In this document: positions 1 to 64,000 of the stretch, piece after piece
How positions within the stretch are numbered: the first letter of the stretch is position 1
Layout of the letters: every line of letters starts with the position of its first letter
DNA from: Anagrus nilaparvatae
Lineage: Eukaryota > Arthropoda > Insecta > Hymenoptera > Mymaridae
Reading direction: 5' to 3'
Length of the DNA: 64,000 nt
NCBI GenBank assembly: GCA_022575985.1
Contig: JAKSXM010000246.1
Coordinates: forward strand, 10,620,001-10,684,000
Made by a program: the position numbers and the translations under genes
The notes under the pieces: generated by a model
Seen by the model: the letters and a program-made list of their open reading frames with translations, nothing else
Database searches by the model: none
Told to the model about the DNA's origin: nothing

Positions 1-460
1 CGTCAGCATTATGAAAAACCCAAGTCTCATACGCATACGGACCCGTATGCATATAGGACCTGGGTATTTTCATAATGCCCACGGACCCGTATGCTTATAG
101 GAGAGGATATTTTCATAATGCCCACGGGTCAGTATACGTATGAGACCTAGATATTTTCATAATGCTGACGGGTCCGTGAACATTATGAAAATACCCAGGA
201 CCTATATGCATACGGGTCCGTATGCGTATAGGACTTGGGTATTTTCATACTGTGTACGTATCCGTGGGCATTATGAAAACACCCAAGTCTCATACGCATA
301 CGGACCCATGGGCATTATGAAAATACCCTCTTTTATACGCATACGGACCCGTGGGCATTACGAAAATACCCTCTACTATACGCATACGGGTCCGTGGGCA
401 TTATAAAATTACCCAGGTCCTATATACATACGGGCCCGTATTAGAAAAATATGGAGCCGT
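1..460. repeat. Palindromic repeat field with ATACGG/CCGTAT cores
   Basis: A phrase of the form CATTATGAAAATACCC followed by CATACGCATACGG and GGGTCCGT recurs about ten times, alternating between direct and inverted orientation. Each unit is about 40-60 bp and can pair with its neighbour. Open frames crossing it are products of the repeat and not genes. The left edge runs off the window, so the true extent is unknown. Confidence 0.75.
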
Positions 461-1140
461 ATGCCATACAAATAGGTGATTTTCGGGTGATTTTGTACTG
501 ATTTTTGTCGTACGATTTTTCATACGGCATAAATAAATACGGAAGCCGTAGGTAATATGCCGTATTAATGGACTATTTTATACGGCTCCCGTATTGGATT
601 TTGCCGTATGAAAATGCATACGGCAAAAATCAATACGGGGGCCGTATAAAATGGTCCATTATTACGGCATATTTTATACGGTTCCCGTATTGTATTTTGC
701 CGTATGGATTTTCATACGGCAAAAGTCAATACGGGAGCCGTATAAATTGGTCCATTAATACGGCATATTTTGTACGGTTCCCGTATTGACTTTTGCCGTA
801 TGAAAATCTATACGGCAAAATCTAATACGGGAGCCGTATAAAATAGTCCATTAATACGGCATATTTTGTACGGTTCCCGTATTGGATTTTGCCGTACGGA
901 TTTTCATACGGCAAAAGTCAATATGGGACCCGTATAAAATAGTCCATTAATACGGCATATTCTGTACGGCTCCCGTATTGACTTTTCCCGTATAGATTTT
1001 TATACGGCTGAAGTATATACGGGATCCGTTTGAAATTTGCCGTATTAATGGGCTAATTTATACGGCTACCGTATGCAGTTTGCCGTATATACGGCTGATT
1101 ACATCTAGTACCCGTTTACCGTATGCCGTATATACGGATA
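461..1140. repeat. Tandem array of ~97-bp self-complementary units
   Basis: Units start near 651, 749, 845 and 941 at the phrase TAGTCCATTAATACGGCAT, giving a period of 96-98 bp. Inside each unit TACGGYTCCCGTATTG is followed by TTTGCCGTATG, a short A/T spacer, and the reverse complement of both, so every unit folds into a hairpin. The array decays towards 1140. It could be the subterminal part of a DNA transposon or an expanded palindrome; no coding sequence is present. Confidence 0.75.
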
Positions 1141-1484
1141 ACAGCGTGTCACAGTATCCCAGCTCTGCTATTAACTAAATTCCTGTATTCATGAATTATA
1201 TAGTCTAGCATTTTAGAATCACTGCACTATAAAAAATATAGCTTATAACGATAAACTAGTATCGACTTTTAATCTAGTGTAGGAAGGGCTTTATATGTTT
1301 GTTATTATAAATATTATAAATTAAAAAATTATTATTGTTAATTCTCATGTAAAAACGCAATAAAAATTTAATTATACAAATATTTATAGAATTAGTTATT
1401 ATCTATTAGCTTTTAAGACCTTTAATGTTCTCCCTAATAATCTAAATCCTTAAATTAGAGTAATAATAAGAAAAAAACTAGCTG

Positions 1485-2605
1485 GCACTAAGGTTCCTCA
1501 AACAATGAGTTTAATACTTCAATATGCCACAGGTATCACCGATTACAAGCATGCAATCACACATACATTTCTATTAACTTTTAAAAGTTTTTTTTTATTG
1601 ATTAAAAATTTTGGAACAAATTTTCAAAAAATTAATTATCAGATTCGAGATATCGAGTAAAAACCATATTTTCAAATATAAGTACTTTCATGGAACTGAA
1701 TGAAGTATTACATCCAGAAACAAACAACAATATTGCAGTTTTTTAAATTTTTTGTTTTTTTAATTTTGAGAAAAAAGTTTTGAAAAAATTCGGTATCAGA
1801 TCCAAAAAATGACTATAAACAAACTTTCTAAAACTATTACTTTCATAGAAATAAATTAGGTATTACGTCCGAAAAGAAAAAAAAAATTGGTGTTTTTTGT
1901 ATTTTTTCGTGAAAAAAATTTTGGAAAAAAAATTTTCAAAAAATTAAGTATCAGATTCGAAATATAGAGTAAAAACCATACTTTCAAATATAAGTACTTT
2001 CGTGGAAATAAATGAGGTATTACATCCAAATTAAAAATAAAAAAAAGTACCTAGAGATTTTTTGGTGAAAAAATTTTTGAAAAAAAAATTAGGTCTTAAT
2101 TTCGTAACGGTTGTGAAACATCACCGGTTGCAATATTTTCAGATATTAGTACTTTCATGGAATTAAATGAGGTATTACACCCAAAATAAAAAAAAATATT
2201 GCAGGTTTTTAAAATTTTTTGTCTTTTTAATTTTGAGAAAAAATTTTTGAAAAAATTCGGTATCAGATCCAAAAAATGACTATAAACAAACTTTCTAAAA
2301 CTAGTACTTTCATAGAAATAAATTAGGTATTACGTCCAAAAAGAAAAAAAAAATTGATGTTTTTTGTATTTTGTCGTGAAAAAAATTTTGGAAAAAAAAT
2401 TTTCAAAAAATTAAGTATCAGATTCGAAATATAGAGTAAAAACCATAATTTCAAATATAAGTACTTTCATGGAAATAAATTAGGTATTACATCCAAATTA
2501 AAAAAAAAAAAAAGTACCTCGAGCTTTTTTGGTGAAAAAATTTTTGAAAAAAAAATTAGGTCTTAATTCCATAATGTTTGTGAAATATCACCGATTACAT
2601 ACATA

Positions 2606-2645
<40 letters not shown>

Positions 2646-2759
2646 GACTTTTTTTAAAAACCGGTTTTTTAGCTTCCTGGGGTCCCAAAACGTGCTTATA
2701 TGCCAAAAAATAGAAAATCAAATTTTGACCTAACACAATGGTTCCTCTTTGAGGAACCA
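1485..2759. mobile_element. Non-autonomous element with terminal palindrome and (AC)n tract
   Basis: It begins CTAGCTGGCACTAAGGTTCC and ends with the perfect hairpin GGTTCCTC/GAGGAACC. A shorter relative with the same two ends lies at 52703-53510. The interior holds two rounds of a roughly 500-bp segment (compare 1640-2090 with 2140-2560) and a long AC microsatellite at about 2611-2642. The empty site is seen in the duplicate copy at about 20245, where poly-A runs straight into TTATTTAG, so the borders are well defined. The terminal hairpin plus microsatellite recalls Helitron/Helentron-type non-autonomous elements, but the CTRR end and insertion site are not convincing, so the class is left open. 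Confidence 0.65.
2611..2642. repeat. (AC)n microsatellite
   Basis: An uninterrupted AC dinucleotide run inside the mobile element. The same tract, with an interruption, occurs in the related copy near 53358-53392. Confidence 0.9.
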
Positions 2760-3660
2760 AAAATTATTTAGTTTCTGTTAGATGGTTAATGTATTGAAGT
2801 AATTTATGAAGTTTTAATTCCTGAACTAACATTATTTAATACAGTTTTTATAAAAATTAATTGGATAGTTATTTTTTGATATAATTATATAAATATTTCT
2901 TAGTTGCTAGAATACTTTTTATGTAGAATACTTATTGCTAAAATATATAAATAAAAATAAAAAAATCATTGTTGTCCAGAAACCGCATATGTCGTATGGC
3001 CCTATCTAAACATTTTTACCTGATTCCATTTCTTTCAGAGGAATGGAACTCTGAATGAGATTTGAGCATTTCTAACTGCAATCCAAGTAAATACAGAAAT
3101 TATAAAAATTAATTATTTAATTAAACTATTTAAATTATTATAATTTTTAGTTAAAGCATTCCTCAAAAGTCCAAAGTTAATATATGATTTAATTATTATT
3201 ATATATATTATATAATATATATAATATATTATTTAATTAATATGTAATCTAAAAAGTTTTTAGAATATTGAAAACCTTTTTTTATTTAGAATATTGATAC
3301 TTTAAATTTGAAAAATTTTAGGCTCTTTAAGTCTTTTGTCGTAGTAAAAATTTAATACTTTAAAAATCAAAGCTAAACAAAAATTTATCAGACAAATTCC
3401 ATATTTATTAAATGATCCTTTTTTTCTGAAATGAATTAGCATAAATAATATAATATTAAACATCTATGTGGGAATTTCTTATTCGTTCTTATAAGCTTTC
3501 TGGACCTAGAACGGCGAGACTCAACGTTAATAAATGAAGTTTTTGGGTATTTTTCCGTTTAAAATTAAACAAAAAACTTCTGAATGGTCTCATTTTTTTC
3601 AAGTAGGTGTCTAGTTATATGCGTTGTAAAACGAATTTTTTTAGTATTAATTTTTTCACC

Positions 3661-5490
3661 GTGATTTCAAATAACCCAAATACTCATTTCAGGATATAAT
3701 TAGTACACAGGTTATTGAGAAAAAGTAGTCAAAATAAAAAAATGTGGTTTCTGATCTAAAACCAGACACTTATACGAAAAAAATTAGACTTATTCTAACG
3801 TATTTAACAAAATTATTTATGATCCGAAACCTTCTTTCTTTCACATGTGATAGACTGTCATTTAATGTCTGAGTTAAAACCACCAACCCCACATGAATGA
3901 TAAAAAAATTAAAAAAATTTTTGTTTGAAGAATTTTTGTTCGCTTCAAAAGAAAAAGGAAACGGCATAAAACGCTGTTGATATACAAATTGCACTATAAG
4001 TTTTCTGGTTACTGATTTGGTTTCAGTATATTTGTATACACTAGCTGTTGTCAAAAACGGGAAGAGCGTAGGAAACCTGGTACTCATACAAGCATAACTT
4101 TAGAAATATTGGTTTGAAACTAAAATTTGTTCATTTATCCAAATGATAAGAAAAGCTTAAGTTTCAAACATTAAAGTTATCTGATAGAAAATTTTTGTTT
4201 AATCCTTTCCACGAAAACTGAAAATTTGCTCGACGAGGTAGAGCTTCGCTTTATAATAATCAATATAAAATAACTGTTTTCTAATAAATATTGTTTAGTG
4301 GTTTGGATATTTTCTATAGAAAACTTAAAGGTTGAATTTATAAATAAAAATCAAAAAATCAATTTTTTTGCACGAAACTAAGGCTTTTATAATGCGTGGT
4401 CTATAATTCATAATTTATTGAGAAGGCAAACAGAGTGCAAATCAAAATTAATAAGAATGAACATTATTAAAAAATACAGTGAAATTAATTTAAATTCATA
4501 ATTATTTAATTTTTCTCCGTATAGTTTTTTCTTTTAATTTTAAAGTGTGATTTTATTCTCTTTAAATCCTCAAATGAAAAGATATTCAGTTTGGTTTTAA
4601 AATTTAGAACTGGGAATTTATAAAAAACTTAAAAAGTCATTCACGTAAGCATGAAAATAATAAAATTAACCATAAAACTAACTGAAAAACAAATCATCAC
4701 AAAATTAAGATTTCATTAGAATAATTTAATTATTTATTTTACATCTGAATCTCTGTTTTTTAATAATTATTAGCATAAATGAATTCTTCATAGTAGAAAT
4801 TCAAAATTTTTAAAGTTCAAAAACGTTTTTTTTTAAATTTAATTACTCACTTTTTTTATTGGTATTGAATGTATAGACAAAAATGAAAAATCATTTCATG
4901 AAATAACCAAAGGTCATGAAAACATTCGATAAAAATATTTTTATATGGAATATGTTTAATAACTGATAAGGTAAAATTGTAATTTTAATTTGCATTATTT
5001 ATGTATTATTTTCAGTATTTTTTTGTAATAAACACATCCTGTGCTCATTAATTATTTTTACACAAACTTTAGCTGTAAGTTTTCGGAAAAATATTGGATA
5101 TTCTTCTCATTTTTCTTTTAGGCCTAACTTTTTAGATAATTAGTGAGTTATACAACTTGACAATTTTAACGGTTGTAATGTCATACAATCTCATTTTTGA
5201 ACATGAAATTCTTAAATAAAAAAATAAGAATGCAATTTAAATTTCTGGTTCTGGACACACGTTTAGGTTGCTTGGCTTAAAGACGTGAGTCCGTCGAGTG
5301 AAAGAGAGATATAGTTCTTTTCGGACCTCTTTCTCTCTCTCGCGAGTTTCATTAAAATGTCAAGAAATTGGCTTTGAATTACAAATTTTAAACTTAACAA
5401 AAATTTTTTTTTATTAATATAGTGTAACCCGCTTGTAATTTTGAGCAAAGTAGCCTACTCGTTATAAATAGTTGCAAATAACTTAATACC
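3661..5490. other. AT-rich intergenic DNA
   Basis: No coding exon is recognisable. The only structure I see is a block at about 4255-4520 (containing AATAAATATTGTTTAGTGG and TTGAGAAGGCAAAC) that reappears upstream of the other two odorant receptor genes. Confidence 0.6.
4255..4520 (+). repeat. Block shared upstream of each OR gene (copy A)
   Basis: The order of short matches (TTTTCTAATAAATATTGTTTAG, a TTTTCTATAGAA piece, then TGAGAAGGCAAA and ATCAAAATTTATAAGAAT-like text) is repeated at 24090-24340, 25120-25270 with 26720-26900, and 61620-61960. These lie 2-4 kb upstream of OR-B or OR-C. The simplest reading is ancestral intergenic DNA copied with the genes; a shared regulatory role is possible but not shown. 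Confidence 0.5.
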
Positions 5491-6617
5491 TTAACCCTTT
5501 AACGCCCAACCGACAATCCCTGGACACTCGCATATTTTTATATGAAAAAATTGAAATTTCGGGCCAAAAATGGTACCTAATAGGTATTTAGGGCTGCTCT
5601 TTCCGAATATGAAGTCCGTTTTCATGTACAACCCTACATGTTATTTAGCCAATAAAAACAGTTGATTATTATAAAAAATTTTTGCTGGAACCTTTAAAAA
5701 CCTCAAAAAATAAAAGAAAAATATTTTTACCTGTTTTACTCCATTGGGGGCACATTAAAGGGGGCGTGGGGAATGGACTCTTTAGGTACTTGAATAAATT
5801 AAAATTTTTACTAAAACATGATGTCTATAGTAGGTATTTTATGCTGCTCTTTCCGAATCTGAAGTCCATTTTCAAATAAAATCCCTCGGGGGCGCGATAT
5901 CAACCCCTAAATTGGGGTAAATTATAAATTTGCTGGCAAAAATTTTAAACGATTCAACACTTGATATAATGGTTTTTCTTTAAAAAAAATAACTAAATAA
6001 TCTGTAAAAAATGTCAAAAAATCACATGCGTATATAATTATTCAATACCTAGCAAGATATTTTTTTCGTAATTTTAATAATTTTAAAACATTAAACGTAA
6101 ATTTACAATTTACCCCATTACAGGGGTTGATATTGCACCCCCAAGGGGTTGTATGTAAAAATGGACTTCGGGTTTGGAAAAACCAGCCAAAAATACCTAC
6201 TAGACATCAATTTTAGACCTAAAAATTATAATCTTGTTTAACGCCATCCTAAACCCAAATGTGTCGGTAAAAATTTCTTAAATGTCGGCTTTCTTTTTTA
6301 AGCTGTAGAAAAAACACAAAAAATATTTTAAGCTTTAAAGAATGATTTTTTTTAGTGAATGAATTAATATGAAGCCACAAATTTTATTATAAATGGATTA
6401 GGGACCTTTTTCAAAATGAAGTCTGCCTTACCGACTCAATGCTAAAAACATAGGGGTTTAGGATGGCGTTAATTATAAAGTTCGCCCCATTACCACCCCT
6501 TTAAGGGGTTGAAATGAGGTATTTCGATATGCACGTGATTTTTTACCTTTTTTACAGTTCGTGTAAATATTAACATGGAACATGTTCATTGGTTGGGGTA
6601 TTTGAAAAAGTCTGGCT

Positions 6618-6690
6618 CGGCAGGGGGGGGGTCAAAAATTGACGTTTTTAGGGGGGGTGAAAAATTGACGCTTTTAGGGGGGGGGGGGTG
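6618..6690 (+). repeat. G-run cluster
   Basis: Three runs of seven or more G separated by the repeated phrase AAAAATTGACGYTTTTA. It is able in principle to form a G-quadruplex; it lies in the loop of the piggyBac-like element. Confidence 0.7.
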
Positions 6691-6714
6691 AAATGGACTT
6701 AGAATATTTTCGAT

Positions 6715-7055
6715 TCAGGGACTTTTGGTGCAGAAGTACCTAGGGATCCATGGTGCAGAAGCACCTAGGGAACTTTGGTGCAGAAGTACCTAGGGAATAT
6801 TGGTGCAGAAGTCCCTAAAGACCTTTGGTGCAGAAGTACCTAGGAACCTTTGGTGCAGAAGTCCCTAAAGACTTTTGGTGCAGAAGTACCTAGGGATCTA
6901 TGGTGCAGAAGTCCCTAAAGACCTTTGGTGCACAAGTACCTCCGAACCTTTGGTGCAGAAGTACCTGGGGAGCATTAGTGCAGAAGTCCCTAAAGACCTT
7001 TGGTGCAGAAGTACCTAGGGACTATTGGTGCAGAAGTCCCTAAAGACTTTTGTGT
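6715..7055 (+). repeat. 25-bp minisatellite in element loop
   Basis: About 13 copies of GGTGCAGAAGTMCCTARRG plus six variable bases, with starts at 6727, 6752, 6777 and 6802. Two subtypes (GTACCTAGGG and GTCCCTAAAG) alternate in the distal half. Confidence 0.9.
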
Positions 7056-7803
7056 ACGTAAAAACAGACTTCAGATTCGGAAAGAGCAGCCTAAAATACC
7101 TACTAAACACCATTTTTAGGTAGAAAATTTCAATTTATTCAAGTACCTAAAAAGTCCATCCCCCACGCCCCCATAATGTGCCCCCCAATGGGGTAAAACA
7201 GGAAAAAATACTTTTCTTTTATTTTTTGAGGTTTTTAAAGGTTCTAGCAATAATTTTTTATAATAATCAACTGTTTTTATAGGCTATTAACATATATTTT
7301 TTTTGGAGGTTGCTATCGCACCCCCGAAGGGTTGAAGTACGTGAAAACGGACTTCAGGTTCGGAAAGAGCAGTCTTAAATAGCTACTGGGTACCATTTTT
7401 GGCCCGAAATTTCAATTTTTTAATATAAAAATATGCGAGTGTCCAGGGATTGTCGCTTGGGCGTTAATGGGTTAAGAAAAGTGTAAAAAAAATTCCCACC
7501 ATGCCAGCACATTTTAAATGAGTGAAACTCATTTTTTTTAAATTTTTTTTACATTACAAGACGTTTGCAATCTTTTAATACCAACAAAATATTTCGCTTT
7601 TCGCAACCGAAATTTTTTTTCAACGTCGGCCATTTTTGGTGAAAATAGATAGCATAATCGTATTCAGCTATCCAAAAAAAAAAAATAACTGTTGGAAAAT
7701 TACATGAATCGAACATCAAAAAGTTACTCCCAAACAGTAGACCAGGAAAATCTGCCTAAAATAAATAACAATAGTAATAATAATAACATAATTATTTAAG
7801 GTG

Positions 7804-10800
7804 ATGGCTCATTCTTATTATTTCAACAAATTTTTCAAGATATTAAAAATTTTATTACTTGCTCTTGGTGTTTGGCCTTATGAAAACGGAAAGGCATCAA
7901 AAGTTATCAGATATATTTTTATCCTACATGGTTTTATTGTATTAAATCTAGCGGTTAGTGCATAACATTGTAATGCAATATTTAGGCTATTTTTTATTTA
8001 TACGCTAAAATTAATGTATCAAGTTTCAAATTTTAGATTATTAGAATGTGGAAAGATAAAAATAAATCCGATTTTGTTGAAGAAATGGCATTTTTTAGTT
8101 TACTTTTAATGATTGCGACTGTTTATGCATTTTTTATTGTGAATAATAATCAGGTAGTTTTATTAATTGTTTTCTTTTATATAAATTTGTAGATATAATT
8201 TTTTTCAACTTTAGATTCACGGCCAAGCTGCTATGCTTGAAATTTCAACCAATTTAAGCAGCTACTTGAATTTTTAAGTAAAGCAGCCTGGCCTTGTGTA
8301 TTTAATTTTTGATAATAATTATGAAATTATATTGTGTTGTTACTTGGTTGCTATACTTATTTTTTATTCAAAAAAAATTAAGGTGCAACAATTAAATAGT
8401 ACAGTACAGCTTTGGTTTAACATTCTAGAACTATTGTTTTATTTAATAATTTTCTTAAAATATAGATTAAATTAATCTTGGATCGTAGTGAGCAAGATTG
8501 GAAAAATACGATAGATCGAATTGAATTTCAAATTTTAATCAAAGCTGCAAGAGCAGGGGATATTACTTGCTACTTTTATATAGGTAAATTAATAGTTATT
8601 TATGAAACAAGTGATATAAAATTATAATATTATATCAAACGCGACGGCTTACAGGGTTCAAGGTGCGTAGCACTGAGGGACTGTGATCGCATTTGCTAAA
8701 ATATACATTTATATATCACAAGTTTTATATATAATTTTATTTTAAAAGTGCGTTAGGCTGAGTCTTCAATGAATACATATGGCATTTGCGGACGGTGCAG
8801 CGCACATTAGTTGCATATATAATGCATATGACCCTGACAAAAAGAACCAGCTGTTACCAGCTACCACCCGGTTGTGGCCGGTTTGTGTGATTTCACCTGG
8901 CGTTACTTGGTAACAACTGAAAATGAGTTTGAGTTGTTAAAAAAAAATTCCGCAATATGCATCCATTGGGTCCCATCTAAAGAAGCTGTAAAACTGAGGC
9001 GCACCGCAAATGCAAGCGCAGCGCTATGCGCAGAAGAAGATTTTGTGTATTTCGAGTTGTGCAGGGGATAAAATAGGTTTCTACGCATTGCGTTGTGTTC
9101 AAGCTTGCTGTTGTGACCCCCTTTTACGACTTTTGTAGATGCGGCCTTGAAGACTGTGCTATAGGGAGGTTCTACAAACGCCGTAAATGGGAGTCGCAAC
9201 CACAAGCGCAGTCGCAACGCAATGTGCACAACACGATTTTAGTTTGTGCGCATTGCGTTGCGGCTTCACTTGCGGTTGCGTCCCTCATTTACGGCGTTTG
9301 TAGAATCAGCCTTAAAGTTGTTCGACCCGTGCGTAAAAGTACAACTTTTATTTACGCATGCTGTTAAATATAATACATTAATATAATACATTTATGAATA
9401 TTTATTTTTTAAATACAATTTTTAGTTTTGCTTTCCGTATCTTGGGTAATAGCAATATCAACTCCAATGGTAACACCAATAATTGATGTCTTTTATCCCT
9501 TGAATGAATCAAGAATAAAAGATCACTTATTTGCAATAGAACTATTTGTTGATGAACAAGAAAATTTTTATAAAATTTACATTCATTCAGTAATAACTGT
9601 TGCTTTAGCTATTTTAACTATCTTAGCTGTTGCTTGTTATTTTGCAAAGTTATCTAACCAAGTAATTGGATTGATGAATATTCTGAAGTAATTAATAATT
9701 CTTTCTTTTAAAGAAAACTTTTTGATTTATAATAATTTGAAAAATTATCTTAGGTATCGAATAAAAACTGCTCTAGCTAATTCGAATACAGAAGAAATGA
9801 AGTACCAAAAAATGGTCGATTGTATTATTTTTCATCAAAGTTATCTTAAGTAAGAATATTTATAATTTCGTATATCCTAATCTTTACCAGAATTAAACTT
9901 TTATTAATTAGTTTAGATTGTGCACAAAACATTTATATGTAAAGTTTATTTAATTATAATTAAATTTTTTAGGACACATGTGGAGTTTAATAGGTGCCAT
10001 TCTAAAATGTTAGCATCTATGATGTCTCTATCGCTTTTATTAATAAGTTTTTGCGGAGTTGCTGTAAGTTAAAATATTTTGAAAATAAAAAATAATCATA
10101 ATAATCTTAATTCAAGTAATAATCATAATTCGACACTGCAATGCATTTCAAGGGTCGCGAAAGGTTTACTTCTTTATAATTTACATTCTTTGGATCCCCA
10201 AATCGTTTTTGTGCAAAAATTGTGACCCAGTAATTATTTTGTGAAAAAAATGTAGCACATATTACCTAAAAAGCCTATTTCATAACATTGAATCTAAGAA
10301 TAAACTGTGTCTTGGCCCCTATTCAACTTGATTATAAGTATAAGGGATGTTTTTTCAACCTAATAAATCTCTCAGCCTTGTTGTTAAAAGAAGCGCACAA
10401 AATAGCTCTTTTTTTTAAATATTCCAAAAATTAAAATGGCTGCAAAAAATCGAGAACTACACTGTAAAACCTAAAATATAACATTTCGGTTTATTTTTAG
10501 TTGTACTTTTGGGAAAAAATACTTTGAAACGGATTTGAAGAACAGTAGCTTTGTTTTGTTTTAGAATTTCTAAGATTAAGAGTATAACATTAGTAAGTTT
10601 CCCACTAAGAAATGTATAAAAATTATTTGTTTATATTTCAAAAGTAAGATGTCTGTGCGAAGTTCTAGAATTTTAATTAAGAATCGATCACATTTGAAGT
10701 TAATGAATATCAAAATCTGTTTAATGTTATAAATTTCCTTTAAATGGTAAATTTCAGAGCTAAATTTTACATTTTTTCACAGATAATTCTTGAAGATGAT

Positions 10801-13800
10801 GTTAAAATGGCAATAAAATGTACAGCATTTCTGGTTAGTACAGCATTTATGACATTATTTCTTTATGGAAATGGACAAAGCATAACTGATGCAAATGATG
10901 AACTGTTTAATGACATGTAAGTCTTTGAAATTAGAATTTGTAAATTATTTAAGATAAAGGTAACACTGTAGTAATAATAGGTAATAATAATTATATACAA
11001 AAATCTTATGATTTCATCAATAAAAATAACATGATTAAGCTAAAAGTTGATCCAACTCAAAAATATGTCAAAGACATTAATGAAATAATAAATTCATGCA
11101 TTAATCTAATCAATAAAAAAGATAAAGTTAAGTACAAACAAATAAAATCACCTTTGTTTAATGGACTAATTAAATTGCATAAAGACAACATGCTTAACGA
11201 TAACTTAATTTTCAATAAAAATATTCTATACGATAAACTATTATAATAATATAGGATTTTTACGTCTGTGTTATGAATTTAATTCTAAATAATTATATTG
11301 AAACGATCTTAACAGCAAGGTGTAAATAAATTTAATCAATTATTTTGATTTTTGCTCGACGTTTCGGTTGAAACCTTCAACCCTCATTCAGGAGCTATAA
11401 TTTATTATAATAAATTAATATTTACAATGTTTATGTATAATTTATTCATTTTTCACATACCTTAATTTTAATATAGAAATTATTTACAATGATGATAACA
11501 GTAATAGATTGTAATTGCACAAATTTAAAAAATCCATCACTTTTTATGGTAGATATGTGAATGATTCATTTATCATAATTATGAAAAATAAACTACCCCT
11601 ACTACTTAAATATTTGAATAACATCCATGAACGGCTAAAATTCCCTTGTGAAAATGAAGGAGAAAAAATAGGTATCAACCAGATCAGTTTCTTAGACATG
11701 AAGATCATAAAAAATCAAGATAATTCCATCAGCATTGATTTATATAAAAAAGAAACTTTCTCAGGTAGATATGAGAATTATTTATCATCACACCCTATAG
11801 GAGTAAAAATAGGTATTGTCAAAAGTCTCATAGACAAAGTTTATAAATTATCTGACCCTCAGTTTCACCAAAAAAATATTACAGCTCTAAAAAGAGATTT
11901 ACTTCTTAACAATTACCCCATTTCCTTCATTAACAAACAAATAAAACACAAATATTATCAATATAAAAATATAAATAATAGCAATAATAATGATTCTAAT
12001 AATAGTACTTCCTTTGATTAAAAAAATACTTTCATATTACCACATTTAGGAAAGTTTACAAAAAAATTCCAAATAATATTAAAGAAAAACTATAATATTA
12101 ACACTGTTTACAGAACCCCTTTTAAAATGAATTCTATTATAAAATTACAAAAAGATAAGCTAGATAAATTCAATAACAAAAATGTAGTCTACAAAATTAA
12201 TTGCAAAATTTGTAATAAATCTTATGTTGGCCAAACTATGAGACTTTTGAAAACCAGATGTTCTGAACATAAAAACAACAAAAATCTTAAACCTGATTCA
12301 CACAATGTTATAACTAAACATCAGTTACAAGAATATCATAAATTCGATTGGGAAAATGTGCAAATACTACATAATGAAAAAAATTTAAATAAAAGAAACA
12401 TAGCAGAAATGTTTTATATTCAAAAACTCAAAAAACTAGCCCTAAACACAATGACAGATTTAAACAACTTTCCTAAGTCTTATGAACCATTAGTATACAC
12501 TTGCTGATTAATTAATTTCCCACATTAAAATATTTCAAATAAATAGTTTTTAAATTAAAAATTTCAAAATTTTGTTTCAAATATTATCTAATTTTGATAA
12601 ATCTTTTCAATAAGTTTAATAAATATCATTAACTCATGTGAAAGTTACTTTATCGTCAAAGTTACAGATATACCTAACATACTTGTATACCAGCCTTTAT
12701 ACTATATAAACTCGTAAAATTTCCTTTATAAGCCTATTTCACAATTACGTCACGAGGAGCAGATACTATACAAAAAATAACGCTGGTAGAAACTGAGCGC
12801 TCACTTTGTGTACATTTTATATGGAGAACCAGTAAAATTTTTTTTATTTTTATAAATAAATAATAAAATTGTTCTTTTTTCAAATTTTGATAAATATATT
12901 ATAAAAATATAACATTCAAAGTAAAAAATAATACATAGTTCGTAACATTTTTGTTGAAATATAATTCATATTTTAGGAACTAAAATCAAAAATCGTGTTT
13001 TTGAGACTCCGATTTTTCACAAAAAGACACGATTTTTTTTTTTAGTTCCTAAAATATGAATTATATTTCAACAAAAATGTTACGAACTATGTATTATTTT
13101 TTACTTTGAATGTTATATTTTTATAATATATTTATCAAAATTTGAAAAAAGAACAATTTTATTATTTATTTATAAAAATAAAAAAAATTTTACTGGTTCT
13201 CCATATAAAATGTACACAAAGTGAGCGCTCAGTTTCTACCAGCGTTATTTTTAAGTATACTATCTGCACTCGTGACGTAATCTGAAATCAGCTTATACTA
13301 TATATTTTATATAAACAAACAGTTCATAATTTTTCTGCTAGTCACTGTATAATACTAATACTCATTCTAAGATAATATATTTTTGTTGACTAATTTTAAA
13401 TATTAAAATATTGAAAAAAAATTTATATTTGAAGACTGTTGATGTATAATCAACTAAAAAATGTATATAATTAAAAATATTAAAAATAATTTTACTATAT
13501 GTTGTTACAAAGTTAAATTAAAAAATTTGTGCAATTACAATTTATTACTGTTATCATCATTGTAAATAATTTCTATATTAAAATTAAGGTATGTGAAAAA
13601 TGAATAAATTATACATAAACATTGTAAATATTAATTTATTATAATAAATTATAGCTCCTGCATGAGGGTTGAAGGTTTTAACCGAAACGTCGAGCAAAAA
13701 TCAAAATAATTGATTAAATTTATTTACACCTTGTCTGTTAAGATCGTTTCAATATAATTATATAAACTATTATGATTTTTGAAACTACATATATTTTCCT

Positions 13801-15341
13801 TTAAATTTAAAATACCTTTAAAACAGGTTTTTTCAGTAAATATATAATTTAAATTATTTACACACACATATCAATGTATTTATTGTATCATTATTTATTA
13901 AATATGTTATTATTCTCAAATTATATACGTTATACCTCATAATATTATTTACAAAATTTAGTATTAATAAGTTGCTCGACTACGCAACATGAACATAAAT
14001 ACTGTTTAAAGTATTTTAAAGATAATTTTATTTTAACTTTCTCATTAATTGAGATAAACCTGAAAATAAAAAGTTAACTTTTCGAAACGTGTCGCACATT
14101 GAGCTATTAAGACTCGAAAATAAACAAAATTCGGCTTCAAAGTAATTCAAACGTAAAATAAAGTTTAAAACATGGAATTTGTTTATTATTTGGTGAGATA
14201 ATCAACAAAAAAAAAATTTTTTTTTTAAATTTGGCATTAAAATGGTACAATTACATAAAAATTTTCTAAAAAAATGTTTTTGGATGATCTATATACATTA
14301 ATTCATGCTGAAAAAATCATAATTAACATCAAAATTTAATTTTACGGGTATGTGTGTACAATTGTAGGTGTGTTAAAAGAATTTCGTAAAACAATTAAAA
14401 AATAAAAAAAAAGATAATTAAACAAATTTATATTCTTGTTACTTTTTAAAAGTTAAAGGTAAAGTGTATAAGGGTCTTTTATATAACTCTTGTTCTTCCC
14501 TTACATTTGTGGACATTTTCGTATGTTTGTGTGCATGTGTCAATTGGCATATTGGTATTTAAAGTACATTTTTTTTTTAATTTAGCATAAAGATATTAAA
14601 TATTAATGTGATAAGTTAGTTAATCAATAACTAAATTTGAAAATATGATTGTATGTGCATATAAAATGTGTGTAAATGTATATAGATGTGTTTTTGTGTG
14701 AAGGCTATCATTTGTATTTTTTTATTGTCAGTTTTTATGCCAATTAATGCTAACTTTATTAAAAAAAAGAATTTTATTATTTTTATTTATACCACTTAAA
14801 AAAATTTTTTCAAAACTTTTTTTCAAAAAAAGCGGTATCACATCGTATTATATATACAAATACCTACAAATTCCATTTTTTACATTTTATTTTACGTTCG
14901 AATTACTCTGAAGCCGAATTTTGTTCATTTTTGAGTCTTTATAGCTCAAAATATTTTTGATGAATTAGGGATTAAAAATCATAAATATTTTTTGACTTTG
15001 TTAGAATAATAAAATAATTGCTTTAGATATTTGATTTTCTCAAATAAATTAAAATTTTCTGTTAATAGATACTTTGCAAATTGGGAAGATGCTTCTATTA
15101 AGACACAAAAGCTAATACAAATGATGTTACTCAGATGTTCAGGAAGTCTACAAATAAAAGCAATTTTTATACCAGTGAACATGCAAACTTATACTCAGGT
15201 ACGTTGTAAATGAATTTCACTTTTTATTTAATAATGATTTGTTAAGAGATATTTAAAAAAAAGATTATAATTTTTTTTTAGTTTATGAAAAAATCAACAA
15301 CATATTTTACGTTCCTGAGAAAAACTCAAAATCAGATCTGA
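7804..15341 (+). CDS. Odorant receptor OR-A, nine coding exons, intact
   Basis: Exons: 7804-7953, 8037-8153, 8466-8583, 9426-9687, 9754-9849, 9973-10063, 10783-10916, 15069-15198 and 15282-15341. All introns are GT-AG and the joined frame is 1158 nt (385 residues). Seven-transmembrane insect odorant receptor: a ligand-binding subunit that works with Orco as a cation channel in olfactory neuron dendrites. Family signs are GVWPYENG near residues 25-32, the loop text DHLFAIELFVDEQENFYKIY around residue 155, a TM-rich C-terminal half, and a C-terminal end of the STTYFTFLRKTQ type. The start codon lies next to TTTAAGGTGATGG, matched at OR-B and OR-C. The length is normal for the family. Intron 7 (4.15 kb) hosts a dead Penelope element. 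Nine exons recall the hymenopteran 9-exon OR subfamily, but membership needs a tree. Confidence 0.88.
8640..9370. repeat. GC-richer inverted-repeat block in OR-A intron 3
   Basis: This stretch stands out from the AT-rich surroundings. Arms at about 9166-9232 and 9243-9312 are reverse complements (TTCTACAAACGCCGTAAATG, GTCGCAAC, CGCAACGCAATGTGCACAA), and a third partial copy of the arm (TTGTAGATGCGGCCTTGAAG) lies at 9132. It is probably a small foldback or MITE. Several open frames run across it on both strands; they are repeat shadows and lie inside the intron. Confidence 0.55.
11031..11246 (+). pseudogene. Penelope-like reverse transcriptase, N-terminal fragment
   Basis: A 71-codon fragment containing KVDPTQKYVKDINEIINSC followed by SPLFNGLIKLHKDN, which corresponds to the family motif PP-x-hYGLPKhHK in the fingers region of Penelope-like reverse transcriptases. 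It stops at 11246, just before the left terminal repeat, and the central catalytic part is missing. It is either the tail of an upstream partial copy or displaced 5' sequence of the element that follows. Confidence 0.65.
11289..11527 (-). repeat. Penelope pseudo-LTR, left inverted copy
   Basis: About 239 bp that reappears as a near-perfect reverse complement at 13523-13761 (ATAATTATATTGAAACGATC at the outer end, AATTGCACAAATTT at the inner end). Flanking pseudo-LTRs in inverted orientation are known in Penelope-like elements. It contains a hammerhead-like motif on the minus strand. Confidence 0.8.
11354..11395 (-). ncRNA. Hammerhead-ribozyme-like motif (left pseudo-LTR)
   Basis: Read on the minus strand: stem I strand GCTC, core CTGAATGA, stem II GGTTGAA/TTCAACC with a short loop, the invariant CGAAA, a minimal stem III around CGTC (cleavage would follow the C), and the stem I partner GAGC. 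This is the type I layout with a very short stem III described for Penelope-like retroelements. The first core has one extra base compared with CUGANGA, which may make it weak or inactive. Confidence 0.55.
11515..12507 (+). pseudogene. Penelope-like RT palm plus GIY-YIG endonuclease, broken
   Basis: One reading frame interrupted by a single in-frame TAA at 12019-12021. It starts inside the element (the first codon is TTG at the pseudo-LTR edge) with FYGRYVNDSFII, the family's Y-V-D-D catalytic box with Asn in place of the first Asp. QISFLDMKI and a long basic linker follow. After the stop the frame continues through ILPHLGKFTKKF to a GIY-YIG nuclease: NVVYKINCKICNKSYVGQT, then the Arg of LKTRCSEHK. 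Penelope elements use this reverse transcriptase and endonuclease to copy themselves. The missing fingers domain, the D to N change and the stop mean this copy is dead. Confidence 0.85.
12731..13293. mobile_element. Palindromic MITE inserted in Penelope 3' region
   Basis: Two arms of about 270 bp are near-perfect reverse complements around a centre at about 13010 (GAACTAAAATCAAAAATCGTG on the left, its complement on the right). The ends read AGCCTATTTCACAATTACGT and ACGTAATCTGAAATCAGCT, flanked by TATA on both sides. There is no coding capacity. It interrupts the Penelope element after the GIY-YIG stop, so it inserted later. Confidence 0.8.
13523..13761 (+). repeat. Penelope pseudo-LTR, right inverted copy
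   Basis: Reverse complement of 11289-11527; marks the downstream end of the element. It carries the sense-strand hammerhead-like motif. Confidence 0.8.
13654..13695 (+). ncRNA. Hammerhead-ribozyme-like motif (right pseudo-LTR)
   Basis: Same architecture as the left copy: GCTC, core CTGCATGA, stem II GGTTGAA/TTTTAACC, CGAAACGTC, GAGC. Compared with the left copy, one C has become T within stem II, turning a G-C pair into G-U, so the stem survives. The A to C change in the core (CTGAATGA to CTGCATGA) would harm catalysis. Confidence 0.5.
14040..14180 (+). repeat. Inverted-repeat arm with hammerhead-like text
   Basis: CCTGAAAATAAAAAGTTAACTTTTCGAAACGTGTC has a self-complementary AAAAGTTAACTTTT stem followed by CGAAACG. 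The adjoining sequence (GAGCTATTAAGACTCGAAAA to CGTAAAATAAAG) is inverted at 14873-14955. It is likely a second, more decayed Penelope-type terminal repeat. The hammerhead core is poor, so this is only a resemblance. Confidence 0.35.
14873..14955 (-). repeat. Inverted partner of 14088-14178
   Basis: The reverse complement of the arm around 14088-14178 (CGAATTACTCTGAAGCCGAATTTTG and TTGAGTCTTTATAGCTC). The roughly 690 bp between the arms is AT-rich and GT-rich without coding sequence. Confidence 0.55.
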
Positions 15342-15769
15342 ATCCTTCAAAATATAAAGTCATATAAGAATGACCAACGAAGAAACCCAATATAGCTCTG
15401 AATATTTATTTATTTATTTTCAAAATTTTACATGCACTTACATGAAATATTTTTGACTTCGAATTAATGAAAGTTCTTTTGAAGTTTTTAAACTTGTTCA
15501 TCTCAGAATGCACAAAATATTAATGTTTCAAGTACGAACATACAGAATAAATAACCAATAAATAAAACACAAAATTAAAATTCGAATTTCCAGTGATGAA
15601 AAATAGTCAAAAAACAGTCGAATATATGTTCATCGAAGGTGGCATGCTAAAAATATACGATTTTTTTATCGATTGACTATTTTTCATTACCCACAATAAT
15701 TAATCATAAGAATATAGTTGATGATAATTTTATTAATACGTTAGAGAATAATATTAAACAAAAATGGCT
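15342..15769. other. OR-A 3' flank
   Basis: AT-rich sequence after the OR-A stop. Possible polyadenylation signals AATAAA occur near 15547 and 15559, but nothing decides between them. No other feature seen. Confidence 0.4.
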
Positions 15770-16193
15770 ACACTGAGAAAAAATAAGCAATAGAACGTCC
15801 GTAAATATATGGACGATTCGTCTGTATTATAAAAGGAGACAGAAAGTCGGTACAGAATTGATGATTTATCCGCGTAAAACTGACGAAGTGTCTGTATTTC
15901 AATAAAGAGTCTTCCTCCGATCGATTCCCGAGAAAACGTCGGGAATTTTGCAGAGGCCTCTCACCTGCGCAAAAAGTGCTCAAAATAAAAATTGTACATG
16001 TTATTCGCCATTGCGCGCAACTATGATTGAGTCTCCAACAAATCCCAACGTTTCATCGGGGTTTCTCAGAGTGAGCGTCTAAACTATTCGGATGTTGCAT
16101 ATACATAAATTTCTTGATTATACGTAGCATCTTAGTTCAGAGTGAGCGTCAGGATTTTAAATCCGGACGTTTAATGGCTTTTTTTCTCAGTGT
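15770..16193. mobile_element. MITE with ACACTGAGAAAAA ends
   Basis: The terminal inverted repeats are ACACTGAGAAAAA at 15770 and TTTTTCTCAGTGT ending at 16193. The interior is less AT-rich and carries a twice-used phrase CAGAGTGAGCGTC (about 16068 and 16139). A 71-codon open frame on the minus strand lies wholly inside and looks accidental. Its superfamily is not clear because no clean target duplication is visible. Confidence 0.7.
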
Positions 16194-16399
16194 CGAAATT
16201 TCGATCCCTTAAGAATTATCTGAAATTTTATTTTTAGGTGATAATTTTAATTTTATAAATGAACTTAATAAATCGGACTATTTTGAGTTACTTAAATGTT
16301 TACAACTTTCAATGTACAAAATTATCAAACGCAATAATATGGTTGTTGCTTGTCATTCTTGAAGGAAAAAAGTGTGTTTGATTGTCCCAGGTGGTGTCC

Positions 16400-16460
16400 G
16401 TCTCCATGGCGCAAGTGGTAGCTAAAACATAAGGTTGGAAGTTTGAACCCTCCTGGAGAC
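16400..16460 (+). other. Degenerate tRNA-like sequence
   Basis: The outer stem GTCTCCA/TGGAGAC is perfect, a D-arm-like CGCAAGTGGTAGC and a T-arm-like GGAAGTTTGAACCCTCC follow, but the total of 61 nt is about 11 short of a tRNA and the anticodon arm is deleted. It is a tRNA pseudogene or a SINE head; it resembles 59194-59266 in its first 20 bases. Confidence 0.45.
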
Positions 16461-17997
16461 CAAATGATGGACATTTTTTTTCTTCAAGAATTAGTTTCTT
16501 TAAGGACGCTCTGACCAATGAATTCCCCAAAGTTTGTTAGAGAAAAGTAGAGTTCCGCTATATTTCGATATAATATCGATATTGTATCGATGTCGTCTCG
16601 ATTTTCAAGACAATACCAAGGCAATACTGATGTACTATTTTCGATATGATATCGATACCAAAGAGGTCGATATATTGGTAGTATTTGTAGTATTGGTTTA
16701 AAAAAAAATAATTTTTTAAATGTATTTATTTAGAAAATATAATTAAACTTCCAATGTATTCTGTTTTGATACTTGTTTTTTCGCAGTTATATGACCAAAT
16801 AAAAGTTTATATTCTTGGGGATGGTAAATATTCAGATGCTTTTTTAGACCAGATGTGTTTTCATTTTTCATTTTTACATTTTTTTCTACTTTTTTATCAG
16901 GATATAAATTACAAATTCTGATTTTTTCACTAGTTTCATCTTTTAATACAAAAAATACGTTTTGTTAGTAATTTTATTACCTCCTGTATTAATTTCAGCC
17001 ATTGAGCCCAAAAAATTTTGATAAAAAAAAATAAATACATTGAGGTTACAGATTTATTGCTAAAAAAAAAAAAATCGCGGAACTTTGCAAAAGTCAGATT
17101 TTATATGTTTATAAAATACTATAATGATATACTTTCGTAGCATATTTAAGGAATATTTTGGCTTTTTTCTATAAATGCGCGTTTTTAAAAATTTATTTTT
17201 ACGATTAAAATTTTGACCGTAAAAGTATTTATTTAGTATTTTTACTAACTTTGCTTTCGAAGTGTTTAGAAGTCTGAAACAATAGGAATATATTTGATTT
17301 CATCTATGGAAGATTATAGAAAGAATACGCTAACATACTATGAAAAATTTACAGAAATATTTTTACTTGTTAATATATCTCAGGAATATTTATTTATATC
17401 TCGTATCGGAGGATATGTGTTTTTTGAAAGTACCGAAAACGCAGTATATCTGATAAAATAAAAATTCCGATATGTTTAAATATGTTTATATTAATTTTAC
17501 GGCGCTTGCATTTTAATATCATTAGAAGACTCTTTCAGACATGAAAAGGAGTTTTGTTCGCAGCACACTCGAATGAGAGTATTCAAAGAGTATTTTTTCA
17601 GCTCTGTTTTTAAAAAAATCTCCGTAGACCTTCGTAAATTCTCACCCGGGGAGCAAAGTTCTTACTATGAAATTCATATATAAAATCAATATGAAATTCG
17701 TGCTTACCACATTAATATGGGCCCTATATGATCCCCATATGGGTTCCATATTTTTTTCATATCCATTTACAATTATTTCTTTTTCCCCTATTTTATAAAA
17801 AATTTTTTTCTAGACTCTATGTAAATTTAAAATCCAAAATAATATTCAGTTTTAGGTATTTCTCAAGTATGCTGATTTGGTTTGAACAGTCGATAGTTCT
17901 TTTACTTGATTAAAATATTACTTTCAATATATATTCAACTTTCCGTATGCATGCGCGCATAATAGTACATTTTTAACCAAGGGAGCGTGAAAAAAAT
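16461..17997. other. AT-rich intergenic DNA with an ATCGAT cluster
   Basis: No gene recognised. At 16560-16690 there are several ATATCGAT/ATCGATA palindromes that could pair with each other, perhaps a small decayed inverted repeat. Confidence 0.45.
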
Positions 17998-17999
17998 GG

Positions 18000-18060
18000 C
18001 CCAGATCGCACGTTAATTAGCATCCGAGGCGAAACCGAGGATGGTAAACTGCGATCTGGG
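18000..18060 (+). other. Compact nested hairpin
   Basis: An 11-bp perfect stem CCCAGATCGCA/TGCGATCTGGG encloses a second stem CATCC/GGATG, with CCGAGG repeated directly in the inner loop. Another perfect hairpin, GGGTCGAAAA/TTTTCGACCC, follows at 18143-18167. The base composition is unlike its surroundings. A transposon end or a structured RNA are both possible; I cannot assign it. Confidence 0.55.
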
Positions 18061-18142
18061 TTACTCCTTTTTAGCTTCCATGAACAAAACGAAATTTTTC
18101 TTTCTCTGTGGGGAGAAAACGCGTTTTTTTCGATCTCCTTGA

Positions 18143-18167
18143 GGGTCGAAAAAAGTGTTTTCGACCC
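18143..18167 (+). other. Second small hairpin
   Basis: GGGTCGAAAA and TTTTCGACCC separated by five bases form a 10-bp stem, about 80 bp after the nested hairpin. No poly-U tail of bacterial terminator type is expected here; function unknown. Confidence 0.5.
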
Positions 18168-18404
18168 GCTAGGAAGAAGAAGAATAATGATAAACATAAA
18201 CACATACAAATGCGAGCCAAAGAGAAAAGAATAACCACGGAATTGAAATTCCAATTGAGAAATAACTTAACATCAGACTAATTAATGTTAGGAATGAATA
18301 AAATTAAATTTAATTGTAAAAATTGTAATAGGTTTTACCGTTTTATGTTTATATTTTAAATATGTTGCATAATTGTTATAAAATTTTTATTCAACTTAAT
18401 TGTA

Positions 18405-18475
18405 TTTTTCAGATTTTGACAAGGAAAGCTAAACTTTCGAAACGTCAATGAAATAAAGATTAACATTTCATTATA
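18405..18475 (+). other. Decayed Penelope-type terminus (CTTTCGAAACGTC)
   Basis: The phrase GGAAAGCTAAACTTTCGAAACGTC has a GAAAG/CTTTC stem followed by CGAAACGTC, the same 3' half as the hammerhead-like motifs at 11354 and 13654. The 5' core (TTGACAAG) is far from consensus. Probably a fragment of another Penelope-like element. Confidence 0.35.
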
Positions 18476-18602
18476 AAAAAATGATTCCATTTTGATCGTT
18501 TTTATATTTTAAGTTATTCTTTTTTAAAAATAAGAAATTAAAAAATAATTTTCAACTTTAAAAAAATTTTCACTTTTAAGCGCATACAGAAATAATAGGT
18601 AG

Positions 18603-19988
18603 AGTCCATGAGTCTAATAAATAAGAAATATATTATTCAAAAGTTTATAATTCATGAATAGAGGAATTTAGCTAATACATAGTCTTTTCAAAATGATATT
18701 TTTCGTAGACTCAAAGACTATCCCTATTTTACTCCAGTCAAATCACTGTTTTGGTGGTATTGTTTGTGGCCGCTACCAGACTTGGTTTACTATAGGTTTT
18801 TTTGGTCGCTGAACACGAAAATTAGGGTCTTTTCTATGAGAAATTGGGGCTTGACCCTTAAATTAGCCAAAACTACCCCTAAAAAGGGTACTTTTGCAAC
18901 TTTTGCTCTAGAGCCCTCCAAGATTTGGTCTAATAAGGGGTTTTGGGGTCGCTAATCGCAAATAACGAAAATTGAAGTTATAACTGTGAAAAATTACCCT
19001 TTCATCCTTAAATTGGCCAAAACTACCCCTAAAAGGGGTGTTTTCGCTACTTTGGCTCTAGCCCCCCAAGATTCGATCTAATAGGGTTTTTTGGGTCGAT
19101 AATCACAAACTTGATGTCTTTTAATTAAAACTTAACTCTTCATCCTTAAATTAGCCAAAACTACCCCTAGAAGGGGTGTTTTTGCTATTTTCACAAAACT
19201 AGCCCTCCAAGATTTGGATTAATAGGGTTTTTTGGGTCGCTAATCACAAAAATCGATGTATTTTCAATTAAAACTTAACTCTTCAACCTTAAATTAGCCA
19301 AAACTACCCCTAAAAGAGGTGTTTTTGCAACTTTCGCTCTAGCCCTCCAAAGTTTGGTAAGAAAGTTATCTTATTTATTAAAGAAAGGTAACCAAATGTT
19401 TTAACATTTGAAAAACTTTTGAAAATTTAAATAAAATTTTTTTGCATTAAACAAAATTTTTATTATGCCTCAAAATAACCCCTAAGGGTTGTTTATTGTG
19501 ATCAGCGACCTAAAAAACCCTATTAGACCAAATCTTGGAGGGTTAGAGCGAAAGTAACGAAAACACCCTTTTTAGGGGTAGTTTTGGCCAATTTAAGGGT
19601 GAAGGGGTAATTTTTCATAGTTATAACTTCAATATTTGTGATCAGCGACCCAAAAAACCCTTATTAGACCAAATCTTGGAGGGCTAGAGCAAAAGTTGCA
19701 AAAATACCCTGTTTAGGGGTAGTTTTGGCTAATTTAAGGGCCAAGCCCCAATTTCTCATAGAAAACAACCCGATTTTCGTGTTCAGCGACCCAAAAAACC
19801 TATAGTAAACCAAGTCTGGTAGCGGCCACAAACAATACCACCAAAACAGTGATTTGACTGGAGTAAAATAGGGATAGTCTTTGAGTCTACGAAAAATATC
19901 ATTTTGAAAAGACTATGTATTAGCTAAATTCCTCTATTCATGAATTATAAACTTTTGAATAATATATTTCTTATTTATTAATCCTATG
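18603..19988. mobile_element. Foldback element with internal tandem repeats
   Basis: The left arm (TAATAAATAAGAAATATATT, TTCATGAATAGAGGAATTTAGC, GACTATCCCTATTTTACTCC) recurs inverted at 19838-19988. Inside, the left arm is built of roughly 140-bp tandem units carrying CCAAAACTACCCCTAAAA and CCTCCAAGATTTGGTCTAAT, with mirrored units in the right arm from about 19480. The unpaired centre is about 19360-19480. No transposase. The right arm tip is also the beginning of the duplicated segment 19920-21915, so that duplication includes part of this element. Confidence 0.8.
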
Positions 19989-21915
19989 AATCACTGCACT
20001 ATAAAACTTATAACGATAGACTAGTTTTAATATCGACTTTTAATCTAGTGTAGGAAGGGCTTTATATGTTTGTTATTATAAATATTATAAATTAAAAAAT
20101 TATTATTGTTAATTCTCATGTAAAAACGTAATAAAAATTTAATTATACAAATATTTATAGAATTAGTTATTATCTATTAGCTTTTAAGACCTTTAATGTT
20201 CTCCCTAATAATCTAAATCCTTAAATTAGAGTAATAATAAGAAAAAAAATTATTTAGTTTCTGTTAGATGGTTAATGTATTGAAGTGATTTGTGAAGTTT
20301 TAATTCATGAACTAAGATTTTTTAATATAGTTTTTATAAAAATTAATTGGATAGTTATTTTTTGATATATATAAAATACATATTTCTTAGTTGCTAGAAT
20401 ACTTTTTATAGAATACTTATTGCTAAAATATATAAATAAAAATAAAAAAAATCATTGTAGTCCAGAAGCCGTTATGTCGTATGACCCTATCTAAACATTT
20501 TTACCTGATTCCATTTCTTTCAGAGGAATGGAACTCTGAATGAAATTTGAGCATTCCTAACTGCAATCCAAGTAAATACAGAAATTATAAAAATTAATTA
20601 CGAATTAATTAAACCATAAATTAATATAATTTTTAGTTCACGCATTCCACAAAAGTCTAAAGTTAATATATATATAATTTAATTAATTTGTAATTGATTT
20701 TTAAAATTTCTAAACTTATTTGGGTTGCAGTTAGAAATTAGGCTCAAATTCCATTTATTCCAATTCCTTTTAGTAATAAAATTAGTAGTGAATTGGATTT
20801 CCATAAGCAGAATTTTTTTTCAAACTGTTGAAAAACTAAATTCTTTTTCTTTCAAATAATTTTTTTTTTAAATTTCTTTTGGTTGTAAGTCATTTGCAAT
20901 TTATTTGAAAAAAAAAAAAAACATTCCCGCTGCCAAAGCTGAAGTTTTTTTCATAATAGGTACCCAAAAAAAGCTTTGTTTTGCTACAAAAATAAAAATA
21001 AATAGTAATAACCTGTATAATATCACCAGAACCTTCATCTTCACTGCCTTCTTCCGAATTATCAGAATTTTGATAAATAAATTGAGGGCCTTGAACAAAC
21101 ATTTTTTATAAATTAATTAACAATCAATATAAAATAAAAAATCTGATTTACAACAAGTTGTGCATTTTAAAACTAAGGAATCATAAATACATACTACTTT
21201 AATTTGAAGTTTTTTTTCACGAATGCAATGAACCTAAGAGAGGTCAGCTTTTTTTAAAATAGAAAGAGAGCATATTATTGTAGAAATAAAGGTGCTAAAG
21301 TAAACAAGGTATATTATAAGTGATAGAAAAGCTTGTAGAAAGAGAAGGGTTCGTATCTGGTAACAACAGCAAACAACATTGAACTTGTGTTATAGTATGC
21401 AATGGAATCCATGGCTTAGTTTATGGTAATCAAATAATTTTAATCGATATTCCATTGAAATACATGAAAATTCTTAAACTTGCTAGAAAAGTAAATATGA
21501 AAAATAAAAAAAGTTTTTAGAATATTTAAAACTTGATTTGAGTTATAATAACAGTAAAAATTTTTTTTTTGTTCTAAGGTACTTTAAATTTGAAAAATTT
21601 TAGCCTTTAAGTCTTTTGTCGTAGTAAAAATTTAGTACTTTAAAAATCAAAGCTGAACAAAAATTTATCAGACAAATTCCAAGTTTATTAAATGATCCTT
21701 TTTTCTGAAATAAATTAGCATAAATAATATAACATTAAACATCTAGATGGGAATTTCTAATTCGTTCTTATAAACTTTTTGGACCTAGAACGGTGAGACT
21801 CAACGTTAATAAATGGGGTTTTCAGGTATATTTCCGTATAAAGCTGTCACCTTGAAAATTAAACAAAAAACTTCTGATTGGTTATTTTAAGTGTCTAGTT
21901 ATATGCGTCGTAGTG
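19920..21915 (+). repeat. Direct duplication, copy 2 (paired with 1181-3660)
   Basis: Same orientation and order as copy 1. It lacks the 1.27-kb mobile element present in copy 1 (empty site near 20245) and gains about 0.8 kb at 20690-21510. Subterminal inverted repeats at about 20506-20590 and 20700-20790 (AGAGGAATGGAACTC against ATTCCAATTCCTTTTAG) suggest that a small hairpin element is part of the difference. Confidence 0.7.
21013..21102 (-). CDS. Possible orphan coding exon, acidic
   Basis: On the minus strand an ATG opens 30 codons, MFVQGPQFIYQNSDNSEEGS then EDEGSGDIIQ, ending exactly at ATACAG|GTTATT, a plausible splice donor. The amino-acid composition (Ser/Glu/Asp-rich, no poly-Lys or poly-Phe) differs from chance frames in this AT-rich DNA. 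It sits in the 0.8 kb present only in duplicate copy 2. No partner exon is recognisable nearby, so it may be a captured exon in a mobile element or a chance frame. Confidence 0.25.
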
Positions 21916-22128
21916 TTTTTAATTTTTTTGTTTTGATTTGAGAAAAAATTTTTTTTTAAATTTCGTATCAGATCCAAAAAATTACTAACGGTATACACAA
22001 GCCAGCATTTTTAGTCGTTTTGAAAGCATGTGCGAGGCAAGTACTTACACAAATTTAAAAAAAAAAAAATTAATTTTATAATTTTAATATTTTTTGTTTT
22101 TTAAATAATTAAACGGTGTCTAGATAAG

Positions 22129-22172
22129 GTGTATTAGGAGTCTACTGACGAGCCAACCTAATACACTATGGC
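22129..22172. repeat. Short hairpin GGTGTATTAGG/CCTAATACAC
   Basis: An inverted repeat with about 18 bp between arms, lying just before the ACGG repeat field. It may be a terminal hairpin of the unit that carries that field. Confidence 0.45.
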
Positions 22173-22259
22173 GAAACACTGTTACGTACCTATTAGTTTA
22201 AAATTAACCAATTTATTGGTTAAATTAATAAGAATATCACAAATTACTACTAATCTTTT

Positions 22260-23060
22260 TTTTGGTATTATTGATACGGTTGAACACGGTAGAAGATATA
22301 ATTGCATTTCTCATTCGGCTAGACATATTTGACCTATTATATACTAATAATGGTACGGTTTAACACGGAAAATACTCTAAAAGCATTTTTTGTACGGTTG
22401 AAGACGGCTGATCTCTTTTTTGTTAATATTTGTACGGTTAAAAATGGCAGAAGCTATAAATTCAATTTTCATACGGTTATAAACGGTTGAGCTCTTCTTT
22501 ATTATATTAAAACGTTTAAGTTATATGATTAATAAGTTATATCATTAATCCACACGGTGGATTCTTTTAAATTATTTTTCATACGGTTAAGCTCACGGTT
22601 GATTCTTTAATAGCATTTTTCATACGGTTGCACACGGTCAACCTACTATATGCTTATAAAGATACGGTTAAAATTGGTTGATGCTTGAAATTCATTTTTT
22701 ATACAGCTAGACATGGTTGATCTCTTTATCGTTAATTTTGATACGGTTCAACACGGCAGCTGCTCTGAATTCATTAATCATACGGTTAAACACGGCTGCA
22801 GCTATAAATTCATTTTTCATACGGTTACAAACGGCTAAGCTCTTATTTGTTATATTGACACGGTTAAACACGGCAGAAGGTGTAAAATAAATTTTTGTAC
22901 GGCTAGACACGATAGAAGTTTGGTTTATTTGTAAGTCACACGGTTACACACGGAAAAGATGAAAAACCGTGGATATTATCTGAGAAACGGAATGCCGTGT
23001 GGAAACGGTAAGTGTAAATAGACACCGTCGGTTTTAAGGGTGTTTGGCGTTAAACCGAGC
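22260..23060. repeat. Degenerate ACGGTT/ACACGGC tandem field
   Basis: About 15 units of 40-60 bp, each with TACGGTT, four or five bases and ACACGG, then GCTCTW or GATTCTTT and A/T text, all in the same direction. TACGG is also the core of the repeats at 1-1140 but there it is palindromic, while here it is directional. The open frame at 22707-22910 on the minus strand is a product of the repeat. Confidence 0.7.
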
Positions 23061-23345
23061 ATTTTGTTAGATACGAAATCATTAAATTAATCATTTTATT
23101 CGTTGCATAGACCTGGTCCAAAACGTGACCTTACAAAGTTCAATAGTTAACAAATATTGCTGGCGTTGATTAATACTGGTTATTCTTTTATTGGTTTTAA
23201 GGGTGTTTGGCCTAATTAGCCCATACTGTTATTATAGACAGGTAATAAAGTAAATAAAATAAATTATCCATTGCAAGGACAGGGTCCAAACCTACCCGCT
23301 ACAACTAAAATCGATTGTTAAGGTTTCATTTGTACTAGATTCTGT
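23020..23345. repeat. Two-copy GGTTTTAAGGGTGTTTGGC repeat
   Basis: The phrase GGTTTTAAGGGTGTTTGGC occurs at about 23031 and 23201, each followed by a TTATTCGTTGCATAGACCTGGTCCAAA-like segment (the second is TTATCCATTGCAAGGACAGGGTCCAAA). This is a tandem duplication of about 170 bp adjoining the ACGG field. Confidence 0.6.
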
Positions 23346-23619
23346 CAAAGACGTGTCGAGCGAAGCTAACCATGTTTTAAAAAAAATTAAATTAAAAAAA
23401 GTTAATAAAAGAGCTATTAGAATTGTGGAAAATAAGAGAAGATTTATTATTTTTTTTAATTTTAAAAAATTTTCCGTAATGTTAACCCTAGAATATGTAC
23501 CTAATTAAAACCGATGTTGTCTAAAAAACGAAGTCAATACTAAAGCACTCATACGCACGCAATCTATAACTCTAGTACTTTAATGCATTGTCATTTTGGT
23601 CTGTTTACTGTTAAGGCAG

Positions 23620-23842
23620 ATAAATAGAAATTCTTAAAAAACAGTGCAAATTTGATAAAATATCAGAAGTTATTATTTCTAAAAAGAAAAAATTTACCGT
23701 GAAATACAAGATTTCATAAAATGAATTTCGGGATTTATCCTATTCTTTACTTTGATGCATTCTGATTCTTGTCTGTTTTTGAAAAATCTAGATTTCAACG
23801 TTCTAAGAAATGATCCAGGTGGACAACGACAGTTATGAACAT
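23620..23842. mobile_element. Partial copy of the 9-bp-TSD MITE family
   Basis: Matches the right half of the MITE at 25339-25743 (ATCAGAAGTTATTATTT, TTTACCRTGAAATAMAAGRTTTCATARAATGAATTTCGG, GGTGGACAACGACAGTTATGA), with the left end missing. Confidence 0.6.
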
Positions 23843-25338
23843 TGAAGCGCAGCCATTAAGTTCAGGGACTTATGCGACTTCAAAAATATTTTAAGAAGCT
23901 GGGATGATTGTAATAGATAAGTCTCTGCAAGTTACTTTTGTACATTAGCAAAAGCATTATAAATTTTTTTTACCATGATAGTTAATATCGATTTAATTTT
24001 TGCATTCTTTTTTTAATTACTGTATTCATGCTCATTAAAAATTTTATTGGAATTACTATAACCATATTTAATAAGTTAATCTTTTTTTGATATTTGCTTA
24101 TTGAATCAATAGAATAATTGATTTCTAATAAATATTATTTGGTTGTTTCCATATTTTCTATAGAATGCATAACACAACATATAAGTAAAAATTACAAAAA
24201 CTCAATAATTTTACTTAAATAATATTTTAGTACGTTGCTTGTTATTTAGTCTACATTAAGAAGGCAAACCATGTATAAATAAAATTTATTAAAATACAAA
24301 AAATTAAAAAGTCAAATAACATCAGCTTAAAACAAGTTTAGTTTAAATCGTTTTTAAAATAATCATGTTTAAAAAGTAATTGGTAAATATGCAAAAAATT
24401 AACAACGAAATTTCTAATAAAGTAGTATTGAAAAACATTGATTTTTTAATAAATATTTTTTATTTTCATTAATAAACAAGTTAGTTTTTCTAAATTTATA
24501 TATCTAATTATTTTAATTTCTTTTCTTTTCTATGTTGTGTAGACAGCAGCATTTTGCACAGTGCTCTTGACATTAAGCTAAAGAGTTTGGTGAATTATTG
24601 TAAAATGTGCTTATTTTTTTAAATGATAAATAGCTGGTTGGTAAGAATAAAATTTTAATAAAACTTTATTTTATAAATACAAAAAATTAAATGTTGGTTC
24701 GATGTGACAGGGAATCTCATTGCATTACTTTGGTTCATTATTTTACTGATTTGAGAATAAATATATTTCGGTCAATAAAAATGATAATAAGACGAAATTT
24801 AAGGTCATAATGAAATAAACTTTATTTACTACCCTTTTTTGGGACTTCAGTAAAACTACACCCCTTTCCTGAATTTTCAGATTTCCAGGGTACGTTAAGT
24901 TAAGAGTTTCAATTATCGACCTTGAGAAATTTTTTTTTTTTACTTCATTATTTTTAATATATGTAACTTTTATCAAACATCATGTTCTTTGCCAGAGCTA
25001 TATCAGCCTCAACGACATGTTTTAGGTATAATAGTTACAGCTCTCATATGTTCGTTAGATTCAACATTACAATATATGTTTTTTTATTTCTTATAAGGAG
25101 CCAATATACGCATTTTTATTATATTTTTTTTATAAAATCAATAGCATAATTGTTTTCTGATAAATGTTGTTTAGCTGCTTGAATATTCTCTATAGAACAC
25201 TTATTTTGGTAAAATCTATAAATAAAAATAAAAATATCAATACAATTTACTTAAATAAGGTTTTTATTTTATTATTAAATAATACGACCTTTCCAGATAA
25301 TTAATTATTAATGAACACATTCTTAAATACTCGTCCTG

Positions 25339-25743
25339 GGCACCATTCACTGAGCATAATTGTCGTTGCCCATTCAGGTCAGTTTTCCAAATCCCGAAAA
25401 TCAAATGTAAGAATATTTTGTTGCAAAATAATAAAAACTAGAAGGATTGACAAACGGATACGTCAAAATTCCTATTATTTAGTTTCTTTAGTGAAAAATC
25501 AGAAGTTATTATTTGTAAAAAGCATAAATTTACCATGAAATAAAAGGTTTCATAGAATGAATTTCGGAAATTATCCCATTCTTAATTTTGATGTATTCTA
25601 ATTTTAGGAATCTGGAATTAAATATTTCTGCAAAATTCATTCATTTCTTTCAAAATTCATGGGTCTGTTTTCAAAAAATCTAGATTTTAATGTTCTGAGA
25701 ATTGACTCGGATGGACAATGACAGTTATGAGTGAATGGTGCCC
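25339..25743. mobile_element. MITE with 9-bp target duplication (Mutator-like)
   Basis: The ends are GGCACCATTCACTGAGCATA and TATGAGTGAATGGTGCC, inverted to each other for about 50 bp, flanked by the 9-bp duplication CTCGTCCTG (25330-25338 and 25744-25752). A second full copy is at 44011-44404. A 9-bp duplication with G-starting ends suits the Mutator superfamily; no transposase is present. Confidence 0.75.
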
Positions 25744-25984
25744 CTCGTCCTGATAAGTGGGTTAATATTTACACTCTAAATATATCAAACAGTATAGTTT
25801 AAATTCAAATTTTTAATTGAAGCATTGATGGCACTTTAAATAAATTAACATCTATTTACCATCTTCAACATTTCCCAGAATAAGTAAACAAATTTTTTTT
25901 TTAAATAACTTGGTAAATTTAAAAATGAGACTTGTTAAAAAATTAAAACTTGTTTAAAAATAAGATTTTTTCTAACTCTATAAT

Positions 25985-26545
25985 GGACCAGATGGCTTTT
26001 GTGAGGTATGGTGGTATACTCCAGTCAAAATACGGGGGGGGGGTTGTATTTTCACTGGCGAACACGAGATTTGCTCTACTATAGGTTTTTTGGGTCGCTG
26101 AACACGAAAATCGGGGTCATTTGACAGGGAAATTGGGGCTTCACCCTTAAATTTGCAAAAACTACCCCCAAAAAGGGGTTTTTTTTACATATTTGCAATT
26201 TGAGCGCTCAGATTGGCACCATACGGGTTTTTTGGGTCGCTGATCAAGAATTTTGACTCCTTTTTCATAAATAATCAATACTTCACCCCTAAATTGGCTA
26301 AAACTACCCCCCCAAGGGGGTGTTTTTGCTATTTTCGCACTTTGACCATCCAGGATATGTTCATATGGATTTTTCGGGTCGCTGATCAAGAATTTTGACT
26401 TATTTTTCATAAATAATCAATATTTTACCCCTAAATTGGCTAAAACTCCCACCCCCCCCCCCAAGGGGGTGTTTTGCTATTTTCGCACTTTGAGCATCCA
26501 GGATATATCCATATAGGTTTTTTGGGTCGCTAATCTTGAGATTTT
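25985..26545. mobile_element. Diverged half of the 18603-19988 foldback family
   Basis: GGTATACTCCAGTCAAA, TACTATAGGTTTTTTGGGTCGCTGAACACGAAAATC and GGGGCTTCACCCTTAAAT match the left arm of the foldback at 18603, followed by three tandem units with AAAACTACCCCC and GGATATNTCCATATRG. The inverted partner arm is absent. Open frames on both strands across it are repeat shadows. Confidence 0.65.
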
Positions 26546-28506
26546 CGAAAATTTATTCGAATATTCCCAAAACAAAAAAATATTAAACTAACATCCTTTA
26601 ATGAATTTTCTGAATTTAATACAACACTTTCTGATTAATTTATAGTGTAAATATTCCACCAAGTATTAGAACAGGTATTTGAGAATGGGTGTCATTAATA
26701 ATTGTCTGGAAATGTTTAATAATCATATTTCCATATCAGCCGTAAAATAAATAAATTTTATTTTATTATTATGTTCAATATTCATTAAGGAGGCAATAAT
26801 GTGTTAAATCAAAATTTATAAGAATTAAAAATTTAATAAAATTTATTTAAACAAACGATTATTCAATTTTTTTATAATTTTATCGTAATTTATTCTGTAA
26901 TAAAAGGTTTTAATTTCAGTATACGGGTACAGTACGGTATGTATAACAAAACTTAATGATAAAATTTACAAAACAAAAAATCTTAAAAATTTATGTTTGC
27001 GTTACAAAAAGCAAAACAAAGCATGAAACAGAATCAATTTTTTTATACGTTTTTTTAATTTTGTATTATTTTTTTTTTAAATCTCGAGAACACAAAAATA
27101 CGATTTATTGCTTTGCTTCTCAATCACAATGTGAATAAATTTATTAAAATTATTTAGAATGATAGATTTTAGACATATAAAATTATGAATTAAAAGAATT
27201 ATTTCAAAAAGTCTATAATAAACTGATTACCAATTTTTTCTTTAAATTTAATTAGTCTTTTTTTATCTATACGATCTCAAAATTTTTCTTTTCATTTTTG
27301 CTAATTGCACAAAGATTTTTATTTTCCATTTGCCAATTTTCTCTATTCAAAAAACTGATTAATTAGCAATTTGAATCGTAAAAATCGGTCAAAAACCGAC
27401 GTCGATATCAGCAAAACAAAAAATTTTACCCTTTTGATTTTAACCCTCTACATTGACCATTTTTTGGCGGATTTTTACGATTCAAAGTTCTTTTTAGGCA
27501 GATTAATCGGCACATTTCATACGGTAATTAAAAATTGCAATTTTTTTTAAAATTTGCAAATCAATTTTTATTTCTTATGCCAGATGTTGTTGCATGAACG
27601 AACAAATTAAGAATAATGAGAGGCGAAAAATATTATTTTTCTTTTAATATTCATGAATACGGGTTAAAACTGTGAAAAGAAATAGATGAATAGAATGCAT
27701 CTGTCCGTATTTTAGAATCGTTATTGCTCAGAAATCGATAATTCGCTACTTTAACAAAATATATATTTTTAATCTACAAACAGTAAGCTATCGATTAAAA
27801 AAAACGAAGCTGATACGACAATTTGTTGATGAGATGAAGGCCTCTTCTTCTGAAGCCCATAAAAAATTTGCGAATTGAAATATTTAAATTTTCAAAATTG
27901 CATCATGCACAAGAAAGGTGTATTTATCACAGGTTAAATTTTTGTCAAAATCGGATGATTCCTTCAACTTTTTTTTCGGGTCTAAAGTCATGATGCGAGA
28001 AAAAAAATTCTTAAAATTCTCGTTTTTTTATTTGTTTTTGCAATAAATTCACTTCTAGAATATTTGCGTTAAATTCCATTGAGATTCGAATAAAAATATG
28101 GTTAAATTTTTAGAAAAATTTTATTTCATTAAATTATCTTTATATTTGGGGAAGATATTAATAAAAAACTCGAGGTTCGCATCTTTTATATATATAGATA
28201 TATATATTTGTTAATCTTTACATCGATTAGCAGGTTTTCAAAACTGTTTGCATGCTTCGTAAAAACTCGAAATTTCCATGTTATTTAAATTAAATGGTAA
28301 AATTGAGGTACTTAAAGGCACGCGTTTTTGAAAAGCAAAAGCAAAATCCTTGGAGCTGGAGACTTTTTAAGACCAAAAGTTCACGAAAAAACTAGGGGAG
28401 CAAAGGTTTTCTTAAAACTCCAATTTTAGTTCTATTCTAATACACATATTTAAAAATATAAATTTTATTAACTGCAATATTAATTAAAGTATATTTTTTT
28501 AAGGTC
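26546..28506. other. OR-B upstream region
   Basis: AT-rich. 26720-27170 matches 61830-62110 upstream of OR-C (TTCATTAAGRAGGMAA, TGTTAAATCAAAATTTATAAGA, AATTATTTAGAATGATAGATTTTA). 28240-28420 is a truncated arm of the foldback family seen at 53551-55020 (AAAATCCTTGGAGCTGG), ending about 90 bp before the OR-B start. An AT microsatellite lies near 28186-28210. I cannot pick out a promoter. Confidence 0.5.
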
Positions 28507-31500
28507 ATGGTTCAATCATATTATTTCAATAAATATTTCAAGATAATAAAATTTTTTTTACTTTTTCTTGGCGTTTGGCCTTACGAAAATGGAAAAATAT
28601 CTAAAACTATTAGATACATTTTTATTGTGCATAATTTCATGGTATTGATTCTTATGGTTGGTATTAATTAATATATATTAGAGTGTGTATTATTTTATTC
28701 CTTTTGGAATTTTTTCGCTCACTGGGTAAAAATGAAATGTTTTCAATACACGGAAAAAAATTCTAAGTTGTATTGACAAATAACTTTGTTGAAATATGCC
28801 AACAAAGTATTTGTTGAATTGTCATAGTTACTTAGTTAATTCAAACAGAGTGAAAATTTTATTTAAAAAAAATTATTTTTTTATTTTTTTTTTATTTTTT
28901 TTTTTTTTTTTAAATTAATTAATTTTTTTTTTATAATTATTTTTTTATATTTATTTATGTACTTATAGGTATATATTTATTAATTTAAAATCTGTTAAAA
29001 AAAAACCGAAGAAAAATTTTGACTGCTACTGGGATCGAACTGAGTATTGCGGCTTCCGAGACTGCGTGATTATCCATTCTGCTAACAGGACAGTTGTATT
29101 TAATAAAAAAATTTTAAGTACTATATGTTACAGATAATAATTTTCGAAATTATATGCAAAGTAAATTATACATACCCAGCGAAATGCATATTTAAAAATA
29201 TTAGTTAAAACTATCATAAATAATTTTTAGGAAATCCCATTTCTTTATTATAATAATAATGAATAATAATATAAACAAAAGCCGCTGCTGAAGAACATGT
29301 TTCGACTTGTCGCCGGCCGCGGTGTTAAATACATAAAAGGATAGAAAGAGAAAGAATGAACAAATATTTTAATATAAAAGAAAAAGCATTGACCTAACTA
29401 TTAAAATTAATCATATTAATGTTGTAGGTTGTTGGTTTATCTAACACTATGTTGATTCAACAAAGATTTAAGTGGTTAATTTAACAATTTTAATTTTGCT
29501 TGAATCAACAAAGTATTTGTTGGTTTAATGTTTTTATTTGACAATTCAACGTTTAATCTTTCCATTCAACAAACTTACAATACTAATCATATTTCAGTTA
29601 CGTAATACGTTTAGTTTGTCTTATATTTTTTTTACGTGTATGAAAAAGTACCACCAAGTATTTTGCTTAATTCTATCTGGAAACCGTTCCCGTAAGCATG
29701 TTTATTTTCCCATACTATGAGAATTAGGATATTGCAGATTTTCGTTAAAAATTGGAATAATTGCACACAGTTGGTCAAATTAATTATACCCTATATGTGA
29801 TTTTTTTCCTTTTTCATCCTAATTTATGATATTTCCATATAGATAGGTCAAAAACTCTTTAAAAAAAATTTGGCTATTTTATTTTTAAGCTAAATTATCT
29901 TAATATCTGAATTACTAGTGTATTTTAGTTCTGGTCAATGGGAGGTCTGGGAATAAAAATAATGATTTTCCGTTGAAATTTTAAAAATTTAAAGAAAACT
30001 ACACGATTTCAAAAAAAATTTTATTTATGATGAAATTTAAGTAAGTAAACGTAAAAATAATATCAAACAATTGAAATTTAAAAGAGAATCTATAGATGTT
30101 TAAAGTTTTTTTTTAGAATGTCTTTTTAAAATGTTTAAAAATAAATAAAATGATTAATTATTATCTTTTTGTAACATTTAATTGACAAGGGGAGACCAGA
30201 ACATTTGGGTCGCCAAATTACAATCTATAATAATAGATGACTTTAATATGTTGGGCTCATTGTTATACAATAGGGTTTTTTTGAAATCTTCCATATAACG
30301 CTGTAACCTTGCAAATTAACCAAAATATTTCCGGTTGATCTCATTTATTCCGTATAAATACTATATATTTAATTACTGTCAGCCGCATTGTAATGTTAAT
30401 TTGAAGTCTTGCAAAAGTTGTTCTATGTTATCATATGCAGGGGCCGTTCCTCCAAACGATGGCTGCGCTTTACCTCTTAGTTTAGTTGCAATCGTATTCA
30501 GTATCCATTTTTCACTATTTGGGCCATAAGTTTCCAAAATGTCTCTTATTACTTTAGCAAATGCACTTAGCGTTTCCGGACGCCCATCATAGTTTGGTAT
30601 TGTCGTTAAAGCAGCGTTTAAAGGGATATTTCCAAAGGGTGTCCTTTGTTCATCCGTAACTACATACATTCTTTCATGTGAATCAAAATTTTGTCTCCTA
30701 CCTTGTGTAGTTGTTGTTTTTGGTCGCGCCCCTTCCATTTGTCCTATAGCTTGGAATGGTACATTTGTTTCCATAACTCTTTGTGGTTCCTGATTTTGTT
30801 TTGGTATGTTACCACTAGCTATTTGTTTATATTTTTCTAATTCTCTAAGTAGCATATCATTTTGTTTTTGCATTTCTTGTATTTCATTTGCACTAAACAC
30901 TTTTTTATTTACTTTGTTATCTATGACCTCCGATATTTTTAAATTACTAAATTTGTCCAACGTATTATCAATTATATTATTGCTTTCCCTTTTTTGATTT
31001 TGTAAATCATGAAATGTTTGGTCAAATTTTTCTTGTTCCCCATTCATTTCGCGAGAGCTTCTTTTATTTTTTGCAACTTGTTTAAACTGTTTAAATTTCT
31101 TTTTAATTTTTATTTTTTGACGGAATTTTGTTAATTCCTAAAGGTTTTAATTTTATAAACCCTATTATAGCTTTATTTAAATAACCTCACTATCTTAAAT
31201 GCAATTATCAGAAAAAAAATGAATTTGTTAACGATTTACCTGTAGTATAATTAACTTCAATGACTTTATTAGTAACACAATAAAAATTATTGGAAAATAT
31301 AATCAAATAAATTTGTAGATTTAAAAAAATTAGGTTTTATACCCAAATTTTATTAGTAAATTTTTCCAATAAGTAACTTTTAACCAACTGAATTCCGCAA
31401 ATAAACCCCAATTTTAGTTATATTTAAAAAAATTGTGCTTGCAATTTTTGTTATATATTTTATTATTATACGTGTTTCAAATTAGACTTCTATTTACCTT

Positions 31501-34500
31501 AACTTCTTTTTCTATAAAAAAAATTATATTTCTTAGCGTAATGCCCTTTCTATTTTATTTATTTAATTTATTCGTGTTATACTTGCAGTCTATGGGTAGG
31601 CGCTTGTTTTGTATTTTAATATACCCCAAAAATTTTATTTTGTTATATTATTTAAAAAAAAAATTTTTTTTTACGTATACTAGTATTATTTCTTTTTATT
31701 TTATAAATCTTCTCTACTCAAATGGTATTTTTTTTGTAATATAATGAAAATGTACTTACCAAACTGTCAGGTAAAGAATTTGTTGTCCCTGCATTTCGCT
31801 TCCTTGGACTCGCCGCTATCCTCTAGTTACTGCGTCTAATCGATTGAAATCCTTAGAGGTTCCTTGAATTTCAGCTTACGTTACTTCCTAACTCCTTGGT
31901 TCTTTCTAGCTGTTGATGTTAATTTTTTTTTCAAATTATCCACGTATCTTCAGTTTGATTCCTTTGCTGTATATATATGTTTTGCTGATCCTTTTTCTTT
32001 AGGAGTTTCTCTCTCTTGATTTATTGAAAGAGGAAAAGAAAATTCTATTTCTACTTGTGTTTAATTATCTTGATGTAATATTTTAATGATGTAACTTTCT
32101 TGAGAGTATCCCCAACAAAAAAAAAATTTTTTTTTTGCAAAAAAAAAAATTTATTTTAATTTCTTTTTATTTATATATTTTTTGTTCCATCACCAACGGG
32201 CAATCCACCGGAGCCTCCAGATGTTCCGTCTGCTGGGGTTTGGACGTGAACGTTGTTATTATTTGAGTGTTCTTACCCGGTCCTAAGATTAATTAGTTTA
32301 ATCTTAAGAACTTTTTACCGGTGATGAAATAAATATAAACCTTTTAGTTAAATGTACTGGTTGTTTATTAATTGTTATGATCGTACTACAAAGGTTCAGT
32401 GAGATCTCTAGTGCATGGGCGATTTACCTCTATATTTAAAGCTTTTCTCCCCCGCGATCAGGAGTGGAGGTGTTTTTACTAAGTGGCTAAGATGCAAATT
32501 TTTAGGTATGGTCAGCGAGTATTCGCCAATCACGATTCATTAGACTCATCCCACTTTACTGTCAATCTAAAACTAATCTTTCTCACGCTTTTAGTTCTCA
32601 CGCGCTTACGTCTGGCCATCTCTAATTATTGCTGACTTAGCTTTTACTCCAATTAACGATTCTTATATCTTTAACTTAATATTTTAATTACTCGAATTTC
32701 CCCGGTCACAGATGATACTCCTGTGACACTATTCTCTCATCGCTATAGTCAATAAACCAAATGCCTATTTTCGGACCGAAATGACCAATTTTTAAATTGC
32801 TGCCAAAATTGCAATTTTCAATAAAAATAGGTCTTGTGCATCTGCAAATTTTTGTACAAGTTCCAAGTTTCCAAAAATTTCTTACTCGTTCTTTTAACTT
32901 TAGATATTTCTGAGATATGACTCCAAAAATGTATAGTGATAAAATATGCTTTTTTTTTTTAAACTTTAAATTGAGACTCTGACTTTAAATCATCATTTCT
33001 TTTTAGGTCTCAAAAATTTTGTATTAGCTCTAAGTTTCGAAAAATACTTTACTCGCTACTTTTTTATTACTCGTTTAGCAGATATGATAGTTTGAAAACA
33101 GAGTCTCAATTTAAAGTTTTTTAAAAAAAATCATATTTTATCACTAAATTTTTGAATTCATATCTCGGAAATATCTGAAGCTAAAAGAATGAGTTTTCAA
33201 CATTTAATATGACTTTAATAGTCATCCATAAATATAGATCGTAATTTTGCGAACCAAATGTTCCAGTCCAATTCCGGTTTCGTCTTGTGAGTTATTTTTT
33301 CTATATGGAAGTATCATAAACTATAACTCGCATAAAATGCTCATAGGCAAGGTTTCCTGACGGAATTAAGCAGAATCCTTGAAAGTATTATTTTTTTATG
33401 TTGAAAAGATCTCATTTTTACTCAGTGAGTAAGAAAATTCAAAAAAATAAAATAAAATAAGGGACACCCTATTATATATAACTAAAAGTAATTTTTAATA
33501 ATAAAACTTTTGAATTTCAGCTTATTAGAATATACAAAGATAAGAGTAAGCCAGATTTCATTGAAGAAATGGCATTTCTATTTTTATTTTTAATGATTGT
33601 TACTATTTATGCACACTTCATTATTAATAAAAATCATGTAGCTGAAGTTTCGACCGTTCGATGAACGAAATTTTTTTTTTAACTCAAATCAGCTAAAAAG
33701 TATAATAAATAAATAAATATAGTAAAAAACTCAAAAAATTAAATACACAGCCGATAGAAACAGCTAAAAACCAATAAATCAACCAAAATAAACATTAAAA
33801 AATCATTCTCGCATTTCAAAGGATTTTGAGATCATTAGATGAGATCTTCAACAACTATTAATTTCTTAGTTTGATTAAAAAATGTTTTTCAATACTCAGA
33901 AAAATTTTGGACTGATACCTGGATGGAAAACTATCTGAAATAAGGCAGCGATACAAATTACGTAAATATCGTATTTTAGTTACCAAGCATTTTCAGAACC
34001 TTGGCAGGGCATTACCCCGAATTTCTTTTTACGATATTAATCTAATTCTGTGCCAAGACTCCCAAAAAATTTTTGAGCCCATTTTAAGGGGGTTAAGTTG
34101 GTCAAATTAAGTCGATTAAAGATTGGACTTTTTTGGAAAAACAGCTTTTTTGAATTTCCTGGGATCTGAACCCAACTATTGTTTTCTTGTGTTGATTAAA
34201 AGATGTTTCTCAATACTCAAAAAAATTTTGGACATATTCCTAGGTGGTAAACTACCTCAAATGCGGCTTCGAATTAAATTACATAATTATCGTATTTTAG
34301 TTTCCAAGCATTTTCAGAGCCTTGGCAGGGCATTACCCCGAATTTTTTTTTATAATATTAATCTAATTATGTGCCAAAACTCCCAAAAAATTTTTGAGCC
34401 AATTTTAAGGGGGTTAAGTTGGTCAAATTAAGTTGATTAAAGATTGGACTTTTTTGGAAAAACAGCTTTTTTGAATTTCCTGGGATCTGAACCCAACTAT

Positions 34501-37500
34501 TGTTTTCTTGTGTTGATTAAAATATGTTTCTCAATACTAAAAAAAATTTTGGACATATTCCTAGGTGGTAAACTACCTTAAATACGGCTGCGAATCAAAT
34601 TACATAATTATCGTATTTTAGTTTCCAAGCATTTTCAGAACCTTGGTAGGGCATTACCCCGAATTTCTTTTTATAATATTAATCTAATTATGTGCCAAAA
34701 CTCCTAAAAAATTTTTGAGCCTATTTTAAGGGGGTTAAGTTGGTCAAATTAAGTTGATTAAAGATTGGACTTTTTTGAAAAAACAGCTTTTTTGAATTTC
34801 CTGGGATCTGAACCCAACTATTGTTTTCTTGTGTTGATTAAAAGATGTTTCTCAATACTCAAAAAAATTTTGGACATATTCCAAGGTGGTAAACTACCTC
34901 AAATGCGGCTTCGAATCAAATTACATAAATATCGTATTTTAGTTTCCAAGCATTTTCAGAGCCTTGGCAGGGCATTACCCCGAATTTCTTTTTATAATAT
35001 TAATCTAATTATGTGCCAAAACTCTCAAAAAATTTTTGAGCCCATTTTAAGGGGGTTAAGTTGGTCAAATTAAGTTGATTAAAGATTGGACTTTTTTGGA
35101 AAAACAGCTTTTTTGAATTTCCTGGGATCTGAACCCAACTATTGTTTTCTTGTGTTGATTAAAATATGTTTCTCAATACTCAAAAAAATTTTGGACATAT
35201 TCCTAGGTGGTAAACTACCTCAAATACGGCTGCGAATCAAATTACATAATTATCGTATTTTAGTTTACAAGCATTTTCAGAAACTTGGTAGGGCATTACC
35301 CCGAATTTCTTTTTATAATATTAATCTAATTATGTGCCAAAACTCCTAAAAAATTTTTGAGCCTATTTTAAGGGGGTTAAGTTGGTCAAATTAAGTTGAT
35401 TAAAGATTGGACTTTTTTAAAAAAACAGCTTTTTTGAATTTCCTGGGATCTGAACCCAACTATTGTTTTCTTGTGTTGATTAAAAGATGTTTCTCAATAC
35501 TCAAAAAAATTTTGGACATATTCCTAAGTGGTAAACTACCTCAAATGCGGCTGCGAATCAAATTACATAATTATCGTATTTTAGTTTCCAAGCATTTTCA
35601 GAACCTTGGCAGGGCATTACCCCGAATTTCTTTTTATATTATTAATCTAATTATGTGCCAAAACTCCCAAAAAATTTTTAAGCCCATTTTAAGGGGGTTA
35701 AGTTGGTCAAATTAAGTTGATTAAATATTGGACTTTTTTGGAAAAACAGCTTTTTTGAATTTCCTGGGATCTGAACCCAACTATTGTTTTCTTTTGTTGA
35801 TTAAAAGATGTTTCTCAATACTCAAAAAAATTTTGGACATATTCCTAGGTGGTAAACTACCTCAAATGCGGCTTCGAATCAAATTACATAAATATCGTAT
35901 TTTAGTTACCAAACATTTTCAGAGCCTTGGCAGGGCATTACCCCGAATTTCTTTTTATAATATTAATCTAATTATGTGCCAAAACTCCCAAAAAATTTTT
36001 GAGCCCATTTTAAGGGGGTTAAGTTGGTCAAATTAAGTTGATTAAAGATTGGACTTTTTTGGAAAAACAGCTTTTTTGAATTTCCTGGGATCTGAACCCA
36101 ACTATTGTTTTCTTGTGTTGATTAAAATATGTTTCTCAATACTCAAAAAAATTTTGGACATATTCCTAGGTGGTAAACTACCTCAAATACGGCTGCGAAT
36201 CAAATTACATAATTATCGTATTTTAGTTTCCAAGCATTTTCAGAACCTTGGTAGGGCATTACCCCGAATTCCTTTTGATAATATTAATCTAATTATGTGC
36301 CAAAACTCCCAAAAAATTTTTGAGCCCATTTTAGGGGGTTAAGTTGGTCAGATTAAGTTGATTAAAGATTGGACTTTTTTGGAAAAACAGCTTTTTAGAA
36401 TTTCCTGGGATCTGAACCCAACTATTGTTTTCTTGTGTTGATTAAAATATGTTTCTCAATACTCAAAAAAATTTTGGACATATTCCTAGGTGGTAAACTA
36501 CCTCAAATGCGGCTGCGAATCAAATTACATAATTATCGTATTTTAGTTTCCAAGCATTTTCAGAACCTTGGCAGGGCATTACCCCGAATTTCTTTTTATA
36601 ATATTAATCTTATTATGTGCCAAAACTCCCAAAAAATTTTTGATCCCATTTTAAGGGGGTTAAGTTGGTCAAATTAAGTTGATTAAAGATTGGACTTTTT
36701 TGGAAAAACAGCTTTTTTGAATTTCCTGGGATCTGAACCCAACTATTGTTTTCTTGTGTTGATTAAAATATGTTTCTCAATACTCAAAAAAATTTTGGAC
36801 ATATTCCTAGGTGGTAAACTACCTCAAATACGGCTGCGAATCAAATTACATAATTATCGTATTTTAGTTTCCAAGCATTTTCAGAACCTTGGTAGGGCAT
36901 TACCCCGAATTTCTTTTTATAATATTAATCTAATTATGTGCCAAAACTCCCAAAAATTGTTGAGCCTATTTTAAGGGGGTTAAGTTGGTCAAATTAAGTT
37001 GATTAAATATTGGACTTTTTTGGAAAAACAGCTTTTTTGAATTTCCTGGGATCTGAACCCAACTATTGTTTTCTTGTGTTAATTAAAATATGTTTCTCAA
37101 TACTCAAAAAAATTTTGGACATATTCCTAGGTGGTAAACTACCTCAAATGCGGCTGCGAATCAAATTACATAATTATCGTATTTTAGTTTCCAAGCATTT
37201 TCAGAAACTTGGTAGGGCATTACCCCGAATTTCTTTTTATAATATTAATCTAATTATGTGCCAAAACTCCTAAAAAATTTTTGAGCCTATTTTAAGGGGG
37301 TTAAGTTGGTCAAATTAAGTTGATTAAAGATTGGACTTTTTTGAAAAAACAGCTTTTTTGAATTTCCTGGGATCTGAACCCAACTATTGTTTTCTTGTGT
37401 TGATTAAAAGATGTTTCTCAATACTCAAAAAAATTTTGGACATATTCCTAAGTGGTAAACTACCTCAAATGCGGCTGCGAATCAAATTACATAATTATCG

Positions 37501-40500
37501 TATTTTAGTTTCCAAGCATTTTCAGAACCTTGGCAGGGCATTACCCCGAATTTCTTTTTATATTATTAATCTAATTATGTGCCAAAACTCCCAAAAAATT
37601 TTTAAGCCCATTTTAAGGGGGTTAAGTTGGTCAAATTAAGTTGATAAAATATTGGACTTTTTTGGAAAAACAGCTTTTTTGAATTTCCTGGGATCTGAAC
37701 CCAACTATTGTTTTCTTTTGTTGATTAAAAGATGTTTTTCAATACTCAAAAAAATTTTGGACATATTCCTAGGTGGTAAACTACCTCAAATGCGGCTTCG
37801 AATCAAATTACATAAATATCGTATTTTAGTTACCAAACATTTTCAGAGCCTTGGCAGGGCATTACCCCGAATTTCTTTTTATAATATTAATCTAATTATG
37901 TGCCAAAACTCCCAAAAAATTTTTGAGCCCATTTTAAGGGGGTTAAGTTGGTCAAATTAAGTTGATTAAAGATTGGACTTTTTTGGAAAAACAGCTTTTT
38001 TGAATTTCCTGGGATCTGAACCCAACAATTGTTTTCTTGTGTTGATTAAAATATGTTTCTCAATACTCAAAAAAATTTTGGACATATTCCTAGGTGGTAA
38101 ACTACCTCAAATACGGCTGCGAATCAAATTACATAATTATCGTATTTTAGTTTCCAAGCATTTTCAGAACCTTGGTAGGGCATTACCCCGAATTCCTTTT
38201 GATAATATTAATCTAATTATGTGCCAAAACTCCCAAAAAATTTTTGAGCCCATTTTAAGGGGGTTAAGTTGGTCAGATTAAGTTGATTAAAGATTGGACT
38301 TTTTTGGAAAAACAGCTTTTTTGAATTTCCTGGGATCTGAACCCAACTATTGTTTTCTTGTGTTGATTAAAATATGTTTCTCAATACTCAAAAAAATTTT
38401 GGACATATTCCTAGGTGGTAAACTACCTCAAATGCGGCTTCGAATCAAATTACATAAATATCGTATATTAGTTTCCAAGCATTTTCAGAGCCTTGGCAGG
38501 GCATTACCCCGAATTTCTTTTTATAATATTAATCTAATTATGTGCCAAAACTCCCAAAAAATTTTTGAGCCCATTTTAAGGGGGTTAAGTTGGTCAAATT
38601 AAGTTGATTAAAGATTAGACTTTTTTGGAAAAACAGCTTTTTTGAATTTCCTGGGATCTGAACCCAACTATTGTTTTCTTGTGTTGATTAAAATATGTTT
38701 CTCAATACTCAAAAAAATTTTGGACATATTCCTAGGTGGTAAACTACCTCAAATACGGCTGCGAATCAAATTACATAATTATCGTATTTTAGTTTACAAG
38801 CATTTTCAGAATCTTGGTAAGGCATTACCCCGAATTTCTTTTTATAATATTAATCTAATTATGTGCCAAAACTCCCAAAAAATTTTTGAGCCTATTTTAA
38901 GGGTGTTAAGTTGGTCAAATTAAGTTGATTAAAGATTGGACTTTTTTGAAAAAACAGCTTTTTTGAATTTCCTGGGATCTGAACCCAACTATTGTTTTCT
39001 TGTGTTGATTAAAATATGTTTCTCAATACTCAAAAAAATTTTGGACATATTCCTAGGTGGTAAACTACCTCAAATGCGGCTGCGAATCAAATTACATAAT
39101 TATCGTATTTTAGTTTCCAAGCATTTTCAGAACCTTGGCAGGGCATTACCCCGAATTTCTTTTTATATTATTAATCTAATTATGTGCCAAAACTCCCAAA
39201 AAACTTTTGAGCCCATTTTAAGGGGGTTAAGTTGGTCAAATTAAGTTGATTAAAGATTGGACTTTTTTGGAAAAACAGCTTTTTTGAATTTCCTGGGATC
39301 TGAACCCAACTATTGTTTTCTTGTGTTGATTAAAAGATGTTTCTCAATACTCAAAAAAATTTTGGACATATTCCTAGGTGGTAAACTACCTCAAATACGG
39401 CTGCGAATCAAATTACATAATTATCGTATTTTAGTTTCCAAACATTTTCAGAGCCTTGGCAGGGCATTACCCCGAATTTCTTTTTATAATATTAATCTAA
39501 TTATGTGCCAAAACTCCCAAAAAATTTTTGAGCCCATTTTAAGGGGGTTAAGTTGGTCAAATTAAGTTGATTAAAGATTGGACTTTTTTGGAAAAACAGC
39601 TTTTTTGAATTTCCTGGGATCTGAACCCAACTATTGTTTTCTTGTGTTGATTAAAATATGTTTCTCAATACTCAAAAAAATTTTGGACATATTCCTAGGT
39701 GGTAAACTACCTCAAATACGGCTGCGAATCAAATTACATAATTATCGTATTTTAGTTTCCAAGCATTTTCAGAACCTTGGTAGGGCATTACCCCGAATTT
39801 CTTTTTATAATATTAATCTAATTATGTGCCAAAACTCCCAAAAAATTTTTAAGCCCATTTTAAGGGGGTTAAGTTGGTCAAATTAAGTTGATTAAAGATT
39901 GGACTTTTTTGAAAAAACAGCTTTTTTGAATTTCCTGGGATCTGGACCCAACTATTGTTTTCTTGTGTTGATTAAAAGATGTTTCTCAATACTCAAAAAA
40001 ATTTTGGACATATTCCTAGGTGGTAAACTACCTCAAATGCGGCTTCGAATCAAATTACATAAATATCGTATTTTAGTTTCCAAGCATTTTCAGAGCCTTG
40101 GCAGGGCATTACCCCGAATTTCTTTTTATAATATTAATCTAATTATGTGCCAAAACTCCCAAAAAATTTTTGAGCCCATTTTAAGGGGGTTAAGTTGGTC
40201 AAATTAAGTTGATTAAAGATTGGACTTTTTTGGAAAAATAGCTTTTTTGAATTTCCTGGGATCTGAACCCAACTATTGTTTTCTTGTGTTGATTAAAATA
40301 TGTTTCTCAATACTCAAAAAAATTTTGGACATATTCCTAGGTGGTAAACTACCTCAAATGCGGCTGCGAATCAAATTACATAATTATCGTATTTTAGTTT
40401 CCAAGCATTTTCAGAACCTTGGCAGGGCATTACCCCGAATTTCTTTTTATAATATTAATCTTATTATGTGCCAAAACTCCCAAAAAATTTTTGATCCCAT

Positions 40501-43500
40501 TTTAAGGGGGTTAAGTTGGTCAAATTAAGTTGATTAAAGATTGGACTTTTTAGGAAAACAGCATTTTTAGAATTTCATGGGATCTGGCCCCAACTATTAT
40601 TTTCTTGTGTTGATAAATATATGTTTCTCAATACTCAAAAAAATTTTGGACATATTCCTAGGTGGTAAACTACCTCAAATGCGGCTGCGAATCAAATTAC
40701 GTAATTATCGTATTTTAGTTTCCAAGCATTTTCAGAACCTTGGCAGGACATTACCCCGAATTTCTTTTTACGATATTAATCTTATTCTGTGCCAAGACTC
40801 CCAACAAATTTTTGAGTCCATTTTAAGGGGGTTAAGTTTGTCAAATTAAGTCGATTAAACATTGGACTTTTTTGGAAAAACAGCTTTTTTGAATTTCCTG
40901 AGATCTGACCCCAACTATTATTTTCTTGTGTTGATAAATATATGTTTCTCAATACTCAAAAAAATTTTGGACATATTCCTAGGTGGTAAACTACCTCAAA
41001 TGCGGCTGCGAATCAAATTACGTAATTATCGTATTTTAGTTTCCAAGCATTTTCAGAACCTTGGCAGGACATTACCCCGAATTTCTTTTTTACGATATTA
41101 ATCTTATTCTGTGCCAAGACTCCCAACAAATTTTTGAGCCCCTTTAAGGGGGTTAAGCTTGTCAAATTAAGTCGCTCAAACATTGGACTTTTTTGGAAAA
41201 ACAGCTTTTTTGAATTTCCTGAGATCTGACCCCAAGTATTGTTTTCTTGTGTGATGAAAATATGTTTCTCAATATTTAAACAAATTTTAGACATATTCGT
41301 AGGTGGTAAACTACCTCAAATGCAGCTGCGATTCAAAATACATAAATATCGGATTTTTGTGTCCAAGTATTTTCAGAACCTTGGCAGGACATTACCCCGA
41401 ATTTCTTTTTATAATATTAATCTAATTATGTGCCAATACTCCTAAAAAATTTTTGAGCCAATTTTAAGGGGGTTAAATTGGCCAAATTAAGTCGATTAAA
41501 TATTGTTCATTTTTGGAAAAACAGCTTTTTTAGATTTTCATGGGATCTGGCCCCATCTATTGTTTTCTTGTGTTGATTACTCTCATTACTCAATTAAAAT
41601 TGGGACAGTTTCGTGGGCGGTAACTACCTCAAATGCAGCGGCGATTCAAATTACAAAAATATCGTATTTCAGTTGCCAAGCATTTTCAGAACCTTGGCTG
41701 GGCATAACCCCTAATTTCTTTTCAAACATTCGATTTTATTGTAATTTGATTCGCAGCCGCATTTGAGGTAGTTTACTACCTAGGAATATGTTCAAAAATT
41801 TTTTGAGTATTGAGAAACATTTTTCAATCAACATTAGAAAAGAATAGTTGGGGTCAGATCCCAGAAAATTCTAAAAAAGCTGTTTTTTCAAAAATGAGCA
41901 ATCTTTAAATGACTTAATTTGATCAATTGAACCCCCTTAAAATGGGCTAAAAAATTTTTTGGGAGTTTTGGCACATAATTAGATTAATATTATAAAAAGA
42001 AATTCGGGGTAATGCCCTACCAAGGTTCTGAAAATGCTTGGAAACTAAAATACGATAATTATGTAATTTGAATCGCAGCCGCATTTGAGGTAGTTTACCA
42101 CCTAGGAATATGTCCAAAATTTTTTTGAGTATTGAGAAACATATTTTAATCAACACAAGAAAACAATAGATGGGGCCAGATCCCATGAAATTCTAAAAAT
42201 GCTGTTTTCTTAAACATGACCAATCTTTAATCAACTTAATTTGACCAACTTAACCCCCTTAAAATGGGCTCAAAAATTTTTTAGGTGTTTTGGCACAGAA
42301 GTAGATTAATATCGTAAAAAGAAATTCTGAGTAATGCCCTGTCAAGGTTCTGAAAATGATTGGAAACTACAATACGATATTTATGTTATTTGATTCGCAG
42401 CCGCATTTGAGGTAGTTTACCACCTAGGAATATGTCCAAAATTTGTTTGAGTATTGAGAAACATATTTTAATCAACACAAGAAATTAATAGTTGGGGTCA
42501 GATCCCAGGAAATTCAAAAAAGCTGTTTTTCCAAAAAAGACCAATGTTTAATCGACTTAATTTGACCAACTTAACCCCCTTAAAATGGGCTCAAAAATTT
42601 TTTGTGAGTCTTGGCACAGAATTAGATTAATATCGTAAAAAGAATTTCGGGGTAATACCCTGCCAAGGTTCTGAAAATGCTTGGTAACTAAAATACGATA
42701 TTTACGTAATTTGTATCGCAGCCTTATTTCAGATAGTTTTCCACCCAGGTATGAGTCCAAAATTTTTCTGAGTATTGAAAAAAATTTTTTAATCAACCTA
42801 AGAAATTAACAGTTGGTGAAGATATCATATAATGATCTCAAAATCCTTTGAAATGCGAGAATGATTTTTTATTGTATATTTTGGTTGATTTATTGGTTTT
42901 TATCTGTTTCTATCGGCTGTTTATTTAATTTTTTGAATTTTTTACTATATTTATTTATTATATATACTTTTTAGCAGATTTGAGCTAAAAAAAAAATTTC
43001 GTTCATCGAACGGTCGAAACTTCAACTACATTAAAAATCAGGTAATTCGTTGACTCATTTCACAATTATTATTTTTTATTCGACTACTTATGTTCCATTC
43101 TTAATGCATTGTCAATATAAATATTATGATCTAATAATTGTTTTAATAATTATTGTAAAATGTAGATAAAATCAAGTATGGATGATTGTGATCAAGAATG
43201 GAAAAATTTAATTGATCGGAAAGAACTTGAAATTGCGATAAAATCATCAGAAAGAGGAAATTTTACTTGCTATTGTTATATTGGTATTAATTGATAATTT
43301 TAAATTAAGATTTTTAATAATTTCAAATTTTAAAATAAAATGTTTTACAGCTATGTTATTGTTAATAATAATATTAGTTTCACTAATTCCATTAATAACT
43401 CCGATAATGGATTATTATTATCCCTTAAATGGAGCAAGAGTTAAAGATCACCTGTTTGCAATGGAACGATTTATTGATGAGCAAGAACATTTTTATAAAA

Positions 43501-46500
43501 TTTACATTCATTCAGTAGTAACTTTTGCTTTAGCAGACTTAACTGTCATGGCTGTAGCTTGTTATTTTGCAATCTTTACTTATCAACTAATAGGTGCAAG
43601 CAAAATTCTCAGGTATTAAAAGTAACTTATTTTATTTTTTTATTTTTTAATTTATATAAATTTAAAAAATTATTTTAGCTACCGCATAAAAGTTGCTTTA
43701 AATAATTCAAATTCAGAAGAAGTAAAATACAAAAGAATAATTGATTGTATTAATTTTCACCAAAGATTTCTCCAGTAAGGATTTATTTTTTTTTTATTTT
43801 TTCAGAAAATTGCATGAGGTATTTAAGGTTTAATGGACCTCAGTTGGGCAAACAAAATATTTGTTGTCGAAAGAGTAACTACACGCAAAAAATTTATTAT
43901 AAAATATGTTGCCACTCAATTACAATCAAAGAAAATATTATATATATTCTTCGTTACAATGTACAAGGTTTAGAAACGGTTAACCTTCCCATGTTAACCA
44001 TATATGGACAGCCACCATTTAATGGTCATGTCTGTCTTTGTCCATGCGGGTCATTTCTCAGAACCATGAAATCTAGATTTTTCGAAAACAGACCCATAAG
44101 AGAATTTTGCAAAAACATTTAATCCCGGATTCGTAAAATCAGAATGCATCAAAGTACAGAATAGCATAAATTCCGAAATTTATTTTATGATATCTTGTAT
44201 TTCATGGTAAATTTTTGCTTTTTACAAATAATAACTTCTGATATTTTATGAAAATTGCACTGATTTTTAGGGATTTCGATTTATCTGCCTTACAAAACCT
44301 CTAGTTTTTAATATGCTGCCGTAAAAGGTTTATATGCTTAATTTTCGGGATTCGGAAAACTGCCCCCGATGGACAACGAAAATTATGACCAGTGAATGGC
44401 GCCCATATGGACATTTAGACTGCCAAAAAAAAAAACGACTTTTTGATTTTTTAAGGCGCTCAAGCGCTTTTGGATGTCATTTAATGAAAAAATAAGTTCC
44501 GCGTAAACCGTATCTAAAAATATTTAGTCGTTGGACCGCGCCAAAGCATTTTTGATTTTTGAAAATGTGCTCAGGAACGTCGGGCGGGACTAAAGCTATT
44601 AAACTTAAAAGGCAACATAAAAACAAAATTTTGGGGGGTATTTCATAGTTTTTTTGGTCGCTAAAAACGATGGAATCATCTGTTTTAAATAATTTTTTTA
44701 AGGCAAAAAGTTATGGGCTAATTTCAGTGACAAAAATATCAAAAATTGGACAGTTTTTGACGTCAAAAACTTGCTGCGGACTAAAAAATGTTTAGAAATT
44801 ATTTTAAAAAGGCATTCCGCATATTTTTTGGGTCACTAAAAACGATGAAATTGGTTATTTTTATTTATTCTTGATGGATTCAGAGTTATGGGCCAAATAT
44901 TGTAGTTTGAATTTCCAAATTCAGCATTTTTTTGAGTTATATGACTGTCAAACGTGCAGAGAACTTTTCTGATCCCGTGGAAAGGTAAATTATCATATTT
45001 TTGTATTTTTCTAACTAGCGCAGAATTAGTTACTTAGATTTTTTTTAAGGGTGCTAGTTTAGTTCAGTGTCACCACAATGTCATAAAATATGGTTTTCAG
45101 GCAAATTTCCAAATAATGCTGTCATCTTACAATTCAACCAAAATATTTCCAATTGGTCTCATTTTTTTTTTTTTGTATAAAATACACCTTTCAATCCCCG
45201 TAATCGGCAATTTTTCATCGCCGATTCTCTCATCGTAATAGTTAATAAACCAAATGCCCATTTTTGGCCCTAAATGACCAATTTTTAAGTTGCTACAAAA
45301 ATTAAAATTTTCATTAAAAATAGGTCTTATAGGTCATAAAAATTTTATAAAAACTTTAAGTTTCCAAAATTTTTTTACTTGTTTAATTTCAATTTTTCGT
45401 TTAGAAGAAATGATAATTTAAAGACAGAGTCTCAATTTGAGGTTTTTAAAAAAAAATCATATTTTATCATTAAATTTGTAGAACCATATCTCGGAAATAT
45501 CTAAAGCTAAAGGGACGAGTAAGAAATTTTTGGAAACTTGGAACTTACAAAAAGTTATTGTAACAAATACAACTCAATTTTATCAAAAAATTAAACTTTA
45601 GCACCAATTTAAAAATTGGTCATTTACGGCCGAAAATGGGCAATTGGTTTATTAACTATTACGATGAGAGAATCGGCGTTGAAAAATTGCCGATTACGGG
45701 GATTGAAAGGTGTATTTTATACACAAAAAAAATGAGACCAACTGGAAATATTTTTGTTGAATTGCAAGATGATGACAACATTATTTGGAAAATTGACTGA
45801 AAACCAAATTTTATGACATTGTGATAACACTGAACTAAACTAGCACACTTAAAAAAAATCTAAGAAATTAATTCTGCACTATAGTTAAAAAAACACAAAA
45901 ATATGATAATTTACCTTTCTACAGGTTCAGAAAAGTTATCTGTACGCTTGACAGTCATTTAACTCAAAAAAAAACTAACTTTGGAAAATCAAGCTACTGA
46001 ATCCATCAAGAATAAATAAAAATAACCAATTTCATCGTTTTTAGTGACCCATGTAAAAAAATTGTCTAATTGCCAGCTAATAGCTGGCTAATAGCCGGCT
46101 ATTAGCTGGCTACGATTTGGCTACGAACTGGATACCAATTTATATTTTACAAATTTTCTTTGAAATTTTATTCCGGAAACTCCCACATCGAAAAAAGAAT
46201 CTGCTTGCCGCAAGCGGGATTCCGTTTGCGAAAAACGGTAAAAACTTTTGCGACAAATAGATTACTTTTTTTCAGTGCACGATTGATAATTTTTTATCAT
46301 TTTATAACTTTTTGATCTGCAAAAAAAATCATTCATCAATTTTGTATTTTTCTTCGGGAAGCCATTCCAATTCGCGTTTCATGATTTTGTTCCTTATCAA
46401 TTTACATTTCCGCACCAACTCGTTTTACCAAATTTTAGGTTACTTCAAAAAATTTAACTTTTCTTCTTCCCAATGACATTTGAACTCTAAGAAATTAAGA

Positions 46501-49500
46501 AAATAATTTTTCTCTGCGGAAACGAGAAAGTTTCTCGTCGTATGAAAAAATTTGTTCATGATCGATTTTCGGAAATTTTTTTCTTGTATACACAATATTG
46601 TTAACTTGAAAATTTACGGAAAAAATAAAATTTTTAACTGATATTTTTTTTTATTTAATGAAATATTCTTAAGTTCACTATAAATTTAAATATTTTAATT
46701 TCTTTAGATGGCTAAATTGGATCGACTCGCGCGTTAGGCTTCACAAAAAAAACTAACTTGATATGATTTGAAACTATTTAGTCCGCAGCAAGTTTTTGAC
46801 GTCAAAAACTGTTCAATTTTTGATATTTTTACCTCTGAAATTAGCTCATAACTTTATGCCTAAAAAAAATAATTCAAAATAGATGATTCCATTGTTTTTA
46901 GCGACCAAAAAAACTATGAAATACCCCCCGAAATTTTATTTTTATGTTGCCTTTTAAGTTTAGTAGCTTAAGTCCCGCTCGACGTTCCTGAGCCCATTTT
47001 AAAAAATCAAAAATGCTTTGGTGCTGTCCAACGACTAAATATTTTTAGATGCGGTTTACGCAGAACTTATTTTTTCATTAAATGACATCCAAAAACGCTT
47101 GAGCACCTTAAAAATCCAAAAGTCGATTTTTTTTTTGGCAGTCTAATTGGACATTGTTGAATCCATCCATGTACTTTCTTGTTTGTCCAACATTAAAGCA
47201 ATTGAAAACTCCACATAGAGTGCAACATGAGTTGTACGGAGCTGTACATTTTTCGCCGAAAAAATCGCAATATTCTTTGCATTGCTTTGCAACTCCACGT
47301 TACTCCATGTGGAGTTTTCAGTTGGTTGAGGGTTGTGTTTGATGGTATTTAAAAAAATGCCCCAAAGATATTGATACATATAATAAACTATGACAAGGTC
47401 AATTTTTTATTCAATAGTTTAAAATTTTTTAAATTATAATTTTCTACGAGATTTTGCTGTCAACCAGTTTAATTCATTCCTTAATGAGGTTATTGAGACA
47501 CGTTCATATCTTCCTACAACAAAGATAAATCTTATAGCAAGGTTGAAGATTCTTTCAACCTTATCCATAAGTGTAACATCAAGGGCATTATAGACAAGAC
47601 AACAGTAATCAAAAAATGGAGCAATCAGGGATGAAACTAAAAGTGTGCGGAGACTGTAGGATAGTAGTCTCGACTTTAAACGTAACCTATGTAGTGTATA
47701 GTGTACAGTTTTTGAAATTTTCATTATGTGCAACGATCAATTTAATGTGGGAGTTAAAATCACACCTAAATTTAGAACCGATGTAGAATATGGTATAGTC
47801 ACATTTGAAACTGTGATTGAAGGAATAACTGTGACACATTCAATATTCAAATTATTCAATTGAAAAACAGTTCCAAAATTAATAGCTTTTATTTTATTTG
47901 GATTCAATTTAAGATGATTTCATGTTGTCCAGTCTACAATTGAATTGACATCATTTTGCATATCATTTATTGCAGAATTATAAGAGGAAGCCTTACTTGG
48001 ATAAATATTTGCAAGTCATCAACAAACAGCTCATAGTGACAGTAATTTATTTCATTTAGAATGGAATCCATGTAGATTAGGAACAAAATGGGTCCAAGCA
48101 CTGAGCCTTGGGGTACACCCGAACTGGTCGTAATAAACTCAGCAGGATCTCCATTTTCATCTACTACTGCTTGCTGACGAAAAATCAAATAGTCATGAAA
48201 CCATTGGATTGTGGTTTGAGAGAAACCTAGATTATATAACCTCTCTAATAATATGCTATGATCAATATTGTATCAAATCCCTTAGAGAAATCAAACATCA
48301 ACAGGATCGTTACTAGACCCAATTCAACTCCACGACGAATGGTGTCAGTAAGGTTCAATAGAACCATTTGAGTACTAAAATTTTTCCTATAGCCCGATTG
48401 ATAAATATTTATTAAGTTATTTGTTTCTAAATATGCAGTAACCGGATCAACGATTAATCTCTCTAAGGCTTTTGCAAGATGTGACATATTCGCTACCGGG
48501 CGAGTATCTGATGGGGACAATGGGCGAGGAATTTTACTTAACGCTTTAATAAAAATTCTTTTCCAACATGCAGGAAATTTAAGTTTTTTAATTGATAAAT
48601 TGAATAGATAGGTTATATAATCTAGTAAGACATGTATAGAGTCTTTATAGTGTCTAAGGTTAAACCCGTCTGGACTAAGCCCTTTACATTTAGGCAATAT
48701 TTTTATTAGTGTCTTAGAAACTTGTTCAGTAGTTACAGGTGTAAGTGAGAATGTAGTTTCTACTTGTTTTACATGTGTAAAACAAGGTAGCAATATACAA
48801 GGACGCGAGGACATATTTATTTGCGAGAAAAAAGTATTTATCTCTGAGGCAGTGAGAAATTGTAAGGGAGAAGTGTAGGTAGTTTATGTGAGTCCTATAG
48901 AGTCAAATATCCGCCAAAGAGTGGAAAAATCTGACGAAGTTAGATTCACGTCAATAGCTATATTATATCAACACGCAAAAAAAATTTAATAAAATTTAAC
49001 TTAATTGCAAATTTTGTAAATCCAAATTTTTAAATATTGGTAAATATTGGTAACCATAAATTATTAAATTTTATTAAAAAAATTGAGACTATAGTTTTGT
49101 AAAAGAATTATATTAGTAAATTTTACTAAAAATTTTTTAGTGACATTAATCAAACTTGATATAATAAATTTTATTTTTTGTATGCGTGAAAGTTTTTAAA
49201 ATGGATCGAATTAAATAATTATTTTATTATTTTATTTTTACAGTACGTTTGATAAATTCAAAAAGTGCCATACAAAGATTTTAGGATTTATGATGTTTCT
49301 ATCACTTGCATTGATAAGTTTTTGTGGTGTTGCTGTAAGTTAAAATATTTTAAAAATATTATTAATTATTATTGCCATAATAGTGTATATAATATTCTAT
49401 TAATTATGAAGTGCACCTCAATTTGACAGATTTAATTACTAATAGATTAAAATTTAGAAAATTTTGTAAATTACTTAATAATTATAGATTTCAATTAGAT

Positions 49501-50251
49501 GGCGAATTTAATTAATAATATCTTTATTAATTTTTTGTAGATAATTCTTAAAGATGACGTTAAAATGGCATTAAAATGCACTGCATTTTTGGTGGGTATA
49601 GCAGTTATGACATTATTACTTTATGAACATGGACAAAGTATTACCGATACAAACGATGAACTATTTTATAACATGTAAGACATTTATTTACTTTTTTTCC
49701 TAGAAAATTTGCTATATTTTTTCTTAAAATAAGAAAATTTACTGGTATTATTTAAAGGTCAGGTCTATTTACCCCAAAAATCTTACCCTCACTACTTTTT
49801 TTTCTGTAAATAAGAAATTTCCCTGTTGCTCTGATCAAATAAGATTAGAAGATCATGAATGAAATGAATTAATGAAATGAACCCGAATAGAAAAACCGAA
49901 TTGAATAAATAAATATATACATAAATAAATTAAATTAAAATTACATATTTAAAATGTTGAATAAATATATAAAAAAAAATCATTTTATGGTTACAGATAC
50001 TTTGCAAATTGGGAAGATGCCTCAACAAAAGTACGAAAATTAGTATACATGATGTTATTGAGATGTTCAAGACGTTTTCAAATTCATGCATTTTTTATAC
50101 CAGTGAACATGGAAACTTATACCCAGGTACGTTATTGAATTATAATTTTTATTTAATATTTTTTGCTATTGGATACAAATTGGTAAATAATTTTTAGGTT
50201 ATGAAAACATCTACTACGTATTTCACGTTTTTAAGAAAAACTCAAAACTAA
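28507..50251 (+). CDS. Odorant receptor OR-B, nine exons; donor of exon 2 rebuilt by a transposon
   Basis: Exons: 28507-28656, 33521-33637, 43166-43283, 43351-43612, 43679-43774, 49244-49334, 49541-49674, 49997-50126 and 50198-50251; 1152 nt, 383 residues. Exon lengths and phases equal those of OR-A except the last exon. Family signs repeat: GVWPYENG, the loop DHLFAMERFIDEQEHFYKIY, YFANWEDAS, and the end STTYFTFLRKTQN. A 9.4-kb foldback element sits 2 bp before the original exon 2 end; with the TIR-provided donor AT|GTAGCT the frame stays open (last codon CAT instead of CAG). If that donor is not used, reading runs into TGA at 33662-33664 and the gene is dead. Introns 1, 2 and 5 (4.9, 9.5 and 5.5 kb) are filled with nested mobile elements. 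No other defect is visible. Confidence 0.78.
28730..29720. mobile_element. Insertion in OR-B intron 1 with CAACAAA palindromes
   Basis: Absent from the matching part of OR-C intron 1. CAACAAAGTATTTGTTG occurs near both ends (28799 and 29508) and short TTGACAAATAA/TTGACAATTCAAC stretches are inverted to each other. The middle holds poly-T tracts and a tRNA-like sequence. The borders are approximate. Confidence 0.5.
29022..29096 (-). other. tRNA-like sequence in OR-B intron 1
   Basis: On the minus strand TAGCAGAATGG fits the Pol III A box and AGTTCGATCCC fits the B box, about 35 bp apart as in a tRNA. An anticodon-arm-like GCAGTCTCGGAAGCCGC lies between. The acceptor and T stems pair badly, so it is a tRNA-derived SINE head or pseudogene, not a working tRNA. 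Confidence 0.5.
30379..31047 (-). pseudogene. LTR-retrotransposon gag fragment
   Basis: A 222-codon frame opening with ATG. Residues 1-70 are charged and coiled-coil-like (EIQEMQKQNDMLLRELEKYK). From about 145 it reads LTTIPNYDGRPETLSAFAKV and ILNTIATKLRGKAQPSF, typical of the capsid-like region of Ty3/Gypsy-type gag proteins in insects. The frame stops after about 222 codons with no nucleocapsid zinc knuckle, protease or polymerase downstream, so only the 5' end of the element survives. Expression as an intact particle is not possible from this copy. Confidence 0.7.
32190..32728 (-). repeat. Probable LTR of the gag-bearing relic
   Basis: On the minus strand the unit begins TGTCACAGGAGT at 32728, the usual TG start, and has AATAAA near 32366. 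It lies upstream of gag in the correct order. The inner (CA) border and primer-binding site are not obvious; 32190 is an estimate. No second LTR is present. Confidence 0.4.
33628..33635 (+). repeat. 8-bp target duplication, left
   Basis: TAAAAATC, repeated exactly at 43032-43039. Removing one copy plus the element restores AAT CAG|GTAATT, the exon end expected from OR-A (AAT CAG|GTAGTT). Confidence 0.88.
33850..41740 (+). repeat. 321-bp satellite, ~25 forward monomers
   Basis: Monomers begin at the phrase GATTGGACTTTTTTGG near 34121 and recur every 320-321 bp to about 41501. Most are very similar; the first and the last three or four are more diverged, as expected when unequal exchange homogenises the middle. 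Each monomer holds about 102 codons open from a TTG (not ATG) to TAA; 321 is divisible by three, which keeps the frames in register. Differences between monomers change amino acids freely, so protein coding is not supported. Confidence 0.92.
35086..38293 (+). repeat. Higher-order repeat of 1924 bp (six monomers)
   Basis: Monomers at 35086, 35407, 35728 and 36049 share private variants with those at 37010, 37331, 37652 and 37973: a TTTCAGAAACTTGG variant in the first, CCTAAGTGG and TATATTATTAATC in the second, CTTTTGTTG and TTAGTTACCAAAC in the third, CCTTTTGATAATA in the fourth. The offset is 1924 bp, i.e. six monomers minus two bases. Confidence 0.85.
41745..42830 (-). repeat. Inverted satellite monomers (right arm)
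   Basis: About 3.4 monomers in reverse orientation. The open frames 41947-42186 and 42557-42796 on the minus strand are the same pseudo-frames as in the forward array. The outermost one has the diverged sequence also seen at 33880-34100. Confidence 0.88.
44011..44404. mobile_element. Second full copy of the 9-bp-TSD MITE
   Basis: Flanked by ATATGGACA (44002-44010 and 44405-44413), with ends GCCACCATTTAATGGTCATG and GACCAGTGAATGGCGCCC. The inner part matches 25339-25743 in inverse orientation (AAATCTAGATTTTTCGAAAACAG, CTTCTGATATTTTATGA). It lies in OR-B intron 5. Confidence 0.75.
44416..47147. mobile_element. Foldback element in OR-B intron 5
   Basis: Ends TAGACTGCCAAAAAAAA and TTTTTTTTGGCAGTCTA, flanked by the 8-bp duplication TGGACATT (44408-44415 and 47148-47155), which overlaps the right target duplication of the neighbouring MITE. 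The arms are about 1 kb with palindrome centre near 45460. The core (TCTCATCGTAATAGTTAATAAACC) resembles the core of the foldbacks at 53551 and in OR-B intron 1. The right arm has about 0.72 kb of extra sequence at 46062-46785. Confidence 0.8.
46062..46785. mobile_element. Insertion in right arm of the intron 5 foldback
   Basis: It is absent from the mirror position near 44780. It begins with a run of TAGCTGGCTA/TAGCCGGCTA palindromes (46070-46120), then AT-rich sequence without coding content. Identity unknown. Confidence 0.55.
47434..48962 (-). pseudogene. Non-LTR retrotransposon reverse transcriptase, broken
   Basis: Read on the minus strand from 48962: LQFLTASEINTFFSQINMSS, then KCKGLSPDGFNLRHYK, DTRPVANMSHLAKALERLI, YQSGYRKNFSTQMVLL, and the palm box FDFSKGFDTI; after a frameshift near 48240 it resumes at SGVPQGSVLGPILFLIYMDS and ELFVDDLQIF (the Y/F-A-D-D box, here FVDD). 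A third piece (47434-47733) corresponds to the C-terminal region ending SLRNELNWL. At least two frame breaks. Jockey/CR1-like. It lies antisense in OR-B intron 5. Confidence 0.8.
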
Positions 50252-52702
50252 TCCTAACTCATCCCAAATATAAACTAATTCAACAACAAAAAACAAAAAG
50301 CAGACATCTGGTTTTACCTATTTTAATTATGATCAAAAATAATTTTTAATTAAAAACATTTTTTGATTTAAGGGTTCTTCAAAAGTTTTAACTAATGAAG
50401 TAATTTAAAGATAATTAGTAAAAATTTGGCTTTATAAAAAAAATTTCAAAACTTTGAGATAATCACTTTTTTTTTTTTAATATGAAACATATAGAGGTAT
50501 CCTGGGGTTCCAAAATTCAAGAAAGGGGGGTTAGAATCTGGGATTCAGGATTTTTAATAATCTGGTTTAAGGGACTTCAAATATTTTCGTTTTTTTTGTC
50601 ATGTAAAATATTTTAGTACCCAGCAAACTCATTATAAAAAATAAATTTTATTCTCTTTTTTTCTTTTATTAACGAAGTAACTGGATTTAACAATCGTCGG
50701 ATTTAAAGTCAACAATAGATTTTTTGTAAAAATAAATACTTTCTAAATGTCTTCTAATAAAAAATTTGCCTTGTTTTTACTTGTTAGAAACAGTAATATA
50801 TAACAAAATATAGGTCAACAATAATTCCTGTTATTTAAAATTTATTTATTAAATAGGCAAACTCTGAAAATTCAAAATAAATAAACCAACAAAGATATAT
50901 TTTATTATTAGTCTCTTTCTACATGTTTTATATTATTTTCAATGAATAATGATTTTCAAACAACAAAAGCATATTTTGCAAATCATATAGAAAATTAGGT
51001 TAACTTAGAATTTTAACCTGATCACATTCTAAAAAAAGTAATTTTTGGATTTTTTTATTGATCCTTAATAATATGGCAAAATAAAATTAATTGATGCTTT
51101 CTTTTTAGCACAAATTTTCTTAAATAAATGCATAAAGAGAAAAGAAAAACAAAAATTATATTGCTTGAATTATTTGGCAGATTACTTACATGCTCTTTTT
51201 AGCTATAATAACGTCAAATATTTGCAAAAAAGTATAAAATTATATAAAATAAATCTAATAAAAATTTGATTATTTATTTGTCTAACAAAACAAAAAGTTT
51301 TTATTATTATATATAAATTGATTTTAATTAAAATTTAAAAAAATATAATTTAATTGATAAAAAATAAGACGTTACTTTATAATTTTCTATAAATGTTAGG
51401 AATTTTTATACTCAAACACTTATTGTCTTAAATTATAATAAAATAATTTGTACAATAAATTTATTTTATTTTATTAATTATTGTATATGTTTATTATTTA
51501 TGATTTATATTTTATTATTTATATTTGTTATTTATTCATATATGTACAAAATAATTGTTGTTATATTTCAAATGTTTAAAAATTTTGTTATTGACGAATA
51601 AAATATCATGTTATCTTACTTTTGTTTTTTAATAAAATAATTGGTTTTACAAACGCAAAATTTTTTTCTTACTTTTGCTTCATCTGGAGTTTCATCCATT
51701 TTTATCACAATTCACTTAATAATTTAATAAAAATTTTTTAATGCTTTTTTTTATGAAATTTAATGTCAAAATACAAAAGTAAACTTATTTGAAGAAGAGT
51801 TACATTTATAATGAAACGTAAAAATGTAAATTCTTATAATATAAAGGAAGGGTCTTGAAAAAAGTTTTTGTAAAAGACTCCTACTTTTCTTAATGTTGTA
51901 AAAAATAAAAAAATAGAGGTAAAATAAACTTTAACTTTTGTCGTTTATATACTAATAAGTAATTTGATATTTAAAGGTTCTCAACTTTTTCTATGAAATC
52001 ACGAAACATGCATCTTACGCATTGTTACAATTTTAATTATAAGCTTTCAAAATTATAACTTCATAAAAATCAAATTACCAAACAATTATTAAAGTTAAAT
52101 TAACATTGGAGTGATTGTTTTATTAATGGTAAATTTTGTTTAAATAAAAAAATTTTTGGTTGAGAATATTAACTTTTTTTTGGCAAGCATTCAAGAAATT
52201 TAAGATTTTATGAAATGATATTAAGAAAATAAATATAAATGTCGAGGAATTGGTCGCATAGAAACTTCATTTATTTGAAATTTGTGGTAGTCACATACTT
52301 TTACAAGACTTTTTTGTTGGGGGTTCTTATATTATCGACTATTTAAGCATTTTTTCTTTATTTACATTCTCTTTAGCTAATGTATAAAAACTTAGTATTT
52401 TGATAAGTATTATTGTTTTTTTAATTATTTTCACAATTTATGTATTATGTTTTTATTAAAACAAAAATCATATTTTTGTAGACTCTTGTGTAAACTTAGC
52501 TACTTCTGACTTATCTTGCATTATGCAACCAAGAACTTCATTAAAATTTTAACTTTTGCTATATTTTTAATAAGGTTTTTTCATATGACGAAATCAAAAG
52601 AATATGGCGACCAGCTGAAGCAGCCGACATGGGTAGCGGATTGTAAGATCTGTTTTAGTATATACAATACCATGCATTAACAATCGTAAAATACCCTGCC
52701 AA
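50252..52702. other. AT-rich intergenic DNA downstream of OR-B
   Basis: No coding exon, repeat unit or RNA gene seen. Composition is among the most AT-rich of the window, with several AATAAA hexamers that could serve the OR-B 3' end. Confidence 0.5.
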
Positions 52703-53510
52703 CTAGCTGGCACTAAGGTTCCTCAAACAATGAGATAAATACTTCAATATGCCACAGATATCACTGATTACAACCATGTAATCATACACTCATTTCTATT
52801 AACTTTTAAAAGTTAAAAGAAAATTTATGAATTGAATTTAAATAAATGTATTTTTTTCAAATAAAATCTAACGTAATTCATTGGATAATAATTATTCAAG
52901 ATAGTACTTTCATGGAATTAAATGAAGTATTACACAAAAAAAAAAAATATTGCAGAAAAACTTTTTTAATTTTGAGAAATAAATTTTGGAAAAATTCGGT
53001 ATCAGATCCAAAAAATTACTATAAACGAACTGCCTAAAACTAGTACTCTCATAGAAATAAATTAGGTACTACATCCAAAAAGAAAAAAAAAATTGGTGTT
53101 TTTTGTATTTTTTTGTGGTGAAAATTTTGGGAAAAAAATTTTCAAAAAATTAATTATAAGATTCGAGATATCGAGTAAAAACTATACTTTCAAATATAAG
53201 TACTTTCGTGGAAATAAATGAGGTATTACATCCAAATTAAAAAAATAAAAAAGTACCTCGAGCTTTTTTGGTGAAAAAATTTTTGAAAAAAAAATTAGGT
53301 CTTAATTCCATAATGTTTGTGAAATATCAGCGATTGCATACGTACGTAGTACGTACGTACACACACATACACACACACACACACACACACATACAGACTT
53401 TTTTTAAAAACCGGTTTTTTAGCTTTCTGAGGTCTCAAAACGTGCTTATATGCCAAATAATCAAAAAAAAAATTTTGACCGATCACAATGGTTCCTCTAT
53501 GAGGAACCAA
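52703..53510. mobile_element. Second copy of the terminal-palindrome/(AC)n element
   Basis: Begins CTAGCTGGCACTAAGGTTCC and ends GGTTCCTCTATGAGGAACC. It is shorter than 1485-2759 because it has only one round of the internal roughly 500-bp segment. The interrupted AC tract is at 53358-53392. Confidence 0.7.
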
Positions 53511-53550
53511 AACGGATTAAAAAAATATATATCCTATCCTACCCTATATT

Positions 53551-55020
53551 CAGGGTGGAACATAATATTTACATTGCTATCATGTATACTAGAGTGTGTC
53601 TTATTTTTTTTTTTCGATATCTTTTGGCTCCCCCCAATTTTTTCGAATATTTAGGTCATAAAAAACCTCCAGCTCCAAGGATTTTGATTTTCGATTTTTT
53701 TAACCCGTGCCACCGAGCATTTGAAGTTTCCCATTTAAATAACATGGGAATTTTGGGTTTTTAGCTATACAAATTTTTACAAAATCCATAAAGCGTTTTA
53801 AAAAGCTAATTTTTACTGAAAACATACTTTTATATGTTGTAAAGACATGCAAACAGCCCTGCATTCATTCCAAAGAGAATTTTGGGGTTATAAGCGCAAA
53901 TTTACATGTTGGCTCAATCTTATAAAATAGGGTTTTTGGGTAATTTTCAATAAAACGCTACAACCTCAAAAATGAACCAAAATACTTCTGGTTGTTCTAC
54001 TTTTTTTGGTGTAAGTGTCATCTTTGAAATGACGTAAACCGTGTATTTTTATCACTGATTCTCTTAGCACTATAGTCAATTAACCTATTGGTAATTTTTG
54101 ACCCGAAAAGCCCAATTTTTAAATTTGTTTAAATTGCTGCCAAAATTGTAATTTTCGACACAATTGAGTTTTAGGCCTTAAATTTTTCTGCAAGCTTCAA
54201 GTTTCCAAAAATTTTTTACTCGTCTCTTTTCTATCGTTTTTCAAAGATAATGATAAAAATTGATTTTTTTTTAAACCCTGAAATTGGGTCTAAGATTTTA
54301 AATTATCATCTCTGGTTAATAATTTATTGAAAAGCAGTGAGTAAATAATTTTTGGAAATTTGAAGCTTGTAGAAAATTTTTCAGACCTATAATGCTCAAT
54401 TTTGTCAAAAATTACAATTTTGAGAGTAGTTAAAAAAAATTCAAAAATTGGTTATTTTTAGTCGAAAATTACCTGTTGGTTAATTAACTATAGCGCTAAG
54501 AGAATCGGAGATAAAAAAACGCAGTTTACGGCATTTGAAAGGTGACATTTACACCAAAAAAAGTAGACTTACCAGAAGTATTTTGGTTCATTTTTGAGGT
54601 TGTAGCGTTTCATCTAAACTTAGCGAAAAACCCTGTTTTATAAGATTGAGCCATCATGTAAATTTGCGTTTCTAACATCAAAATTCCCTTTGGAATGAAT
54701 GCAGGACTGTTTGCATGTCTTTACAACATATAAAATTATGTTTTCAGTAAAAATTAGCTTTTTAAAACGCTTTTTGGATTTAGTAAAAATTTGTATAGCT
54801 AAAAACCCAAAATTCCCATATTATTTAAATGGGAAACTTCAAGTGCTCGGTGATACGGGTTAAAAAAATCGAAAATCAAAATCCTTGGAGCTGGGGGTTT
54901 TTTATGACCTAAATATTCGAAAAAAATGGGGGGAGCCAAAAAATATCGAAAAAAAAAAATAAGGCACACTCTAATATATACTAACAAAGTAAAAATCTGC
55001 GGTAATTGTGTTCCACCAGG
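53551..55020. mobile_element. Foldback element next to LINE 3' end
   Basis: Two arms of about 0.7 kb, inverted, centre near 54290: ends CAGGGTGGAACA and TGTTCCACCAGG; inner matches include AGCTCCAAGGATTTTGATTTTC, CATGCAAACAGYCCTGCATTCATTCC and AAAATACTTCTGGT. No coding capacity. Relatives occur in OR-B intron 1, OR-C intron 1 and upstream of OR-B. Confidence 0.8.
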
Positions 55021-55077
55021 TATATATAAATCTTTAATTTTGTATATTTGTTTGTCCGAAAGTGATAAACATGAAAA

Positions 55078-57809
55078 TTAAAAATGTGTTTCTTTGCGTA
55101 TTTTTGGAATTTCCAAACTATTATTTCTTTTTCGACTAGAATTTTTTTCAAATAATGTACTTAGGTCGTCGTAGTGATAAAGTAGAGAATTTAATTGATA
55201 AGTTTTTTTAACGTTAAGTATATTTGATTCTAACTCTTGGAGTCTTGATAATATTTTGTTAAGTATGTTTTGTAGAGGACCAATTTCAGTATTATATGCT
55301 CCACCATAGGCCAATATTCCATAATTCCATATACTGTGGCAAAACGCATAATATAGTGTATTCTTTATTTTTTTGTCAATATGTTTGAGTTTATGTTGAA
55401 GAAAAACAAAATATCTTAACTTTTTTAAAATGTTTTTAATATGGGAATCCCATTTTAGATTAAAATCAAGACCGACCCCAAGATACTTATATGATTCCAC
55501 TCTTTTTATAGTTGTGTTATCTATATTTATTTTTATACTATTATCATCGGGAACACTATTTGCATAGCAGCCAAAGCTCATGTATACAGTTTTGTTAATA
55601 TTGACAGTTAATTTGTTGTTCTTGAACCATTGGTTGATAATTGATATATTAGAGTTCATTTCTTTTTCTGCAGTAACCCATGAATTTTCAATGCTTATAA
55701 CTGCTGTGTCGTCTGCATAGGATAATATACTTCTATTTTTTATAAGTAGGTCATTTACATATAATATAAATAAAAGCGGACCTAATATTGTTCCCTGTGG
55801 TACTCCAGTGGTTATTATACTTGGAGCACTAAATAGATCTTGGATTTTAACTTTTTGTACTCTATTTTCAAGGTAACTACGTAAAAGATTTAATGGGATT
55901 CCTCTAATGCCATATCGATATAATTTTTTTATGAGAATCTCGTGATTTACAGTATCAAAAGCTTTTGACAAGTCTATAAAGGTCACTATAGCTGACTTAT
56001 TACTGTTGATGCTCTCGTAGAGAATATTAGTGAGTTCTGCGAGTGCTTCTTTTGTTCCTCTTCCTTTTACAAAACCAAATTGCCTGTCTGAGATGATGTT
56101 ACTCTTTTCAATAAAAGTTGTTAGTCTATGGTGCACTATTTTCTCAAATATTTTTGCCAGATTTGAAATTAATGAAATTGGCCTGTAGTTGGTGATATTA
56201 TATTTTTCGCCAGACTTAAAGATTGGAATGATTTCAGACTGTTTTAGGTAATCTAGCCATTGAGCTTCAGCAATACATAAATTTAAGATGTATGTTAATG
56301 GTTCAGAAATGCAATTGCTTAATATTTTTAAAACTTTTGAGCTTATTCTGTCTATACCACCCGTTTTATTTGAGAGTTCCATAATCGTTTTTTCAATTTC
56401 ATTTTTATTGGTAGGGACCATATATAAGCTTTCTGTATTAAATTCAGGAAGATGTAATTCATTAACACTATTATTAACCGTGTTATTATTGCTGTCGATC
56501 TTTTTTGCTAGGTCAGAGCCTATATTAGTAAAGAAGTTGTTGAAAATGTCTGCAATTTCAAGATCATTTATGATTTTTTTACCATCTACTTTAATGAAGT
56601 CAATGACATTTTTTGGCTTATTACTTTTATGTCTACCAGTTATTTTATTAATAAATTCCCACATATTTTTTGAATTGGTGCTGGATTTTTTTGCCAATTC
56701 ATTTTCATAGATTTTTTTAGCTGCATTAATTACATTATTTAGTATTTTTTGATATGTTTTATAGTTCTGTTTTAAAGAATCGTTTTCTAAGTGGTTTTTA
56801 TGCAAAAGATATAGAAATTCTTTATTAATAATAGAGGTGTGTATACCAGATGTCATCCATGCCTTCCTAATGATGTTGCGTCTCTTTACAGTTGTGGTGA
56901 CTTGTTCTATATTATATTTGATAAGGTTAGTAAGTTCTATTATAGCTAAATTTGTATCAGACAAATTATATATAAAATTCCAATCAACTTTGTTCATGTG
57001 ATTTAATAATTTTTTGCAATTTAGTTTTTTATAGGAATTATTAGAGCTTTGGTTATGATTTATATCTGTTTCACAGTATATAGGATAATGGTCAGGATAA
57101 ATGCAAGAGTAAAAGATTTAGTATTAAAGTTAGATTTACAATATATATGGTCTCTGCAGGATCCAACATTTACTCTGTTGATTTTTTCATTGGGCATTGT
57201 AATTGATTGTATTAATGGGATATACCCAAACTCACTGAAGCAATTGAGTAAATTTTCTGATTCATCAGTAGTTTTCAAAATGTCAATGTTGAAATCACCT
57301 ACCATTATATGATTAATTGTATCATTGTTTTTAATTAAATATTTTTTGATAGTGTTTATTAAATCATTACCTTCTAAATTATGACATCTATATAATGTTG
57401 AAATAGTTAAATAAGATTTAGTATTTAATTTTATTTTAGCCTTTAAGATTTTACAGTTATCGTATTCAATGATTTTTACATTGTGCTGAACATTATTGTT
57501 AATGTACATGACTACACCATCTGCTATATTAATTTTACTATCATTGTAGTAAAGCTGGTATCCATTTATATTATAGAATTCAGGATATTTTAAGTTCCAA
57601 GTTTCAGAACATACTATTATTGAAGGCTTATCTTTCAATGAGTGATTTATATGTTGTTCAAGCGAAATAAAATTTTTATTTAAGCTACGAAAGTTCATGT
57701 GCATAATAGTAAAATTATAAAAGTTAATTTTGTTATTTAGTTTTTCAATGGTATCACATATTATTTCAGATTGAATTACTTCTATGTTATTTTCATGTGG
57801 GTTATCCAT
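55078..57809 (-). pseudogene. LINE ORF2: AP endonuclease and reverse transcriptase, one frameshift
   Basis: The start ATG at 57809 overlaps the end of ORF1. The N-terminal endonuclease has MHMNFRSLNKN, IIVCSETW, VGDFNIDIL and the DHIY box. A single frameshift near 57105-57115 separates it from the rest; in the other frame the text continues as CIYPDHYPIYCETDIN into MNKVDWNFIY at 56997. The reverse transcriptase is complete: NYRPISLISNLAKIFEKIV, FGFVKGRGTKEAL, FIDLSKAFDTVNHE, TGVPQGTILGPLLFILYVND, and the catalytic LSYADDTAV, followed by YKYLGVGLDF. It lost activity recently, as 639 codons of RT are still open. Acts by nicking chromosomal DNA and copying its RNA at the nick. Confidence 0.85.
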
Positions 57810-58626
57810 GGTGATAGTTAATGGTTTTTTTAACTATAAATGCGATGGTTCGATAATATGGACATTTTTTGTAGTAAAAAGCACGATGTTTAATTGAGAA
57901 GTTAGTATTGTAATTAAGGTTTGAATATTTACAATTAATACAGCAAACGTAATCAGCTTGGCAGCTCTTTGATTCATGTTTACCTGAACAGGTGGCGCAG
58001 GATAGGTCGTTGGCACAGTTGGAGGCCTTATGGTTATATGAATTACATTTATAACATCTAGTTATGTTGAGATCTTCAAAGACTGGACAACAGCACCATT
58101 CAATGTAGATTTTCTTTTTTTCCATTAAAATATTAAAAGATTCTGGGTCAACATCGATAAAAGCTGTATAGGTTGTTTCACTCATTTTTTTATTCTCTTT
58201 AATAAATTTTGTTTCAATTTTTAAGTTATCATGAGTTAAATTATTTTGGTCAATAATTATGTCAACTAGTTTATTGTACTCATATTTTTCAGTAATATTG
58301 GTTATTTTGATATGAGGATTTTTTAGTTTCTCATCCTGTATTATTATTTTGTCATTTAATCTATTATTTAATAAATCTTGCATTTTTGTTTTATCTTCAT
58401 GAGTATTATATCCAATTTCGACAGTTGCATTATTTGAAGAAATTTTGACCTTTATATTATCTTTAATTGGATCAATATTAGATTTTATTAATGAAACAAT
58501 TTCATCACTTTTTAGACTATTATTTTCATGACTGTAGATAATGGATGTAGGTATTATCTCTCTGTGTGATTTTACTGATGAATTATTTACTACTGCACTT
58601 GCATATGTTTGTTTATTGTTATCTTA
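57802..58626 (-). pseudogene. LINE ORF1 with zinc knuckles, 5' truncated
   Basis: The frame is open from 58622 (QTYASAVVNN, the typical region after the missing N-terminus) through MQDLL at 58383 to the TAA at 57804-57802. The C-terminal part has CCHC knuckles: CYKCNSYNHKASNC, CATCSGKHESKSC, and a third variant CINC. Such proteins bind LINE RNA and act as nucleic-acid chaperones. The end overlaps the start of ORF2 by 8 nt (ATGGATAA), a layout that suits termination-reinitiation. The true start codon is lost. Confidence 0.8.
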
Positions 58627-59193
58627 GAGCAGACCAATAGCTTGTAAATGCAATAGTTTGTAAAATTTAAAAAAATAAAAATACAAGTACATAATCATGA
58701 GTTGTGCTAATAGTATTGTTTATTGAGCTAATAATAATGTGGTAAAAATATACATAAACATAAAAAAAATATAATTCAACGTTCCATTTTTATATTTTAC
58801 TAAAAAGTGCATATTTTACAAAAATTAAGCTAAGCTAAATTTAAAATTAAGAAAAAAAGAAAAGAATTTTACATGCCTTTAAAATTATGCTCTACTATTT
58901 AAATTAAAAAGTGCTATTCAATAAAACTTAACATAAAAAAAGTACCTTTTATACCATAAAAATGTACTACGAAAAATGTAAATAAAGATAATTTATTGTA
59001 CCATAGATTGACAAGTGTTTACTAAGCCACAACGAACGACGAAAATTTCTTCATATAAGCTATTCTTCTTAATATAAAGATAACTATGTTATCTTCTACC
59101 AATAATTAAAAATAAAAATAATTCGACAATTGATAAATGACTTGTCTACTTTCAAGAATGAAAAATATGTCTTCCGAGAGAGTTTAATTTGGT
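58627..59193. other. AT-rich spacer
   Basis: No gene, repeat unit or RNA feature that I can support. Confidence 0.5.
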
Positions 59194-59266
59194 GTCTTCC
59201 ATGGGGTAGTGGTTAGCACAATGGACTAGCAATCCAGAGACCTGAGTTCAATTCTTGGTGGATGAC
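59194..59266 (+). tRNA. tRNA-like gene or pseudogene, anticodon AGC
   Basis: 73 nt with a full cloverleaf: acceptor GTCTTCC/GGATGAC (one mismatch), D-arm text GGTAGTGGTTAGCA (A box), anticodon stem TGGA/TCCA with loop CTAGCAA (anticodon AGC, Ala), and T arm CTGAG/CTTGG with loop TTCAATT (B box). The body resembles tRNA-Gln more than tRNA-Ala, which with the mismatches in stems suggests a tRNA-derived pseudogene or SINE head. CCA is not encoded, as usual in eukaryotes. Confidence 0.45.
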
Positions 59267-59496
59267 GTATTTTTTATTCTTGAAAAATAATTTTAAATTC
59301 ATTTAAAATTATTAATTTAAAATCGATTTTAATTAATCGTTAGAAATAATATTGAACAAGAAATTGTCAGTATTTCTATGCCTTTGGCATATGGCTTATG
59401 CCATATGGAATATGGCTTTGTTCGTTATAATCATAAAACACATTTATGTGTATTCGATTTGTCAAATTTGAAAATTCCTTCAATTAAGGATTCACC

Positions 59497-60643
59497 TTAG
59501 GTATCTTTCAATAGCATTTCAGTAGGTAGAGTTCCCTGATGTAAAATTGAATATTTTTGGCGAATGGAGTTTATAACTCTTTTCACATAGATCCTTACAT
59601 TTGCCATTTTCCTAGCTGTTTCCGCATTAGGTATTTGCAATTGATTTTGTCCTAAAAATATAAAAAAAAATTTTAATTTTTAAAACTTGGTTTTTTCTCT
59701 TCTTTACTATTTATTATAAAAAATTACCTTTTCTTAATGCTGGTATATTTAATTTTGCACCTACTAAATTTATTAAATCTTCAATCCTGAATTCTCTGTC
59801 AGCCAAAATAGGATTTTTTGGTTCAATCAAGTCCAGAAACCCGGAGTTTTCCACAATAAACTTATCACTGGTACCACACCAGCCTTTAGATACATATGCA
59901 ATCATTCCCTGTGGTGTGATTCCGATCAAAATTTTCACTGTTATTCGATGTTTATAATTAGACCAGCATTCTGCCATAGATCATATACTGTTTGGTCTTT
60001 CCATGAATACTTCAATTAATATTGCTTTGTCTTTAAAATTTTCTTTGTAGCAATCAGGCATTGTGCTTCGAAGATTTTCTCTGTCCGGCTTTTTTCTAAG
60101 CTTCAAAACTTCAGCTCATTAAGAAATCATTATCTTTTATAAGTCTATTAGCTTCTTTCTCTTGTTTTTTTATTTAATATAAAACTTCAGCTTTCAAAAA
60201 TTCAAAATCTTTTTTTAAGTTATTGTTTTCTTTTCTTCAAATCGTTATCTGTTCCATAAGTAACTTAACTTCTACATCAGTACCAAAAACTTGAGGTGCA
60301 ACAGCCTGTCCCGCATCAGTATCAGACCTTACTTCTACATCAGTACTAGAAACTTGAGGTGCATCATCCGTCCCGCATCAGTATCAGAGACTTGAGATCT
60401 ATCAACTTGTTCTCTATTCAGTTCAGGAATTTCATTCTGGTTTTGCTAAAAATCTTCAGTTTCATCTATATTAGGTAATTCATCAAGTTTTGGTGTTATC
60501 TTTCTTTTCCTCCTTTGCTTAACCCTTTCATACCTTTTAGATGGAACGGTACTTTTTCCAGCAAAACCAACTGAATATCCTAGATTTTGACTTGGCATCC
60601 AAACAGGATTATTAACATCATTTAATTCTAACGACTTACCCAT
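59497..60643 (-). pseudogene. DDE_Tnp_4-type transposase, degraded
   Basis: Minus strand. The N-terminal piece (60643-60446) reads VNNPVWMPSQNLGYSVG, a THAP/Harbinger-type transposase spacer. After stops and a frame break between 60440 and 60060 the catalytic part follows: VFMERPNSI, an in-frame TGA near 59982, then CWSNYKHRITVKILIGITPQG, VSKGWCGTSDKFIVENSG, and ILADREFRIEDL with the second catalytic Asp. An intron (59652-59727, GT-AG) joins LRKG to QNQLQIPNAETARKMANVRI and YVKRVINSIRQKY; the stop is at 59497-59499. The first catalytic Asp (usual IDCTE) appears lost in AILIEVFME. Dead. Confidence 0.75.
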
Positions 60644-60712
60644 ACATAATTTAATTTGTAAAAATATTTTAAACTGAATATAAAAATATCTTAAACTAAA
60701 TAATATATGCAA

Positions 60713-61043
60713 TCATAAAAAAAATTATTAAAAAATATTACCTTATTTATCTTTAAATTTGAATATATTACTTACCATTAATAAAATGTTAATTACAAAC
60801 TCTGCTGTTTTCTATAAGATCAGTTCTTTTTATAGATTAAGTAGTTTGGCATCAGAGTTTAGCAGATATATAACTCACAATTGTAGATTTAATATTTGCT
60901 TTAAGCAGTTATGGTAGTCTCCACCCCAAGCAAGAACCCGTAATTAATAATGCTGTAAAAGAAAGTGTAATACATGGAGGAAAGTATACGGTGATTCCAC
61001 CAGTATTTGAGTTTGTACAATATGTATAGAAAATATCTGGATT
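60713..61043. other. AT-rich spacer
   Basis: No supported feature. It lies between the dead transposase and the LINE fragment. Confidence 0.4.
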
Positions 61044-61400
61044 TTTTAGTTATCTATTGTATATGTTCTTCCCATCTCATTCTGCAGTCAAAAGTAACAT
61101 CTAGGTATTTCATACTTTCAGATCTGTCAATCGTTTGATTATTAATATGTATATGTAGATTGTCTGACAAGCTATTTTGATAACGACTAAAAGTTAGGTA
61201 GAAAGTTTTTTGGGTATTTAATGTCAGCATATTAGAGTTGAACCACGTGCCTATCACATTTAAATTTTCATTTATTTTTGTCTCTGCTAGTTTCCAAGTT
61301 TTTTCAACGCTCAATATGACTGTGTCATCTGCGTAAGAGGTAATATATGGACATAGATCTAATAAATCATTGATGTAAATTAGGAAAAGAACTGGTAAAG
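61044..61400 (-). pseudogene. LINE reverse-transcriptase fragment
   Basis: Minus strand: LPVLFLIYINDLLDLCPYIT, then SYADDTVILSVEKTWK (catalytic YADD) and WFNSNMLTLNTQKTFYLTFS, ending at MRWEEHIQ. Same family as the 55021-58626 element by order and text, but both ends are missing. A short TA microsatellite borders it at 61405-61420. Confidence 0.75.
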
Positions 61401-61619
61401 ATTATATATATATATAATCTTTATTCAATCAACCAATCAATCAAAACAAATGTTCCGTACTTTTGTATATAAATAGCATAAGTAGAATGCCTAAAAAAGT
61501 CATCCTTAAATTATTTGAAGTAATCCTTTTTGTTTTTCTTTTTTTTTTTTTTTAATCTCTTTTGTGCATGGGCACACTAGTCTTGGCAGAGGCTTTTAAT
61601 ATGGGTAAACAATAAAATA

Positions 61620-62110
61620 ATTTATTTTATTTCTTATAAGGAGCCAATATACGCATTTTTATTATATTTTTTTATAAAATCAATAGCATAATTGTTTTCT
61701 GATAAATGTTGTTTAGCTGTTTCAATTTTTTATATATAACACTTATTCTGGTATAATATATAAATAAAAATCAAAAAATCAATAAACATTTGCGTAAATA
61801 ATGTTTTCATTTTATTATTATATTCAGTATTCATTAAGAAGGAAAATATTGTGTTAAATCAAAATTTATAAGATTTAAAAATATAATTAAGTTTACTTAA
61901 ATGAACGGCTCATCAATTTTTTTTATAATTTTTTTAGTTATTAATTTTGTAAAAACAGTTTTAAAAACTTATTAATGTAAGTATAACAACAATTAATCAT
62001 AAAATTTACCAAACAAAATACGGTTTATTGCTGTTTCTCAATTATAGTGGCAATAAATTTATTAAAATTATTTAGAATGATAGATTTTATACATATTCAA
62101 TTAAAAGAAT
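61620..62110 (+). repeat. Block shared upstream of each OR gene (copy C)
   Basis: 61620-61720 is nearly identical to 25083-25182 (TTCTTATAAGGAGCCAATATACGC, AGCATAATTGTTTTCTGATAAATG), and 61830-62110 matches 26760-27200. The two parts are adjacent here but separated by inserted MITE and foldback sequence upstream of OR-B. Confidence 0.65.
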
Positions 62111-63565
62111 TATTTTAAAAACTGAAATAATGAAACTGTTATAATTTTTAAGCTTCGCAAAAATATGATATTTATTTATTTATTTATTTGATACATACAT
62201 TTTAAAAGGATAGCATTATAATTTAGTTTGGGACAAAGATGTTGAACGGACTTAAAGTCCTTTACATGTAATAGATCTATATAAAAATAATAATATATAC
62301 TAATATACATTTATAAAGATATCTAATCTAAAATTAATTAAAATCTATATTTTAAAAGTTCGATTAATTAATTTTGTTACCATTGTCACTTAACTAAGTC
62401 AAGTATTAAATATATCAACTAAATTTTTTAATTCAATACAATTATTTGAAATAAGTAAATTTATATAATTTTAATGAAGCAAAACTACTACCAAAAATAA
62501 TTAACGTTTATTTTTGTCCTTTTTTTCTTAGTTAATATGTTATTAATAATAATACTCGTCACACTGTACATAGTCCGGCTTGTTGCATGCGGCTAAAACG
62601 ATAAAAAATTATGAAAATTTTATTTTACAGTTATAAATAATAATTAATATATTGGATAAATTTACAAGTTTTACTAATTTTGTTAATTTATCGATTCAAA
62701 ATTTATTTAATTTTTTATTTATTTTAGTAATATTATTAAGTTATTTCTTCACTGAATGATTGAAAACCGATACACGTGTATGCTTTGACTTTGTAGGTCG
62801 TAATAAAATTTTTACTTTTTACTTTGCGTTTGAATATTACATTGAAATTTTTTTTCACCGAAACAAATTTACATTTGATTTAATTTTTAATATCGTCATT
62901 TTTTTTTACTGAAAAATTAACTTACTATTGCCACTTTTAATCATTTATAAGTAATTAAAGATTGAAATAGTTAATTATTTATCGTAAAAATTCAACTTAG
63001 TCGCATCAGGTATGTTTATGAGGATTTATATTCTTTTATTTTTATTTGAAGCTGGAAAAAGTTTCAAATAGTTATACTTACTTAATATCACGTTTTTGTA
63101 CCTATGCTTGAATTCTTAAGTATTATATATATTTTGAACACTAAATCGACATTTTGTAAACCTTATAAAAACTTCTGTCAAGTTATTTACTATCTTGGTG
63201 GTAAACTTACTATATATATTGATTTTCAAGAAAATTTTACAATCATGATAGTAAATTTAGTATCAGAATCTAAGAATGAATTTTTACACTATAAATAAGT
63301 TAAATGCAATATTAAGGCTGATTAATAGGGTAGCTTTACCAATAAATGACTGACCTCCATTGAATGAGTAACTAATGGAAAACGAGTGGTCAGTTGATTT
63401 TAACCTATCATTCAGTGGTAAATCTACCCTAAAACGAGCCCTAATACATATAAAAAATGTGTTATGTAGGTGTCTGATCAGTATGACAGTTCAAATTTTT
63501 ACATATATTTAAAAACATAAATTTTATTAAGTGCAATATTATTTGAAGTTTATTTCTTTAAGGTC
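62111..63565. other. OR-C upstream AT-rich region
   Basis: No coding exon. The last 60 bp (TTAAGTGCAATATTATTTGAAGTTTATTTC) match the stretch just before OR-B, so they belong to the duplicated gene unit and may include the 5' UTR. Confidence 0.5.
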
Positions 63566-63715
63566 ATGGTTCAATCATATTATTTTAATAAATATTTTAA
63601 GATATTAAAATTTTTATTAATTATTCTTTGCGTTTGGCCTTACGAAAATGGAAAGACAACTAAAATTATTAGATACATTTTTATTGTGCACAATTTCTTT
63701 GTATTGATTCTTATG
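63566..63715 (+). CDS. Odorant receptor OR-C, exon 1 (gene continues beyond window)
   Basis: Fifty codons from ATG to the donor ATG|GTTAGT, the same length as exon 1 of OR-A and OR-B. It has CVWPYENG where OR-A and OR-B have GVWPYENG. At the DNA level it is much closer to OR-B than to OR-A, and the following intron matches OR-B intron 1 (ATTAGAGTGTGT, TTGGCTATTTTATTTTCAAGCTAAAT). Exons 2-9 lie outside the window, so integrity is unknown. Confidence 0.82.
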
Positions 63716-64000
63716 GTTAGTATTAATTAATATATTTATATTATATATATTAGAGTGTGTTTCAATTTATTTTTTTGCTCTATTTCTTTGTATATTAATT
63801 TTCCAATATTATTCGAATAAGGATTTTGGGTATTTTTATCGAAAATTGGAGAAATTGAACAAAGTTAGTCATTGAAATATAAACCACGTGATATATTTTC
63901 CTTTTTGTAATACTTCCGTATATAAAGGTCAAAAATCTTTAAAATAAATTTGGCTATTTTATTTTCAAGCTAAATTATATTAAAATTTGAACTAACTAAC

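Follow-up and report, generated by a model that had tools for sequence, protein, structure and literature searches.

A foldback transposon in an odorant receptor exon of Anagrus nilaparvatae brings a weak candidate splice donor to the position of the original one

The ends of transposons are already known to act as splice donors. In plants, the start of the maize DNA transposon Ds or Ds1 supplies such sites (PMC5432752). Many Introners carry duplications and inverted ends, and some bring one splice site with them and take the other from the target; a Chrysochromulina Introner family carries its 5' site and shows no inverted ends, and the median lengths of Introner families range from 30 to 654 nt (PMC9860276). 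In build, the closest described element is Tetris, a foldback of Drosophila virilis with long inverted repeats that hold tandem repeats and have no coding capacity; three complete copies have duplications of 8-9 bp, an autonomous copy was not found, and most foldbacks are ascribed to the Mutator superfamily (PMC4079207).

The locus described here lies in a window, by which we mean the whole stretch of 64,000 nucleotides that was analysed, from the 489-Mb genome of Anagrus nilaparvatae. A foldback element of 9396 bp sits there inside exon 2 of an odorant receptor gene, OR-B. The case combines features known from Ds, from Introners and from foldbacks such as Tetris and, unless efficient rescue were seen in RNA, none of its steps is new in kind. 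The Ds paper surveys insertions in introns, whereas the element here sits in an exon and its splicing is predicted only (PMC5432752). Unlike Introners, the OR-B element lengthens an existing intron and creates no new one. Introners are characterised by many copies that are spliced out of exons as new introns; here, no host exon was recognised at the 17 other insertion sites examined. Literature searches joining odorant receptor, insertion and donor, and weak 5' sites with exon definition, returned no paper matching all terms, and a search on transposons spliced out returned nothing on topic.

OR-B comprises nine exons, every one open, encoding 383 residues (Table 1). By its predicted protein, it is an insect odorant receptor: residues 62-371 of 383 match Pfam 7tm_6 (PF02949) with an E-value of 2.8e-32 and 112.5 bits against a cut-off of 25.8. 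The second receptor gene of the window, OR-A, lies at 7804-15341, and a third, OR-C, starts in the window and runs on past its right edge. The receptor family is large, with at least 171 exon-by-exon matches to OR-B at E ≤ 1 in the genome (124 of 654 candidates scored). Among 5.8 billion proteins, 1603 candidate homologues of OR-B included none at E ≤ 0.001, and a PDB sequence search with the first 198-residue piece of OR-B gave no match.

Table 1. Coordinates of OR-B, the inserted element and the splice sites around it (positions in the window)
Feature	Position	Strand	Basis
OR-B exon 1, from conserved ATG, donor ATG|GTTGGT	28507..28656	+	tblastn with OR-A frames; comparison with OR-C
OR-B exon 2 as remade, 117 nt, ending AAAAATCAT	33521..33637	+	paralogous exons
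Target-site duplication, left copy TAAAAATC	33628..33635	.	
Non-autonomous foldback transposon, 9396 bp	33636..43031	.	
Left unique terminus, type I arm	33636..33851	+	
Candidate donor CAT|GTAGCT from element terminus	33638..33643	+	
Left tandem array, 321-bp unit, ~24.6 copies	33852..41722	+	
Right inverted tandem array, ~3.4 copies	41731..42816	-	
Right unique terminus, type II arm	42817..43031	-	
Predicted 67-nt poison exon, acceptor TACTTTTTAG|CAG in right arm, donor CAG|GTAATT	42975..43041	+	
Target-site duplication, right copy TAAAAATC	43032..43039	.	
Surviving ancestral exon-2 donor GTAATT	43042..43047	+	
OR-B exon 3	43166..43283	+	
OR-B exon 4	43351..43612	+	
OR-B exon 5	43679..43774	+	
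OR-B exon 6	49244..49334	+	
OR-B exon 7	49541..49674	+	
OR-B exon 8	49997..50126	+	
OR-B exon 9, ends ...FTFLRKTQN stop	50198..50251	+	

When the empty site is joined (33521-33635 plus 43040-43041, ending in CAG), exon 2 measures 117 nt. The corresponding exon of OR-A has this length too (8037-8153; donor CAG|GTAGTT), and that of OR-C lies at 66412-66528 in window-relative numbering, with donor CAG|GTAATT. In all nine paralogues read (OR-A, OR-C and seven fetched stretches), the exon ends in AG|GT, with G at -1; in one of the seven, L072, the alignment stops two residues short, the exon apparently lacks one base and its end was placed by visual inspection. The paralogous sequences thus give good support to CAG|GTAATT as the ancestral OR-B exon end, which the element has since split.

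Between OR-B and OR-C, dS is 0.16 and dN/dS 0.67; with OR-A as outgroup, 19 amino-acid changes fall on the OR-B branch and 29 on the OR-C branch. By these counts OR-B has not decayed faster than OR-C, which is no proof of a working gene because the insertion is young, and the open frame probably says little about present function. In all three receptor genes, the conserved exon-1 ATG (28507, 7804 and 63566) is directly preceded by an acceptor-like TTTAAG, and a further upstream exon may exist. Two other stretches of the window hold apparent mobile-element sequence. Within intron 7 of OR-A, a frame at 12022-12507 has a GIY-YIG domain and adjoins a frame at 11515-12021, a pair that resembles a remnant of a Penelope-like retroelement. 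On the minus strand, 55078-57833 holds apparent non-LTR retrotransposon frames, one of which matches reverse transcriptase strongly (PF00078, 6.4e-39).

The initial annotation had placed the insertion at 33635/33636, two bases short of where exon 2 originally ended, and the duplication, the joined site and the paralogues bear this out to the base. At the left junction, TAAAAATC is followed by the element start ATGTAGCTGAAG; at the right, the element end CTTCAACTACAT, where the family version reads CTTCAGCTACAT, is followed by the second TAAAAATC, AG and the ancestral GTAATT. The 8-bp duplication is perfect and both element ends are intact. A repeat search of the window delimited two arms of 837 nt each (33636-34472 and 42195-43031) that are 93% complementary, and each is closed by roughly 215 bp of unique sequence, outside the opposed arrays of the 321-bp unit. 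When 300 positions of each arm are set against the arm consensus, 4 differ in the left arm, one of them in five other copies as well, and 2 in the right, a total of 6 in 600 nt. Because the differences are so few, we regard the OR-B copy as young, though not obviously the youngest of its family.

To gauge the family, a 25-base pattern of the terminus was matched to the genome with at most three mismatches, giving 153 matches (86 of the best 100 exact) against none for the reversed control; 153 ends correspond to perhaps 75 elements. Exact 8-bp duplications flank 16 of 18 copies, that is, 15 of the 17 others and the OR-B copy; of the two imperfect ones, one matches at 7 of 8 positions and one is only 6 bp long. 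A type I arm at one end is paired with a type II arm at the other in 17 of 18 cases. All 16 copies read whole have the same foldback build, a terminus of about 210-216 bp followed by inverted 321-bp arrays, with arms of less than one to about 69 units and, in 10 of 13 copies, a 17-bp spacer where the arrays meet. No frame of at least 150 residues occurs in 12 of 13 copies, and in the thirteenth (46 kb) only within a nested insertion. In the search for an autonomous copy, three more, picked because they were short or probably of an older subfamily, were likewise arrays, and the only frames in them were of 92-111 residues, within the arrays. The nested insertion belongs to a copy on contig C62 (L054), which about 41 kb of foreign DNA interrupts; its 728-residue frame, at L054:2942-5125 on the minus strand, weakly matches the transposase family tnp2 (PF02992, 26.5 bits, below the cut-off of 28.6).

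Very long array-bearing inverted repeats with duplications of about 8-10 bp place the family among FB-like foldbacks. It resembles Tetris in its tandem-repeat inverted arms, lack of coding content and duplication of about 8 bp, a likeness in build; the unit and arm lengths, the number of ends, the spacer and the duplication counts given above distinguish it from Tetris as the cited account presents that element (PMC4079207). An 8-bp duplication is also a mark of hAT elements, and the family shares it. In hAT, duplications follow the pattern nTnnnnAn and ends are of the CAG/TAG type. Here, the duplications are A/T-rich and roughly palindromic: position 2 is A in 14 and position 7 is T in 12 of all 18 sites, both imperfect ones included. 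The ends read ATGTAG. This terminus and insertion-site pattern do not look like those of hAT.

Among 40 arm starts, 38 read ATGTAGCT, the OR-B right arm reads ATGTAGTT and one reads ATGAAGCT. The terminal GT is present in 39 of the 40 and would for this reason be a constant feature of the transposon terminus, without any shaping by OR-B. At the 17 further insertion sites, open frames over the joined empty sites gave no recognised host exon; six of these sites were judged also by eye, and four frames at three sites were compared with Pfam, none with a match. This is weak evidence for the lack of host exons, and it leaves OR-B as the only insertion in a recognised exon among 18 sites, of perhaps 75 copies. 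The longest frame across an empty site (L019/L020), 161 residues on the minus strand, has no Pfam match and may be chance or an unrecognised exon; another (L035/L036) resembles reverse transcriptase by eye, also with no Pfam match.

The near-constant terminus ATGTAGCT yields CAT|GTAGCT at the interrupted junction, so that exon 2 would keep its 117 nt and its phase, with a change from Gln to His. This geometry had been read correctly in the initial annotation, as had the start of exon 3 at 43166 and the fate of an unspliced message, whose frame continues past the insertion as HVAEVSTVR and ends at TGA 33662-33664. As a splice site, the new donor scores as weak. Its predicted pairing with U1, -1.1 kcal/mol, is weaker than that of all 48 receptor donors with which we compared it (next weakest, -1.6); of the window's 2921 GTs, 71% equal or exceed it in U1 pairing. 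A matrix derived from these 48 donors, which come from OR-A, OR-B, OR-C and the fetched paralogues and are not independent (28 distinct), gives it 0.47, above 5 of the 48 and within the score range of working donors. Of the window's GTs, 7% score as well as the new donor and 0.03% as well as the ancestral one. On the earlier matrix that this one replaced, 13% of the window's GTs score as well as the new donor; the splice scores leave out enhancers and branch points.

The new donor carries T at -1, G at +4 and C at +5; the lack of G at both -1 and +5 is shared by 3 of the 48 real donors. Its likeness to the OR-A donor GTAGTT, to which the initial annotation pointed, holds for the sequence as stated but not for position -1, where OR-A has G. 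The suggestion of a transposon end carrying its own splice signal agrees with the near-invariant GT but not with the U1 pairing. In the predicted RNA, five of the six bases of GTAGCT are paired if the far arm is included (through a 30-base linker), and the motif is mostly paired without the far arm too; for 33600-33740 by itself, the local fold does not exceed chance (z -1.11, with 31 of 200 shuffles at least as strong). A cryptic donor within exon 2, at 33546 (AGA|GTAAGC), pairs better with U1 (-5.3) but scores -4.84 on the 48-donor matrix (1.72 on the earlier matrix) and would leave a 25-nt exon; it was rejected. Overall, these models portray the new donor as possible but poor, with most signals against efficient use.

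The ancestral donor survives beyond the element, with a U1 pairing of -8.1 kcal/mol. When the two donors are scored against each other, as the initial annotation had proposed, 33638 holds its place above some receptor donors on the matrix but falls far behind 43042 in pairing. Upstream of the ancestral donor, the right arm provides an acceptor-like site at 42975 that scores 5.86, in the top 2% of the window's 2654 AGs; for 24 real acceptors, leave-one-out scores run from -1.85 to 8.56 around a median of 5.25, and the exon 3 acceptor reaches 2.29. The predicted exon between the two sites reads, in phase 0, Q, I and a stop. A far weaker acceptor at 42985 (score -3.40) would instead yield an open, in-frame exon of 57 nt. 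In all 40 arms, the best acceptor-like site lies 56-58 nt from the end, with scores of 3.9 to 10.0, and the terminal GT together with this site would give each copy an intron-like outline in both orientations. The 442 nt from 42600 to 43041 contain 18 AGs, among which one good-scoring acceptor by chance is not improbable; we therefore regard a poison-exon effect of 42975 with 43042 as likely and claim no function for it. The initial proposal that the element is spliced out through the new donor is thus sound in its geometry but faces a better-scoring exon with a stop, whose acceptor-like site that annotation had passed over.

Exon skipping offers a further outcome. Exon 2 is in phase 0 on both sides, and its neighbouring introns now measure 4.9 and 9.5 kb; skipping would join the 150-nt exon 1 in frame to exon 3, at the cost of 39 residues with a hydrophobic stretch.

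We give a probability of roughly 55% to a reading in which the insertion leads to partial use of the weak new donor and to a poison exon, and so to mixed transcripts. A young, non-autonomous foldback DNA transposon would have entered exon 2 of OR-B two bases before its end, duplicating 8 bp, and its near-constant start would by coincidence have put back a GT where exon length and phase stay unchanged. This donor, being weak, is probably used only in part. The strong ancestral donor would have been moved past the element, 67 nt behind the acceptor-like site of the arm, and the two may now bound an additional exon that soon runs into a stop. The outcome would be transcripts that skip exon 2 or include the poison exon, with a minority of normal length coding for the Gln-to-His receptor. 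Most likely, then, OR-B transcripts are mixed and mostly defective, with some normal-length splicing possible.

Two other readings take the splicing to one side or the other. A full rescue, in which the transposon end is an efficient donor for exon 2, the 9.5-kb intron is removed and the altered receptor works, seems rather unlikely to us: exon length and phase are exact, the GT is all but constant in the family, the matrix score exceeds that of 5 of 48 receptor donors and OR-B is otherwise open, but the U1 pairing is the weakest of all, the bases at -1, +4 and +5 are unfavourable, the site is paired in the predicted RNA, and an acceptor and a donor that score better come before exon 3. Quite improbable, in our estimate, is a loss of function only, with exon 2 skipped or the transcript truncated, the GT never used and its position a coincidence. 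An exon flanked by such long introns and without a strong donor might well be passed over, and its phase would let skipping keep the frame; the new donor is, however, inside the matrix range of real donors.

Two more readings would make the splice sites irrelevant or illusory. If the foldback array were heterochromatinised, or its hairpin RNA processed, the locus would be silent; the two opposed satellite-like arrays, 7.9 kb and 1.1 kb long, could form long double-stranded RNA, and we still consider this very unlikely. Large inverted arrays are hard to assemble, and the element is made of them, but that it was misplaced into OR-B by the assembly is scarcely credible in view of the perfect 8-bp duplication, the intact ends, the empty paralogues in register and the exact duplications at 15 of 17 other copies. 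The position of the insertion is a striking coincidence: by arithmetic, only 8 of the 1149 OR-B coding positions would keep the exon length with the element, less than 1% per exonic insertion, and with splicing from the new donor the frame would be kept at about one-third. It needs no special cause, given perhaps 75 copies and one seen in an exon among 18, and harmless-looking insertions are also those that survive.

That a foldback terminus can serve as a 5' splice site whichever way the element lies, and that a 9.4-kb insertion has been absorbed to leave a working receptor with one residue changed, is a claim we hold doubtful. If the junction between the remade exon 2 and exon 3 is real, OR-B would show, in an animal and in nature, that a coding exon can tolerate a very large DNA transposon because the transposon's own end supplies the donor, and the perhaps 75 such elements, with their 153 ends, would let the idea be tested site by site. 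If it is not, the insertion would illustrate how apparent harmlessness in the sequence can go together with a poison exon built from the strongest signals that are left. In either case, the analysis adds a description of a foldback family that consists of satellite-like arrays.
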